A DNA stretch of 43,364 bases from contig JALWZT010000278.1 of NCBI GenBank assembly GCA_027002405.1, positions 1-43,364 of the forward strand. The letters run 5' to 3'. Numbering within the stretch: the first letter of the stretch is position 1; every line of letters begins with the position of its first letter. Both the position numbers and the translations under genes were made by a program. Shown one piece after another: positions 1-43,364 of the stretch. The stretch is from Anaerolineae bacterium. GTDB lineage: Bacteria; Chloroflexota; Anaerolineae; J102. The notes beneath the pieces are model-generated. The model saw only the letters and a list, made by a program, of their open reading frames with translations, had not been told where the DNA came from and made no database searches.

Positions 1-97
1 GGTGGGTGCGGCTGCTCCGTGAGGGTAGTAGACGAAGGTGCGGTTTTGTGGGGTCCAGTTGCTGTCCCGGCCGCCGTAGAGGATCAGGTGGTCGCAT
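1..97 (-). pseudogene. Possible Kelch-like gene fragment at the window edge
   Basis: Read on the minus strand from about 97 to 1, one frame stays open and gives a beta-propeller-like peptide containing LILYGGRDSNWTP and then FVYYP, which resembles a Kelch or galactose-oxidase blade (LYGG, W, Y/F). Just upstream, in the same frame, is a TGA inside the ATCAGT-type repeat that begins near 98. The piece therefore has no visible start and looks like a gene cut off by repeat DNA. It runs out of the window, and with so few residues the assignment is weak. Confidence 0.25.
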
Positions 98-211
98 CAG
101 TAATCAGTGTTCAGTTGACTCTGTGTCCTCTGCGTTCTCTGCGGTAAGTACCCTTTCCGCCGGGGAGTCGGGGATCAGGCATCCAGTGTTCAGTGTTCAG
201 TGTTCAGTAGC
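98..211. repeat. Short-period repeats (CAGTGTT and TCTGCGT types)
   Basis: Degenerate tandem units of 7-8 bp: CAGTAATCAGTGTTCAGTT at the left, CTCTGCGTTCTCTGCGG in the middle, and three CAGTGTT units at 184-208. The same unit types recur between genes across the window (for example 4836-4880, 16430-16456, 26170-26210, 32132-32172). No coding sequence is supported here. Confidence 0.7.
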
Positions 212-220
212 GCCGAGGCT

Positions 221-549
221 AGAAACAGCGCGCCTGCGTGCCTAGCCGGAATCATCCGGCGCTGTTTTATAGCCCGGCGACTTCATCGCCGGGCGGGCGG
301 CGGTTGACGCGCCCCCTGACAGCATTTTATATGCCGAAGGCTCGCGTCGTCGCCCGACACCGGGGGATAATTCCCCCGGCTAAAAAACAGCGCCCCTTCG
401 GGGCTCCCGTGGCCAGCCCGCAGGGCTTCGTATCCGTAGCTCGGAGGTTGTGCTCCGAGCAGAAGCAGAAGAAACAGCGCGCCTGCGTGCCTAGCCGGAA
501 TCATCCGGCGCTGTTTTATAGCCCGGCGACTTCATCGCCGGGCGGGCGG
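221..549. repeat. Pair of 80-bp direct repeats made of hairpins
   Basis: Positions 221-300 and 470-549 are identical over 80 bp. Each copy contains the hairpins GCCGGA-atca-TCCGGC and CCCGGCGA-cttca-TCGCCGGG and the word AAACAGCGC. Further hairpins lie between the copies: a GGGG/CCCC arm pair around 360-380, CCCC-ttc-GGGG near 392, and GCTCGGAG/CTCCGAGC near 439-460. The same hairpin types return at 36787-36930. The ORFs that cross this stretch show no protein-like composition and are not accepted as genes. Confidence 0.75.
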
Positions 550-621
550 GCGTGGCAGACGCCACTTCGGTCGGCTAGACAACGCCAAAAAATAAGGCCA
601 CGAAAAAGGCGACAACGAAAC

Positions 622-763
622 GTCATTCCGAGGGAGCGAAGCGACCGAGGAATCTAAGCGCCTAGCGAAGCGCAAAAACCACGGCCTGGCGCTCGCTTCG
701 CTCGCTAGATGCCCTGCAATTCCTCAGGGCAGGCTTTCGCTCCCTCCGGTCGCTCAGCATGAC
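622..763. repeat. Long imperfect inverted repeat, GTCAT...ATGAC type
   Basis: The outer arms read GTCATTCCGAGGGAGCGAAG and, complementary to it, CTCCCTCCGGTCGCTCAGCATGAC split over 741-763. Inside are further complementary blocks around CTAGCGAAGCGC and GCTCGCTTCGCTCGC. The same type recurs at 27896-28031 and 32522-32632, with a half copy at 4898-4932. It can fold into one long stem in either DNA or RNA. Related GAGCGAAGCGA repeats are, from memory, common in several bacterial phyla. Confidence 0.7.
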
Positions 764-773
764 GAAACGCTTT

Positions 774-930
774 GCCACGAAGGCTCGAAAGCCCCCCTCC
801 GGCTCCCCCCGCACACGGGGGGAGAGGCGAAGACACGAAGAGAACCTTTTATTTTTCTCCTTCGTGCCTTGGTGCCTTCGTGTCTTCGTGGTTTTTACCT
901 TGCTATGGAAGGGTAGGTGTATAGTTACGA
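774..930. repeat. CTTCGTG-type repeat element
   Basis: GCCACGAAGGCTCGAAAGCC leads into a CTCCGGCTCCCCC...GGGGGGAG hairpin, then GACACGAAGAGAACC, then the complementary arm built of CTTCGTGCC/TTGGTGCC/TTCGTGTC units. It ends in the word GGTTTTTACCTTGCTATGGA and GTGTATAGTTAC. A near copy occupies about 17137-17292, and the right end alone is at 5164-5203. It lies just downstream of the histidine kinase stop codon and could act as a transcription end. Confidence 0.65.
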
Positions 931-935
931 CAATT

Positions 936-2057
936 TTATGAAGATGGGTGCATGGGAATCGTAAACCCGAATTCGCTGCCCTTGCCCAGCCCCTCGCTTT
1001 TGGCCCAGATGCGGCCGCCATGGGCCTCGACAATATGTTTGGAGATGGTGAGGCCAATGCCGCTGCCGCCACTGGCCCGGGCCCGGGATTTATCCACCCG
1101 ATAGAATCGCTCGAAGATGTGGGGCAGGTCTTCGGCCGGGATGCCCCGGCCGGTGTCGCGCACCACAAACTGGATGGCCTCCCCCGCGCGGCGAACCGAG
1201 ACCCACACCTGGCCCCCCTGGGGCGTGTATTGCAGGGCGTTGCCCAGAATGTTCACCAGCACCTGAGTGATGCGGGCGGGGTCCACAAAAATCGCGGGCA
1301 GGTCCGGTGCAATGTTCACGTGCAGGGCCACGCCCTTGTCGTGATATTGTAAGGCCAGGCGATCCACCACCCTGGAGACCAGTTGCGCCGGGTCCACTTT
1401 TTCGGGAAACATGGCCATCTCGCCCGCTTCGGCCCGCGACAGTTCCTGCAGGTCTTGCACCAGCCGTTGCAGGCGCAGGACTTCGTGGTGCATGGTCTGG
1501 AAGGTGGCGGGGTCGGGCGGGAGCACGCCGTCGGTGAGGGCTTCGAGCATGGTGCGGAGGTTCGTCAGGGGCGTGCGCAGTTCGTGGGCCACATCCCCGA
1601 TGAGATTCAGGCGTCGTTGTTCGGTAAGCTCCAATGCTTCGGCCATCTGATTGAAGCTCTGGGCCAGCGCGCCCAGTTCATCCTCGCTGACCACAGCCAC
1701 ACGGCGGTGGAAATGCCCCGCGGCGATCTCGCGACTGGCCCGCATCATCCCCCGGATGGGCTCCACAATCCGCCGCGAGGTGAACAAACTGACCGCCATA
1801 GCCACCACCAGCGATACCAACGTCGCGGTGAGGGTGATCTCGTTGATGGCCGAGATGAAATTCACCCGCAGGTCTTCTTCCAACGCGGGATCGTTGCCGA
1901 TGTGCTGCTGCATCTGGGCGATGTGGCGCTCCATGGCCGCGGGAGTCTGAATCTGGACAGCTCCGATCAGGACGATCACCCCGGTGAGGATGACAATCAC
2001 ATAGGAAAGAAAGAGCCTGGCACTGAGGTTGCGCTGAAAAGAATGGATGAATCTCAT
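936..2057 (-). CDS. Sensor histidine kinase, BaeS/ResE-like
   Basis: Membrane histidine kinase of a two-component pair, 373 residues. Two hydrophobic segments (about residues 15-36 and 77-97) bracket a short extracytoplasmic loop of roughly 40 residues. A HAMP linker follows (about 95-148). The dimerisation helix carries the phospho-acceptor His158 in DVAHELRTPLTNLR. The ATPase domain shows the N box (NILGNALQYTP), the G1 box (DTGRGIP) and the G2 box (GSGIGLTISKHIVEAHGG). The ATG overlaps the end of the response-regulator gene by 4 bp (ATGA-type overlap), so the pair is translationally coupled. With so small a sensor loop the kinase may read the membrane or an accessory protein rather than bind a ligand. 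The stimulus cannot be inferred. Confidence 0.95.
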   Translation of the reverse strand: MRFIHSFQRNLSARLFLSYVIVILTGVIVLIGAVQIQTPAAMERHIAQMQQHIGNDPALEEDLRVNFISAINEITLTATLVSLVVAMAVSLFTSRRIVEPIRGMMRASREIAAGHFHRRVAVVSEDELGALAQSFNQMAEALELTEQRRLNLIGDVAHELRTPLTNLRTMLEALTDGVLPPDPATFQTMHHEVLRLQRLVQDLQELSRAEAGEMAMFPEKVDPAQLVSRVVDRLALQYHDKGVALHVNIAPDLPAIFVDPARITQVLVNILGNALQYTPQGGQVWVSVRRAGEAIQFVVRDTGRGIPAEDLPHIFERFYRVDKSRARASGGSGIGLTISKHIVEAHGGRIWAKSEGLGKGSEFGFTIPMHPSS

Positions 2058-2752
2058 ACCTGGGGATCCTCGAAGCGATAGCCGACTCCTCGCACAGTCA
2101 CCACATATTGGCTCGCACCGCCCGCCTGATCGAGTTTTTTACGCAGTCGCCCGATGTGGACATCCACCACCCGTTCGTCGCCGAAATAATCGTAACCCCA
2201 CACCTGTTCAATGAGCTGCTCACGGCTGAGCACCCGACCATGATGCCGGGCCAGCGCCCACAATAAATCGAATTCGATAGGGGTGAGGTCCACAGGCCGA
2301 CCATCCCAGGTCACCTGACGAGCCCCGCCATCGATGCGGAGCTTGCCGAAAACCAGGGGCGCTTCGGCCCTACCGGCCAGGGAGCTACTCCGTCGCAACA
2401 TGGCTTCGACCCGGGCCACCAGCTCGCGCGGGCTGAAGGGCTTGGTCAGGTAATCGTCCGCACCCATCTTCAATCCCAGGATTCTATCCATTTCTTCGGC
2501 CCGGGCGGAAAGCATCAGCACCCACGCGTCCGACTCCTGCCGCAATCGGCGCAGCACCTCCAGGCCGTCCACTTGGGGCAACATGATGTCCAGGATAATG
2601 AGATCGGGCTTAAAGGCGCGGATGGATTGCAACGCGGCTGCGCCATCGGCCGCGGTGTACACGGTGTAGCCTTCTTTTTCCAGATACGCGCGCACCGTCT
2701 CGCGCACGGGCGCTTCGTCATCGACAACGAGAATCGTGGCGTTTTTGGTCAT
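2054..2752 (-). CDS. OmpR-family response regulator
   Basis: DNA-binding partner of the adjacent kinase, 232 residues. The receiver domain (about 5-118) has the acidic pair VVDDE near residues 10-12, the phospho-acceptor Asp55 in LIILDIMLP, and the conserved Lys in YLTKPFSPREL. The C-terminal winged helix (about 132-228) has the typical LTPIEFDLLW and RVVDVHIGRLRKKL signatures. The ATG is preceded by AGGAGG with 6 nt of spacing. It is the first gene of a two-gene operon. Its targets are not evident, although it lies divergent from the SWIM gene. Confidence 0.96.
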   Translation of the reverse strand: MTKNATILVVDDEAPVRETVRAYLEKEGYTVYTAADGAAALQSIRAFKPDLIILDIMLPQVDGLEVLRRLRQESDAWVLMLSARAEEMDRILGLKMGADDYLTKPFSPRELVARVEAMLRRSSSLAGRAEAPLVFGKLRIDGGARQVTWDGRPVDLTPIEFDLLWALARHHGRVLSREQLIEQVWGYDYFGDERVVDVHIGRLRKKLDQAGGASQYVVTVRGVGYRFEDPQV

Positions 2753-2791
2753 GGAGACCTCCTGGCAGGGGTAGGAAGCATGGTTCCTTTC

Positions 2792-2820
2792 ATCTTACAG
2801 CAAAGCGGGCGGCGAGGCAA
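2792..2820 (-). promoter_or_regulatory. Predicted sigma70-type promoter of the two-component operon
   Basis: On the minus strand TTGCCT (2815-2820) and TAAGAT (2792-2797) are 17 nt apart, about 40 nt upstream of the response-regulator start. Both hexamers are imperfect. The call rests on spacing and position only. Confidence 0.4.
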
Positions 2821-2976
2821 GGTTGTTTTCGATTTCATGGAATTGTCATATTTGCTTCAAGGTCCCGACATACCCTCCCCTTAGACTGAAGATGAATCGG
2901 ATGACAGCCCGGTTCGTCACCCATACACAGTAAACAAATTCAAACCATGCATCCCATACCAAACGGAGGTAACCAA

Positions 2977-3060
2977 ATGATGATGGGTTTCGGCTTTCCA
3001 TATATCTGGAACGCCCTCCTGATTTGGGATGATTTGCGGCTACGGGTGAGTTTAAGATAG
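2977..3060 (+). CDS. Possible 27-residue peptide upstream of the SWIM gene
   Basis: An ATG preceded by GGAGGT (2965-2970) with 6 nt of spacing opens a 27-codon frame, MMMGFGFPYIW followed by a mixed, basic end, and stops at TAG (3058-3060). The stop codon coincides with the predicted -10 box of the next gene. The hydrophobic, Gly/Phe-rich start resembles the beginning of small bacterial membrane peptides. It may be a leader peptide, a truncated remnant or chance. Only the part from about 3025 on is conserved upstream of the second SWIM copy, which argues against a conserved function. Confidence 0.3.
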   Translation: MMMGFGFPYIWNALLIWDDLRLRVSLR

Positions 3061-3063
3061 AAT
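3034..3063 (+). promoter_or_regulatory. Predicted leaderless promoter of the SWIM gene
   Basis: TTGCGG (3034-3039), 18 nt, TAGAAT (3058-3063), then only 6 nt to the ATG at 3070. Initiation at the usual distance from a -10 box would fall on or next to the start codon, and no Shine-Dalgarno sequence precedes it. The block is conserved at the second copy (24590-24618) with the same 6 nt between -10 and ATG. Confidence 0.55.
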
Positions 3064-3069
3064 GAGTTC

Positions 3070-4827
3070 ATGTCTCAATCCTTACCCAAAATCACCGAAC
3101 AGATGATCCGCGGCCGGGTGGGGAGTCGGTCCTTTGCCCGGGGTCAGCGATATTTCGAAGACGGCGCCATCTTCAACGCCCGCCGCGAGGGCATGACGTT
3201 GAAAGCATTGTGTCAGGGTTCGGCTGCTTCCCCCTATCGGGTGGAGGTCACCCTTTCCCAGAAGGGCATTGCCAGCGCCAGCTGTTCCTGTCCCGTGGGC
3301 GCGGGCGGGCATTGTAAGCACGTGGCCGCACTGCTCCTCACCTGGCTGCATGAGCCCGAAACGTTTCGCGAGACCCAGCCCCTGCCTCAGCGTCTGGAGG
3401 CCCTGAGCAAGGACGCGCTGATCAAGCTCATCCAGCGCGTGATCGATCATGACCCCGAGCTGGAAAGCACGATAGATATGTGGATTCCGGCCATGACGGG
3501 CCAGGGGAGCGTCGATGTGGAGGCGGTGCGCGATCGAGTGTATCGCATCATGGACCACATTTCCTATGAATGGGGCGCTTCGCATGCAGCGGCCTCGGAA
3601 TTGTACGAGGTGGTGACAGAGGGAGAGATGCTGGAAAACGCGGGCCAGTGGTGGGAAGCCGCGCAGGTCTATGGAGTCATCGCCGAGGAGTTGATGGATG
3701 CCTATGATGAGGCTTACGATGAGGAGGGAGAGTTCGCCGATATAATGGAGGAGTGTGGGGCGGGGTTAGGGCGCTGTCTGGCAAAGGTGCACGATCCTGA
3801 ACAGCGAGAGGAGCTCCTGGAACAATTGTACGGGATCGTCGTGTGGGACATCCATGAGGGAGGATATGGCTCGGGGGGTGGGGCCCATCTCGCACTGGTG
3901 GAGGAGACGACGCCGGAGGAGCGGGCCATGGTCGCCGAGTGGGTGCGGGAGGAGCTGGAAAAGCTCAAAGGCAAGCAGGGTTCCTCCGCCCAGTGGCGGA
4001 TGAAGGCCTTGGGCGGGCTGTTGGCTGATTTGCTGAAGGATACGCTGGATGACGAGGCGTATCTGCAATTGTGTCGGGAGACGGGCAGGCGGGTTGATTT
4101 GGTTGTGAAGCTGGCCGCGTTGGGACGGCTGGACGAGGTCCGACGCGAGGCCGCTTCCCTCTCTGATTCTGAACTCAAGAAGGCGACGCGGCATATCGAT
4201 GAAGAGCTGGGGCAACGCAATCTGGCCCGCGAGCTCCTCTCCGCGCGGGCGGAATCAACCAGAGATACGCGCATTCTCGATCTATTGCTGGCATGGGCGC
4301 GGGAAGATGGCGACATCGATGAGTTATTCCGCCTGGCCCGACGCCGATTCGAGATACAGACTAATTTGGCGAACTATCAAGCCTACCGTGACATCGGACG
4401 CAAGCGTGGAGATTGGGAGGCTGTGCGAGGGGAGATCCTGCGCAGCCTGGAGCAGGAAGGGATGTGGCAGCTTTTGGTGGAGATCTTGCTGGATGAAAAA
4501 GCTTACGACGAGGCCATCGTGGCTTTCGGCTCCTGGCGACAGCATGAGACCTGGAGTGGGGATTATTTCATGGCGCGCGTGGCGGACGCGCTGGCCGAGG
4601 CGCGACCCCAGGTTGCGATGGAGATCTATGCCGAATTGGTTGAGCAATTTGTGGCCCATCGCGATCGGTCCAGCTACGCCCAAGCCGCTCAGTTCCTCAA
4701 GCGCATCCGTGATATCCTGATCCGAGAAGGAGAAACCAGGCTTTGGGATGATTTGATCGCATCGTTTCGCCAGCGGTACAAACGTTTCCCCGCGTTGCAG
4801 GATGAGTTGAATAAGGCAGGGCTTTAG
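3070..4827 (+). CDS. SWIM zinc-finger protein with helical-repeat C-terminus
   Basis: 585 residues. The SWIM zinc site is C72-x-C74-x7-C82-x-H84 in SASCSCPVGAGGHCKHVAAL. SWIM domains bind zinc and usually mediate DNA or protein binding. The rest (about 95-585) is largely alpha-helical and acidic, with helix pairs resembling TPR or HEAT-like repeats (GRLDEVRREAASL, LLAWAREDGDIDELFRLARRRFE). No ATPase or nuclease motif is visible, unlike SWIM proteins fused to SNF2 helicases. It is monocistronic with a leaderless-type start. A decayed paralog lies at 24625-26165 and confirms the start site by conservation. The cellular role is unknown. Confidence 0.85.
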   Translation: MSQSLPKITEQMIRGRVGSRSFARGQRYFEDGAIFNARREGMTLKALCQGSAASPYRVEVTLSQKGIASASCSCPVGAGGHCKHVAALLLTWLHEPETFRETQPLPQRLEALSKDALIKLIQRVIDHDPELESTIDMWIPAMTGQGSVDVEAVRDRVYRIMDHISYEWGASHAAASELYEVVTEGEMLENAGQWWEAAQVYGVIAEELMDAYDEAYDEEGEFADIMEECGAGLGRCLAKVHDPEQREELLEQLYGIVVWDIHEGGYGSGGGAHLALVEETTPEERAMVAEWVREELEKLKGKQGSSAQWRMKALGGLLADLLKDTLDDEAYLQLCRETGRRVDLVVKLAALGRLDEVRREAASLSDSELKKATRHIDEELGQRNLARELLSARAESTRDTRILDLLLAWAREDGDIDELFRLARRRFEIQTNLANYQAYRDIGRKRGDWEAVRGEILRSLEQEGMWQLLVEILLDEKAYDEAIVAFGSWRQHETWSGDYFMARVADALAEARPQVAMEIYAELVEQFVAHRDRSSYAQAAQFLKRIRDILIREGETRLWDDLIASFRQRYKRFPALQDELNKAGL

Positions 4828-5340
4828 AGGATAGTTATCAGTTAGCAGTAATCAGTTATCAGTTATCAGTAATCGGTGTTCAGTAGCGCCTTGCGACGTC
4901 ATTCCGAGGGAGCGAAGCGACCGAGGAATCTAGAACCTGTTATGAACTTATCGCCAATTTCACGCGATTTTGTGGATGGCGGGCGTTTCAATAAGCCACG
5001 GATGACGCAGATGCGACGGATCGACACGGATTTTTTGGGAAGAAGCATGGTATCTGTTTGAAAAATCCGCGAAAATCTGCTTTATCCGCGTTATCCGCGG
5101 CCAATTCCAACCTCCGGTGCGGCGATCCTGAGCTTTGAGGGAAGCAAAGTGCATAACAGCCTCTAGTGGTTTTTGCCTTGCTATGAGAGGGTACGTGTAT
5201 AGTTCCAAAAGGGGTAAAAAGCTGTGAGATAGCCAACCGTGCGAGAGCCGTATTTCCCGAACCGGATCATGAGACCTCGGAGACCTGAGCGACTTTATTG
5301 CCGGGCGGGGGTGGCAGACGCCAGATGATTGTGTGACCTC
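4828..5340. repeat. Intergenic repeat mosaic before cydA
   Basis: No gene is supported. In order: AGTTATCAGT/AATCAGT units (4836-4880); a half copy of the GTCAT inverted repeat (4898-4932); a region of CGCAGAT/CACGGAT followed by ATCCGCG units (about 5003-5101) whose two arms are partly complementary; the right end of the CTTCGTG element (5164-5203); and a GAGACCTCGG word (5270-5284) shared with 16788 and 36504. Confidence 0.6.
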
Positions 5341-5365
5341 TTACAAAACTGTTGGAATGCGACCA

Positions 5366-5409
5366 TTGCGTCCCAAGGAATTTAGATGTAAAATTATGTT
5401 ACAATTTTA
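5366..5409 (+). promoter_or_regulatory. cydA promoter with overlapping inverted repeat
   Basis: TTGCGT (5366-5371), 17 nt, TAAAAT (5389-5394). The -10 box is inside a perfect inverted repeat, TAAAATT-atgttac-AATTTTA (5389-5409), placed where a repressor would block RNA polymerase. A second, weaker dyad (ATGTTA...TAACAT, 5396-5423) overlaps it. The arms do not match the FNR or Rex consensus that I know. cydA has a TAGGAG ribosome-binding site near 5443. Confidence 0.45.
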
Positions 5410-5456
5410 TCGATTTATAACATCCTTTCTCCCCTTTCCATGTAGGAGCGTGTCTT

Positions 5457-6845
5457 ATGGATGCCTTGTTCCTCGCACGGTTGCAATTCGCGATTGTCAC
5501 CGTGTACCACTGGTTTTTCGTGCCGCTCACATTGGGGATGACCATCCTGCTGGCGCTGATGGAGACCCAGTATGTGCGCTCGGGGGATGAAACCTACAAG
5601 CGCATGGTGAAGTTCTTCGGAACGCTATTCCTCATCAACTTCGCCATCGGCGTCGCCACCGGCATCGTGCAGGAGTTCCAGTTCGGGATGAACTGGTCCC
5701 AGTACTCCCGCTTCGTGGGCGACATCTTCGGCGTGCCCCTGGCCATCGAGGCGCTGCTGGCCTTTTTTATGGAATCTACCTTCCTGGGCGTCTGGATATT
5801 TGGCTGGGATAAGCTCTCCAAGAAGGCTCATCTGGCCGCCATCTGGCTGGTGGCCCTGGGCAGCAACCTCTCGGCCCTGTGGATTCTCATCGCCAATTCG
5901 TGGATGCAGGAGCCGGTGGGATTCAAAATGGAAAATGGCCGAGCAGTCATGGTCGATTTCCTGGCCGTGGCCACCAACCCCAGCATTCGCTATCAATTCC
6001 CGCATGTCTTCTTCTCCGGAATGAGCACGGCGGGATTTTTTGTGGTGGCGGTGGCCGCGTGGCATCTGCTGCGAAAGCAAACTCATGTTGAACTCTTCTC
6101 TAAAGCGTTGCGTTGGGGGCTGGTTTATGCGCTCATCGGCACGATCTTCGTGATCACCGCGGGGCATTTCCAGGGCCAGCATATGGTGGAAACCCAACCC
6201 ATGAAGATGGCCGCTGCCGAAGCCTTGTGGGATACCGAACAACCGGCCGCGTTCTCCCTTTTCACCATCGGCGACATGGTGAAACGGGAGGACATCTTCG
6301 CCATCAAGATACCGGGCCTGCTGAGCTTCCTGTCCTGCAACAATTTCTCCTGCGAGGTGCAGGGCATGAACCAGTTGCAGGCGATGTATGAGCAACAATA
6401 TGGCCCGGGCAACTACATCCCCAATGCCATGCTGGCCTATTGGAATTTCCGGCTGATGGTGGGTGCGGGCATGCTGATGCTCCTCCTGGCGCTGTACGGC
6501 GTCTGGCTGATGTATAAGAAAAGGGATTTCCGCCAGCACGCCAACTTCCTGCTGGTCGCCGTGTGGGCGCTGATCCTGCCCTATCTGGCCAACGCCACCG
6601 GCTGGCTGTTCACCGAACTGGCCCGTCAACCCTGGGTCGTCTTCGGCCTGATGAAGACGGAGCAAGGGGTCTCCAACACCGTGCCCGCGAGTTGGGTGCT
6701 GCTCTCGCTGATCACCTACACCCTGCTCTACGCCGCCCTCATCGTGGCCAATGTCTATCTGCTGCGGAAATACGCCCGCCGAGACCCCGAAGAGGAATCG
6801 GAACAACCTGAAACCCCCGCCCCCACCCTGGTTGGGGCCGCCTGA
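5457..6845 (+). CDS. cydA: Cytochrome bd ubiquinol oxidase subunit I
   Basis: Haem-bearing subunit of the membrane quinol oxidase that reduces O2 to water with high affinity. 462 residues, about nine membrane segments. Visible marks are the N-terminal RLQFAIVTVYHWFFVPLTLG with the haem-ligand His near residue 18, the paired Glu region (PLAIEALLAFFMESTFLG), the QFPHVFFSG His, the quinol-loop GHFQGQHMVETQPMKMAAAE, and ARQPWVVFGLMKT (usually GRQPW). The quinol loop is of the short type, which explains the length of 462 rather than about 520. It is first in the cyd operon, with cydB 18 bp downstream. Confidence 0.97.
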   Translation: MDALFLARLQFAIVTVYHWFFVPLTLGMTILLALMETQYVRSGDETYKRMVKFFGTLFLINFAIGVATGIVQEFQFGMNWSQYSRFVGDIFGVPLAIEALLAFFMESTFLGVWIFGWDKLSKKAHLAAIWLVALGSNLSALWILIANSWMQEPVGFKMENGRAVMVDFLAVATNPSIRYQFPHVFFSGMSTAGFFVVAVAAWHLLRKQTHVELFSKALRWGLVYALIGTIFVITAGHFQGQHMVETQPMKMAAAEALWDTEQPAAFSLFTIGDMVKREDIFAIKIPGLLSFLSCNNFSCEVQGMNQLQAMYEQQYGPGNYIPNAMLAYWNFRLMVGAGMLMLLLALYGVWLMYKKRDFRQHANFLLVAVWALILPYLANATGWLFTELARQPWVVFGLMKTEQGVSNTVPASWVLLSLITYTLLYAALIVANVYLLRKYARRDPEEESEQPETPAPTLVGAA

Positions 6846-6863
6846 GAATAAGGAGACACGATC

Positions 6864-7871
6864 ATGGACCTGAACACCATCTGGTTCGTTCTCATTGCCG
6901 TGCTGTTCGCCGGTTTCTTCATGCTGGAAGGCTTCGACTACGGCGTCGGCATGTTGCTACCCTTCCTGGGAAAGACCGACGACGAGCGTCGTTTGATCAT
7001 CAACGCCATCGGCCCGGTGTGGGATGGCAATGAAGTATGGATGTTGACCGCGGGCGGAGCCATGTTCGCCGCATTCGCCCAGTGGTACGCCACCATGTTC
7101 AGCGGCTTCTACATCGCCCTCCTGCTGATGCTCCTGGCCCTGATCCTGCGGGGCGTTTCTTTCGAGTATCGCAGCAAACACGAAGACCCCAGGTGGCGTA
7201 ACGCCTGGGATTGGTCCATCTTCATCGGCAGTTCTGTGCCCGCGCTGCTGTGGGGCGTGGCCGTGGCCAATATCATCCGCGGCGTGCCCATCGACGCAGA
7301 GATGAATTTCGTGGGCAGTTTCTTCGGCCTGCTCAACCCCTTCGCCCTGCTGGGCGGCGTCATGTTCGTGGCGGTGTTCCTCTTCCATGGCGCCATTTAT
7401 CTGGCCCTGAAGACAGGAGACCCGGTGATGAGCCGAGCCCAGGCCACGGCCAAAAGGATGTGGCTCATCGCCCTGGTGCTGGTGGTGCTCTTCGTGGTGT
7501 ACGCGTTCGCGGCCACGGGCCTCTACGCCAGCGGCGCGGCCTACCTGCCCACCCTCATCGCCGCGGTCGCCCTCATCCTTGCGGGCGTTTTCCTGAACAA
7601 AGGCCGCACCGGCCGGGCCTTCGCCATGATCGCGGTGACCATCATCTTCGTCACCTTCACCGCGTTCGCGGGCCTTTATCCCAACGTGCTGCCTTCCACC
7701 CTGGACCCGGCCTACAACCTCACCATCTACAACGCCTCGGCCAGCCAGTACACCCTGAAGATCATGACCATCGTCGCCCTGATCTTCACGCCCCTGGTGC
7801 TTCTCTATCAGGGCTGGACCTACTATACCTTCCGCCAGCGCCTGACCCTGGAGCACGAGCTGGAGTATTGA
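6864..7871 (+). CDS. cydB: Cytochrome bd ubiquinol oxidase subunit II
   Basis: Non-haem structural partner of CydA, 335 residues and highly hydrophobic with about eight to nine membrane segments. The N-terminus LEGFDYGVGMLLPFLGKTDDERR and the GPVWDGNEVWMLTAGGAMFAAFAQWYA block (written across residues 20-80) are the family signature. AAGGAGACACG precedes the ATG, and the gene follows cydA by 18 bp. A strong intrinsic terminator lies 27 bp after the stop, so cydAB can form its own transcript separate from cydD. Confidence 0.97.
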   Translation: MDLNTIWFVLIAVLFAGFFMLEGFDYGVGMLLPFLGKTDDERRLIINAIGPVWDGNEVWMLTAGGAMFAAFAQWYATMFSGFYIALLLMLLALILRGVSFEYRSKHEDPRWRNAWDWSIFIGSSVPALLWGVAVANIIRGVPIDAEMNFVGSFFGLLNPFALLGGVMFVAVFLFHGAIYLALKTGDPVMSRAQATAKRMWLIALVLVVLFVVYAFAATGLYASGAAYLPTLIAAVALILAGVFLNKGRTGRAFAMIAVTIIFVTFTAFAGLYPNVLPSTLDPAYNLTIYNASASQYTLKIMTIVALIFTPLVLLYQGWTYYTFRQRLTLEHELEY

Positions 7872-7898
7872 AGACCACTACATCGCGCCATGCGAATC

Positions 7899-7932
7899 GA
7901 CGCCCTCGGCTTCCTGGCTGGGGGCGTCTTTT
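7899..7932 (+). terminator. Intrinsic terminator after cydB
   Basis: GACGCCC (7899-7905) pairs with GGGCGTC (7922-7928), followed directly by TTTT. It separates cydAB from cydD, so cydD may depend on read-through or on another promoter. Confidence 0.7.
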
Positions 7933-7989
7933 GTCCGGTCGAATCCCATCTCGCACGACTCACCTCAACGCCTTACCCCTTTGCAATTT

Positions 7990-8228
7990 GGGTGCGTCCT
8001 ATTTCGGTTGAGGCTGTACTCACCGACTGAAGTCGGACACTTAAGGCCTACGGCCAGCCCCCCTCTTCATCTCCCCCGCAAGCGGGGGAGAACATCGGAA
8101 GGGAATCAGATGACGGCCTTCGCCGTCCAGTCGTCCGGTCGACGGAGGTCGACCGTCGGCGCGAAGCGCCTAAAGAGTCCGAGTTCACTCGGATAGGAGG
8201 CTGGCGCCAACTCATTTAGGACGCACCC
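7990..8228. mobile_element. 239-bp MITE with seven internal hairpins
   Basis: Perfect 12-bp terminal inverted repeats, GGGTGCGTCCTA (7990-8001) and TAGGACGCACCC (8217-8228), flanked by a perfect 9-bp target duplication TTGCAATTT (7981-7989 and 8229-8237). No ORF of its own. The interior is a row of perfect short hairpins: 8023-8036, 8045-8055, 8071-8090 (CTCCCCCGCAAGCGGGGGAG), 8112-8127, 8136-8155, 8158-8170 and 8178-8193. A non-autonomous DDE-transposon derivative is the simplest reading. The 9-bp duplication fits several IS families, so the parent is not assigned. It sits between cydB and cydD. Confidence 0.88.
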
Positions 8229-8264
8229 TTGCAATTTCACCCGTGCGCAGGAGATGAGCCCGTC

Positions 8265-10034
8265 ATGAAGTTTGACCGTAACCTGCTTTCTGCGGCCATG
8301 CAGGCCCGACTATGGCTGATACTCACCATCGGCCTGGGCTTCCTCGCGGGCGCCGTCATCGTGGCGCAGGCCTGGTTTCTGGCCCGCATCGTGGATGGCG
8401 TGTTCCTGCAAGGCCGCGCGCTGGCCGATGTGACGCCGTTATTGGCTGGGTTGGCCGCCCTGGCCCTGGCCCGATTCCTCTTCGCCTGGGGCAGCGAAAG
8501 CGCGGGGAAGCGGCTGGCTGTGCGGGTGAAGATCGACATCCGGGAACGGCTGGCCCGGCATCTGCTGGCCTTGGGCCCGGCCTACGCCGCGGAGGAGCGC
8601 AGCGGCGAGCTGGCTAACACCCTCACCGCGGGCGTCGAGGCCCTGGACGCGTGGTTCAGCCAGTACCTGCCCCAGGCAGCCCTGGCCCTGATCGTGCCCC
8701 TCACCATCCTGGTCGCGGTCTTTCCCCAGGACCTCCTCTCCGGCTTCGTGCTATTGGTCACCGCGCCCCTCATCCCCCTCTTCATGATCCTCATCGGCAG
8801 TGCGGCCGAAAGCCTCACTCGCAAGCAATGGACCACCCTCAGCCGTCTTGCCGCCCACTTCCTGGATGTGATCCAGGGGCTGACCACCCTCAAGCTCTTT
8901 GGCCGGGCCCGAGACCAACTCCGCATTATCGCCCGCATCAGCGATGACTACCGGACCGCCACCATGGGCGTGCTGCGGGTGGCGTTCCTCTCCGCGCTGG
9001 CGCTGGAGATGCTGGCCACCATCAGCGTCGCGGTCATCGCCGTGGAGATCGGCATCCGGGTGATGAAGGGGGGCATGGACTTCCTCAATGCGTTCTTCAT
9101 CCTCATCCTCGCGCCCGACTTCTACCAACCCCTGCGCCTGCTGGGAAGCCGATTCCACGCGGGCATGGAGGGCGTGGCCGCGGCTGAACGCATCTTCGCC
9201 ATCCTGGATCAACAGCCCACGGTAGAACGGAGGTCGGAGGGCGGAGGTCAGAGGACGGAGGGCAGGGGACAGGGGGCTGAGTTGTGCTTCCTGCCTCCTG
9301 ATTTCAGCATCCGCTTTCAAAACGTCAGTGTGAGCTACCAGGAGGGACAGCGCCGGGCGTTGGAGGAGGTCAGCTTCGAGCTGCGTCAGGGCCAGCACAT
9401 CGCGCTGGTGGGGCCCAGCGGCGCTGGCAAGAGCACCATCGCCCATCTCCTTATGCGCTTTCTAGAACCCACCGCTGGCCGCATCCTCCTGGATGACACG
9501 CCTCTCGACCGCATCGACGCCCGGGCCTGGCGGCAGTGCATCGCCTGGATGCCCCAGCGGCCCTACCTCTTCAACATGAGCATTGCGGACAACATCCGTC
9601 TGGGACAGCCCGACGCGGGGATGGACGCGGTGGTGCGGCCGGCAAAGCAGGCTTTCGCCCACGACTTCATCCGGGCCTTCCCCGACGGCTACGACACCAT
9701 GGTGGGCGAGCGGGGTGCGCGGCTCAGCGGCGGCCAGGCCCAGCGCATCGCCCTGGCCCGGGCCTTCCTCCGGGACGCGCCCATCGTCATCCTGGATGAA
9801 CCCACCGCCAACCTGGACCCCGAAACCGAAGAGCAAATCCAACAGGCCATGCAAACGCTGCTGGCCGGGCGCACCGCGCTGATCATCGCCCATCGCCTGC
9901 ACACCATCCGCCGGGCCGACCGCATTCTGGTTATGCAGGCGGGGCGCATCGCCGAAGCGGGAACCCACGAAGACCTGCTGGCCCGTCCAAACAGCATGTA
10001 CCATCAACTTCTTGTCGCCTACCGCGCGGTTTGA
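8265..10034 (+). CDS. cydD: ABC exporter subunit CydD (thiol exporter for cytochrome bd assembly)
   Basis: Half of the heterodimeric CydDC ABC exporter, which in E. coli moves glutathione/cysteine to the periplasm and is needed to assemble cytochrome bd. 589 residues from the ATG at 8265, which has AGGAG about 10 nt upstream; a longer in-frame TTG start would lie inside the MITE target duplication and is rejected. Six membrane segments (about 10-320), then an ATPase domain with GPSGAGKST, LSGGQAQRIALARAF and VILDEPTANLD. The linker before the ATPase domain carries a Gly/Arg-rich insert coded by a purine-rich short repeat (9230-9280) not expected in this family. Confidence 0.93.
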   Translation: MKFDRNLLSAAMQARLWLILTIGLGFLAGAVIVAQAWFLARIVDGVFLQGRALADVTPLLAGLAALALARFLFAWGSESAGKRLAVRVKIDIRERLARHLLALGPAYAAEERSGELANTLTAGVEALDAWFSQYLPQAALALIVPLTILVAVFPQDLLSGFVLLVTAPLIPLFMILIGSAAESLTRKQWTTLSRLAAHFLDVIQGLTTLKLFGRARDQLRIIARISDDYRTATMGVLRVAFLSALALEMLATISVAVIAVEIGIRVMKGGMDFLNAFFILILAPDFYQPLRLLGSRFHAGMEGVAAAERIFAILDQQPTVERRSEGGGQRTEGRGQGAELCFLPPDFSIRFQNVSVSYQEGQRRALEEVSFELRQGQHIALVGPSGAGKSTIAHLLMRFLEPTAGRILLDDTPLDRIDARAWRQCIAWMPQRPYLFNMSIADNIRLGQPDAGMDAVVRPAKQAFAHDFIRAFPDGYDTMVGERGARLSGGQAQRIALARAFLRDAPIVILDEPTANLDPETEEQIQQAMQTLLAGRTALIIAHRLHTIRRADRILVMQAGRIAEAGTHEDLLARPNSMYHQLLVAYRAV

Positions 10035-10043
10035 CGCCTCTTG

Positions 10044-10064
10044 TGATACAATCTTACCAGTAAG
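10044..10064 (+). promoter_or_regulatory. Extended -10 promoter and operator of the AbrB/PIN module
   Basis: TGATACAAT (10044-10052) is an extended -10 element. It is followed at once by the perfect dyad CTTAC-ca-GTAAG (10053-10064), placed at the transcription start, which suits autorepression by an AbrB-type antitoxin dimer. It gives the module a promoter of its own inside the cyd locus. Confidence 0.45.
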
Positions 10065-10087
10065 ACAACCCTTCCGGAGGCATGCTC

Positions 10088-10363
10088 ATGTCCAAGATCG
10101 CCACAACCAAAATGTCATCCAAAGGTCAGGTCGTCATCCCCGAAGCCATCCGCAAGCAGCTCAATTTGGAGCCGGGAGAGCAATTCGTCGTTATGGCGGA
10201 AAGCGATGTCGTCATCCTCAAACGGATCACCCCGCCTACAATCGACGAATTCGAGCCCCTGCTTGCTCGCGCCCGGTTGGCCGCCGCGGAAGCCGGCCTG
10301 ACTCAAAAGGACGTTGAGGAGGCTATCCGGGAGGTGCGAAAGCGCGATGAAGGTCGTTCTTGA
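10088..10363 (+). CDS. AbrB/MazE-type antitoxin
   Basis: 91-residue DNA-binding antitoxin. The SpoVT-AbrB swapped-hairpin signature is KMSSKGQVVIPEAIRKQLNL followed by EPGEQFVVM. The C-terminal half, acidic and helical, is expected to wrap the toxin. The ATG at 10088 is preferred to that at 10082 because CGGAGG ends about 8 nt upstream of it. It overlaps the PIN gene by 17 bp, the usual coupled arrangement. It lies 53 bp after cydD. Confidence 0.88.
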   Translation: MSKIATTKMSSKGQVVIPEAIRKQLNLEPGEQFVVMAESDVVILKRITPPTIDEFEPLLARARLAAAEAGLTQKDVEEAIREVRKRDEGRS

Positions 10364-10754
10364 CACCAATGTGCTCATCTCGGGGATTTTCTTCGGCGGG
10401 CCTCCCCTGGAGATATTGGGGGCATGGAAAGATGGACGCATCGAGCTTCTGATTTCCAACGAAGTTCTGGATGAATATCAGCGCGTCGCCTGGAAGCTTG
10501 CAGAGAAACTGTCAGATGTTGATGTGGAACGCATTTTGCAGATCATCCGCGATCACAGCATCCTGGTGAGCACTTCTGGTGTTTCAGTTGCCGTTTGCAG
10601 CGATCCCGATGATGACAAGTTCATCGAGTGCGCCATTGCAGGTAACGCCGACGTCATCGTGAGCGGCGACAGGCATTTACTGGAAATCGGTATGTACGAA
10701 TCCACGCCCATCATCACGCCAAGAGCCTTTCTCGATCAATTCCTCGGCCAGTGA
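10347..10754 (+). CDS. PIN-domain toxin (COG1569-like)
   Basis: 135-residue putative endoribonuclease. The PIN start MKVVLDTNVLISGIF supplies the first metal-binding Asp. Further expected acidic residues are in LISNEVLDEY, CSDPDDDKFIECA and VIVSGDRHLLEI. These proteins cleave RNA with Mg2+ and are held inactive by the partner antitoxin. The start at 10347 is set by the PIN motif; a longer frame lacks a better site. cydC begins 13 bp after its stop, so toxin and cydC are probably on one mRNA. Confidence 0.88.
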   Translation: MKVVLDTNVLISGIFFGGPPLEILGAWKDGRIELLISNEVLDEYQRVAWKLAEKLSDVDVERILQIIRDHSILVSTSGVSVAVCSDPDDDKFIECAIAGNADVIVSGDRHLLEIGMYESTPIITPRAFLDQFLGQ

Positions 10755-10767
10755 CGGTCACCCAGCC

Positions 10768-12528
10768 ATGCACGTTTTTTTCCGCCTCCTCCGCCTCGTC
10801 TCCGGCTTCTGGCTGCGCATCCTTCTGGCCGCGTTCCTGGGCTTCGCCACCGTCGCCAGCAGCATCGGCCTGATGATGACCTCCGCGTTCATCATCGCCA
10901 AAGCCGCGTTGCATCCCTCCATTGCAGATCTGCAAGTCGCGATCGTGGGCGTGCGTTTCTTTGGTATCAGCCGGGGCCTGTTCCGCTACCTGGAACGCTA
11001 CGTCTCCCACGACCTCAACTTCCGGCTGCTGGCCCGCATTCGCGTCTGGCTCTATCAGCGCATCGAGCCCCTGGCCCCGGCCCGGCTGCAAGCCTACCGT
11101 AGCGGCGATCTCCTCACCCGTCTGGTCGCGGACGTGGACGAGCTGGAGAACTTCTTCATCCGGGTGCTGGCTCCGCCTCTGGTCGCCATCGGCATCATCG
11201 CCCTCACCTGGGCGTTGCTCAGCCTGTTCAGCCCCGCGGCCGCGCTGGCCGTCGTGGTTCTGCTCATCCTCGCGGGCGCGGCCTTCCCCCTGCTGGTGCA
11301 GACTCTGGCCCGACGCCCCGGGCAGCAGCACATCGCGCTCCGATCCCGGCTCAACGCCCACCTGGTGGACGGCGTCCAGGGCATGGCCGACCTGCTGGCC
11401 TACGGCGCGGAAGCGCGCTACCTGGCCCAGGTGGATGCCCTGAACCAGGAAACCGGGCGGGTGCAGAACCGGCTGGGCGCGATCGCCGCGCTCAACGACG
11501 CGGGCGTCCAGTTCATCATGAATATCGCCGTGGTCATCGCCCTGGCATTCGCCGTCCCTGCGGTGACGTCGGGCGCGCTCAGCGGCGTGCATCTGGCGGT
11601 CATCGCCCTGGGCGTCATGGCCGCGTTCGAGGCGGTGCAACCTCTGCCCCTGGCCTTGCAGCACCTATCCGCCACGCTGGCCGCGGCCCGACGCATCTTT
11701 CAGGTGGTGGATGCGCCCCCAGCGGTGACGGAGCCCCCACATCCTCTCCCCTGCTCGAAGCAAAGGGAGCAAGTAGCAAAGCGAACGGGCGACGCGCCGG
11801 TGCTGACGGTGCGGGAACTCAGCTTCCGCTACGGCCCCAACGAACCGCTGGCCCTCCAGAATATCACCTTCACCCTGCCGCCGGGCGGACGCATGGCCAT
11901 CGTCGGGCCCAGCGGCGCGGGCAAGAGCACCCTGGTCCATCTGCTCATGCGCTTCTGGGATTTCGACCAGGGCCGCATCGAGCTCGATGGCCGGGACATC
12001 CGCGACTGCGCGGGGGATGATGTGCGGGCCCGGTTCAGCGTCGTCTCCCAGACCACCCATCTCTTCAACGCCACGCTGCGAGAAAACCTCCTCCTGGCCC
12101 GCCCCGACGCCTCCGAATCCGACCTGTGGGAGGCGCTGGCCCAGGCCCAGTTGGCCGACTTCGTGCGCGATCTGCCCCAGGGGTTGGATACCTGGGCGGG
12201 AGAGATGGGGGTGCAGCTCAGCGGCGGCGAGCGCCAGCGGCTGGCCATCGCCCGCGCCCTCCTCAAAGACGCGCCCATCCTCCTGCTGGATGAGCCCACT
12301 GCCAACCTGGACGCGGCCACCGAGCGGGCCTTGTGGCGCGATTTATCACGCCTCATGGCCGGCCGCAGCGTGCTGCTCATCACCCATCGCCTGGTGGGGA
12401 TGGAGCAGATGGACGCCATCCTCGTGCTGCGGGCCGGGCGCATTGTGGCGCGGGGAACCCACGCCGAGCTGCTGGCCTCGGGCGGGCTCTACGCCCGACT
12501 CTGGGCCTTGCAGCACGCTACCCTCTGA
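10768..12528 (+). CDS. cydC: ABC exporter subunit CydC
   Basis: Second half of the CydDC exporter, 586 residues. The N-terminal membrane domain (about 1-310) has FRLLRLVSGFWLRILLAA and the ISRGLFRYLERYVSHD motif seen in CydC. The ATPase domain has GPSGAGKSTLVHLL, LSGGERQRLAIARALL and LLLDEPTANLD. The gene is separated from cydD by the toxin-antitoxin pair, yet both halves are intact, so the exporter should be complete. The domain linker (11730-11790) also holds an irregular Pro/Arg/Lys-rich insert. It converges with the SARP gene on the other strand. Confidence 0.94.
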   Translation: MHVFFRLLRLVSGFWLRILLAAFLGFATVASSIGLMMTSAFIIAKAALHPSIADLQVAIVGVRFFGISRGLFRYLERYVSHDLNFRLLARIRVWLYQRIEPLAPARLQAYRSGDLLTRLVADVDELENFFIRVLAPPLVAIGIIALTWALLSLFSPAAALAVVVLLILAGAAFPLLVQTLARRPGQQHIALRSRLNAHLVDGVQGMADLLAYGAEARYLAQVDALNQETGRVQNRLGAIAALNDAGVQFIMNIAVVIALAFAVPAVTSGALSGVHLAVIALGVMAAFEAVQPLPLALQHLSATLAAARRIFQVVDAPPAVTEPPHPLPCSKQREQVAKRTGDAPVLTVRELSFRYGPNEPLALQNITFTLPPGGRMAIVGPSGAGKSTLVHLLMRFWDFDQGRIELDGRDIRDCAGDDVRARFSVVSQTTHLFNATLRENLLLARPDASESDLWEALAQAQLADFVRDLPQGLDTWAGEMGVQLSGGERQRLAIARALLKDAPILLLDEPTANLDAATERALWRDLSRLMAGRSVLLITHRLVGMEQMDAILVLRAGRIVARGTHAELLASGGLYARLWALQHATL

Positions 12529-12636
12529 ACGTAATCCTGACATATCCTCCATCTTGGTTCATCAAGCATAAAACGGGGTGATCTGATCTCACCTCCTTTG
12601 AAGCTGATGAGGGCGCTGGCGGTCACCAGCACAGGG

Positions 12637-15600
12637 TTAGAATGCCTCGACAGACTGCGAGACCACCACATCCTGCCAAAACGTCTGGCCCATGGCCGAC
12701 ATGGGATAGCGGCGCACTCGCGGTTTTAGCAACAGGTGATCCCGCTTGTAGATGAGAGGCAGGATGGGCGCTTCCTGCACCAGGATCTCCTCGGCCTGGC
12801 GGTAGCACGCCATGCGTTGTCCAGCACCGGTTAGGACGCGCGCCTGCCGCACCAGATCATCATAGCCCGCATGGCGCCAGGCAGGCCAGGCCCGGGCCCG
12901 GCTCACCCGCAAAAAGCTATCGGGATCGGGATAGTCCGCCACCCAGCCCAGGTTGATGATGTGGTAACGCCCGCGTCCCAACCGTGCCAGATACGCGGGC
13001 CAGTCCACGATCTCCGGCCGCAACGTCACCCCCAGGATCTGGCGCCACTGGGCTTGCAAAAAGCGGTTTCGCGGGGCCACGGCCTCGTAGACCAGGACAT
13101 GGAGGGGGGGCAGGCCACGGCCTTGGGGATAGCCCGCCTGGGCCAGCAGGCGCCGCGCGGCTTCCGGCTGGAAGGGGAGGGCGATGCTGGAAGCGTGTCC
13201 GGGCATCCCCGGCGGCGTCAGGCCCCCTGTGGCCGGTGTCCCATAGCCCTGCAACACCTCATCCGCCAACGCGCTGCGGTTGGTGGCCAGGACAAAGGCG
13301 CGACGCACCCGCGCATCATCGAAAGGCGGGCGGGTGACATCAAAGGCCAGGAAATGCGTTTCCAGGCTGGGACGGGTGATGTATTCGCTCCCATGCCGTT
13401 GCCGCACCTCTTCCCGCATCCCCGCGGGCATGTAGGTGACGCCCAGGATCTCCAGTTCATCCTCCTCGTACAGACGCCGTCGCGTGTCCCAGTCCTGCAC
13501 CAGTCGGAGGATCACGCGCTGCAAGTTGCCGGAGAAGCGGCCATGATACCGGGGATTGCGGGCCAGTTCGATGCGCTCGCCCTGCTGCCAGGTCTGCACC
13601 ACAAAAGCGCCGTTGCTCACCAGATGGGCATCCTGCGCCCATGCCGGGCCTTTTTCCTGCACGATGTGGCGAGGAACGGGGTACCAGGTGACATGGGTGA
13701 GCAATTGCGAGAAATAGCCCACCGGATGGGCCAATTCCACGCGCAGGGTGAAATCATCCAGCGCGCGCACGCCTACATCCTCCCTTTTTCCCTGGCCCTG
13801 ATGAAAGGCTCGTCCCCCGCGCAGATCGTATAGAAAGGATGCGGCCGGAGAACCGGTGGCAGGGTCCAAGACGCGCTTCCACGCGTATTCGAAATCGTGG
13901 GCGGTCACCGGCACGCCATCGCGCCAGCGCGCGTCCCTCCGCAGGTGAAAGATGAAGACGCGGCCAGCGTCGTGCACCTCCCACCTGCGGGCCAGGTCGG
14001 GGGTAATGCTCATATCGGGGCTTAGGGCCACCAGGCCGCTGAAAAGCTGGGCGATGAGGCAATCGGTGTGTGCATCGGGTGCGAACGCGGGGTCGAGCGT
14101 GAGAGGCTCCTGCCAGCGGACGCGTAGGGGGTTGGATGCAGGAGGCAGGGGTGCGCGTTGGGGGCGAGCCGTCGCGCGCTGCCAGTGGCGGAACGCCTCG
14201 TCGTAAGCCGCGCGGGCCTGGGCAAAGTCGAAGGCATTGTGATAGGTGAGGCCCAGCTTCATCAGGGCGCGGGCGGTCTTTTCCTCATCGTCCCCCTGCC
14301 GCAGATAATCCAGGGCCTGGCGATAATAGCTCACAGCCTCCTCATGGGCGTAGAGCAGCCGCGCTTCATCCCCTGCCTGCAAGAGGTAGGGGATCGCTTT
14401 TTGGGGGAGGTCGGCCTGCACCCAATGATAGGCCAGCAGGCCCGCTTGAGCTTCCCCTTGCCGTTCCAGGGCCTCCCCCACCTGCCGGTGTAATGCTCGT
14501 CGCCGCTCCGCCACCGTGGTTTCGTACACCACGGCCCGGATTTTGTCGTGGCTGAAGTCGTAGCAACCGGCCGTGGCTTGGGGTCGCACCAGATGCCGGG
14601 CCAGCCATTCCTCCACGCTGGCTGTCACTGTGGTGGGCGTTTCTTGCGCCGCGGCCTGCAGGAGCCCATCATCGAAGCTGCGTCCAATGACCGCGGCCAG
14701 GGTGAGCAGGCGTCGGGCCGGCTCGCTCAATCGGCCCACTCGTTGCAAGATCACATCCTGGACGCGATGGGGGATGGTATCCACCGAACGCCCTTCTTGC
14801 CAGCTCCCCTCGGTAGGGGCGAGTGCGCCCTCTTCTTGCAGCATATAGATGGTTTCGACCAGGAAAAAGGGATTGCCCTCGCTTTCCCGATAGAGCAGCT
14901 CCCCCAATGAGGAAGCCGCCTCGGACCCAACCAGCCAGCGGGCGATGTCGGATACAGCGGCAGGGGCCAGGGCCGCGAGTTCCAGTTCATCCACCAGGTG
15001 ATCCCGGCTCAATCCCTGTCGCAGGCGGGTGAGGTGGTGGCTCACCCCCACCTCTTCGGGCCGATAGGCACCAAGCAGCCACACCGGCACGGATTTCAGC
15101 CGCCGCGTGAGGTAATGGAGGAGGTCCAGGGTGGCGATATCCGCCCATTGCAGATCATCGAGGAAGAGGAGCACGGGGTGACGCGCGGCCAGGGTTTGTA
15201 AAAGGAGGGCGACCGCCTCGAATAGCCGCTGCCGCGCGGCCTCGCCGCTCACCTGGCGTGGCTGGGGCAGGTTTGGGTGGTGCTGGCGCAGTTCGGGCAA
15301 CAGGCGGGCCAGTTCGGCCAGCCAGACGGGTGAAAGAGCCCAATCGCTGGGGAATTCGACCTGGCGCCACAAACCGCGCAGGGCCTCGGCAATGGCCTGA
15401 TAGGGAACGTCGCCGCCGAATTCATAACAGCGCCCCTGCAGCACCCGCGCGCCCTGGGCCTTGACGTAGGCCATCATCTCCTCGGCCAGGCGGGTCTTGC
15501 CGATGCCCGCTTCCCCTGTGATGAGGCCCAGGCGGCCCTGGCCGCGGCGCGCCCTCTCCCACCACGAGGCCAGGGTGGCCCGCTCCTCTTGCCGGCCGCG

Positions 15601-16422
15601 CAGGGGCAGGCGCAAGGATGCAGGTGGCGGCGCATGCCAATCCGCGTCCTGCCAGGCCCGCAGACGTTCGTACAGAGCCGTGGTTTCGGGCATGGGCGCC
15701 ACACCCACCTCTTCCTCCAGTTGGCGGCGGCAGATGTCATACTGGGCCAGGGCCGCGCTGCGCTGGCCGGTCAGGGCCAGCAGCGTCATCACCAGCCGAT
15801 GCCCCTCCTCCCACCAGGGCTCGAGCTGCACCTGAGCGCGGGCGTACACCAGCGCCTGGTCGTAGTCTCCCCGTCGCATGAGATGAGTCGCCAGGCGGGA
15901 AAAGGCGACCAGGGCCTGCTCCCGCAGGGTTGCTGCGTGCCCGGCGCGCCAGGCATCGAATTCAGGCGCATCATCCAGGATCAAATCGGTGAGGAAGTCG
16001 CCCTCATAGAGGGCAACCGCCTTTTGTAGATGCGCGATGGCCCCGGTTACATCCCCCTTGCGCTGACAATGCGCCGCCTCTTCCATCTCGGCCTGAAATG
16101 TCCGCGCGTCCACCTGCACTCGGGCCCCTTCTCGCACCCCCACCGTGAGCCTGTCCTCCATCAGCAGATCGGGCGGCAGTCTGCGGCGCAGATGCCACAA
16201 GGTCTGGCGCAGATTGTGCCGCGCTTTCCTCTCGCTGCATCCGCCCCACAGCAGGCCGGCCACGCGGCCGCGAGGGTGTGGGCCGGGGTGCAAAAGCAGG
16301 TAAATGAGCAACGCCTGGGCCTTGCGCAGGGTGATGGTCTCCAGGGGCTGCTCGCCCACACGGATTTCCAGGCACCCCAACGTGCGCACCTCGAGGCATG
16401 CGGTCGCATCATCCGGTGCCAT
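12637..16422 (-). CDS. SARP/BTAD-ATPase regulator fused to a solute-binding protein domain
   Basis: 1261 residues, a large one-component regulator. About 10-95 is an OmpR-like winged helix. 97-255 is the bacterial transcriptional activator (BTAD) helical domain. 270-560 is a STAND/AAA-type ATPase with Walker A GEAGIGKTR (about 303-311) and Walker B VLLFLDDLQWAD (about 417-427). 640-750 holds TPR-like helices. From about 763 to the end is a full family-5 solute-binding fold (Dpp/Opp type): LTLDPAFAPDAHTDCLIAQL, LARRWEVHDAG, FHLRRDARWRDGVPVTAHDF, ARNPRYHG, FDDARVRRAFVLATNR and a C-terminal YRQAEEILVQEAPILPLIY. There is no signal peptide, so the binding domain is cytoplasmic and probably senses a ligand, as the SBP5-like domain of E. 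coli SgrR does. The target genes and ligand are unknown. Confidence 0.88.
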   Translation of the reverse strand: MAPDDATACLEVRTLGCLEIRVGEQPLETITLRKAQALLIYLLLHPGPHPRGRVAGLLWGGCSERKARHNLRQTLWHLRRRLPPDLLMEDRLTVGVREGARVQVDARTFQAEMEEAAHCQRKGDVTGAIAHLQKAVALYEGDFLTDLILDDAPEFDAWRAGHAATLREQALVAFSRLATHLMRRGDYDQALVYARAQVQLEPWWEEGHRLVMTLLALTGQRSAALAQYDICRRQLEEEVGVAPMPETTALYERLRAWQDADWHAPPPASLRLPLRGRQEERATLASWWERARRGQGRLGLITGEAGIGKTRLAEEMMAYVKAQGARVLQGRCYEFGGDVPYQAIAEALRGLWRQVEFPSDWALSPVWLAELARLLPELRQHHPNLPQPRQVSGEAARQRLFEAVALLLQTLAARHPVLLFLDDLQWADIATLDLLHYLTRRLKSVPVWLLGAYRPEEVGVSHHLTRLRQGLSRDHLVDELELAALAPAAVSDIARWLVGSEAASSLGELLYRESEGNPFFLVETIYMLQEEGALAPTEGSWQEGRSVDTIPHRVQDVILQRVGRLSEPARRLLTLAAVIGRSFDDGLLQAAAQETPTTVTASVEEWLARHLVRPQATAGCYDFSHDKIRAVVYETTVAERRRALHRQVGEALERQGEAQAGLLAYHWVQADLPQKAIPYLLQAGDEARLLYAHEEAVSYYRQALDYLRQGDDEEKTARALMKLGLTYHNAFDFAQARAAYDEAFRHWQRATARPQRAPLPPASNPLRVRWQEPLTLDPAFAPDAHTDCLIAQLFSGLVALSPDMSITPDLARRWEVHDAGRVFIFHLRRDARWRDGVPVTAHDFEYAWKRVLDPATGSPAASFLYDLRGGRAFHQGQGKREDVGVRALDDFTLRVELAHPVGYFSQLLTHVTWYPVPRHIVQEKGPAWAQDAHLVSNGAFVVQTWQQGERIELARNPRYHGRFSGNLQRVILRLVQDWDTRRRLYEEDELEILGVTYMPAGMREEVRQRHGSEYITRPSLETHFLAFDVTRPPFDDARVRRAFVLATNRSALADEVLQGYGTPATGGLTPPGMPGHASSIALPFQPEAARRLLAQAGYPQGRGLPPLHVLVYEAVAPRNRFLQAQWRQILGVTLRPEIVDWPAYLARLGRGRYHIINLGWVADYPDPDSFLRVSRARAWPAWRHAGYDDLVRQARVLTGAGQRMACYRQAEEILVQEAPILPLIYKRDHLLLKPRVRRYPMSAMGQTFWQDVVVSQSVEAF

Positions 16423-16927
16423 GAGTAACCAGTGTTCAGTGTTCAGTATTCAGTAGGTTGGCTGTTTCTTGGTGTCTTGTGGTGAAGGATTATCTGCGTC
16501 GATCTGTGTCGCATCGGCGCAAATCTGCGTTCTCATTTTCCTCGGTATCGACGAGCGGAGGCTCGTGGCGTCTGCTTTCTGCGGAAGACGAGATGGCGCT
16601 TCGGCGTCGATTCGAGAGATGATCCTCACAAACGCAGTTCGCCCACCCGCGAAGAATGACGGTGAGATGACGATGAGATGACGATGCATCACTAAAATGG
16701 ACGTGTCATGATAAGTATAGCATGAATTCTTCTCGCGCGAAATTGCGGCGAGGAGGGGGTCCCAGAAATTTGGCGTTATCCAGCATGAGACTTCGGAGGC
16801 CCGCGCAGGCCGTCCGAGATCTGACCTCCGTCCCCCGACCTCGGACATTGGACCTCGGACATCGGACATTGGACATCCTACATTGGACGCCAACCATTCT
16901 CCCCTTCGTTTTGTCCATCTCCTGACC
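16423..16927. repeat. Intergenic repeats upstream of the SARP gene
   Basis: CAGTGTTCAGTATT units (16430-16456); a CTGCGTCGATCTGTGTCGC/CAAATCTGCG block; and, reverse-oriented, the left end of the ~190-bp element, with CTGCT (AGCAG on the minus strand, 16572-16576), the hairpin GAGC-ctcc-GCTC (16553-16564) and CGATACCGAGGAAAATG (about 16535-16551). At 16785-16822 is a GAGACTTCGGAGG/CCTCCG-like hairpin. At 16838-16880 are CTCGGACATTGGACAT-type units. The element tail is missing next to the SARP start. Confidence 0.6.
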
Positions 16928-17101
16928 ATGTGGCGCGAACGCCCGGCACGGGGCGACCAACCCGCGCTCTGGCGTTTCAGCCTGGAGGACGCGCATACCC
17001 GTCAGCGCCGCGTCTTCGCCAGCCTGGAGGCGCTGATGGTCTTCTTGCAGAAGCAAATGGGGATGGAGGACGCCGAGATGACCTCCAGAGAGGAATCCTG
17101 A
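16928..17101 (+). CDS. Hypothetical 57-residue protein
   Basis: Starts MWRERPARGDQPALWRFSLE and continues with RRVFASLEALMVFLQKQMG. The WRFSLED...R.FASLEAL..FL pattern has the look of small conserved proteins, and the codon use resembles real genes around it, unlike the repeat DNA on both sides. No clear Shine-Dalgarno precedes the ATG. From memory, short proteins with this pattern occur in Chloroflexota; the function is unknown. Confidence 0.5.
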   Translation: MWRERPARGDQPALWRFSLEDAHTRQRRVFASLEALMVFLQKQMGMEDAEMTSREES

Positions 17102-17310
17102 TTGTAACTATACAGCTCCTTCTGCAAGACCTTCTTACCACGAAGGCACAAAGGCCCCCCTCCGGCTCCCCCGCACGCAGGGGGAGAGGCAAAGACACGA
17201 AGAAAATTTTTTATTTTTCCCTTTGTGCCTTCGTGTCCTTCGTGTCCTTCGTGGTTTTTTGCCTTGCCATGAGAGGGTACGTGTATAGTTACCCCAATAC
17301 CGAATATCGA
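17102..17310. repeat. CTTCGTG-type repeat element, second copy
   Basis: TTACCACGAAGGCACAAAGG begins a left arm, followed by a CTCCCCC/GGGGGAG hairpin, GACACGAAGAAAAT, and the complementary arm of CTTTGTGCC/TTCGTGTCC units, ending GGTTTTTTGCCTTGCCATGA and GTGTATAGTTAC. It matches 774-930 from end to end, with differing unit numbers in the arms. No gene is present. Confidence 0.65.
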
Positions 17311-17354
17311 CTATCTTGCTTCCCGATCCCACCGCGAGTGCGCGGAGGAAAATC

Positions 17355-20300
17355 ATGTCACCCAAAACTTTGCATACCTGGCTTCAAGTCTTCCTCGTGC
17401 TCAGCCTGGTGCTGGGCGGCCTGGCATGGGCGCGGCCGGCCTACGCCTGGCCCCTGCCGCCGGCCGAGCGTCACCTGCGCGATGACCCCGACGTCGGGCG
17501 CGCTGCGCCGCCGGCGCCGCCAGGCCCGACGCCCCTTCATATCACCACCGAGGGAGGCGATGACAGCAGTGGCAGCAACAGAACGAACGGAAGCGGCCTG
17601 GACGCCGGCGATCCGGTGTCCGCCAACAACGGCGCCTATCACTTCGACATGCCCCTCCTCGCCCTGGGCGGGCCCATGAACCTGGGCTTCACCCTGCGCT
17701 ACCGCTCCGACTTCAACCAGGTGCTCTGGGCCGAAGCCCTGCCCATCCGTTTCTGGTGGAGCCCCTGGGAAGACCTGGAATGGGAGCGCTCTCCCGGTTT
17801 CACCTTTGTCACCGTCCAGATCGCCAACGGCGATGTCATCAGCTTCAAATGGGTGACCGACCACTGGGAACCGGGCGCGCCATTTATGCCCGGCGTCTAT
17901 CCCGTGCCCTGGTCGCTCCAGGAAACCGGCGACTATTTCTACCTGATGGACCCCATCGGCGAGCAGGTGCACATCTTCAAGAAGATCAACCAGGTGGGCC
18001 GCATCGAGCGCATCGTGGACCGCAACGGCAACCAGCTCATCTACGCCTACGCCACGGATGATACTCTCTTCCCCAGCCGGGTGGAGGACGGTCTGGGCCG
18101 TTCCCTGGATTTCACCTACCAGAAGTTCGGCAACTTCACCGGGCTGGTGCGGGTGACCGACCACGCCGGACGGCATGTGGATTTCACCTACGAAGAGCAT
18201 GGCGCGGACAACGAAAACGTCTGGACATTGCGCTCGATAACCGACTCCATGGGCCAGACCACGACCTTCCACTACACCTGGAAGGAGCGGGATGACCACC
18301 TGGTGAAGTGGCATCACCAGATCACCGCGGTGGAGCGGCCGGCCGGCAACACCCCCTACACCCAGGCCTACGAGATGCGCAACCTGGCTGGCTCCAACGC
18401 GTCCCGCGTCATCTCCCAGACCGACGCTTACAGCCACACCACCACCCTCACTTACGACCCCACTGCGGTCAAGGTGACGGAGACCCGTCCCGACGCCGCG
18501 ACCCAGGTCTACGAGCATTACGGCCGCCACAGCCCGCCCAAATCGCTCACCGATCCCACGGGCAAGACCATGCACTTCAGTCACGACGCGACCACCGACC
18601 GGCTCACCGGGGTCACCGACCGGCTCGGCGACGCCTCGCAAATCACCTATCATCCCCAGACGGGCAAGATCGCCAGTTGGACCGACGCCGAGGGCAAGAC
18701 CACCACCTACACCTACACGGCCCAGACGCAGACCTTCACCAACCCCCTCGCCACCACCGAGACGGTCGCCTTCACCTTCTACGATCTGACCCGCGTGGAC
18801 CATCCCGACGGCAGCCGCGAGACCTTCACCTACGACGCTCACGGCAACGTCCTCACCCGCACCGACGGGCTGGGGAACGTATGGCATTACACGTATAACG
18901 GCCGCGGCCAGTTGCTCACCGCCACCAACCCCGAAGGCGGCGTGACCACCTATACCTACAACGCGGACGGCACCCTGGCCTCCCGCACCGATTCAGACAC
19001 CGGCGTCACCACCTACGACTACGACGCCTACAAACGGCTCAGCGTCATCACCCGCCCCGGCGGCGCCACCGTGAACTTCACCTACGACCTGAACGACCGC
19101 CTGCTGACCCGCACCGACGAACTGGGCGATGTCACCACTTTCACCTACGACGCCAACGGCAACCGGGACACGGCGACCAATCCCCTGGGGCAGACCGTCA
19201 CCTACGCTCAGGATTTGATGGACCGCCTGAGCGGCGTCACCGACCCGCTGGGGCAGAGCAGCCACCGCACCTACGACGAGATGGGCCGGCTGGCTTCCTT
19301 CACCGACCGCAACGGCAACACCACGGCCTACGCCTATGCCCCCCGTGGCTGGTGCACCGGCATCACCGACCCGGCGGGCCATACCTGGACGACGGGCTAC
19401 GACGACGAAGGCGTGCCCACAGCCTTCACCACCCCCCTGGGCCGCACGACCGCTTTCCAGACCGACAACCTGGGCCGCACCACGGTCATCACCGACCCGC
19501 TGGGCGCGGCGACCGCCTTCACCTACGACGCCATGGGTCGCCTGACTTCGACCGCCGACCGCATGGGCCGCGCCACGACCTACGCCTACGACGACGCCGG
19601 CCGGCTGGTGGGTGTGACCCGCGCCGGCCTAGGTTCAGCGACCTACACGCGGAACGACCTGGGCCTGCTGAGCCGCATCACCGACCCCCAGGGCAAGCAT
19701 TGGGACTTTGGCTACTCGGCCATGGGCCGCCTGACCTCCCACACCGACCCCCTGGGCCGCCGATGGGCCTACGCCTACGACAATCGCGGCCGTCTCTCCC
19801 AGATCACCTATCCCGACAGCACGACCACGGCCTACACCTACGACGCGGCAAGCCGGGTGACGCAGATCGCCTATTTCGGCGGGCCCACGTTGGACTACAC
19901 CTACGACGACGCCGGACGCTTGCTGACGGCCGACGGCATCGCTTTCACCCGTGACGCCCGGGGGGACATCACCGACAGCCGGGACGGGAGCGCTTCGTTC
20001 GGGGCCACCTACGACAAGGGCCGACGGGTCAAAACGGTGACCTACGACGGCCAGGCCACCGTCACCTACACCTACGACGGGCGGAACCTGCTGACCCGCG
20101 TGGAGGACGACCTCAGCGGGGCCTGGATGACCTTCGCCTACGACGATGACGGCCGGCTGACCGAGATCGCCCGCTCCAACGGCGTGAGCACCACCCTCGC
20201 CTACGACGATGCCGGCCGCGTGACCCGCATCCAGGATGGTGGGGCGAACGGCGGTTCGCCCTTACAAGCCGACCAGCGATACACCCTCAACGCCGAGGGC

Positions 20301-21446
20301 GAGCCGACCCACGTGGCCCGCACCCTGCCCCTGAATCCGCCGCCCGCTCTGCCTTCGCTGAACCTGACCTACGACGATGCGAACCAGATCAGCGCTTCCG
20401 GCTACGCCTACGACGCCCGCGGCCGCCAGACCGCCGCACCGGGCAAAACCTTCGCTTATGACGGCGCCTCCCGCCTGACCTCCGTCAGCGCGGACGGCAG
20501 CACGGCCGCGTTCACCTACAACGGCCTGGGCGACCTGCGCACCCGCACCGTGGACGGCATCACGACGCACTACTACCACAACTACGCCCTGGGCCTGAAC
20601 CCCATCGTGGCGGAAAAAACGGGTGCGGCCTACGATCGCTTCTACGTCTACACCCCCGGCGGCGCGTTGCTGTATTCGATAGAGCCGGGCAGCGGCGCGG
20701 TGCGCTTCTACCACTTTGACCGTCTCGGCTCCACCCTCTTCCTCACCGACGGGGCCGGCGCGGTGAGCGACGCCTACGCCTACGACCCCTACGGCAACCT
20801 GCTGGGCCACACTGGCACGAGCGACCAGCCCTTCACCTACGTGGGGCGCTACGGCGTACGCTACGAGCCGGTGGGCGCGCTCTACGACATGCGCGCCCGC
20901 GTCTACGATCCGGCCACGGCCCGTTTCCTGACCCGCGACCCGGTCTGGCCGGCGCTGCGCGACCTGCGCAGTCTGAACCCCTACGCCTACGCGGCCCAGA
21001 GCCCGCTATACTACATTGATCCCCTGGGGATGAAACTGCAGAGGATACGGGTGCGGATTTTCTTATATTGGCGAGGGAGCCCTTGGAAGCTGTTCCGGCT
21101 TTTGTATCAACTTTTTCAGTTTGCGGCTGGCCCAGGAGATGCAACATCAGTGAGCTTGTCAGGAGGCGGCGGTGGAGTCATTCAGCCCTGGGAGGCTGGG
21201 GCGGCGGGAGCGCAGTTTACGGTTGGCCCAGAAGATGTAATATCAATGATCTTGTCAGGAGGCGGCGGTGGAGTCATTCAGCCCTGGGAGGCTGGGGCGG
21301 CGGGAGCGCAGTTTACGGTTGGCCCAGAAGATGTAATATCAATGATCTTGTCAGGAGGCGGCGGTGGAGTCATTCAGCCCTGGGAGGCTGGGGCGGCGGG
21401 AGCGCAGTTTACGGTTGGCCCAGAAGATGTAATACCACCGCCATAG
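17355..21446 (+). CDS. Secreted RHS/YD-repeat protein with tandem Gly-rich tail
   Basis: 1363 residues. The ATG at 17355 has GGAGGA 5 nt upstream and opens a signal peptide (hydrophobic about 8-25, likely cut after AYA near residue 32). After a linker comes the DUF6531-like start DPVSANNGAYHFDMPLLAL, then more than twenty YD repeats (TYDANGNRDT, YDAMGRLTS type) and the RHS core end, RFLTRDPVWPALRDLRSLNPY and DPLGMK. YD repeats form a shell that encloses a C-terminal polypeptide, often a toxin. Here the part after DPLG has a basic/aromatic stretch and then three copies of a 32-residue unit (GGGGGVIQPWEAG...), with no toxin domain that I recognise. No immunity gene is evident. Confidence 0.92.
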   Translation: MSPKTLHTWLQVFLVLSLVLGGLAWARPAYAWPLPPAERHLRDDPDVGRAAPPAPPGPTPLHITTEGGDDSSGSNRTNGSGLDAGDPVSANNGAYHFDMPLLALGGPMNLGFTLRYRSDFNQVLWAEALPIRFWWSPWEDLEWERSPGFTFVTVQIANGDVISFKWVTDHWEPGAPFMPGVYPVPWSLQETGDYFYLMDPIGEQVHIFKKINQVGRIERIVDRNGNQLIYAYATDDTLFPSRVEDGLGRSLDFTYQKFGNFTGLVRVTDHAGRHVDFTYEEHGADNENVWTLRSITDSMGQTTTFHYTWKERDDHLVKWHHQITAVERPAGNTPYTQAYEMRNLAGSNASRVISQTDAYSHTTTLTYDPTAVKVTETRPDAATQVYEHYGRHSPPKSLTDPTGKTMHFSHDATTDRLTGVTDRLGDASQITYHPQTGKIASWTDAEGKTTTYTYTAQTQTFTNPLATTETVAFTFYDLTRVDHPDGSRETFTYDAHGNVLTRTDGLGNVWHYTYNGRGQLLTATNPEGGVTTYTYNADGTLASRTDSDTGVTTYDYDAYKRLSVITRPGGATVNFTYDLNDRLLTRTDELGDVTTFTYDANGNRDTATNPLGQTVTYAQDLMDRLSGVTDPLGQSSHRTYDEMGRLASFTDRNGNTTAYAYAPRGWCTGITDPAGHTWTTGYDDEGVPTAFTTPLGRTTAFQTDNLGRTTVITDPLGAATAFTYDAMGRLTSTADRMGRATTYAYDDAGRLVGVTRAGLGSATYTRNDLGLLSRITDPQGKHWDFGYSAMGRLTSHTDPLGRRWAYAYDNRGRLSQITYPDSTTTAYTYDAASRVTQIAYFGGPTLDYTYDDAGRLLTADGIAFTRDARGDITDSRDGSASFGATYDKGRRVKTVTYDGQATVTYTYDGRNLLTRVEDDLSGAWMTFAYDDDGRLTEIARSNGVSTTLAYDDAGRVTRIQDGGANGGSPLQADQRYTLNAEGEPTHVARTLPLNPPPALPSLNLTYDDANQISASGYAYDARGRQTAAPGKTFAYDGASRLTSVSADGSTAAFTYNGLGDLRTRTVDGITTHYYHNYALGLNPIVAEKTGAAYDRFYVYTPGGALLYSIEPGSGAVRFYHFDRLGSTLFLTDGAGAVSDAYAYDPYGNLLGHTGTSDQPFTYVGRYGVRYEPVGALYDMRARVYDPATARFLTRDPVWPALRDLRSLNPYAYAAQSPLYYIDPLGMKLQRIRVRIFLYWRGSPWKLFRLLYQLFQFAAGPGDATSVSLSGGGGGVIQPWEAGAAGAQFTVGPEDVISMILSGGGGGVIQPWEAGAAGAQFTVGPEDVISMILSGGGGGVIQPWEAGAAGAQFTVGPEDVIPPP
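21117..21436. repeat. 96-bp tandem repeat in the RHS gene end
   Basis: The unit starts recur at 21161, 21257 and 21353 (AGGAGGCGGCGGTGGAGTCA), exactly 96 bp apart, with essentially no mismatch. A diverged part-unit (21117-21160) precedes them, and the last unit is cut short by the stop codon. As 96 is divisible by three, copies can be gained or lost without a frameshift. Near-identity suggests recent expansion. Confidence 0.9.
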
Positions 21447-21548
21447 CAGTGACACTTAAGCAAACGCAAGGAGGTGATGCGTATGAGACGAGTCCTTAGA
21501 AGACACGATCACGTCGGCGCTTTGCCGAGCAAAGGAGGTAAACAAACC

Positions 21549-21887
21549 ATGAGAACGATGGCGAACAAGAAATCATTGGCCCGCAGGACGCTCCGTCTGT
21601 GGCCGCTGGCCGCGCTGCTCCTGCTGCTGATCCTGAGCCTGGCCCTAAGCGGCGCGCAGGGCCTCGCCGCAGGGACGACATTGAATCCAGTGCCTGATAA
21701 TCCTCGAGCGATGGGGGGCCAGCCCCGCACCGTCACCTACGCCTACGACGCGGCGGGACGGCTGGTGAGGGCCGACTACGGCGGCGCCGCGAGCATCGCC
21801 TACACCTACGACGCGGTGGGGAACCTGGTGCAACGTCAGGTCACCGGCGCGAGCTACCCGGCCTATTTGCCCGTGATCATGCGCTAA
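21549..21887 (+). CDS. Small secreted YD-repeat protein
   Basis: 112 residues from the ATG at 21549, preceded by AAAGGAGGT with 9 nt of spacing. The signal peptide/anchor is RTLRLWPLAALLLLLILSL, with likely cleavage near GLAAG. Two YD repeats follow (VTYAYDAAGRLVRADYGG and IAYTYDAVGNLVQRQVTG), and the chain ends YPAYLPVIMR. An in-frame ATG at 21483 with its own AAGGAGGTG would add 22 Arg-rich residues; the later start gives a cleaner signal peptide. It is just downstream of the RHS gene and is probably cotranscribed. It could be a partner of, or a duplicated remnant of, the large protein. Confidence 0.75.
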   Translation: MRTMANKKSLARRTLRLWPLAALLLLLILSLALSGAQGLAAGTTLNPVPDNPRAMGGQPRTVTYAYDAAGRLVRADYGGAASIAYTYDAVGNLVQRQVTGASYPAYLPVIMR

Positions 21888-21932
21888 CGCCAGGCGCGAA
21901 GATTAAAGATTAAAGACTAAAGATTATCTGAA

Positions 21933-22034
21933 GGGATAATCGGACAATGAAGACGCACCCAGCTTCCACTCAACCCTACCTTGCGGTCACGCGCCTGTGC
22001 GACCACGACCACCCCCTTATTCGGGAGCGGGCCG
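21933..22034 (+). pseudogene. Duplicated 5' end of the transglutaminase gene
   Basis: This 102-bp block matches 22781-22882 at about 95% (offset 848 bp) and covers 14 bp of leader, the ATG (21947) and 29 codons (MKTHPASTQPYLAVTRLCDH and on), after which homology stops. The frame is abandoned within a few codons. It lies just outside the vapC end of the vapBC module. Upstream, 21901-21928, are GATTAAA tandem units. Confidence 0.85.
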
Positions 22035-22066
22035 CGTCTATTCAACGGAAATTCGTATTCACACCA

Positions 22067-22453
22067 TTAGGCAATCAAGATGTCGGTCTGGGGAAAGTCG
22101 TTGCCAACACACAGCAACGGCATGTCCCTTTCCCGCGCCACGGCGTAAGCCATGCAGTCTCCAAAGTTCAAACGCGCCGGATGTCGGCCTTTGCCATACT
22201 CGATCCAGGCGCCAATGGCCAGATGCGCATGGGTGGCGCTGAAAGGAATAATAGTGACATCGGCTTCCTCAAGAAAACGCATCAGGGGCCCACGCATATC
22301 CTCTCCCAATCGCGCTGATAAGAGAATGCCGGTTTCCACAACGGTCGGCGCGCCGATGCCTACCTCATCAGCCGAGGCCAGCTTTTGCAACAATGCTTCG
22401 TAACCGGGCTCTCGGAAAAAAATGGCGACGATAGCAGAGGAGTCGAGAATCAT
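22067..22453 (-). CDS. vapC: VapC-type PIN toxin ribonuclease
   Basis: 128 residues. The PIN start MILDSSAIVAIFFREPGYE gives the first catalytic Asp. The Glu in APTVVETGILLSARLG and the NFGDCMAYAVARERDMPLLCVGNDF block supply the remaining acidic site. VapC toxins cut tRNA or rRNA and are inhibited by VapB. The start overlaps the end of vapB by 4 bp. The module sits between two copies of the 5' end of another gene, which suggests it arrived as a cassette. Confidence 0.93.
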   Translation of the reverse strand: MILDSSAIVAIFFREPGYEALLQKLASADEVGIGAPTVVETGILLSARLGEDMRGPLMRFLEEADVTIIPFSATHAHLAIGAWIEYGKGRHPARLNFGDCMAYAVARERDMPLLCVGNDFPQTDILIA

Positions 22454-22722
22454 ACTCCCTGATCTCCGAGACCCAGGATCGCCTCTTCTTCCTCGCGAGA
22501 AAGTCGTTTCCCTCGCTGCTCCGCGGGGATAAGCGGCCAGACTTCCTCTTCGAGGAAAGCGCGCAAACGCTTCGCCCGCTCGCTCTGCCCGACTTGCGCC
22601 GCAAGCCGCCGGTAACGGTCATCCAGAGCCTTGCGCAGGGCTTCGGTCCTCGTTTCACCGGTGGCCTGCACGATGCCATCGAGAAGGCGCTCTACATCCT
22701 GGTTGTCAATCGTAATAGGCAT
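22450..22722 (-). CDS. vapB: VapB-type (PSK family) antitoxin
   Basis: 90 residues from the ATG at 22722, with CAGGAGG about 6 nt upstream; a TTG two codons earlier is less likely. The MPITIDNQDVERLLDGIVQA start and the TGETRTEALRKALDDRYRRL helix are those of Rv0623/PSK-type VapB proteins, a short ribbon-helix-helix-like DNA-binding head. The C-terminus is expected to cover the VapC active site. It precedes vapC with a 4-bp overlap, and TAAAAT about 25-30 nt upstream may be its -10 box. Confidence 0.9.
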   Translation of the reverse strand: MPITIDNQDVERLLDGIVQATGETRTEALRKALDDRYRRLAAQVGQSERAKRLRAFLEEEVWPLIPAEQRGKRLSREEEEAILGLGDQGV

Positions 22723-22794
22723 GTTCAACCTCCTGAACTACATCTATTTTACCATCATTCATGTCGCATCGACCAAAGGAGGGATGATCGGACA

Positions 22795-23505
22795 ATGAAG
22801 ACGCACCCAGCTTCCACTCAACCCTACCTTGCGGTCACGCGGCTGTGCGACCACGACCACCCGCGCATCCGGGAGCGGGCCGTCGCTCTCATCGCGGGCA
22901 TCGAGGAGCCGCGGGAGAAGGCCTTGCGCATCTTCGCCTGGGTGCGCGATCACGTCCGCTTCGGCCTGGCCTTCTCCCGCTCCACAGCCTCGCAGACCCT
23001 GCAGCGGGGCTATGGCGAGTGCGGCACCAAGACCAACGCGCAGGTGGCCCTGCTGCGGGCCGCGGGCATCCCTGCCCGCTTCCGTTGGGTGCGGGCGCGC
23101 AGCGACGTGCTCCACGGCCTCGTCCTTGACTTCCTCTACAAACAGTTGCCCCCCGTCGTTTCCCACTTCTGGGCCGAATGCTATCTCGACGGCCGCTGGG
23201 TCTCCTGCGAGGCCCTGCTGGACCGGCCCCTCTACGAAGGCATGCTCGCGGCCGGGCTGATCACCCGGGAGCAGGTCCCCACCATCGACTGGGACGGCCA
23301 CAGCGACCTGGTGCTCCTGCGCCCCTGGATCACCGAAGACCTGGGGCATTTGCCCGGCTACGACGAGGCCCTGGCCGCGCTCATTCGCAGCCAGGAGGGC
23401 GTCCCGCCGCTATGGTTCGAGCGGCTCATCGCGCCCTGGTTTTATCCCCTCAACCTGCGGCCCTCGGATCGGCTGCGGCAGCGGGCGAGGATCGAGGCGC
23501 CATGA
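22795..23505 (+). CDS. Transglutaminase-like cysteine protease-fold protein
   Basis: 236 residues. The catalytic Cys is in GYGECGTKTNAQVALLRAAG, the His in VVSHFWAECYLDGRWVSCEA, and the acidic third member is probably the Asp of YLDGRW or just after. This is the transglutaminase core fold (TGc/DUF553-like), whose bacterial members are mostly peptidases or amide hydrolases. There is no signal peptide, so it is cytoplasmic. The start at 22795 is supported because the same ATG and leader are copied at 21947; AAAGGAGGG lies 13 nt upstream. Its stop overlaps an ATGA that may have begun a further gene now lost in repeat DNA. Confidence 0.8.
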   Translation: MKTHPASTQPYLAVTRLCDHDHPRIRERAVALIAGIEEPREKALRIFAWVRDHVRFGLAFSRSTASQTLQRGYGECGTKTNAQVALLRAAGIPARFRWVRARSDVLHGLVLDFLYKQLPPVVSHFWAECYLDGRWVSCEALLDRPLYEGMLAAGLITREQVPTIDWDGHSDLVLLRPWITEDLGHLPGYDEALAALIRSQEGVPPLWFERLIAPWFYPLNLRPSDRLRQRARIEAP

Positions 23506-23689
23506 GCAACCGCTGGCCCATATCAAGAAAAATAGGAACGCAGAGACGCAAAGACGCGAGGAGGCGCAGAGAAATAGAAAACCTTTGAATACTGATTACT
23601 GCTCACCGCGGGCCTGGCAATCCTCAATCCTAATCCTATGAGCCAAGCCGAGGGATAAAGCTCCCCGGCTGGAAACAGCGCCCCCTGAT
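23506..23689. repeat. Repeats replacing sequence downstream of the transglutaminase gene
   Basis: Only about six codons after the overlapping ATG (23502), sequence turns into CGCAGAGACGCAAAGACGCG-type units (23536-23572), then ACTGATTACTG, then CAATCCTCAATCCTAATCCT (23618-23636), then a GCCGAGGGA/TCCCCGGC hairpin and GGAAACAGCGCCCC. No intact gene is present. Confidence 0.6.
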
Positions 23690-23718
23690 TTGCAGGCGAT
23701 TTGCGAGCGTGGTACAAT
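23690..23718 (+). promoter_or_regulatory. Predicted promoter with long leader before the DUF4160 gene
   Basis: TTGCAG (23690-23695), 17 nt, TACAAT (23713-23718). Transcription would start near 23725 and leave a leader of about 200 nt. The leader holds two clear hairpins: TGACA...TGTCA (near 23751-23766) and AGACCTT-g-AAGGTCT (near 23784-23798). Confidence 0.45.
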
Positions 23719-23927
23719 GCCAGGGAATTGCTGGCCCGGCGTTGGCCTGTGACAGCGGGTTGTCAGCGCCAGGCGGGCAAAGACCTTGAAGGTCTGAGGC
23801 GAACATTGTGCCAACCCCACCGTTGTTTCCCCGGCGGCCCGGAAATGTCGCCCGCCCCGGACGCTTTTCGTTAAGCATAGGGTAGGCCGAAGATTGTGCT
23901 CATACCAAACTCTTGTCTAACAAAGCC

Positions 23928-24227
23928 ATGACCCCCAAAGTGCTGTCCGACGGTGCGCTGATCTTTTGGTTTCATAGCCACGACGCGCTGCACGAGGAGC
24001 GAGCCAGCGTCCACATGGGCAAGGGTTCCCAAGACGATTTCAATGACGCCAAAATATGGCTTGAGCCCGAGATATCTATAGCACGACCAGGAAGAGCCCT
24101 TCGGCGACATGAGTTGAGGCGAGCCTTACGAATTATCGAAGAGAATTACGAGTACCTTTTGGGACAGTGGTACGCGTACCGAGGCCGAGGTGCGCATCGG
24201 CGAGGTAAAGAAGATGAAACGGTATAA
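23928..24227 (+). CDS. DUF4160 family protein (putative toxin-antitoxin component)
   Basis: 99 residues. The family pattern is visible: a short beta start (ALIFWFHSHD), the H-x-H-like VHMGKG region, DAKIWLEPEI, and the helix RHELRRALRIIEENYEYLLGQW. DUF4160 genes are typically adjacent to DUF2442 genes, as here, and the pair has been suspected to be a toxin-antitoxin system; the activity is not established. The ATG at 23928 is preferred over a TTG at 23913. No strong Shine-Dalgarno is seen. It overlaps the next gene by 14 bp. Confidence 0.75.
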   Translation: MTPKVLSDGALIFWFHSHDALHEERASVHMGKGSQDDFNDAKIWLEPEISIARPGRALRRHELRRALRIIEENYEYLLGQWYAYRGRGAHRRGKEDETV

Positions 24228-24564
24228 AATCCAGTATCCCCTTACTGCATACACTTTTCCGAGTGACGCCCGGATTCACAAAGCACGCATTGATGAAGCG
24301 TATATCCATGTAGAATTGATGGACGGTCGGATTCTTTCCATTCCTTTATGGTGGATCCCGACGGTCTACAACGCGCGGGCCGAAGAGCGGGAAAAGTATG
24401 AGATTAGTCGGGATCGGACCATGTTAATATGGGATCCGGAGCGGTGTGAAATCAATGATGAATTACGGATAGCCGACTATTTGACTACGGAGAAAAAAGG
24501 GCCAACTGAGCGTTCAACGAACGCGGCTTTGCCGCGTGCGAACGTGGGCGAATTTTCGGCGTAA
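24214..24564 (+). CDS. DUF2442 family protein
   Basis: 116 residues. DUF2442 features are YIHVELMDGRILSIPLWWIP, NARAEEREKYEI, LIWDPERCEINDELRIADYL. The fold is small and all-beta with one helix. The ATG at 24214 follows GGTAAAGAAG; a GTG at 24190 is possible. Overlap with DUF4160 indicates coupled expression. The final 20 or so residues after the conserved domain look unconserved and may be read from neighbouring repeat-like DNA. Confidence 0.75.
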   Translation: MKRYKIQYPLTAYTFPSDARIHKARIDEAYIHVELMDGRILSIPLWWIPTVYNARAEEREKYEISRDRTMLIWDPERCEINDELRIADYLTTEKKGPTERSTNAALPRANVGEFSA

Positions 24565-24589
24565 AATCATGCGCCAATTGGGGGATGAC

Positions 24590-24618
24590 TTGCGGCTACG
24601 GGTGAATTGGGATAGAAT
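24590..24618 (+). promoter_or_regulatory. Conserved leaderless-type promoter of the SWIM pseudogene
   Basis: TTGCGG (24590-24595), 17 nt, TAGAAT (24613-24618), 6 nt, ATG (24625). It matches the promoter block of the intact SWIM gene at 3034-3063. Confidence 0.5.
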
Positions 24619-24624
24619 GGGATC

Positions 24625-26165
24625 ATGTCCCAGTCCTTACCCAGAATCACCGAGCAAATAATTCGCGATCGAGTGGGGAGTCAGTCCTTTGCCCGGGGTC
24701 AGCGATATTTCAAAAGCAGTCACCACGAACGGCAGTTCGCCGATACCGACGAAAATGCCTCGCGGCCAGGGCGGCGTGACTCGTATTCCGTATTGCGTAT
24801 TGCGTAACGACTGGACGGAATACGGAATACGCAATACGAACCTTTGCCGCCTCGCCCAACGTCGGCCTGGCGATCCGCAATCCTAATCCTGATCCGAATC
24901 CTATTTACATAGCAGCGCTATCTTCGACGCCCGCCGCGAGGGCATGACGTTGAAAGCGTTGTGCCAGGGTTCGGCCGCTTCCCCTTATCGGGTGGAGGTC
25001 ACCTTTTCCCAGAAGGGCATTGCCAGCACCAACTGTTCCTGTCCCGTGGGCGCGGGCGGGTATTGCAAGCACGTGGCCGCGCTGCTTCTCACCTGGCTGC
25101 ATGAGCCCGAGAAGTGAGGTGCACGATCCTGGACAGCGGCAGGCCGCCATACGGCGTTTGTATGAGATGGTGGCGTGGGATATCGACCAAGGCGGATATG
25201 GAGCGGGCGATGGGGCGTATCTCGCGTTGGTGGAAGAAACGACGCCAGAGGAACGGGCCATGGTCGCTGAGTGGGCGCGGGAGGCGTTGGAGGAGTTCAA
25301 GAGCAAGGAGGGCTTCTCGACCCAATGGCGAATGGAAGCCTTGGGCGGGCTGTTGATTGATTTGCTGAAGGATACGCTGGATGATGAGGCGTATCTGCAA
25401 TTGTGTCGGGAGACGGGCCAGCAGAAAGCGTTGGTTGTAAAGTTGGCGGCGTTGGGACGCCTGGATGAAGCCCGACGCGAAGCCGCTTCCCTCTCCGACT
25501 ACGAACTCCTGATGGTGGCACGACGTATCGATGAGACGACAGGTCAGCGGAAGCTGGCCCGCGAGCTGCTCTCCATGCGGGCGGACTCAACCAGCGATAC
25601 GCGCATTCTCAGTCAGTTGCTGGCATGGGCACGGGAAGATGGCGACACCGATGTTTTATTCCGCCTGGCCCGACGCCGCTTCGAGATACATCCCGATATG
25701 GAAAGCTATCGGGCATGGCGCGACATCGCACACGGGCGCCAAGATTGGGAAACCGTGCGAGGGGAGATCCTGCGCAGCCTGGAGCAGAAGGGGGCGTGGC
25801 AGCTTTTGGTGGAGATCTTGCTGGATGAAAAGGCTTATGATGACGCCATCGCGGCTTTCGGCTCCTGGCGACAGCGGGCGTCTTGGGGTAGATATCATCT
25901 CATGCTCATGGTACGCGTGGCCGACGCGCTGGCCGAGGCGCGGCCGCAGGCCGCGATGGAAATGTATGGGGAAGCCGTTGAGCAACTGGTGGCCCAGCGC
26001 AAGCGCCCCAGCTACGCCGAAGCGGCCCAGATCCTCAAGCGCATCCGCGATATCCTGATCCGAGAGGGGAAAGCCCAGCTTTGGGACGATTTGATCGCAT
26101 CTTTTCGCCAGCAGTACAAACGTCTCCCCGCGTTGCAGGATGAGTTGAATAAGGCAGGGCTCTAG
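24625..26165 (+). pseudogene. Decayed paralog of the SWIM zinc-finger gene
   Basis: The start (MSQSLPRITEQIIRDRVGSQ) matches the intact gene at 3070. After RYF the frame is broken by a ~190-bp repeat element (24720-24910). Homology resumes with AIFDARREGMTLKALCQG, through the SWIM site (CSCPVGAGGYCKHVAALLL, zinc ligands kept). At about 25116 roughly 430 bp present in the intact gene (about 3357-3783) are deleted and the frame shifts at a TGA. The rest, about 25140-26165, stays open to the same LQDELNKAGL end. The downstream ORF of 381 residues could still be translated but has an out-of-frame N-terminus. Confidence 0.9.
24720..24910 (+). mobile_element. 191-bp structured element inserted in the SWIM pseudogene
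   Basis: Flanked by AGCAG on both sides (24715-24719, 24911-24915). Removing the element plus one AGCAG restores an in-frame sequence, RYF-KSSAIFDARREG, against RYF-EDGAIFNARREG in the paralog, so this is an occupied site with a known empty site. Left end: TCACCACGAAC-ggca-GTTC hairpin, then CGCCGATACCGACGAAAATG. Core: GTATTCC/GTATTGC units facing their complement across a small loop (24780-24840). Right end: GCCTCGCCCAACGTCGGCC, AATCCT units, CCTATTTACAT. There are no terminal inverted repeats and no ORF. Confidence 0.85.
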
Positions 26166-26290
26166 AGGGTAGTTATCAGTAATCAGTGATCAGTCATCAG
26201 TGTTCAGTAGCACTCCCGTGGCCAGCCCGCAGGGCTTCGTAGCGCCCCATTTTCCTCCGTATCGGCGAGCCGTTGCTCGTAGCATTTATG
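26166..26290 (-). repeat. Repeat mosaic with reversed element head
   Basis: ATCAGT/GTTCAGT units (26172-26208), a CCAGCCCGCAGGGCTTCG hairpin word, and a reversed element left end: GAGC-cgtt-GCTC hairpin (26267-26278) next to CATTTTCCTCCGTATCGG (26249-26266). The element tail is not recognisable. Confidence 0.55.
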
Positions 26291-26359
26291 GTATAATGAG
26301 GCCTGCTCAACCACACGACCCTGGCTTTTTCCTATCCCCTCCCCTATTCCCAAATCACC

Positions 26360-26557
26360 ATGAATACCCAATCCCCAACCGATCTGGCCCGAGAAGCCCG
26401 AGAACTTTACGCCCGCCTGGAAGCCCTTTGGGCCGATGAGGGCGTGGCACAATTGAGCATTTTCCTGGACCCCGAGATTACCCAAGTCCTGGAGGAAATC
26501 AAACAACTAAGCATGGACTTCATCGCCCGGGTGGCCAATACCGGCGAAGGGGGATAG
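26360..26557 (+). CDS. Hypothetical 65-residue protein upstream of obgE
   Basis: Acidic, helical sequence (LAREARELYARLEALWADEG, VLEEIKQLSMDFIARV) with ordinary codon use. A TATAAT at 26292-26297 could be its -10 box. The start has little Shine-Dalgarno support. It ends 22 bp before obgE and is likely cotranscribed. I do not recognise the family. Confidence 0.6.
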   Translation: MNTQSPTDLAREARELYARLEALWADEGVAQLSIFLDPEITQVLEEIKQLSMDFIARVANTGEGG

Positions 26558-26579
26558 AAACCCCATGCATGGATGACCT

Positions 26580-27845
26580 ATGTTCAAAGACCGCGCGAAG
26601 ATTTATGTTAAAGGAGGCGACGGCGGCAATGGCGTCGTCGCTTTTCGTCGTGAAAAATATGTCCCTCGTGGAGGCCCGGCCGGAGGCAGTGGTGGCAAAG
26701 GAGGCGACGTTTACCTGGTTGCCAGCCCACGCCACAACACCTTGCACCACTTCGCATACAAGGTTCACTTCAAGGCAGAACGGGGCAAACATGGCAGCGG
26801 CTCCAACAAACAGGGCGCTCGCGGCAAGGACCTGGAGGTCCCGGTTCCCCCAGGCACCGAAGTCTATGATGCCGACACCGGGGAATTCCTGGGGGAATTG
26901 CTGGAACCCGGCGAGAAGCTCCTGGTAGCCCGCGGGGGGCGCGGGGGACGGGGCAATTACGCGTTTCGTTCCCCCACCCGCCAGACCCCCCGCCTGGCCG
27001 AAAAGGGCGAACCCGGTGAAGAGCGTTGGCTGCGCCTGGAATTGAAACTGGTGGCGGATATCGGCATCATCGGCGTGCCCAACGCGGGGAAGAGCACTTT
27101 GCTTTCCCATGTCACTCGGGCCAAACCCAAGATCGCAGATTACCCCTTCACCACGGTGGCACCGAATCTAGGGGTCGCGGTGGTGGACTACCAGGATGTG
27201 GTGCTGGCCGATATTCCCGGGCTGCTGGAGGGCGCACATCGGGGTGTGGGCCTGGGTGATGAATTTCTGCGCCACATCGAACGCACTCGCGTCCTGATTC
27301 ACGTGCTCAACGGTCTCAGCCCCGACCCTGTGGGGGATTACCAGGCCATTCAGCAAGAACTGGCCCTCTTCAACCCGGCCCTGGCCGAAAAACCCCAGGT
27401 CGTCGCCTTCAATAAGATGGATGTGCCCGAAGTCAGGGAACGCTGGCCTCAAGTCCAGGCGCAATTGCAGCAACTGGGCGTGGAAGCCATCCCCATCTCC
27501 GCGGCCACCGGGGAAAACCTGGATACCCTTCTGCGGCGGGCCGTGGCTATCTTGCAGCAGCTTCCCCCGCCCGAACGCAAAAAAGCCCTGCCCATTATCC
27601 GCCCGGCCGATGAAGACACCTTCACCATCGAAAAGACCCCCGAAGGGTGGGTGGTGCGAGGCAAACGCATCGAGCGGGCCGCAGCCATGACCAATTGGGA
27701 TTACTACGAGGCGGCCTTGCGCTTCCATCGCATCATGGAAGCCATGGGCATCGCCCAGGCCCTGGAAGAGGCTGGGGTCCAGGAAGGGGATACCGTGTTT
27801 ATCGGCAACATAGAGCTGGAATGGCATCAGGATTATGCCTATTGA
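26580..27845 (+). CDS. obgE: Obg-family ribosome-assembly GTPase
   Basis: 421 residues. The Gly-rich Obg fold (1-158) starts [20 protein letters not shown]. The G domain has G1 GVPNAGKS (about 165-172), TT at 191-192 as G2, G3 DIPG (211-214), G4 NKMD and G5 SAATG. The C-terminal OCT domain (about 340-421) ends in [13 protein letters not shown]. Obg binds the 50S subunit late in assembly and links growth to the stringent response. It is followed by nadD, a common neighbour, but here about 450 bp of repeats separate them. No strong ribosome-binding site is seen before the ATG. Confidence 0.97.
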
Positions 27846-28085
27846 CCCATCGCCGATATCGAGGAAAATGGGAACGCAGATTTCCGCAGATGTTCGTCAT
27901 GCTGAGCGACCGAAGGGAGCGAAGCATCTAGCGAGCGAAGCGAGCGCCATGCCGCGGTTTTTTGCGCTTCGCTAGATTTCCTTCGGCTGCGCTCAGGACA
28001 TGCCTCGATCGCTGCACTCCCTCGGAATGACGTCGCAAGGCGCTACTGATTACTGATAACTGATCACTGATTACTCTATTTACAA
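27846..28085. repeat. Composite repeat with GTCAT...ATGAC inverted core
   Basis: Starts CGCCGATATCGAGGAAAATG (27850-27869; the element-head word without its hairpin), then CGCAGATTTCCGCAGAT, then the long inverted repeat GTCAT...ATGAC (27896-28031), then ACTGATTACTGATAACTGAT units (28047-28073) and the tail word CTATTTACAA, immediately left of the AGCAG that flanks the next element. It may be an older, altered member of the same family. Confidence 0.65.
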
Positions 28086-28090
28086 AGCAG

Positions 28091-28277
28091 TCACAACGAA
28101 CGGCAGTTCGCCGATACGAATGAAAACGCCTCGCGGCCAGGCTGGCGGGCCGTGAAACGTGATGCGTGATGCGTAAGGTTATCACGTTTCACGTTTCACG
28201 CATCACGCCCGTTGCCGCCTCGCTCAACGTAGGCCTGGCGATCTTAATCCTAATCCTGATCCGAATCCTATTTACAT
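28091..28277 (+). mobile_element. 187-bp structured element upstream of nadD
   Basis: Flanked by AGCAG (28086-28090 and 28278-28282). Left end: TCACAACGAAC-ggca-GTTC then CGCCGATACGAATGAAAACG. Core: GTGATGC units opposite CGTTTCAC/GCATCAC units, able to form a hairpin (28153-28206). Right end: GCCTCGCTCAACGTAGGCC, AATCCT units, CCTATTTACAT. The right-hand AGCAG continues as AGCAGGAGACCTTC-ATG, so the element ends inside the Shine-Dalgarno region of nadD. Confidence 0.8.
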
Positions 28278-28291
28278 AGCAGGAGACCTTC

Positions 28292-28909
28292 ATGGCCCGC
28301 ATTGGTATTTTGGGGGGCACCTTTGACCCCGTACATTTTGGACATTTGATCTTGGCGGAGACTGCCCGGGACACGCTACGGCTGGACCGGGTGTATTTTG
28401 TCCCCGCGGGGGACCCTCCTCATAAACATGGTCAGGTGGTGGCCCCGGCCCGGGATCGTATCGCCATGCTGCAAATGGCCATTGATGATAATGACGCGTT
28501 TGCCCTGAGCCTCATCGACGTGAATCGCGAGGGCCCGGACTACACCGCGGATATGCTGACCATCGCCCGCGAAACCCTGCTGCAGCCGGGCGATGATCTG
28601 TGGTTTTTGATGGGCCTGGATTCGGTCATCGATTTCCCCAACTGGCACGATCCGGAACGGATCCGGCAACTGGCCCGCCTGGCCGCGGCTACCCGGCCCG
28701 GGTATGATATCGACTGGGCTCCCTTGGAGGAAGCCTTGCCCGGCATCAGCCACGAGGTCACCTTGCTTCCCATGCCCGGGGTAGATATTTCCTCCAACAA
28801 CCTGCGGCGTCGCATTCTCCACGGCAGCAGCATCCGCTACCTCACCCCCGAATGCGTGCGGGAATATATTTACAGCCATGGGCTTTATCAACACGCGTTC
28901 TTTCCCTAG
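28292..28909 (+). CDS. nadD: Nicotinate-nucleotide adenylyltransferase
   Basis: 205 residues. Transfers AMP from ATP to nicotinate mononucleotide, giving deamido-NAD in NAD synthesis. The nucleotidyltransferase signature is GILGGTFDPVHFGHLILAE (HxGH-type His pair). FVPAGDPPHK is the substrate loop, WFLMGLDSV lies in the middle, and ISSNNLRRRI near the C-terminus is the usual ISS.xiR motif (T replaced by N). AGGAG lies 7 nt upstream of the ATG and directly abuts the inserted repeat element, so promoter or leader changes are likely. Downstream on the other strand is rsmG. Confidence 0.96.
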   Translation: MARIGILGGTFDPVHFGHLILAETARDTLRLDRVYFVPAGDPPHKHGQVVAPARDRIAMLQMAIDDNDAFALSLIDVNREGPDYTADMLTIARETLLQPGDDLWFLMGLDSVIDFPNWHDPERIRQLARLAAATRPGYDIDWAPLEEALPGISHEVTLLPMPGVDISSNNLRRRILHGSSIRYLTPECVREYIYSHGLYQHAFFP

Positions 28910-28951
28910 CCAATCGCCATGAGCGACCGCCCATGCCCGCGCCTCACACCG

Positions 28952-29716
28952 TTACCCCTCGGGTTCCCCCTTTCGCGTGCCACGAAGCAGGGGGCGCCTG
29001 GTGGGAACGCCCGGGCGCCGGGGGTATCTCTCGGGCGTGGTTGCCACCTTGCGAATGACCACGATAGCCCCCGCGTCTGAACCGGGGTAGGGCACCTTTT
29101 GCACTTCTTCGCCCCCCAGGATTTGTATCGCGGCCAACGCGGCCTGCGTTTCCTCCCCGGCCCGTTCCCCCTTGGGGAAGAAAGCCCATCCCCCCACCCG
29201 CAAAAAAGGCAATGTGAGTTCCACCAGGGCCGGCAGCGCGGCCACCGCCCGCGCGGTCACCAGGTCGTACCTTTCCCGATGGGCGGGTTGGTGAGCCACC
29301 TCCTCTGCCCGCTGGGAAAGCACTGGCACAGGTAGCTCCAGGGATTGAGTCACCTCCTGCAGAAAACGCGCTTTTTTGGCCGTGGCTTCGACCAGCGTCA
29401 TCCGCAAAGCAGGCCAGGCAATGGCCAGAGGGATGCCCGGCGCGCCCCCGCCCGACCCCACATCGATACCACGCAGGGATCGGGCACGCAAGGCCTCCAC
29501 GGAACATCCCAGGGTCTGGGCCATGACCGGCAGCAGGGCCAGGGAATCTAAAAGATAGCGTTGGAGCAACGCGGATTCATCCCGCAATGCCGTGAGATTC
29601 ACCCGGCGATTGGCTGCCAGCAGGCGTTGGGTATACTCACGGAGGCGCGCTTCCTGGTGGGAGGAAAGAGGCACCCCCAAGCGGGCGGTGGCGCGGACGA
29701 ACTCGGGCCAGTCCAT
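28952..29716 (-). CDS. rsmG: 16S rRNA (guanine-527-N7) methyltransferase
   Basis: 254 residues. Methylates N7 of G527 in 16S rRNA using S-adenosylmethionine. The SAM motif is GIDVGSGGGAPGIPLAIAWP, followed by LVEATAKKARFLQEV and RYDLVTARAVAALPALVEL, with PFLRVGGWAFFPKG as the later strand. The start ATG (29716) overlaps the stop of the preceding SDR gene (TGATG), so it is translationally coupled. The C-terminal 30 residues are Arg/Pro-rich and longer than usual. Confidence 0.95.
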   Translation of the reverse strand: MDWPEFVRATARLGVPLSSHQEARLREYTQRLLAANRRVNLTALRDESALLQRYLLDSLALLPVMAQTLGCSVEALRARSLRGIDVGSGGGAPGIPLAIAWPALRMTLVEATAKKARFLQEVTQSLELPVPVLSQRAEEVAHQPAHRERYDLVTARAVAALPALVELTLPFLRVGGWAFFPKGERAGEETQAALAAIQILGGEEVQKVPYPGSDAGAIVVIRKVATTPERYPRRPGVPTRRPLLRGTRKGEPEG

Positions 29717-30666
29717 CACGTATGCGCAGGAACGGCCATTTGCTTTTGGAACCAGGCGATGGTTTCCAGCAATCCCTCTTCCAACGACACATGAGGTTCC
29801 CAGCCCAAGATGGTGCGGGCTTTGGTGATATCTGGCCGACGTTTTTTGGGATCATCTTTGTGGGGCAGGGGCAAAAAGGTGATGCCTGCCCGATTCCCGG
29901 TAAGGCGGTTCACCATATCGGCCAATTCCAGCATGGTGGTTTCTCGGGTATTGCCGATATTGACGGGGTAAATTTCGTCGGAAAAGAGCAGCCGGAAAAA
30001 GCCTTCGACCTCGTCCCGTACAAAGGTAAAGGAGCGAGTCTGGGTACCATCCCCATAGATGGTCAGAGGTTCGCCCCGCAGAGCCTGGCTGATGAAGTTG
30101 GGGATCACGCGGCCATCATCCACACGCATGCGCGGGCCATAGGTATTGAAGATGCGAACGATGCGCGTTTCCAATCCATGGACGCGATGGTAAGCCATGG
30201 TGAGGGATTCGGCAAAGCGTTTGGATTCGTCGTAAACCCCGCGGATGCCAATGGGGTTCACATTGCCCCAGTAGGTTTCTGGCTGCGGGTGGACCAGAGG
30301 ATCGCCGTAAACTTCGGAGGTGGAGGCCAAAAAGAAGCGGGCGCCCTTGTTCAATGCCAATCCCAAAGCATTATGCGTCCCCAGGGAATTGACTTTGAGG
30401 ATTTGGATCGGGATGCGCTCAAAGTCCACCGGGCTGGCCGGGGATGCAAAATGCATGACCACATCCAACGGCCCGGGCACATGGATGTAGTTGGTGACAT
30501 CATGTTTGATAAATTGAAAGCGATCGTTTCCGAAATGATGGGCAATGTTGGTGAGGCTGCCGGTGATAAGATTATCCAGGACGATCACTTCATGCCCTTC
30601 GGCCAGGAAACGATCTGTGAGATGGGAGCCGAGGAACCCGGCTCCCCCAGTGATTAACACGCGCAT
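29716..30666 (-). CDS. UDP-glucuronate decarboxylase-like NAD-dependent SDR
   Basis: 316 residues, extended short-chain dehydrogenase. The Rossmann start [20 protein letters not shown] binds [14 protein letters not shown] and [18 protein letters not shown] match UDP-xylose synthases, as do the catalytic YDESKR and [20 protein letters not shown]. The reaction expected is UDP-glucuronate to UDP-xylose with CO2 release, for surface polysaccharide; related NDP-sugar epimerase activity is not excluded. It is the middle gene of the HEAT-SDR-rsmG operon, 4 bp after the HEAT gene. Confidence 0.92.
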
Positions 30667-30670
30667 AAGG

Positions 30671-31069
30671 TCAATCCATAAGCTCCTTGAGAAGGTTGCC
30701 TGCTTCGGTCATGGCTGCGATGGTGTGATCGGATTCCAGGGCTTTGACCAGATTTGCAGCCTTGGAGCGTACCAACAGATCCCCGTTATCTTTGAAGACA
30801 TGAAGGGCCATCTCAAAGACACGGGAACTCGCGTTGGGGTCCAACATTTTCCGGGCCATAATCGTCGCACCCCGCTTACCCATCTTGGCCAGTTCGTCTG
30901 CAACAGCCCAACGCACACCGTAATCATCATCCTCCAAAGCATCTAACATGGCTTGAATGGCTTCCTCCGTACCTAAATCGGCCAGATAATGAACGGCGTC
31001 GACACGTTTTAGAGAGTCTTCCCGAGGATCACGTAAAACAGCGAGGGCTTGTTCCAGGGATTCAAACAT
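30671..31069 (-). CDS. HEAT-repeat protein
   Basis: 132 residues. About three HEAT-like helix pairs: [39 protein letters not shown], and [18 protein letters not shown]. Such small proteins are scaffolds or binding partners, with no catalytic residue. ACGGAG with 7 nt of spacing precedes the ATG. It is the first gene of the operon with the SDR and rsmG. Confidence 0.8.
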
Positions 31070-31154
31070 AGCATTACTCCGTAAGAAGTGGGGAGGGAAG
31101 GAAGGGATTTATGATAGTTTAGCATACCCAGGCGAGGTTTCTGCAAATTCTGCT

Positions 31155-31340
31155 TTGTAAATAGGATTCGGATCAGGATTAGGATTGAGATCATCAGGAC
31201 AACGTTGAGCGAGGCGACAACGGGCGTGATGCGTGAAACGTGAAACGTGAAACTGAGAGGCTTACGCATCACGCATTACGCATCCCGGGCTCGGCTTCCC
31301 GCGCCAACGTGGCCGCGAGATGTTTTCTTCGCGATGCCTC
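31155..31340 (-). mobile_element. Diverged reverse copy of the ~190-bp element
   Basis: On the minus strand it ends CCTATTTACAA next to AGCAG (CTGCT at 31150-31154). Reading inward: AATCCT units, CGCCTCGCTCAACGTTGTCC, then TTTCACG/GCGTGAT units, then a CCCGGG and CGGCCACGTTGGCGCG block and GAAGAAAACATCTCG, which corresponds to the head word of other copies. The outer left end and its flanking pentamer are not recognisable, so that boundary is approximate. It separates the HEAT operon from the divergent DsbA-like gene. Confidence 0.6.
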
Positions 31341-31377
31341 TTATCAAACGGTATTTTTGGAACCTCTGTTTATGCGT

Positions 31378-31383
31378 TATAAT
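31378..31383 (+). promoter_or_regulatory. -10 box of the DsbA-like gene
   Basis: TATAAT, with a poor TTTGGA (31356-31361) 16 nt upstream and the gene start about 38 nt downstream. Confidence 0.4.
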
Positions 31384-31421
31384 CAGGGGCTAATATCTCT
31401 TATTTTAGGAGCAAGACCCCT

Positions 31422-32138
31422 ATGGCGAAAAAAACGACTCGTCAGCGCAAAACCTCCAGGAAAAAAAGCCCGCGCAAGCAGAACCGCACCCTTTTCTGGG
31501 CCGCGATTGGTCTTGGGGTGGTTTTGATCCTCATCCTGGCAGGCATTGGCTATGCCAGCACCCGCTCAAAAACCTCGACCACCTCTGCCTTCATCGATGA
31601 AACCATCGGGCAGCCCATTGACCGCACATCCATCGGCGATCCCGATGCGCCCGTGGTGGTGGAGACATACGAGGATTTCCTTTGCCCGCACTGCGCAGAA
31701 TTTACCCGAGACCTGGGCCCGGTCTTAAAAGATCTGGTCAAAGAGGGCAAAGTACGGTGGGTATTCAAATATCGGGTTATCGGAGGTGCAGACTCCTACA
31801 ACGCCAATATGGCCGCGGAATGCGCGGCGGATCAGGGCAAGTTCTGGCCTTATCACGAGGAGCTCTTCCGGCGGATTTCGGAACAGGGGAAGATCGCGGT
31901 GTATCCCCAGGGCCTCAAACAACTGGCCGCGGATTTGGGCCTGGATACCCAGGCTTTCAATCAATGTTTTGATAGCAAAACCCACCTGAAAGATATCCAA
32001 AAAATCGATCAACTGGCCGCGGCTCGTGGTGTGAATGGCACCCCCACCATTTTCATCAACGGGCAGAAATACACCGGCCCCCGGACACCAGAAGCCTTCC
32101 GCGCGGCCATCGAAGCCGCGGGGGGAAGTAACCAGTAA
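31422..32138 (+). CDS. Membrane-anchored DsbA-family thiol oxidoreductase
   Basis: 238 residues. A very basic N-terminus (about 1-22) and one membrane segment (about 24-45) put the catalytic domain outside the membrane. The thioredoxin-fold site is CPHC in ETYEDFLCPHCAEFTRDLGP, the cis-Pro is in GVNGTPTIFINGQKY, and a long helical insertion lies between, as in DsbA/BdbD-like proteins. Likely oxidises or isomerises disulfides in exported proteins. TTAGGAG lies about 9 nt upstream of the ATG. It is monocistronic; repeat units begin right at its stop codon. Confidence 0.92.
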   Translation: MAKKTTRQRKTSRKKSPRKQNRTLFWAAIGLGVVLILILAGIGYASTRSKTSTTSAFIDETIGQPIDRTSIGDPDAPVVVETYEDFLCPHCAEFTRDLGPVLKDLVKEGKVRWVFKYRVIGGADSYNANMAAECAADQGKFWPYHEELFRRISEQGKIAVYPQGLKQLAADLGLDTQAFNQCFDSKTHLKDIQKIDQLAAARGVNGTPTIFINGQKYTGPRTPEAFRAAIEAAGGSNQ

Positions 32139-32259
32139 TCAGTAATCAGTAATCAGTAATCAGTGATCAGTAGGCATGCTCAACGCATCATGCCCATTGC
32201 TGCCTCGCCCAACGTGGGCTTCGAGATGCTTTTGCAAACGAACGCAACGCTATTTACGG
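32139..32259 (+). repeat. ATCAGTA tandem units and an element tail
   Basis: About five AATCAGT units begin at the DsbA-like stop codon (to 32172). Then comes a right-end half of the ~190-bp element: GCCTCGCCCAACGTGGGCTT, GCAAACGAACGCAACGC and CTATTTACGG, ending at the first AACAG of the array. No left end is present for it. Confidence 0.65.
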
Positions 32260-32264
32260 AACAG

Positions 32265-32462
32265 TCACCACGAGCGATAGCTCACCGCATAACGATGAAA
32301 ATAGGATGCAGGTTTGCAAGTGGCAAGTCGCAAGTGGCAAGTGATCCTCACACCTGCCACCTGCCACCTGCCACCTGCCACTTTTCTTCTTCGTGCCTTC
32401 CCCTCCCCCGCGTGCGGGGAAGCCGGAGGAGGGCCTTCGAGCCTTCGTGGCTCTATTTACGG
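32265..32462 (+). mobile_element. Array element 1 (198 bp)
   Basis: Between AACAG at 32260-32264 and 32463-32467. Left end TCACCACGAGC-gata-GCTC then CGCATAACGATGAAAATAGG. The core has GGCAAGTC/GCAAGTG units facing CACCTGC/CACCTGC units (32315-32383), then a CTTCGTGCC arm with a CTCCCCC...CGGGG hairpin. Tail CTCTATTTACGG. Confidence 0.75.
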
Positions 32463-32467
32463 AACAG

Positions 32468-32653
32468 TCGCCATGAGCAAGAGCTCACCACATAACGACG
32501 AAAATGGGGACGCAGATGTTCGTCATGCTGAGCGACCGAAGGGAGCGAAGCATCTAGCGAGCGAAGCGAGCGCCATGCCGTGTTTTTTGCGCTTCGCTAG
32601 ATTCCTCGGTCGCTTCGCTCCCTCGGAATGACGTCGCAAGGCTCTATTTTCGG
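32468..32653 (+). mobile_element. Array element 2 (186 bp)
   Basis: Between AACAG at 32463-32467 and 32654-32658. Left end TCGCCATGAGC-aaga-GCTC then CACATAACGACGAAAATGGG. The core is the GTCAT...ATGAC inverted repeat (32522-32632), also found at 27896-28031 and 622-763. Tail GCTCTATTTTCGG. Confidence 0.75.
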
Positions 32654-32658
32654 AACAG

Positions 32659-32849
32659 TCACCATGGACGACTGTCCACCGATACGAGTGAAAACGCCTC
32701 GCAGCCAGGCTGGCGGACCGTGAAACGTGATGCGTGATGCGTGATGCGTAAGATGCTCACGTTTCACGTTTCACGCATCACGCCCATTGCTGCCTCGCCC
32801 AACGTGGGCTTCGAGATGCTTTTGCAAACGAACGCAACGCTATTTACGG
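32659..32849 (+). mobile_element. Array element 3 (191 bp)
   Basis: Between AACAG at 32654-32658 and 32850-32854. Left end TCACCATGGAC-gact-GTCC then ACCGATACGAGTGAAAACG. Core of GTGATGC units facing GTTTCAC/GCATCAC units (32720-32783), like the nadD copy. Right end GCCTCGCCCAACGTGGGCTT and CTATTTACGG. The last AACAG runs into AACAGGAGAAATTC-ATG of the amidohydrolase gene. Confidence 0.75.
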
Positions 32850-32863
32850 AACAGGAGAAATTC

Positions 32864-34870
32864 ATGCGCCAAGTCGACACCCTCATCACCGGTGGCACCG
32901 TCGTTACCATGAATGCCCGGCGGGATGTCTTCTCCCCCGGCGCGGTGGCCATTCAAGGCCATCAAATCGTCGCTGTGGGCCCGGAAGACCGGGTACGACA
33001 GATGGTGACCAGCGATCATCTGGTGGATGTCACGGGCAAACTGGTTGTGCCCGGGTTCATCAACGCCCATACCCATGTGCCCATGACCTTGCTCAGAGGC
33101 CTGGCGGATGATCTGCGATTGGATGTGTGGCTGCTGGGGTATATGATGCCCGTAGAACGAGAATTTGTGGGCCCAGATTTTGTGGATGTGGGCACCCGGT
33201 TGGGATGTGCCGAGATGCTGCTCAGCGGCGTCACCACCTTCAACGACATGTACTACTACGAAGAGGACGTGGCCCAGGCCACGGCCGAGGTGGGCATGCG
33301 CGCGGTCCTGGGCCAAACCGTGCTCAAATTCCCCTCTCCTGACGCAGGCTCTTACGAAGAGGGGCTGGCACGCTGCCGGCGCTTCATCCAACAATGGCAG
33401 GATCATCCCCTGATTACCCCTGCCATCGCCCCCCACGCCCCCTATACGACCACCGCCGAAATCCTGCAAGATGTCCTGAAACTGGCCCTGGAACTGGACG
33501 CGCCCATCCACATTCATCTTTCCGAAACCGCGTTGGAAGTCGTCGAAGCCAAACGTGATTTTGGCGCGCCTCCCATCGAATATCTGGATCGTCTAGGCCT
33601 CACCGAAGCCCGGCTCATCGCGGCCCATTGCGTTCACATCGAACCCCACGAGATCAAACTCCTGGCCCGCACCTCCGCGGGGGTGGCCCATAACCCCTCC
33701 TCCAACTTAAAACTGGCTTCCGGCTTCGCGCCGGTGGTGGAGATGCGCGAAGCAGGGATCCCCGTGGGCATCGGCACCGACGGCCCGGCCAGCAACAACG
33801 ATCTGGATATGTTCGAAGAAGCTCGGCTGACCTCCTTCCTGCCCAAAGCGGTCCGCTCCGACCCCACGGCCCTGCCCGCGGCCGATGTGTTCGCCATGTT
33901 GACCATCGAAGGGGCCAAGGCCCTGCATCTGGACCATGTCATCGGCAGCCTGGAAGCAGGCAAATACGCGGACATCGTGGTGGTGGACCAAAATGCGCCT
34001 CATGCCATCCCCCGATTCCACCTTTCTGCCAACAACATCTACAGCCATCTGATTTACGCGGCCCACGCCAGCGATGTCCGGCATGTGTGGGTGCATGGCC
34101 GCCAACTGGTCCAGGATCGAGAATTGCTTACCATCGATCTGCCCCAAGTCCAGGCCCGGGCCCGGGACATCGCGGAACGAATCAATGTCTTCATGTCTCA
34201 GCGCGAAGGCAGCTTATTGATCAAAACCATCGCCATTGGCGGGTTTGAACAAAGCGAAACCTTCGAAGTCCAGGTGAAAGTACGAGTCGAAGACCTGCCC
34301 TCGGTGGAAAAACGCCTGCAAGCCTTGGGCCTGGAGGTCATCAAACATTCCGTTCGTCAACAATTCGACACCTACTTCCTTTTCAACGGAGGGGATAACC
34401 GCTATTTGCGCTATCGCGAAGACAACGAACTGGTGGGATCCGAACCCGGCCTCAACCCCCCGGGACTCACCGTGCACCCCACCTACTCCATCACCCTTAT
34501 GGAAGGCATTGTGGAGCGGGAATATCAGGATTCCATCATCCTGACCCGGTCTCGATATACGGCCAAAGCCACCTACTCCTTACGCTTTTATCGGGAATAC
34601 TTCCAACCGGAACAGGAAGTGGAAGTGGTGAAATGGCGCACTCGATATCGGGTCCATTATGAGGATGCTGAACTAGCCATTAACTTCGATCATGTCACCC
34701 GCCCCCAGGGTCTGGGGGATTTCGTGGAGATCAAAGCCCGCACCTGGTCGGCCAGTGATGCAGAGCACAAAGCGGATTTGATCTCCAAACTATTGCGAGA
34801 ACTGGGTTTGGACCCCAGCCAGAGCGTCCGGGCCGAATATGTCCATCTGGCCCAACGGGCCGTGGTGTAA
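32864..34870 (+). CDS. Amidohydrolase (MtaD/SAH-deaminase-like) fused to a CYTH domain
   Basis: 668 residues from the ATG at 32864 (CAGGAG 6 nt upstream); a longer frame to 32741 only reads through the repeat element. Residues 1-445: metal-dependent amidohydrolase, with H69 and H71 in NAHTHVPMTLLRGLADD, IHIHLSET, the AHCVH loop, SSNLKLASG and IGTDGPASNNDLDMFEE, the pattern of adenosine-type deaminases (MTA/SAH) and related chlorohydrolases. About 463-660: a CYTH/triphosphate-tunnel domain, EVQVKVRVED (variant of the ExExK strand), QQFDTYF, RYLRYRED, SRYTAKATYSLRF, INFDHVTRPQGLGDFVEIKA. CYTH enzymes act on triphosphates or make cAMP. The substrate of the fusion is unknown. Confidence 0.87.
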   Translation: MRQVDTLITGGTVVTMNARRDVFSPGAVAIQGHQIVAVGPEDRVRQMVTSDHLVDVTGKLVVPGFINAHTHVPMTLLRGLADDLRLDVWLLGYMMPVEREFVGPDFVDVGTRLGCAEMLLSGVTTFNDMYYYEEDVAQATAEVGMRAVLGQTVLKFPSPDAGSYEEGLARCRRFIQQWQDHPLITPAIAPHAPYTTTAEILQDVLKLALELDAPIHIHLSETALEVVEAKRDFGAPPIEYLDRLGLTEARLIAAHCVHIEPHEIKLLARTSAGVAHNPSSNLKLASGFAPVVEMREAGIPVGIGTDGPASNNDLDMFEEARLTSFLPKAVRSDPTALPAADVFAMLTIEGAKALHLDHVIGSLEAGKYADIVVVDQNAPHAIPRFHLSANNIYSHLIYAAHASDVRHVWVHGRQLVQDRELLTIDLPQVQARARDIAERINVFMSQREGSLLIKTIAIGGFEQSETFEVQVKVRVEDLPSVEKRLQALGLEVIKHSVRQQFDTYFLFNGGDNRYLRYREDNELVGSEPGLNPPGLTVHPTYSITLMEGIVEREYQDSIILTRSRYTAKATYSLRFYREYFQPEQEVEVVKWRTRYRVHYEDAELAINFDHVTRPQGLGDFVEIKARTWSASDAEHKADLISKLLRELGLDPSQSVRAEYVHLAQRAVV

Positions 34871-35107
34871 CCCCGGAGCCCTGCTCGGGCACCACGAGTC
34901 ACCAAGGGCCGATACCGAGGAAAATGGGAACGCAGATAATCTTTAGTCCGCTCTAAACCTCCGAGCTACGGATGCGAAGCCCTACGGGCTGGCCACGGGA
35001 GTGCTACTGAACACTGAACACTGAACACTGATTACTGATGACTGATGACTGATGACTCCTGCTCGCGCCTGGCCTCGGCCTGAGAATCCTAATCCTCAAT
35101 CCTAATC
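34871..35107. repeat. Repeats between the amidohydrolase and the HlyD gene
   Basis: Element-head word GGCCGATACCGAGGAAAATG without hairpin (34908-34927), a CCTCCGAGCTACGGATGCG/GGCCACGGGAG block shared with 26215 and 36850, ACTGAACACTGA and ACTGATGACTGATG units (35009-35055), and TCCTAATCC units ending CCTATTTAC, which overlaps the HlyD stop codon on the minus strand. Confidence 0.6.
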
Positions 35108-36442
35108 CTATTTACGGAGTAGCACATCCGCGGGCATACCGGGCTTCAACCGCCCTTCCTCATTTGGCAGGCGGAGCTTGACCAGAAACACCATATCCCC
35201 TCGCTCCTCGGGGTCCAGCACATTGGTGGGCCGAAACTGAGCTTCTGGGGCGATATAAAAAACCTGGGCCTGGAAGGCCTGTCCAGGGATGGCCAACACC
35301 TCCACCGGCAGGGTCTCCCCCAGATGGACGCGATGGAGGTCCCTGGCCGGGACATACACCCACACCTCCATGGTGCGGGTGTCGGCCAGGGTGATGAGCG
35401 GCTGACCAGGCTCTACCATCTCGCCGGGTTCTATCAGACGGGATTGCACCTGCCCGGACGCGGGCGCGGGGATGCGCAGGCGGGGTTGCTGCCAGCGGGC
35501 CAGGTCCAACGCGGCCTGGGCCTGCTGCACCTGGGCTTCGGCCACGGCCACAGCCTCGGGCTGAGGTGCCGCGGTTTGGGCTGCGTACTGGGCCAGAGCC
35601 ACCTGAAGCCCGGCCTGGGCCACCTTCACACCCCCCTCTGCCTGATGCACCTGGGCCAGCAGAGCCAGGGGGTTTTCCCGGGTCTGCTTGAGCAGCTTCA
35701 GGGTTTCGCGCAGGCCCTGGAGCCGCGCCTGCGCGGCCGCCAGATTGGCTTCGGCCGCGGCCCGTTGCTCTTCTAGAATCCGGACCCGATACTTGCCCTC
35801 CCGGGACCCATCGGTGCGGGCATCCACCAAAAGCGCGTCGATCTGATGGATATCCGCCTGGGCCGCGTCTACCTGAGCCTGGGCCACGGGGATCAAAGCC
35901 GCGGTTTGATCGATTTGGGCATCCAGGGTCAGGGGGTTTTCCCACACATTGCGGGCATAATCCAGGTTGCGCCGGGCATTGGCCAGGGCCGCCCGGGCCG
36001 CATCCACCTGGCTTTGTGCGACCCGTTGGGTTTCGGGCCCGGGCCCCGCGGCCGCGGCCTCACGCGCGGCCTGGGCCGCGGCCAACCCTTCTTCCGCGGC
36101 CGCGATCTGCGCCTGCACATCGGTGGGGTCCAGGCGGATCACCACCTGATCCTTCTCCACCCAGTCCCCTTCCTCCACCAGCACGGCTACAGCCCGACCA
36201 CGGACTTCACTCATGACGTGGATGGGCCGAGCCTCCAGGGTACCGTAGAGCCGTACCTGGGCGGATTCCCCCGGGCCGGCGGGTTGAAAACGAGCCTGTA
36301 ATTGCTCTAAAGGCTGGGGAGGAAGCCCCCATTGCAACCAGGTCTGATGGACCTCCTGGGGGATGAAAATGAGCGCGGCCACAAAAAGGATGGCGCCCAC
36401 CACAAGGATGACAATAAGGATGGAAACAAGCTGTTTGAACAT
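35108..36442 (-). CDS. HlyD/RND-type membrane fusion protein
   Basis: 444 residues from the ATG at 36442, chosen because it directly opens a membrane anchor (FKQLVSILIVILVVGAILFV). The lipoyl/hairpin order is typical: ARPIHVMSEVRGRAVAVLVE with EGDWVEKDQVVIRLDP, a long Ala/Gln-rich coiled coil (about 110-290), then RIPAPASGQVQSRLIEPGEM and the beta-barrel end GRLKPGMPADVLLRK. It bridges an inner-membrane transporter to the outside. It lies last in the ABC-2 cluster but 610 bp of repeats separate it from the other adaptor. The final RK-stop is coded by the end of a repeat element. Confidence 0.88.
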   Translation of the reverse strand: MFKQLVSILIVILVVGAILFVAALIFIPQEVHQTWLQWGLPPQPLEQLQARFQPAGPGESAQVRLYGTLEARPIHVMSEVRGRAVAVLVEEGDWVEKDQVVIRLDPTDVQAQIAAAEEGLAAAQAAREAAAAGPGPETQRVAQSQVDAARAALANARRNLDYARNVWENPLTLDAQIDQTAALIPVAQAQVDAAQADIHQIDALLVDARTDGSREGKYRVRILEEQRAAAEANLAAAQARLQGLRETLKLLKQTRENPLALLAQVHQAEGGVKVAQAGLQVALAQYAAQTAAPQPEAVAVAEAQVQQAQAALDLARWQQPRLRIPAPASGQVQSRLIEPGEMVEPGQPLITLADTRTMEVWVYVPARDLHRVHLGETLPVEVLAIPGQAFQAQVFYIAPEAQFRPTNVLDPEERGDMVFLVKLRLPNEEGRLKPGMPADVLLRK

Positions 36443-37054
36443 GGTCGGTATCTCGAATGGGGAAGCGGATGACGCAGATGCGTGGCAAGGGGCAGGTGTG
36501 CATGAGACCTCGGAGGGTCTGCGCAGACCTCCGAGGTCTGGGGCCACCACGCCCGCCCGGCGATGAATTGATACTGTTGGCAAACTCCATACAGGCTGCT
36601 GGGCGCCTTGGCCCCGCCGACTCGAAGTCGGGGCTGGGGGCCTTTGGCCGCCTGTCTGCCTGCGCAGACAGGTCCAACCGGGCGGAAAACATGTCCCCGA
36701 AGGGGGACATGCGGCGGAACGCCCTCAGACCTGAATTTATTCGGCGTACTCGCGCAGTAAACCAACAGTATCATGAATTCGCCGGGCTATAGAACGGCGC
36801 CGGATAATTCCGGCTAGCCCCCGCAGGGGCGCTGTTTCCTCCGCTCGGAGCTAAAACCTCCGAGCTACCCTTGCGAAGCCCTGCGGGCTGGCCACGGGAG
36901 CCCAAGGGGCTTTGTACCCGTAGCCCGAGGATTCAGTTCAGCCTCGGGCGCCAAGGAACTGAACACTGATTACTGATAACTGATCACTGATTACTCCTGC
37001 TCGCGCCTACCCTCGGCCTGACAATCCTCAATCCTCAATCCTCAATCCTCAATC
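36443..37054. repeat. Hairpin-rich intergenic mosaic between the two HlyD genes
   Basis: A near-perfect 33-bp palindrome at 36506-36538 (GACCTCGGAGG...CCTCCGAGGTC with one extra G). Then hairpins GCCGGA/TCCGGC (near 36792), GCCCC/GGGGC, GCTCGGAG/CTCCGAGC, AGCCC/GGGCT and GCCCGAGG/CCTCGGGC (to about 36948). Then CTGATTACTGATAACTGAT units (36964-36997) and CAATCCT units (37021-37062). No gene is supported. Confidence 0.6.
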
Positions 37055-38434
37055 CTAATCCTGCTCCTCTTTCCGGAGCAGCACATCCGCGGGCAGGCCG
37101 GGGCGCAGGTGATCATCCGGGTCTTCCACCTGCAGGGTGATGGCATAGACCACCGCGGCCCGTTCGGCCACATCCTGGGACTGGCGCATGGTGTATTCGG
37201 GCTCATCGGAGATGGTGAGGACCCGGGCGTGGTAGGTTTTGCCCGGAGCGCTATCCACCAACAAAGGCAGGACCTGGTCCGGATAGAAGCGGTCGATCTC
37301 GCCAGCAGGCGCGTAGATGGTGAGGGTCAGATGATCGGGCCGGGTCAGCCGCATGAGCTGTTGACCAGGGCCGATGACTTCGCCCTGAACGAAGAAGAGC
37401 TCCTGCAGCACCCCGTCCATGGGGGCCAGGATGCGGGTTTTGCGCAGGGCCGTGGCCTGGGCCTCCCGTGCGGCCCGGGCCTGGGCCACCCGAGCCTCCG
37501 CGGCCGCGATCTGCTCGTCACTGGGCCCGGCCTGGACGGCCTCCAGCGCGGCCCGGGCCTGGTCCAACGCGACCGCGGCCTGGTCCCGCGCGTTCTGCGC
37601 GGCCACCACCTGGGCCTGGGCCTCTTGCGGGTCCTGACGCTGCTTGAGCAGATCATCCAGCGCGGATTGGGCCTGAAGCACCGCGTTTTGGGCTTGTTTG
37701 GCCTCGCTCCAGGCTTTCCAGGCCCGTTGACTGGCGGCATTCCATTCCCGATGCGCCTCTTGCTTCTTTTCCGGCGGCGCGTCCACAGTGATCACCCGGC
37801 CATCGGGCAGGGTGACGGTCCGTTTGGCGGCCAGGTCCTGCACAATCTCCCCCCACATCTGGGCTTCCAGGTCAGCGGCCCGGGCCTGATGTTGGGCCGC
37901 GCGGGCATAAGCCTGAGCTTCTTGCAAGGAAGCCCGGGCTTGCGCGATCTGCACATCCAGATCCTGGGGATGATCCCGTTGAGCCCTGGCATCTTGCAAT
38001 GCCTGTTCGGCCGCGTCGAGAGCGGCCTGGGCCTGGGCCACCTGAGCCTGGGCCAACGCCACATCCTCTGGCCGCACCGCGGCCTTCAGGCGGGCCAATT
38101 CGGCCTCGGCCAGGGCCACCTGGGCATCGGCCTGGGCCAGTTGCAAACGGATGAGCGAGTCATCCAGTCTGGCCACCACCTGGCCCGCGTGGACCGGGGC
38201 TCCTTGTGCGACAGGGAGCTCCAGAATACGGCCGCCGACTTCGGGCGCGAGGATCACCGATTCTGCTTCCAGGAACCCGGTGAAACGAAGGGTCGTCGCG
38301 GTCTCGGCCCGCGCCTGCCGGCATCCTGCCAGGAAAAGAGGGAGGAGAAAAAGGAAGGTGAGGGTGAACAGAGAAAAGGATCGTGTTTCAGCCGATCCAA
38401 CCAGGGTGGCATCAAGATGGAGGCGTTTTGACAT
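37055..38434 (-). CDS. HlyD-type adaptor lipoprotein (YbhG-like)
   Basis: 459 residues. The N-terminal LTFLFLLPLFLAGC is a lipoprotein signal with the lipid-attached Cys at about residue 38. Then the lipoyl half ILAPEVGGRILELPVAQGAP, a very long Ala/Gln/Glu coiled coil (about 85-330), TRILAPMDGVLQELFFVQGE and the barrel end LRPGLPADVLLRKEEQD. It matches the adaptor of YbhFSR-like ABC-2 exporters. The start at 38434 overlaps the ATPase gene by 23 bp; one at 38449 is also possible. The last codons lie in repeat-like DNA, as in the other HlyD gene. Confidence 0.88.
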   Translation of the reverse strand: MSKRLHLDATLVGSAETRSFSLFTLTFLFLLPLFLAGCRQARAETATTLRFTGFLEAESVILAPEVGGRILELPVAQGAPVHAGQVVARLDDSLIRLQLAQADAQVALAEAELARLKAAVRPEDVALAQAQVAQAQAALDAAEQALQDARAQRDHPQDLDVQIAQARASLQEAQAYARAAQHQARAADLEAQMWGEIVQDLAAKRTVTLPDGRVITVDAPPEKKQEAHREWNAASQRAWKAWSEAKQAQNAVLQAQSALDDLLKQRQDPQEAQAQVVAAQNARDQAAVALDQARAALEAVQAGPSDEQIAAAEARVAQARAAREAQATALRKTRILAPMDGVLQELFFVQGEVIGPGQQLMRLTRPDHLTLTIYAPAGEIDRFYPDQVLPLLVDSAPGKTYHARVLTISDEPEYTMRQSQDVAERAAVVYAITLQVEDPDDHLRPGLPADVLLRKEEQD

Positions 38435-39359
38435 GAGCGATAAACACATCTTCCAGAGAGGGAGGGATGACACGGATAACACGAGGACCAGCCCCGGCTT
38501 GTTCCAGCGCCTGTTCCAGGGTGCTCAAGCGCGCGGCCAGGCCGGGCCCGGCTGCGTGGATGCGCCGGCCATAGAGAGCCACTTCGGGAATATCCAGCTC
38601 CCGCAAAGTTTGCAGGGCCACGGTGGGGCGCTGGCAAAGGATCTCGACCACATCGCCCAGCATGTGGTCCCGCTTCATCTCGCCCGGGGGGCCTATGGCG
38701 ATCAACTTGCCTCGGTGAATGAAGGCCAGGCGGTGGCATTGTTCCGCCTCATCCATGTAATGGGTGGTGACAAAGATGGTGGTCCCTTGGTCGGCCAATT
38801 GATAAAGCAGGCGCCAGAAATCTCGACGGCTCACCGGGTCCACCCCCGCGGTGGGCTCATCCAGGAAAAGCAGCTCGGGTTGGTGCAAAATCGCCGCGGC
38901 CAGGGCCAGGCGCTGCTGCCACCCCCCGGCCAAAGTGCGGGTGAGTCGCCGCCGTTGGCGGGTAAGCCCGATCAGCTCCAAGACCTGGTCCTTGCGCCGA
39001 GCCAGAGGCCGAGGCCGTAGGCCATAGGCCCGGCCATAGAAAGTCAGGTTTTCATCCACCGTCAGATCGGGGTAAAGGCTGAACTTCTGGCTCATATACC
39101 CCACCCGAGAGGCGATGGCTTCGGGTTTGCGCGTGATATCGATGCCCAACACCTGGGCTTCGCCCGCGGTGGGGCGGATGAGCCCCAGGAGCATGCGGAT
39201 GGTGGTGGTTTTCCCGGACCCGTTGGGGCCCAGAAAACCAAAGATCTCACCTCGCTGCACCTGAAAGGAGATGTGGTCCACCGCGGTGAAATCACCGAAT
39301 TTTTTGGTGAGGTCGTGGGCAAAAACAGCGAGTTGCATGGTTTGCACAGGATGGATCAC
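38412..39359 (-). CDS. ABC-2 exporter ATPase, second of two
   Basis: 315 residues, with Walker A GPNGSGKTT, Q-loop YMSQKFSLYPDLTVDENL, signature LAGGWQQRLALAAAI (LSGGQ variant), Walker B LLFLDEPTAGVDP and H-loop VTTHYMDEAEQ. A C-terminal domain of about 90 residues is typical of drug/lipid ABC-2 ATPases. The GTG at 39359 overlaps the stop of the previous ATPase (GTGA); an ATG at 39338 is the alternative. It corresponds to the second half of E. coli YbhF. Confidence 0.93.
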   Translation of the reverse strand: MIHPVQTMQLAVFAHDLTKKFGDFTAVDHISFQVQRGEIFGFLGPNGSGKTTTIRMLLGLIRPTAGEAQVLGIDITRKPEAIASRVGYMSQKFSLYPDLTVDENLTFYGRAYGLRPRPLARRKDQVLELIGLTRQRRRLTRTLAGGWQQRLALAAAILHQPELLFLDEPTAGVDPVSRRDFWRLLYQLADQGTTIFVTTHYMDEAEQCHRLAFIHRGKLIAIGPPGEMKRDHMLGDVVEILCQRPTVALQTLRELDIPEVALYGRRIHAAGPGLAARLSTLEQALEQAGAGPRVIRVIPPSLEDVFIAHVKTPPS

Positions 39360-40291
39360 GAACGCTTCTCTTCCTTGCGCGCCTGGCGGATGAGGTGGAT
39401 AAAAGCTTCCTCCAGCCGAGGCTCGTCCGGGTAGAGGGATTGCACGGGGATATGGTGCTGCTGCAAAAAAGCCTGAAGCTGAGGTTGCGCTTCGCGGGCG
39501 TTGGGGACAAAGATGTGCAGCCGGTCCCCATACACCTGGTGTTCAAGATAGGGGGGGAATTGGGGGAGGAGGGCTTCGACTTCACTTAACTGGGGTGTGT
39601 AAAGAACCAACATCTCACCGGGGGCCAGTTGGCGCAGGGCTTCGGGCTCCCCTTCCCGAATCAGCTCCCCCCGGAACATGAGCCCGACCCGATTGCAGCG
39701 CTCGGCCTCATCCATATAGGGCGTGGTGATGAGAATCGTCACCCCTTGCAGATGGAGCTCGGCCAGGATATCCCAAAATTCCCGCCGGCTCACCGGGTCC
39801 ACCCCATTGGTGGGCTCATCCAACAGCAACAATTGGGGGGCATGGATCAACGCGCAAGCCAGGCCCAGCTTCTTTTTCATGCCGCCCGAAAGCTTATCCG
39901 CGGGCCGGTCCACGAAAGGTTCCAGTTGGGCGAAGCGGAGCAGCCTTGCGATGCGCGCTTCTCGTTCCCCCCGGGGGACCCGATAAATCTCCGCGAAAAA
40001 GAGCAGATTTTCCAGCACGGAAAGGTCCCCATACAGGCTAAAGCGCTGGGGCATGTACCCGACCTTTTCCCGCAGAGCTTCGGGGTTCCGCACCACATCC
40101 ACCCCCAGCACGTGGGCCTGGCCCGAGGTGGGGCGCAGCACCCCGGCCAGCATGCGCAGGGTCGTGGTTTTGCCCGCGCCATCCGGGCCGATAAGCCCCA
40201 CGATCTCGCCCTGGGCCACATCCAGGGAAAAATCGCGCACGGCCACGGTGTGACGAAAGCGGCGGTGTAAATGATGGGCTGCAATGACCAT
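39356..40291 (-). CDS. ABC-2 exporter ATPase, first of two
   Basis: 311 residues from the ATG at 40291 (GAGGTG 6 nt upstream; 40297 is also possible). Walker A GPDGAGKTT, Q-loop YMPQRFSLYGDLSVLENL, signature LSGGMKKKLGLACAL, Walker B LLLLDEPTNGVDP, H-loop ITTPYMDEAER (Thr-Pro in place of the usual His). The altered H-loop suggests a degenerate site, so the pair may work as an asymmetric heterodimer with the next gene. Confidence 0.92.
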   Translation of the reverse strand: MVIAAHHLHRRFRHTVAVRDFSLDVAQGEIVGLIGPDGAGKTTTLRMLAGVLRPTSGQAHVLGVDVVRNPEALREKVGYMPQRFSLYGDLSVLENLLFFAEIYRVPRGEREARIARLLRFAQLEPFVDRPADKLSGGMKKKLGLACALIHAPQLLLLDEPTNGVDPVSRREFWDILAELHLQGVTILITTPYMDEAERCNRVGLMFRGELIREGEPEALRQLAPGEMLVLYTPQLSEVEALLPQFPPYLEHQVYGDRLHIFVPNAREAQPQLQAFLQQHHIPVQSLYPDEPRLEEAFIHLIRQARKEEKRS

Positions 40292-40301
40292 GGGCATCAC
40301 C

Positions 40302-41420
40302 TCAAGCCACCTGACGGGAAAACGCGCGCCAGGCAATGATACCTGTGATGAAAGCCAGACCTGCCAGGGCCAACACATGGGGCATGATCATGGAAAGGGT
40401 CGCGCCACTGAGCACAATGGCCCGCTCGGCCGTCATGAAATGCTGCAAAGGTGAAATCTGCGCCAGCCCCCGCATCAGCAAAGGCATGTTTTCCACGGGC
40501 AGCATGTAACCGCTGAGGGTGACTTCTAAAATCGCCAGCAAAAAGACCAGCAACACGGCCTGCTGTTGGTTCTGGGTGAAAAGGGAGATCAGGGTGCCTA
40601 CCCCCACCACCGCCACAATGGCCAGGGTCGCGACCAGGAAAAGCAGGGTCAAATCCCCGCGTAGGGGGATCTGGTAGCCCCAGGTTTGCACCCCCATGAG
40701 CAACGCAAAATTCAGAACGCTGAGCCCCACAGGGGCCAGGGCCTTGCCCAGGATAAGCTCCATGCGGCGGATGGGCGTGATCATCAACTGCTCCAGGGTG
40801 CCGATCTCCTTTTCCCGTACAAATCCGGTGGCAGCCAAAACCAAGGCCACCTGGTACACAATGAAAACCACGGTGGACGGGATCACAAACCACTGGATGT
40901 TCATGGTGGGGTTGAAAAGGGCATTGGCCCGCACATCCACCCCGCCTGGGTCCACGCCGGGCGGGATCTGCACATGACGCTGGATAAAAAGCCCCAACAC
41001 ACTGGCGATCACCGGCCCCGCGGTACCGCCGATGAGCACATTGGAGCCGTCTACCAAAGCCTGCACCCGGGCAGGGGCATCGGCGGGGCTATGGAACCTG
41101 CGCGAGAACCCCTGAGGGATCACAACCCCCACCTTCGCGTCCCCATCATCCAGAAGCCGATACAAATCCTGGTGGGTGAGTGGGTAAAACTGAAGGTCCA
41201 TCTCCTGGGTGGCGTCCAGCTCGGCCACCAGCTCCCGGCTCAGCGCGGTTTGGTCCATATCCAACACGGCCAAAGGCAGATGCCGGATCCCGCGTGAGGT
41301 GTTCCGAGAGATGAGCACCAATTGCAAGGTAGGCGCCAAAATCAGAAAGAGAATGAGAAAGGTGTCTCGCCGGATTTGTAAGAACTCTTTCCAGGCGATG
41401 TTGAAAATCTGTCGGATCAT
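40302..41420 (-). CDS. ABC-2 type permease (YbhS/YbhR-like), second
   Basis: 372 residues from the ATG at 41420, which overlaps the stop of the upstream permease (ATGA). It begins with an amphipathic helix, NIAWKEFLQIRRDTF, one membrane segment, a large extracellular domain (about 45-180), then five membrane segments, including EKEIGTLEQLMITPIRRMEL, the ABC-2 signature before the membrane block. It forms the export channel with the other permease. Confidence 0.93.
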   Translation of the reverse strand: MIRQIFNIAWKEFLQIRRDTFLILFLILAPTLQLVLISRNTSRGIRHLPLAVLDMDQTALSRELVAELDATQEMDLQFYPLTHQDLYRLLDDGDAKVGVVIPQGFSRRFHSPADAPARVQALVDGSNVLIGGTAGPVIASVLGLFIQRHVQIPPGVDPGGVDVRANALFNPTMNIQWFVIPSTVVFIVYQVALVLAATGFVREKEIGTLEQLMITPIRRMELILGKALAPVGLSVLNFALLMGVQTWGYQIPLRGDLTLLFLVATLAIVAVVGVGTLISLFTQNQQQAVLLVFLLAILEVTLSGYMLPVENMPLLMRGLAQISPLQHFMTAERAIVLSGATLSMIMPHVLALAGLAFITGIIAWRAFSRQVA

Positions 41421-42517
41421 GCGCTCACCCGCTTTCGGAAGGTCAGGATGGTGAGTGCTGTGGCGATGAGCCCCATGGCCAGAAGCACAAACGCGTGCAG
41501 TCCCAGGGACTGCCACCCCAGCCCTTTGAGGAAGATACCACGGCTGATCACGATGTAATGGGTAGCAGGCAACGTGTACGCGACGAACTTGGCCTGCGGA
41601 TCAATGGGCACCAAAAGGCCGGAAAGGAAAAAGCTGGGAACCAAAAAGAGGAGGAGCACGGCCCGCAGGGCGGTGCTCTGATTGGTGATGAAATTGGAAA
41701 GCAAGATGCTCGCGCCCAACGTGGCCCACAGATAGAGAAAGGTCATCAACCCCAGGGTGAGGTAGCTCCCCCGCATGGGAACCCGAAACCAGAACACAGC
41801 CACCAGGGTAGCCAGGCCCGCGCTGAGAAGCCCAAAAACGATGTAGGGAATAAGCTTGCCCGGGATGTATTCCACCGCTCGCACCGGCGTGGCCACCAGA
41901 CTTTCGAAGCTGCCCAACTCTTTTTCGCGTGATAGGGCCAGGGCCACAGCCATGCTGGGCAGGATCATGGCAATGGCCAACAGCCCGGGCACCATGCTGT
42001 AGCGGCTTTTGACATCGGGGTTATAAAGCACGATGGACCGCAACACCACCGGTTCATCCATTTGGAAGGTCTCATAAGTTTCCCCCCATGCGCGGATGCG
42101 GTTGCTCAATTGAGCCATCTCGGTACTGGCATTGATGGCGTCGGAACCATCGACCAGGACCTGAACCATGGTACGGTGCCCGGCTTGCAGGTCTCGCCCG
42201 AACCCGGGCGGGATGACCACCCCAGCCTTGAGGCGGCCCGCGGCCAGGCCCCGCTGCAAATCATCATAGCGATCCACCTCGCCCATAAGGATGAAGTTGC
42301 GATCATGGCTGAGCGCGGCCACCAGGTCCCGGGATTGGGGGGAACGATCTTGATCGTAGATGGCAAAACGGGCCGGATTCAAATCGAAGGAAAACACATA
42401 CGCAAAGGCCGTGAGCATGATCGCGGGCGAAACCGTAACCAGGAAAAGCAAACGATGGTCTCGCAGAATGTGGCGAAATTCTTTGTAGAGGATGGCCCAA
42501 AGGCGTCGGAAAGACAT
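41417..42517 (-). CDS. ABC-2 type permease (YbhR/YbhS-like), first
   Basis: 366 residues. Same plan: RRLWAILYKEFRHILRDHRL, first membrane segment, an extracellular domain (about 45-185) with SPQSRDLVAALSHDRNF, then the SREKELGSFESLVATPVRAVEY motif and five membrane segments. It starts 7 bp after the TetR gene's stop, so it is in the same operon. Confidence 0.93.
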   Translation of the reverse strand: MSFRRLWAILYKEFRHILRDHRLLFLVTVSPAIMLTAFAYVFSFDLNPARFAIYDQDRSPQSRDLVAALSHDRNFILMGEVDRYDDLQRGLAAGRLKAGVVIPPGFGRDLQAGHRTMVQVLVDGSDAINASTEMAQLSNRIRAWGETYETFQMDEPVVLRSIVLYNPDVKSRYSMVPGLLAIAMILPSMAVALALSREKELGSFESLVATPVRAVEYIPGKLIPYIVFGLLSAGLATLVAVFWFRVPMRGSYLTLGLMTFLYLWATLGASILLSNFITNQSTALRAVLLLFLVPSFFLSGLLVPIDPQAKFVAYTLPATHYIVISRGIFLKGLGWQSLGLHAFVLLAMGLIATALTILTFRKRVSA

Positions 42518-42524
42518 GAGCGTG

Positions 42525-43124
42525 CTACACCTCGCGGTCCTGAACCCAGGGGTGTTGATGCAAGGGATGCAACAACGTCAGCATGCGTTGCGTCATCTCT
42601 TGAGCAGAGACTTCGGGATGCTCCAACAAATAACGCAGCCCTCCCGCGATCATGCCACTGAGTAACGCAGCAATCCAGGAGGTCGCCTCTGCGGGCAAAC
42701 CTAATTCCTCTTCCATGGTGGCGGCCATGGTGGTTTCCATAAGCTTCACTCCCCGATTGAATTGCTCCGGTGCCCCATCAGGCCCGAAAACAGCCCGCAT
42801 CAAATCCCGATGGTCTTCAAAGAACTGAAAAATGCGCAAAAGGCGTTGGGCATGTACCTGGTCCAGCGGCAGACCTTGGGCCAAGAGATCATCGGGCTCT
42901 CCCAATCGCTTCAGATCATCCCAAATGGCTGCTTCGATGAGGGCTTCTTTGTTGGGGAAATAGGTGTAGAAACTGCCCACCGCCATATCCGCTTCTTCTG
43001 TCACGGCCTGCACAGTGAGGCCCGCCAGCCCCTTTTGGGCGATGATGCGGCGGGCCGCGTCGATGAGGCGTTGACGTTGGCGACTACGGCGGCGTTGGCT
43101 ACGAGAGGTCATTGGGGCATCCAT
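42525..43124 (-). CDS. TetR-family repressor of the exporter operon
   Basis: 199 residues. The N-terminal helix-turn-helix is RLIDAARRIIAQKGLAGLTV then DMAVGSFYTYFPNKEALIEA, with a C-terminal ligand-binding domain (about 70-190). By family knowledge TetR proteins leave DNA when a small molecule binds, releasing an exporter. It is the first gene of the operon and the promoter carries a TetR-like dyad, so autoregulation is likely. It compares with E. coli CecR (YbiH). A start at 43112 would drop four residues. Confidence 0.94.
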   Translation of the reverse strand: MDAPMTSRSQRRRSRQRQRLIDAARRIIAQKGLAGLTVQAVTEEADMAVGSFYTYFPNKEALIEAAIWDDLKRLGEPDDLLAQGLPLDQVHAQRLLRIFQFFEDHRDLMRAVFGPDGAPEQFNRGVKLMETTMAATMEEELGLPAEATSWIAALLSGMIAGGLRYLLEHPEVSAQEMTQRMLTLLHPLHQHPWVQDREV

Positions 43125-43150
43125 AATGATATGAACGAGTATTCAGAAAC

Positions 43151-43201
43151 TGAATGTCCATTCAATGCCCGTAGTATACACCCGATGCCAGAGATTGTCA
43201 A
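43151..43201 (-). promoter_or_regulatory. Promoter and TetR-type operator of the exporter operon
   Basis: On the minus strand TTGACA (43196-43201), 17 nt, TATACT (43173-43178): a strong promoter. The dyad TGAATG-tc-CATTCA (43151-43164) lies at or just after the start of transcription, and an overlapping second dyad ATTCAG-aaa-CTGAAT (43142-43156 region) follows. TGAATG/CATTCA arms are a common TetR operator form. Confidence 0.75.
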
Positions 43202-43243
43202 GGGGGAGGAGGGATGATACTGGATACTGGATATTCCCCTGCT

Positions 43244-43364
43244 ATGAAAATAGAATGATCGCTGGTTGCTGAGGAGTCGCCAGGCCGACGTTGGGCGAGG
43301 CGGCAAAGGTTCGTATTGCGTATTCCGTATTCCGTCCAGTCGTTACGCAATACGCAATACGGAA
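43244..43364 (-). mobile_element. Reverse element copy running out of the window
   Basis: On the minus strand it ends CTATTTTCAT against AGCAG (CTGCT at 43239-43243). Inward: CGCCTCGCCCAACGTCGGCC, then CAATACG/GGAATACG units in both orientations. It is the same core type as the SWIM insert (24780-24840). The left end lies outside the window. Confidence 0.65.

Follow-up and report, generated by a model that had tools for sequence, protein, structure and literature searches.

Within a 43,364-nucleotide stretch of Anaerolineae DNA (the window), one gene seems to place a binding protein of the oligopeptide-transport type at the end of a SARP transcription regulator. Is this truly a single protein, and what could a transport fold be doing there? 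A sequence-only reading of the locus had described a SARP-BTAD-ATPase regulator and a binding fold in one chain, an assembly that would not survive a failure to detect SBP_bac_5 in the C-terminal region or a frameshift separating two genes. Both points were examined. The profile search did find SBP_bac_5 in that region, and no frameshift was present: the fusion regulator, P0001, is one gene with one intact ORF on the minus strand, from the ATG at 16422 to the stop at 12637, and the plus strand of the same interval contains many stops. An assembly chimera was also ruled out, because other assemblies contain full-length orthologues arranged in the same way, at 64%, 56% and 51% identity, and the layout recurs in many independent genomes. 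The features are listed in Table 1.

Table 1. Features of the fusion regulator P0001, in window coordinates.
Feature	Residues	Position	Strand	Evidence
P0001, SARP/BTAD - STAND - arm/TPR - SBP_bac_5 fusion regulator	1-1261	12637..16422	-	complete ORF, 1261 aa
SARP winged-helix part, OmpR-type	1-103	16114..16422	-	Foldseek to AfsR SARP 8k60/8hvr
BTAD	104-255	15658..16113	-	PF03704 7.3e-28
STAND/AAA_16 nucleotide-binding domain	274-449	15076..15603	-	PF13191 2.4e-33
Walker A GEAGIGKT	303-310	15493..15516	-	motif
Walker B-like LLFLDD	418-423	15154..15171	-	motif
Winged-helix/arm and short TPR segment	about 460-752	14167..15045	-	TPR_12/TPR_1; all-helical in models
Family-5 solute-binding (SBP) fold, OppA-type, cluster C	763-1257	12652..14136	-	PF00496 4e-82
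Asp1163 codon, equivalent of OppA Asp419	1163	12934..12936	-	alignment to 1b05

As in the large SARPs, the chain begins with an OmpR-type winged helix followed by BTAD. The winged-helix part was recognised by its fold (Foldseek to the AfsR SARP, TMt 0.76, E 7e-11) and by phmmer against AfsR (1e-5), and Trans_reg_C was weakly detected in the homologues L014, L092 and L093. A NOD/STAND ATPase and TPR come next, again as in the large SARPs (Pfam AAA_16 and TPR, the latter at about residues 693-746, and fold matches); Foldseek related the STAND part to Apaf-1, PH0952 and MalT. The P-loop and NOD core of a STAND ATPase are both present, and the Walker A motif, intact in P0001, is also found in 54 of the 59 related fusions that have a detectable AAA domain. 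The SBP_bac_5 match covers residues 806-1172 with 276.7 bits, for a gathering score of 32.4, and the two-lobe fold is complete. P0001 was modelled with AlphaFold2 in two overlapping parts, residues 268-1261 (mean pLDDT 93.5, pTM 0.83) and residues 1-766, which is less certain (pLDDT 84, pTM 0.47), the geometry of SARP relative to SBP lying outside both. DppE, MppA and OppA all align with the modelled SBP part over 478-497 residues (Z 38-40, rmsd 2.0-2.3 Å), and the model is closest to closed, ligand-bound structures. The superposition begins at about residue 763, which is where the boundary of the binding fold had been placed. We conclude that Pfam, fold matches and the uninterrupted ORF all agree with the architecture first described.

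Substrate-binding proteins of ABC transporters carry an export signal and lie near permease genes. P0001 has neither. Hydropathy showed no signal peptide, as had been noticed from the letters, and no transmembrane segment, and no 19-mer exceeds a mean hydropathy of 1.66. More generally, a hydrophobic leader before the SBP is present in none of the fusions versus 92% of ordinary SBPs, leaders being judged by hydropathy, and a permease homologue occurs at 0 of 36 fusion loci but at 60 of the 89 loci of ordinary SBPs (p 8e-14). An exported lipoprotein fused by mistake is thus ruled out for lack of a leader and of a transmembrane segment.

The fusion had been called unusual. Its architecture was confirmed, yet it is not a singleton: P0001 belongs to a family of which 65 distinct STAND-SBP fusion ORFs were collected, every one in Chloroflexota; they occur in 46 of 396 Anaerolineae genomes and in several other members of the phylum. 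With strict cut-offs, below which a distant fusion could score, none was found among 1,106 genomes sampled from four other phyla (299 Bacillota, 292 Cyanobacteriota, 269 Pseudomonadota and 246 Nitrospirota; Actinomycetota were not in the sample). One further candidate, L203 (G013, 1490 aa), was discarded as it combines DUF11 with an SBP and has no STAND part. According to Pfam, the outputs are SARP/BTAD in 30 fusions, a class III cyclase in 22, a Ser/Thr kinase in 3, BTAD plus kinase in 1 and HTH_3 in 1. In the SBP tree, 62 of 62 fusion SBPs fall on one side of a branch (SH-aLRT 99), apart from 47 ordinary SBPs, whereas in the AAA and arm trees the fusions do not form one clade (AU p 1e-68 and 1e-4). 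A single sensor lineage therefore sits on several STAND chassis, and a constant STAND-TPR-SBP cassette exchanging only its N-terminus is ruled out. From these phylogenies, the SBP lineage appears to act as a transferable intracellular sensor module for transcription, cyclase and kinase outputs.

P0001 resembles several known systems without coinciding with any of them. It shares with AfsR, the large SARP of Streptomyces coelicolor, the SARP winged helix and BTAD, the NOD/STAND part, the arm and the TPR, and its N-terminal third aligns structurally with the AfsR SARP; however, AfsR ends in a TPR sensor, whereas the short TPR segment of P0001 leads into a complete OppA-type flytrap. With MalT, PH0952 and Apaf-1 it has in common the AAA_16/NOD domain with Walker A, the arm and the TPR, and a logic of inducer and autoinhibition (PMC6468293), but the sensors known from STAND proteins are built of repeats (TPR, WD40, LRR), and no cluster C binding-protein fold was found described as a STAND sensor in the open-licence PMC literature. 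SgrR and DsvR are cytoplasmic transcription factors with a C-terminal SBP_bac_5 sensor (PMC13060122), so that SgrR was rightly invoked as an analogue. Proteins of the SgrR type are described as HTH and SBP only, the one directly joined to the other, with no BTAD, STAND ATPase or TPR, whereas in P0001 a STAND ATPase and TPR stand between, and the DNA-binding part is of the SARP type. OppA, MppA and DppE have the same fold, at 26-29% identity, and the amine-binding Asp with its adjacent Trp; they differ from the P0001 SBP in their leader, permease neighbours and carboxylate anchors, and in not being fused to a cytoplasmic switch. Finally, the TOMM kinase/cyclase fusion (TIGR03903) matches residues 269-720 by its STAND/TPR part and shows kinase and cyclase outputs on such a chassis, but P0001 scores 167.5 bits against a curated cut-off of 705.75 and has no kinase or cyclase. 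To our knowledge, an SBP lies outside the definition of this family (TOMM_kin_cyc). Each part of P0001 is of a known kind; the combination, with its interchangeable outputs, seems to be undescribed, no BTAD/STAND/SBP or cyclase/STAND/SBP protein having been found in open-licence PMC articles.

In the majority of other STAND proteins, sensing is done by a long repeat array. We think it probable that P0001 is a STAND switch like AfsR and MalT, in which an intracellular peptide-type flytrap has taken the place of most of the repeat-type sensor; its ligand, autoinhibition and target promoters we infer. In such a one-component transcription regulator, the SARP winged-helix/BTAD effector would be kept inactive by the STAND ATPase and the arm, and the sensor would be the OppA-type flytrap behind the short TPR segment. 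The SBP would close on its ligand, for which a short peptide or some other free-amine molecule is the likeliest candidate, perhaps imported by an Opp system or released in cell-wall or protein turnover. Closure would loosen the contacts of sensor and arm with the nucleotide-binding domain, ADP would be exchanged for ATP, and the freed SARP dimer would bind putative direct repeats and recruit RNA polymerase. Large SARPs bind direct repeats at the -35 region and contact sigma region 4 and RNA polymerase. On other STAND chassis, the same SBP lineage would govern a class III cyclase or a Ser/Thr kinase. STAND TPR sensors combine autoinhibitory contacts with the NBD and inducer binding (PMC6468293), and in AfsR, the nearest relative of solved structure, the NOD and TPR inhibit the SARP, an inhibition relieved by ATP binding with the oligomeric state unchanged (PMC10936776). 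Because of this precedent, relief of inhibition is better supported for P0001 than the ligand-controlled ATPase oligomerisation driving transcription that had been suggested, plausible as the latter is.

Does the flytrap bind a ligand at all, and of which kind? In OppA, Asp419 binds the N-terminal amine of the peptide. Its equivalent and that of Trp416 are both kept in P0001 (Asp1163 and Trp1160), and they are invariant in the closest clade, in the case of Asp across the 7 closest fusions. In the fusion SBPs as a whole, this Asp and the neighbouring Trp are for the most part retained. The Arg, His and Lys residues that neutralise the peptide C-terminus in OppA are missing: R404 is replaced by L1148, R413 by N1157, H371 by V1115 and K307 by L1057. 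These four positions are not conserved in the fusions, and are largely lost in ordinary Chloroflexota SBPs too. Since they are not conserved, and since 19 of the 62 fusion SBPs have another residue in place of Asp419 (43 have D), a plain oligopeptide is uncertain as ligand. The same losses could mean that the SBP is a dead scaffold, a fold devoid of small ligand whose only use is autoinhibition or the docking of a partner protein, and pocket positions in the closest clade are indeed conserved no better than the domain at large (0.68, versus 0.71 for the whole SBP). We find this unlikely, given the intact fold, the confident model nearest to closed, ligand-bound structures, and the invariant Asp1163 and Trp1160; moreover, relative to P0001 the SBP is on median the best-conserved part of the chain in every output class, and a complete two-lobe fold kept across several outputs fits ligand-driven closure better. 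The missing carboxylate anchors would equally suit a sensor of non-peptide metabolites (sugar, sugar-phosphate, opine, metal chelate or other; compare SgrR, AccA and NikA), and family-5 SBPs are diverse in their ligands, AccA, NikA and sialic-acid binders being among the fold matches. This we consider doubtful, as the peptide binders OppA, MppA and DppE come first in both sequence and fold rankings by a clear margin; because the Asp419 equivalent is kept, a peptide or amine-bearing molecule seems more likely than a sugar.

P0001 might also be mainly a local regulator, a cell-envelope or surface switch acting on its secreted neighbour, the Rhs-repeat gene that is divergent from it in the window. 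Many fusions do adjoin secreted repeat proteins: a beta-helix protein in L011 and L177, a beta-propeller in L179 and L158, a cohesin/glucodextranase-like protein in L180, and a cluster of beta-helix and secreted proteins directly downstream in the cyclase subclade L164/L167/L169/L170/L172/L173/L174. However, the enrichment of divergent upstream genes was not significant (7 of 16 versus 22 of 107, p = 0.057 in a crude test, the 7 including L173, really a downstream neighbour), and no shared operator was found. The CAGTGTT heptamers upstream of P0001 were rejected as specific evidence of a SARP operator, this 7-bp repeat being genome-wide (269 copies, versus 0 for the control). A mainly local role is improbable in our view, and we retain the ligand-gated STAND switch as the preferred reading.

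In STAND switches such as AfsR, MalT, Apaf-1 and the NLRs, the gating sensor is usually of the repeat type and its ligand difficult to identify; for AfsR it is still unknown (PMC10936776). As the P0001 sensor is a globular flytrap from a well-understood binding family, its ligand can be sought and its mechanism tested directly on a soluble domain of ~500 residues, and the pairing of one sensor lineage with transcription, cyclase and kinase outputs provides natural domain-swap experiments. The chances seem to us evenly balanced that in Chloroflexota a binding protein of peptide transport became a transferable receptor inside the cell, with one cytoplasmic flytrap lineage gating STAND switches for transcription (SARP, HTH), second-messenger synthesis (cyclase) or phosphorylation (Ser/Thr kinase). 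If true, these proteins would constitute a new receptor class, sensing peptides or metabolites within the cell, like the RRNPP peptide sensors in logic and unrelated to them in structure, and the family would show how an exported transport protein became an intracellular receptor.

The regulator P0001 is encoded on the minus strand (window 12637-16422) by a frame uninterrupted from ATG to stop, 1261 residues long; the plus strand of this interval is broken by many stops. The sequence-only reading had proposed a BTAD, an ATPase, a TPR and an SBP_bac_5 domain in a single chain of this length without a signal peptide. The domain search found all four in one ORF without frameshift (see table below). 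As the highest hydropathy over any 19-mer was only 1.66, neither a signal peptide nor a transmembrane helix was detected by this measure. What that reading observed stands in all its details, the strand having been left unstated.

Features of the regulator and of its surroundings
Feature	Position	Remark
BTAD	P0001 residues 104-255	Pfam
AAA_16	P0001 residues 274-449	Pfam
Walker A GEAGIGKT	P0001 residues 303-310	
Walker B-like LLFLDD	P0001 residues 418-423	
Short TPR segment	P0001 residues about 693-746	Pfam
SBP_bac_5	P0001 residues 806-1172	Pfam, E 4e-82
Cytochrome bd subunits I and II, then two ABC transporter genes (cydDC-like)	window 5457-12528	converging on P0001
Large secreted Rhs-repeat gene	window 17316-21446	
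96-bp tandem array	window 21117-21434	3.3 copies, 96% match; 3′ end of Rhs-repeat gene
Short Rhs-like ORF	window 21474-21887	beyond Rhs-repeat gene
Transglutaminase-like ORF	window 22594-23505	after short Rhs-like ORF
7-bp tandem repeats (CAGTGTT, AGTAATC, similar)	window 184-208, 4833-4874, 16430-16454, 16835-16888, 32127-32172, 35006-35057, others	
Acido-Lenti-1 RNA (RF01687) match	window 360-405	40.1 bits; gathering score 37

Residues 268-1261 were modelled with AlphaFold2 from a 40-sequence alignment made of the window and genome-scan loci only (pLDDT 93.5, pTM 0.83). Residues ~763-1257 superposed on DppE, MppA and OppA (Z 38-40, rmsd 2.0-2.3 Å over 478-497 residues; Foldseek, VIA-align), which bears out the claim that a binding fold begins near residue 763. 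The model is closer to closed, liganded structures, the open form of MppA fitting worse (Z 32.6, rmsd 5.6). The model of residues 1-766 is less confident (pLDDT 84, pTM 0.47); it is matched by the SARP domain of AfsR (transcription-complex structures 8k60 and 8hvr), by EmbR, and by the STAND proteins Apaf-1, PH0952 and MalT. With phmmer, P0001 also retrieved AfsR (1e-5) and EmbR.

Full-length relatives at 64%, 56%, 51% and 41% identity were found by genome-wide scan, all in Chloroflexota MAGs. Matches at E ≤ 1e-92, some of them contig-edge pieces, occurred in 46 of 396 sampled Anaerolineae genomes. A phylum-wide sample of Chloroflexota added several other classes, with matches in 11 of 400 genomes, 2 of these being Anaerolineae and at least one match being a STAND protein without SBP. 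Outside the phylum, four groups were sampled: Bacillota (299 genomes), Cyanobacteriota (292) and Pseudomonadota (269) at E ≤ 1e-100, and Nitrospirota (246) at 1e-110. None of them yielded a match of this kind. After removal of duplicates, 65 distinct ORFs carried both SBP and STAND parts. Their N-terminal output, assigned by BLAST, was BTAD in 30, a class III cyclase in 22, a Ser/Thr kinase in 3 and BTAD together with a kinase in 1, with 9 unassigned or truncated, among them L128, an HTH_3/HTH_31 protein by Pfam; Pfam agreed on output type for the members scanned. A further kinase-type fusion, L208, was found later, outside this set. One fusion (L017, 1-4014) has two tandem SBP_bac_5 domains behind its STAND/TPR part and is possibly a two-ligand sensor. 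Another (L185, 5089-9672) unites BTAD, Ser/Thr kinase, STAND, TPR and SBP in a single chain, and its convergent neighbour (9690-13607) encodes a NACHT-TPR-cyclic-nucleotide-binding-cyclase protein. At L159 (211-4569), an nSTAND1-WD40 protein is encoded beside a truncated fusion gene, both having the same orientation.

The fusions have lost the marks of transport. Among the 36 fusion loci flanked by 3 kb or more, none had an OppB-like permease, whereas 60 of the 89 loci of ordinary SBPs did (p 8e-14), and a hydrophobic leader within 80 residues ahead of the SBP was found in none of the fusions versus 92% of ordinary SBPs. The genome of P0001 encodes six further SBP_bac_5 proteins. Loci were read for two of them: both are transport proteins that carry a leader, and each is followed by a permease gene. 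In the same genome, L008 (328-3030) encodes a 900-residue lipoprotein-like transport protein upstream of an Opp-type permease, in whose chain an apparent amino-acid-type SBP is joined ahead of an SBP_bac_5 domain.

Asp419 of OppA binds the peptide amine. It corresponds to Asp1163 of P0001, and Trp416 to Trp1160 (alignment to OppA 1b05); both are invariant among the seven closest fusions, and are kept in 43 (Asp) and 53 (Trp) of 62 fusion SBPs. The OppA residues neutralising the peptide C-terminus are lost (R404 to L, R413 to N, H371 to V, K307 to L), as they mostly are in ordinary Chloroflexota SBPs too. This combination favours a ligand with a free amine, and a plain short oligopeptide only moderately.

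Trees were quick searches without bootstrap. With 62 fusion and 47 ordinary transport SBPs, all fusion SBPs fell on the same side of one branch (SH-aLRT 99), and output types were mixed across the tree (13 parsimony changes; counting well-supported branches only, no fewer than 6 are required for BTAD and 5 for cyclase). Unlike the SBP, the AAA and arm/TPR parts cluster more by output, with SBP-less BTAD-STAND proteins interspersed among the fusions; grouping all fusions together was rejected for both (AU p 1e-68 for AAA, 1e-4 for arm/TPR). The simplest reading of these trees is a single dedicated intracellular SBP lineage, attached to several STAND chassis.

P0001 is convergent with cydAB and two ABC exporter genes, and divergent from the Rhs-repeat gene, whose region may be a polymorphic surface locus. 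Many relatives are flanked by secreted repeat proteins: beta-helix (L011, L177), beta-propeller (L179, L158) or cohesin-like (L180). Their enrichment upstream of fusions does not go beyond a trend (p 0.057), and the seven cases counted include one that is really a downstream neighbour. Immediately downstream of seven cyclase-type fusions (L164, L167, L169, L170, L172, L173, L174) lie genes of one BLAST cluster, coding for right-handed beta-helix proteins or for secreted proteins of weak similarity; they are convergent, ~41 bases or less from the fusion 3′ end, with a 7-base overlap in L173. As this arrangement recurs across several families, the linkage is conserved. As to the heptamers, the CAGTRTT double repeat has 269 copies genome-wide versus 0 for the reversed control, and so belongs to a dispersed repeat family.

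The separate parts of P0001 are all already known. In the open-licence PMC papers searched, neither a STAND switch carrying a cluster C flytrap nor the pairing of such a fusion with at least three kinds of output was described; the combination appears to be new. Architecture, fold, phylogeny and export loss in this family are computed results. For the mechanism, three precedents can be combined. The SARP domain of AfsR is held inhibited by its NOD and TPR, ATP binding relieves this with the oligomeric state unchanged, and the inducer is still unknown (PMC10936776); in MalT and PH0952, arm and TPR sensor keep the NOD closed until an inducer binds (PMC6468293); SgrR-type factors use SBP_bac_5 as a cytoplasmic sensor (PMC13060122). 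By analogy, a ligand would close the P0001 flytrap and release the NOD, which could then load ATP and free the SARP pair.

Follow-up and report, generated by a model that had tools for sequence, protein, structure and literature searches.

The vapBC locus described here raises the question of how a toxin-antitoxin pair comes to lie between two copies of the 5' end of an unrelated host gene, one copy truncated and the other at the head of the intact gene. The whole stretch of DNA analyzed (the window; 43,364 nucleotides of contig JALWZT010000278.1 from a bacterium of the class Anaerolineae) had received a first-pass annotation in which this arrangement was noticed and attributed either to a cassette that enters a gene and carries or recreates its 5' end, as integrative elements do, or to a tandem duplication that captured vapBC.

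The vapBC insert and its flanking repeats

A repeat search recovered two direct repeats of 103 nt, offset by 848 and identical at 97 of 103 positions (94%), one on either side of vapBC (Table 1). The duplication given in the first-pass annotation was thereby confirmed with the same ends; its starts, 21933 and 22781, each fall one base inside those found by the repeat search. Alignment of the copies bore out that each consists of the leader, the start codon and 29 codons, and the transglutaminase gene downstream is indeed intact. The six mismatches leave exact runs of 6, 55, 20, 1, 0, 2 and 13 nt, whereas in 200 surrogates of the surrounding 5 kb, generated with a first-order Markov model, no exact repeat exceeded 16 nt. 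Five of the six mismatches are in the coding part, four of these five at third codon positions (chance 0.045), and homology between the copies ends abruptly at either edge.

Table 1. Features of the vapBC/transglutaminase locus, by position in the window
Feature	Positions	Strand	Domain match
A/T-rich 7-mer repeat stretch, adjoining copy 1 on its left	21894-21931		
Copy 1, truncated transglutaminase gene start: RBS region, start codon ATG (21947) and 29 codons	21932-22034	+	
Insert, 745 bp, holding vapBC only	22035-22779	-	
vapC, PIN-domain toxin, 128 aa	22067-22453	-	PF01850, E 9e-15
vapB, PSK_trans_fac (Rv0623-like) antitoxin, 92 aa	22450-22728	-	PF07704, E 1.3e-12
Copy 2, same segment as copy 1, at start of intact transglutaminase gene	22780-22882	+	
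Intact transglutaminase-like gene, 236 aa	22795-23505	+	Transglut_core

The insert has a GC content of 56% against 69% in the transglutaminase gene. The antitoxin gene lies directly upstream of the toxin gene in one operon, the two overlapping by 4 bp, and vapB and the transglutaminase gene are divergent neighbors with starts 66 bp apart. A PIN toxin with conserved acidic residues, preceded by a small, overlapping gene for a DNA-binding antitoxin of the PSK_trans_fac type, is the arrangement of the VapBC family, to which the pair is predicted to belong and from which nothing unusual sets its proteins apart. Residues D4, E40, D99, D119 and D124 of VapC are invariant in nine aligned sequences (the window VapC and eight homologues), and VapC therefore looks intact. 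NCBIfam returned no match for the four proteins submitted, and the sole result from PADLOC was a weak match of VapB to BrxA (E 0.0027).

A site-specific integrative element that brought along a new 5' end to restore its target gene would leave a truncated 5' end on one side of the insert and a complete one on the other, as is seen here. However, the insert holds vapBC and nothing else: no integrase or transposase was found among its genes by ORF and domain search, nor were terminal inverted repeats found at its two ends by the repeat search. A fixed attachment site is not apparent either, as repeat length and target gene vary among the comparable loci described below, and the roughly 102-bp block, which the first-pass annotation had proposed to look for elsewhere, has no second occurrence in a sequence search of its own assembly. 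The other 15 matches in that genome are 23-40 bp long and all fall to the 7-mer repeat stretch beside copy 1. We regard an integrative element as the least probable of the origins considered here.

The window contains several other repeats. Short A/T-rich 7-mer tandem repeats, together with intergenic repeats that are dispersed in this genome, occupy 21894-21926, 24706-24915, 28042-28294, 35020-35143 and 36958-37102, with related matches at 15 places, and the last 88 bp at the right contig end (43277-43364) repeat an internal dispersed repeat at 24786-24873 exactly and in inverted orientation. Direct repeats with short spacing are present at 221-300 and 470-549 (80 bp, 100%) and at 32183-32264 and 32773-32854 (82 bp, 99%). 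Three tandem copies with 96-bp spacing and 94-95% identity (21117-21437) lie at the 3' end of an RHS-repeat gene at 17316-21446. A single ORF of 1261 aa at 12637-16422 has matches to BTAD/AAA ATPase regulator domains as well as to a family 5 solute-binding protein.

The transglutaminase gene and its site in relatives

The transglutaminase gene was found in none of eight congeners and in 8 of 396 genomes of the class (E 1e-12, own genome included), one of them close. Nucleotide synteny with the six congener contigs compared starts at 26384, before obgE, and there is none upstream. Because the gene is missing from the eight congeners and synteny begins only there, the block of RHS gene, vapBC and transglutaminase gene looks like a variable region. 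The closest relative of the gene, in a genome of another family of the class (G218), stands among different neighbors and lacks both vapBC and a second 5' end; when used to ask which copy is ancestral, it has the Leu of copy 1 at one site and the AAAGGAG leader motif of copy 2.

A first scan of genome contigs returned no relatives, and a second, with an alignment as query, returned 11 loci, mostly archaeal. The transglutaminase relatives L065-L074, at 37-50% identity and chiefly from Thorarchaeota and Lokiarchaeota assemblies, suggest that the gene family may have been widely transferred. Among the congeners searched, no relative carries the window locus, whether empty or filled, and because no relative with an empty locus was found, insertion is not demonstrated at the window.

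Direct repeats around other PIN-domain pairs

Other PIN-domain loci bear on how the window arose. The sample comprised 152 PIN-domain matches in 11 genomes of the family (65 rows in a first set and 87 in a later set), and a match was counted when a direct repeat (50 nt or longer, E <=1e-8, starts 400-1500 apart) had one copy on either side of it; this criterion was fixed after the first four cases were already known. Seven of the 152 matches were counted, namely the window, L132, L149, L041, two in L199 and L274. In a control of 598 kb, 38 of 5063 positions, which were not size-matched to genes, gave the same result (~0.75%), as did 13 of 1593 positions in the flanks of PIN loci (~0.8%; 12 of 100 place-fetched loci excluded). 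Without the window the count is 6/151 (P 0.0012). The later 87 rows alone, as a replicate set, give 3/87 (P 0.03), or 2/86 (P 0.14) when counted by locus, and the strict gene-end cases besides the window (L132, L041, L274 and one in L199) give 4/151 (P 0.03). Detection is lower at some of the loci, which lie near contig ends or have flanks of only 1500 bp. The enrichment of tight direct repeats around PIN pairs is thus weak to moderate. The six control regions inspected held no truncated-end inserts; their repeat pairs consisted of paralogous genes, intraprotein repeats and dispersed repeats. A second PIN-domain match in the window, weak (E 1.8e-6), lies at 10353-10688 between two ABC-transporter genes.

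At least four other loci share the order of truncated gene end, toxin-antitoxin pair and intact gene, and to this extent the first-pass idea of a cassette inserted with its target gene kept whole holds up, as an insertion-like shape that recurs around other toxin-antitoxin pairs. In the case of L132, which is in the same genome as the window, a Phd-PIN pair is flanked on one side by an intact tyrosine-recombinase gene and on the other by a fragment (122 bp) of the same gene's 3' end that is 79.5% identical to the intact copy. Four congeners have the recombinase, and in all four both the pair and the fragment are absent behind it. In a tree the copies are not sisters: the intact copy is nearest to G006 rather than to the fragment (support 0.85, from 122 bp). 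Of 20 sites where the copies differ and the consensus is clear, the consensus base is retained by the intact copy in 14 and by the fragment in 6. The L132 copies thus split at about the species level, which points to an old event or to one copy from another lineage.

A direct-repeat scan of nine loci with vapBC homologues was carried out, in which L041 stood out. Its order is A, a DUF433/DUF5615 pair, B, A', vapBC and B' with an intact dehydrogenase gene, where A is a 102-bp segment within a DUF6807 gene and B (77 bp) is the 3'-terminal part of an alcohol dehydrogenase gene. B is joined directly to A', and the units A-B and A'-B' hold different toxin-antitoxin pairs. This layout is what single-crossover entry by a circularized donor fragment A'-vapBC-B would be expected to give. 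At E 1e-90 the alcohol dehydrogenase gene was found in no other genome among 20 of the family, so that these offer no empty site.

At L274, in genome G007, two Phd-PIN pairs follow hisB, the first decayed and the second intact, with a 5' fragment of hisH separating them and intact hisH coming last; we take the gene to be hisH from its sequence and its place beside hisB, the Pfam match itself being GATase. The host-gene repeat of 105 bp is 95% identical, whereas antitoxin identity is 47% across an alignment of 38 amino acids, and because the two pairs are different alleles L274 is not a plain tandem duplication. Both here and at L041, two different pairs are parted by near-identical host-gene fragments, which a plain tandem duplication cannot yield and which single-crossover integration of a circularized donor fragment could produce.

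The remaining cases match the pattern more loosely, and the seven are not all of one kind. At L199, in genome G015, the 3' end of a membrane-protein-like gene without a Pfam match is present twice (119 bp, 92%), with a PIN pair between the copies; the neighborhood has 2-kb tandem duplications that include another PIN pair, and a further degraded copy. One of these duplications, at 2990-6316 of that locus, is 97% identical and comprises the membrane-protein-like gene and a PIN pair. L149 has two adjacent PIN pairs, which share the first part of the antitoxin and its upstream region (281 bp, 96%) and differ afterwards. Other candidates were set aside. The 230-bp repeats of L046 enclose apparent RHS-core pieces, as judged from ORFs, with vapBC outside them; the 127-bp repeat of L135 is a contig end and is also outside the census spacing; and L133, L143 and L163 fail in spacing or length.

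The L199 neighborhood, with its 2-kb tandem duplication including a PIN pair and its degraded copy, shows the kind of event by which the window could instead have arisen, namely tandem duplication of a segment with the gene and vapBC, after which most of one copy decayed. Copy 1 is also the A/T-richer one (GC 0.62, against 0.66 in copy 2), as a decaying copy would be. On the other side, the capture of vapBC by tandem duplication, as the first-pass annotation had it, should have given two whole units, and what is found is one unit and 103 bp, with no second vapBC and no longer remnant of the gene. Nor would duplication alone suffice at L041 and L274, where each unit carries its own, different pair. 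We consider tandem duplication unlikely at the window, though not negligible.

Proposed origin of the window locus

The repeats, the insert, the intact gene, the comparable loci and the weak-to-moderate enrichment are the observations to be accounted for. With roughly even confidence, we propose that vapBC, as an addiction-type module, was inserted next to the transglutaminase gene and that a long stretch of the target was duplicated in the process, most probably by way of a circularized donor fragment and a single crossover. A related strain would have supplied a DNA fragment with vapBC and the first ~30 transglutaminase codons, and this fragment would have been circularized by end joining and would have entered by one homologous crossover in the common ~100 bp. 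The target gene would remain intact on the side of copy 2, and copy 1 would be left on the other side as a nonfunctional 5' remnant, with both the left and the right copy being recipient/donor hybrids. The left edge of the repeat, just before the RBS, would mark where the donor and recipient leaders diverge, and the right edge, at codon 29, would mark the point at which the donor fragment was ligated. A reverse crossover through the repeats would delete vapBC, and selection by addiction against revertants that lose it could explain why the repeats persist. For the window we infer all of this, from the donor fragment, its circularization and the single crossover to stabilization by addiction and the activity of VapBC.

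An identical product at the window would be expected from linear foreign DNA that entered by homology-facilitated illegitimate recombination, with one homologous end and an illegitimate join inside the target gene. Passages of PMC5361080 propose such a route for the gain of effector-immunity modules in Vibrio cholerae. According to the relevant part of PMC3240628, however, such events are generally accompanied by deletions, and this route also leaves the B/A' join of L041 unexplained; we judge it decidedly unlikely.

The divergent orientation of vapB and the transglutaminase gene, with starts so close together, would suit an origin in which vapBC already stood next to the gene and template switching copied the 103-bp gene segment behind vapC. 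This would leave unexplained both the coincidence with toxin-antitoxin inserts elsewhere and the joint absence of pair and fragment at the L132 site, and it seems to us highly improbable. We think only slightly better of an assembly artefact that merged two strain variants, which is very unlikely. The 4.3-Mb source assembly is fragmented into 363 contigs and has 4.2% contamination, but the longest exact run between the copies is 55 nt against an assembly k of 127 (suggested by one contig end that repeats exactly 127 nt, a single case), so that the copies should not tangle, and structures of this type are also present in genomes that were assembled independently.

The donor-fragment origin proposed for the window may extend further. 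Tentatively, and with more doubt than confidence, we suggest that type II toxin-antitoxin pairs could spread among relatives without a mobile element of their own, in circularized donor fragments that would enter by one crossover beside a host gene, stack next to older pairs and be retained because a reverse crossover between the flanking repeats would be lethal, with truncated host-gene ends as their lasting footprint.

Comparison with known systems

Insertion with long target duplication was reportedly described for restriction-modification systems by Nobusato et al. in 2000. Some of these systems insert with long, variable target duplications on the order of 100 bp (in passages of PMC3874152), with an example in Helicobacter pylori (in part of PMC1643837) and a further description in a section of PMC3031569. 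The literature searched, which amounts to passages of a few papers, held no description of such insertion by toxin-antitoxin pairs, and the fixation of horizontally acquired pairs is called not yet understood in the pertinent passage of a 2009 review (PMC2654758). With a recognizable footprint, such fixation could be counted in genomes.

Other systems resemble the window in part. In E. coli conjugation, cut DNA entered the chromosome mainly by re-circularization and one crossover, and 56 of 60 clones had a partial duplication of the target-gene end, 109-950 bp long in the 14 that were sequenced (as given in passages of PMC3240628). Foreign DNA thus lies beside a partial duplication of a target-gene end in both cases, although a laboratory plasmid and a selected marker were used in the part of that work cited and the window copies are 6% diverged. 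T6SS/Rhs effector-immunity displacement arrays, as portrayed in passages of PMC5361080, likewise have two-gene toxin modules added beside resident ones via a common flank; the effectors there are secreted, whereas the common flank at the window is an unrelated host gene.

The closest likeness is to the restriction-modification insertions, which share with the window a small addiction-type module between direct repeats that come from the target, vary in length and measure about 100 bp. The window has these target-derived repeats with neither a transposase or integrase nor terminal inverted repeats, and repeat length varies across loci. It differs in its cargo, a type II toxin-antitoxin pair, and in its host, of the class Anaerolineae and not Helicobacter. 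Some of the comparable loci differ further in their stacked alleles and donor-fragment join, and an empty site is seen at L132 only, not at the window. The window therefore works like an insertion with long target duplication and, with vapBC as its insert, is not a member of that class in the original restriction-modification sense. The junctions at L041 and L274 suggest by what specific recombination route a pattern known from restriction-modification systems since 2000 could arise, and the footprint at the window appears to be of that known kind, with the toxin-antitoxin cargo as a variant.
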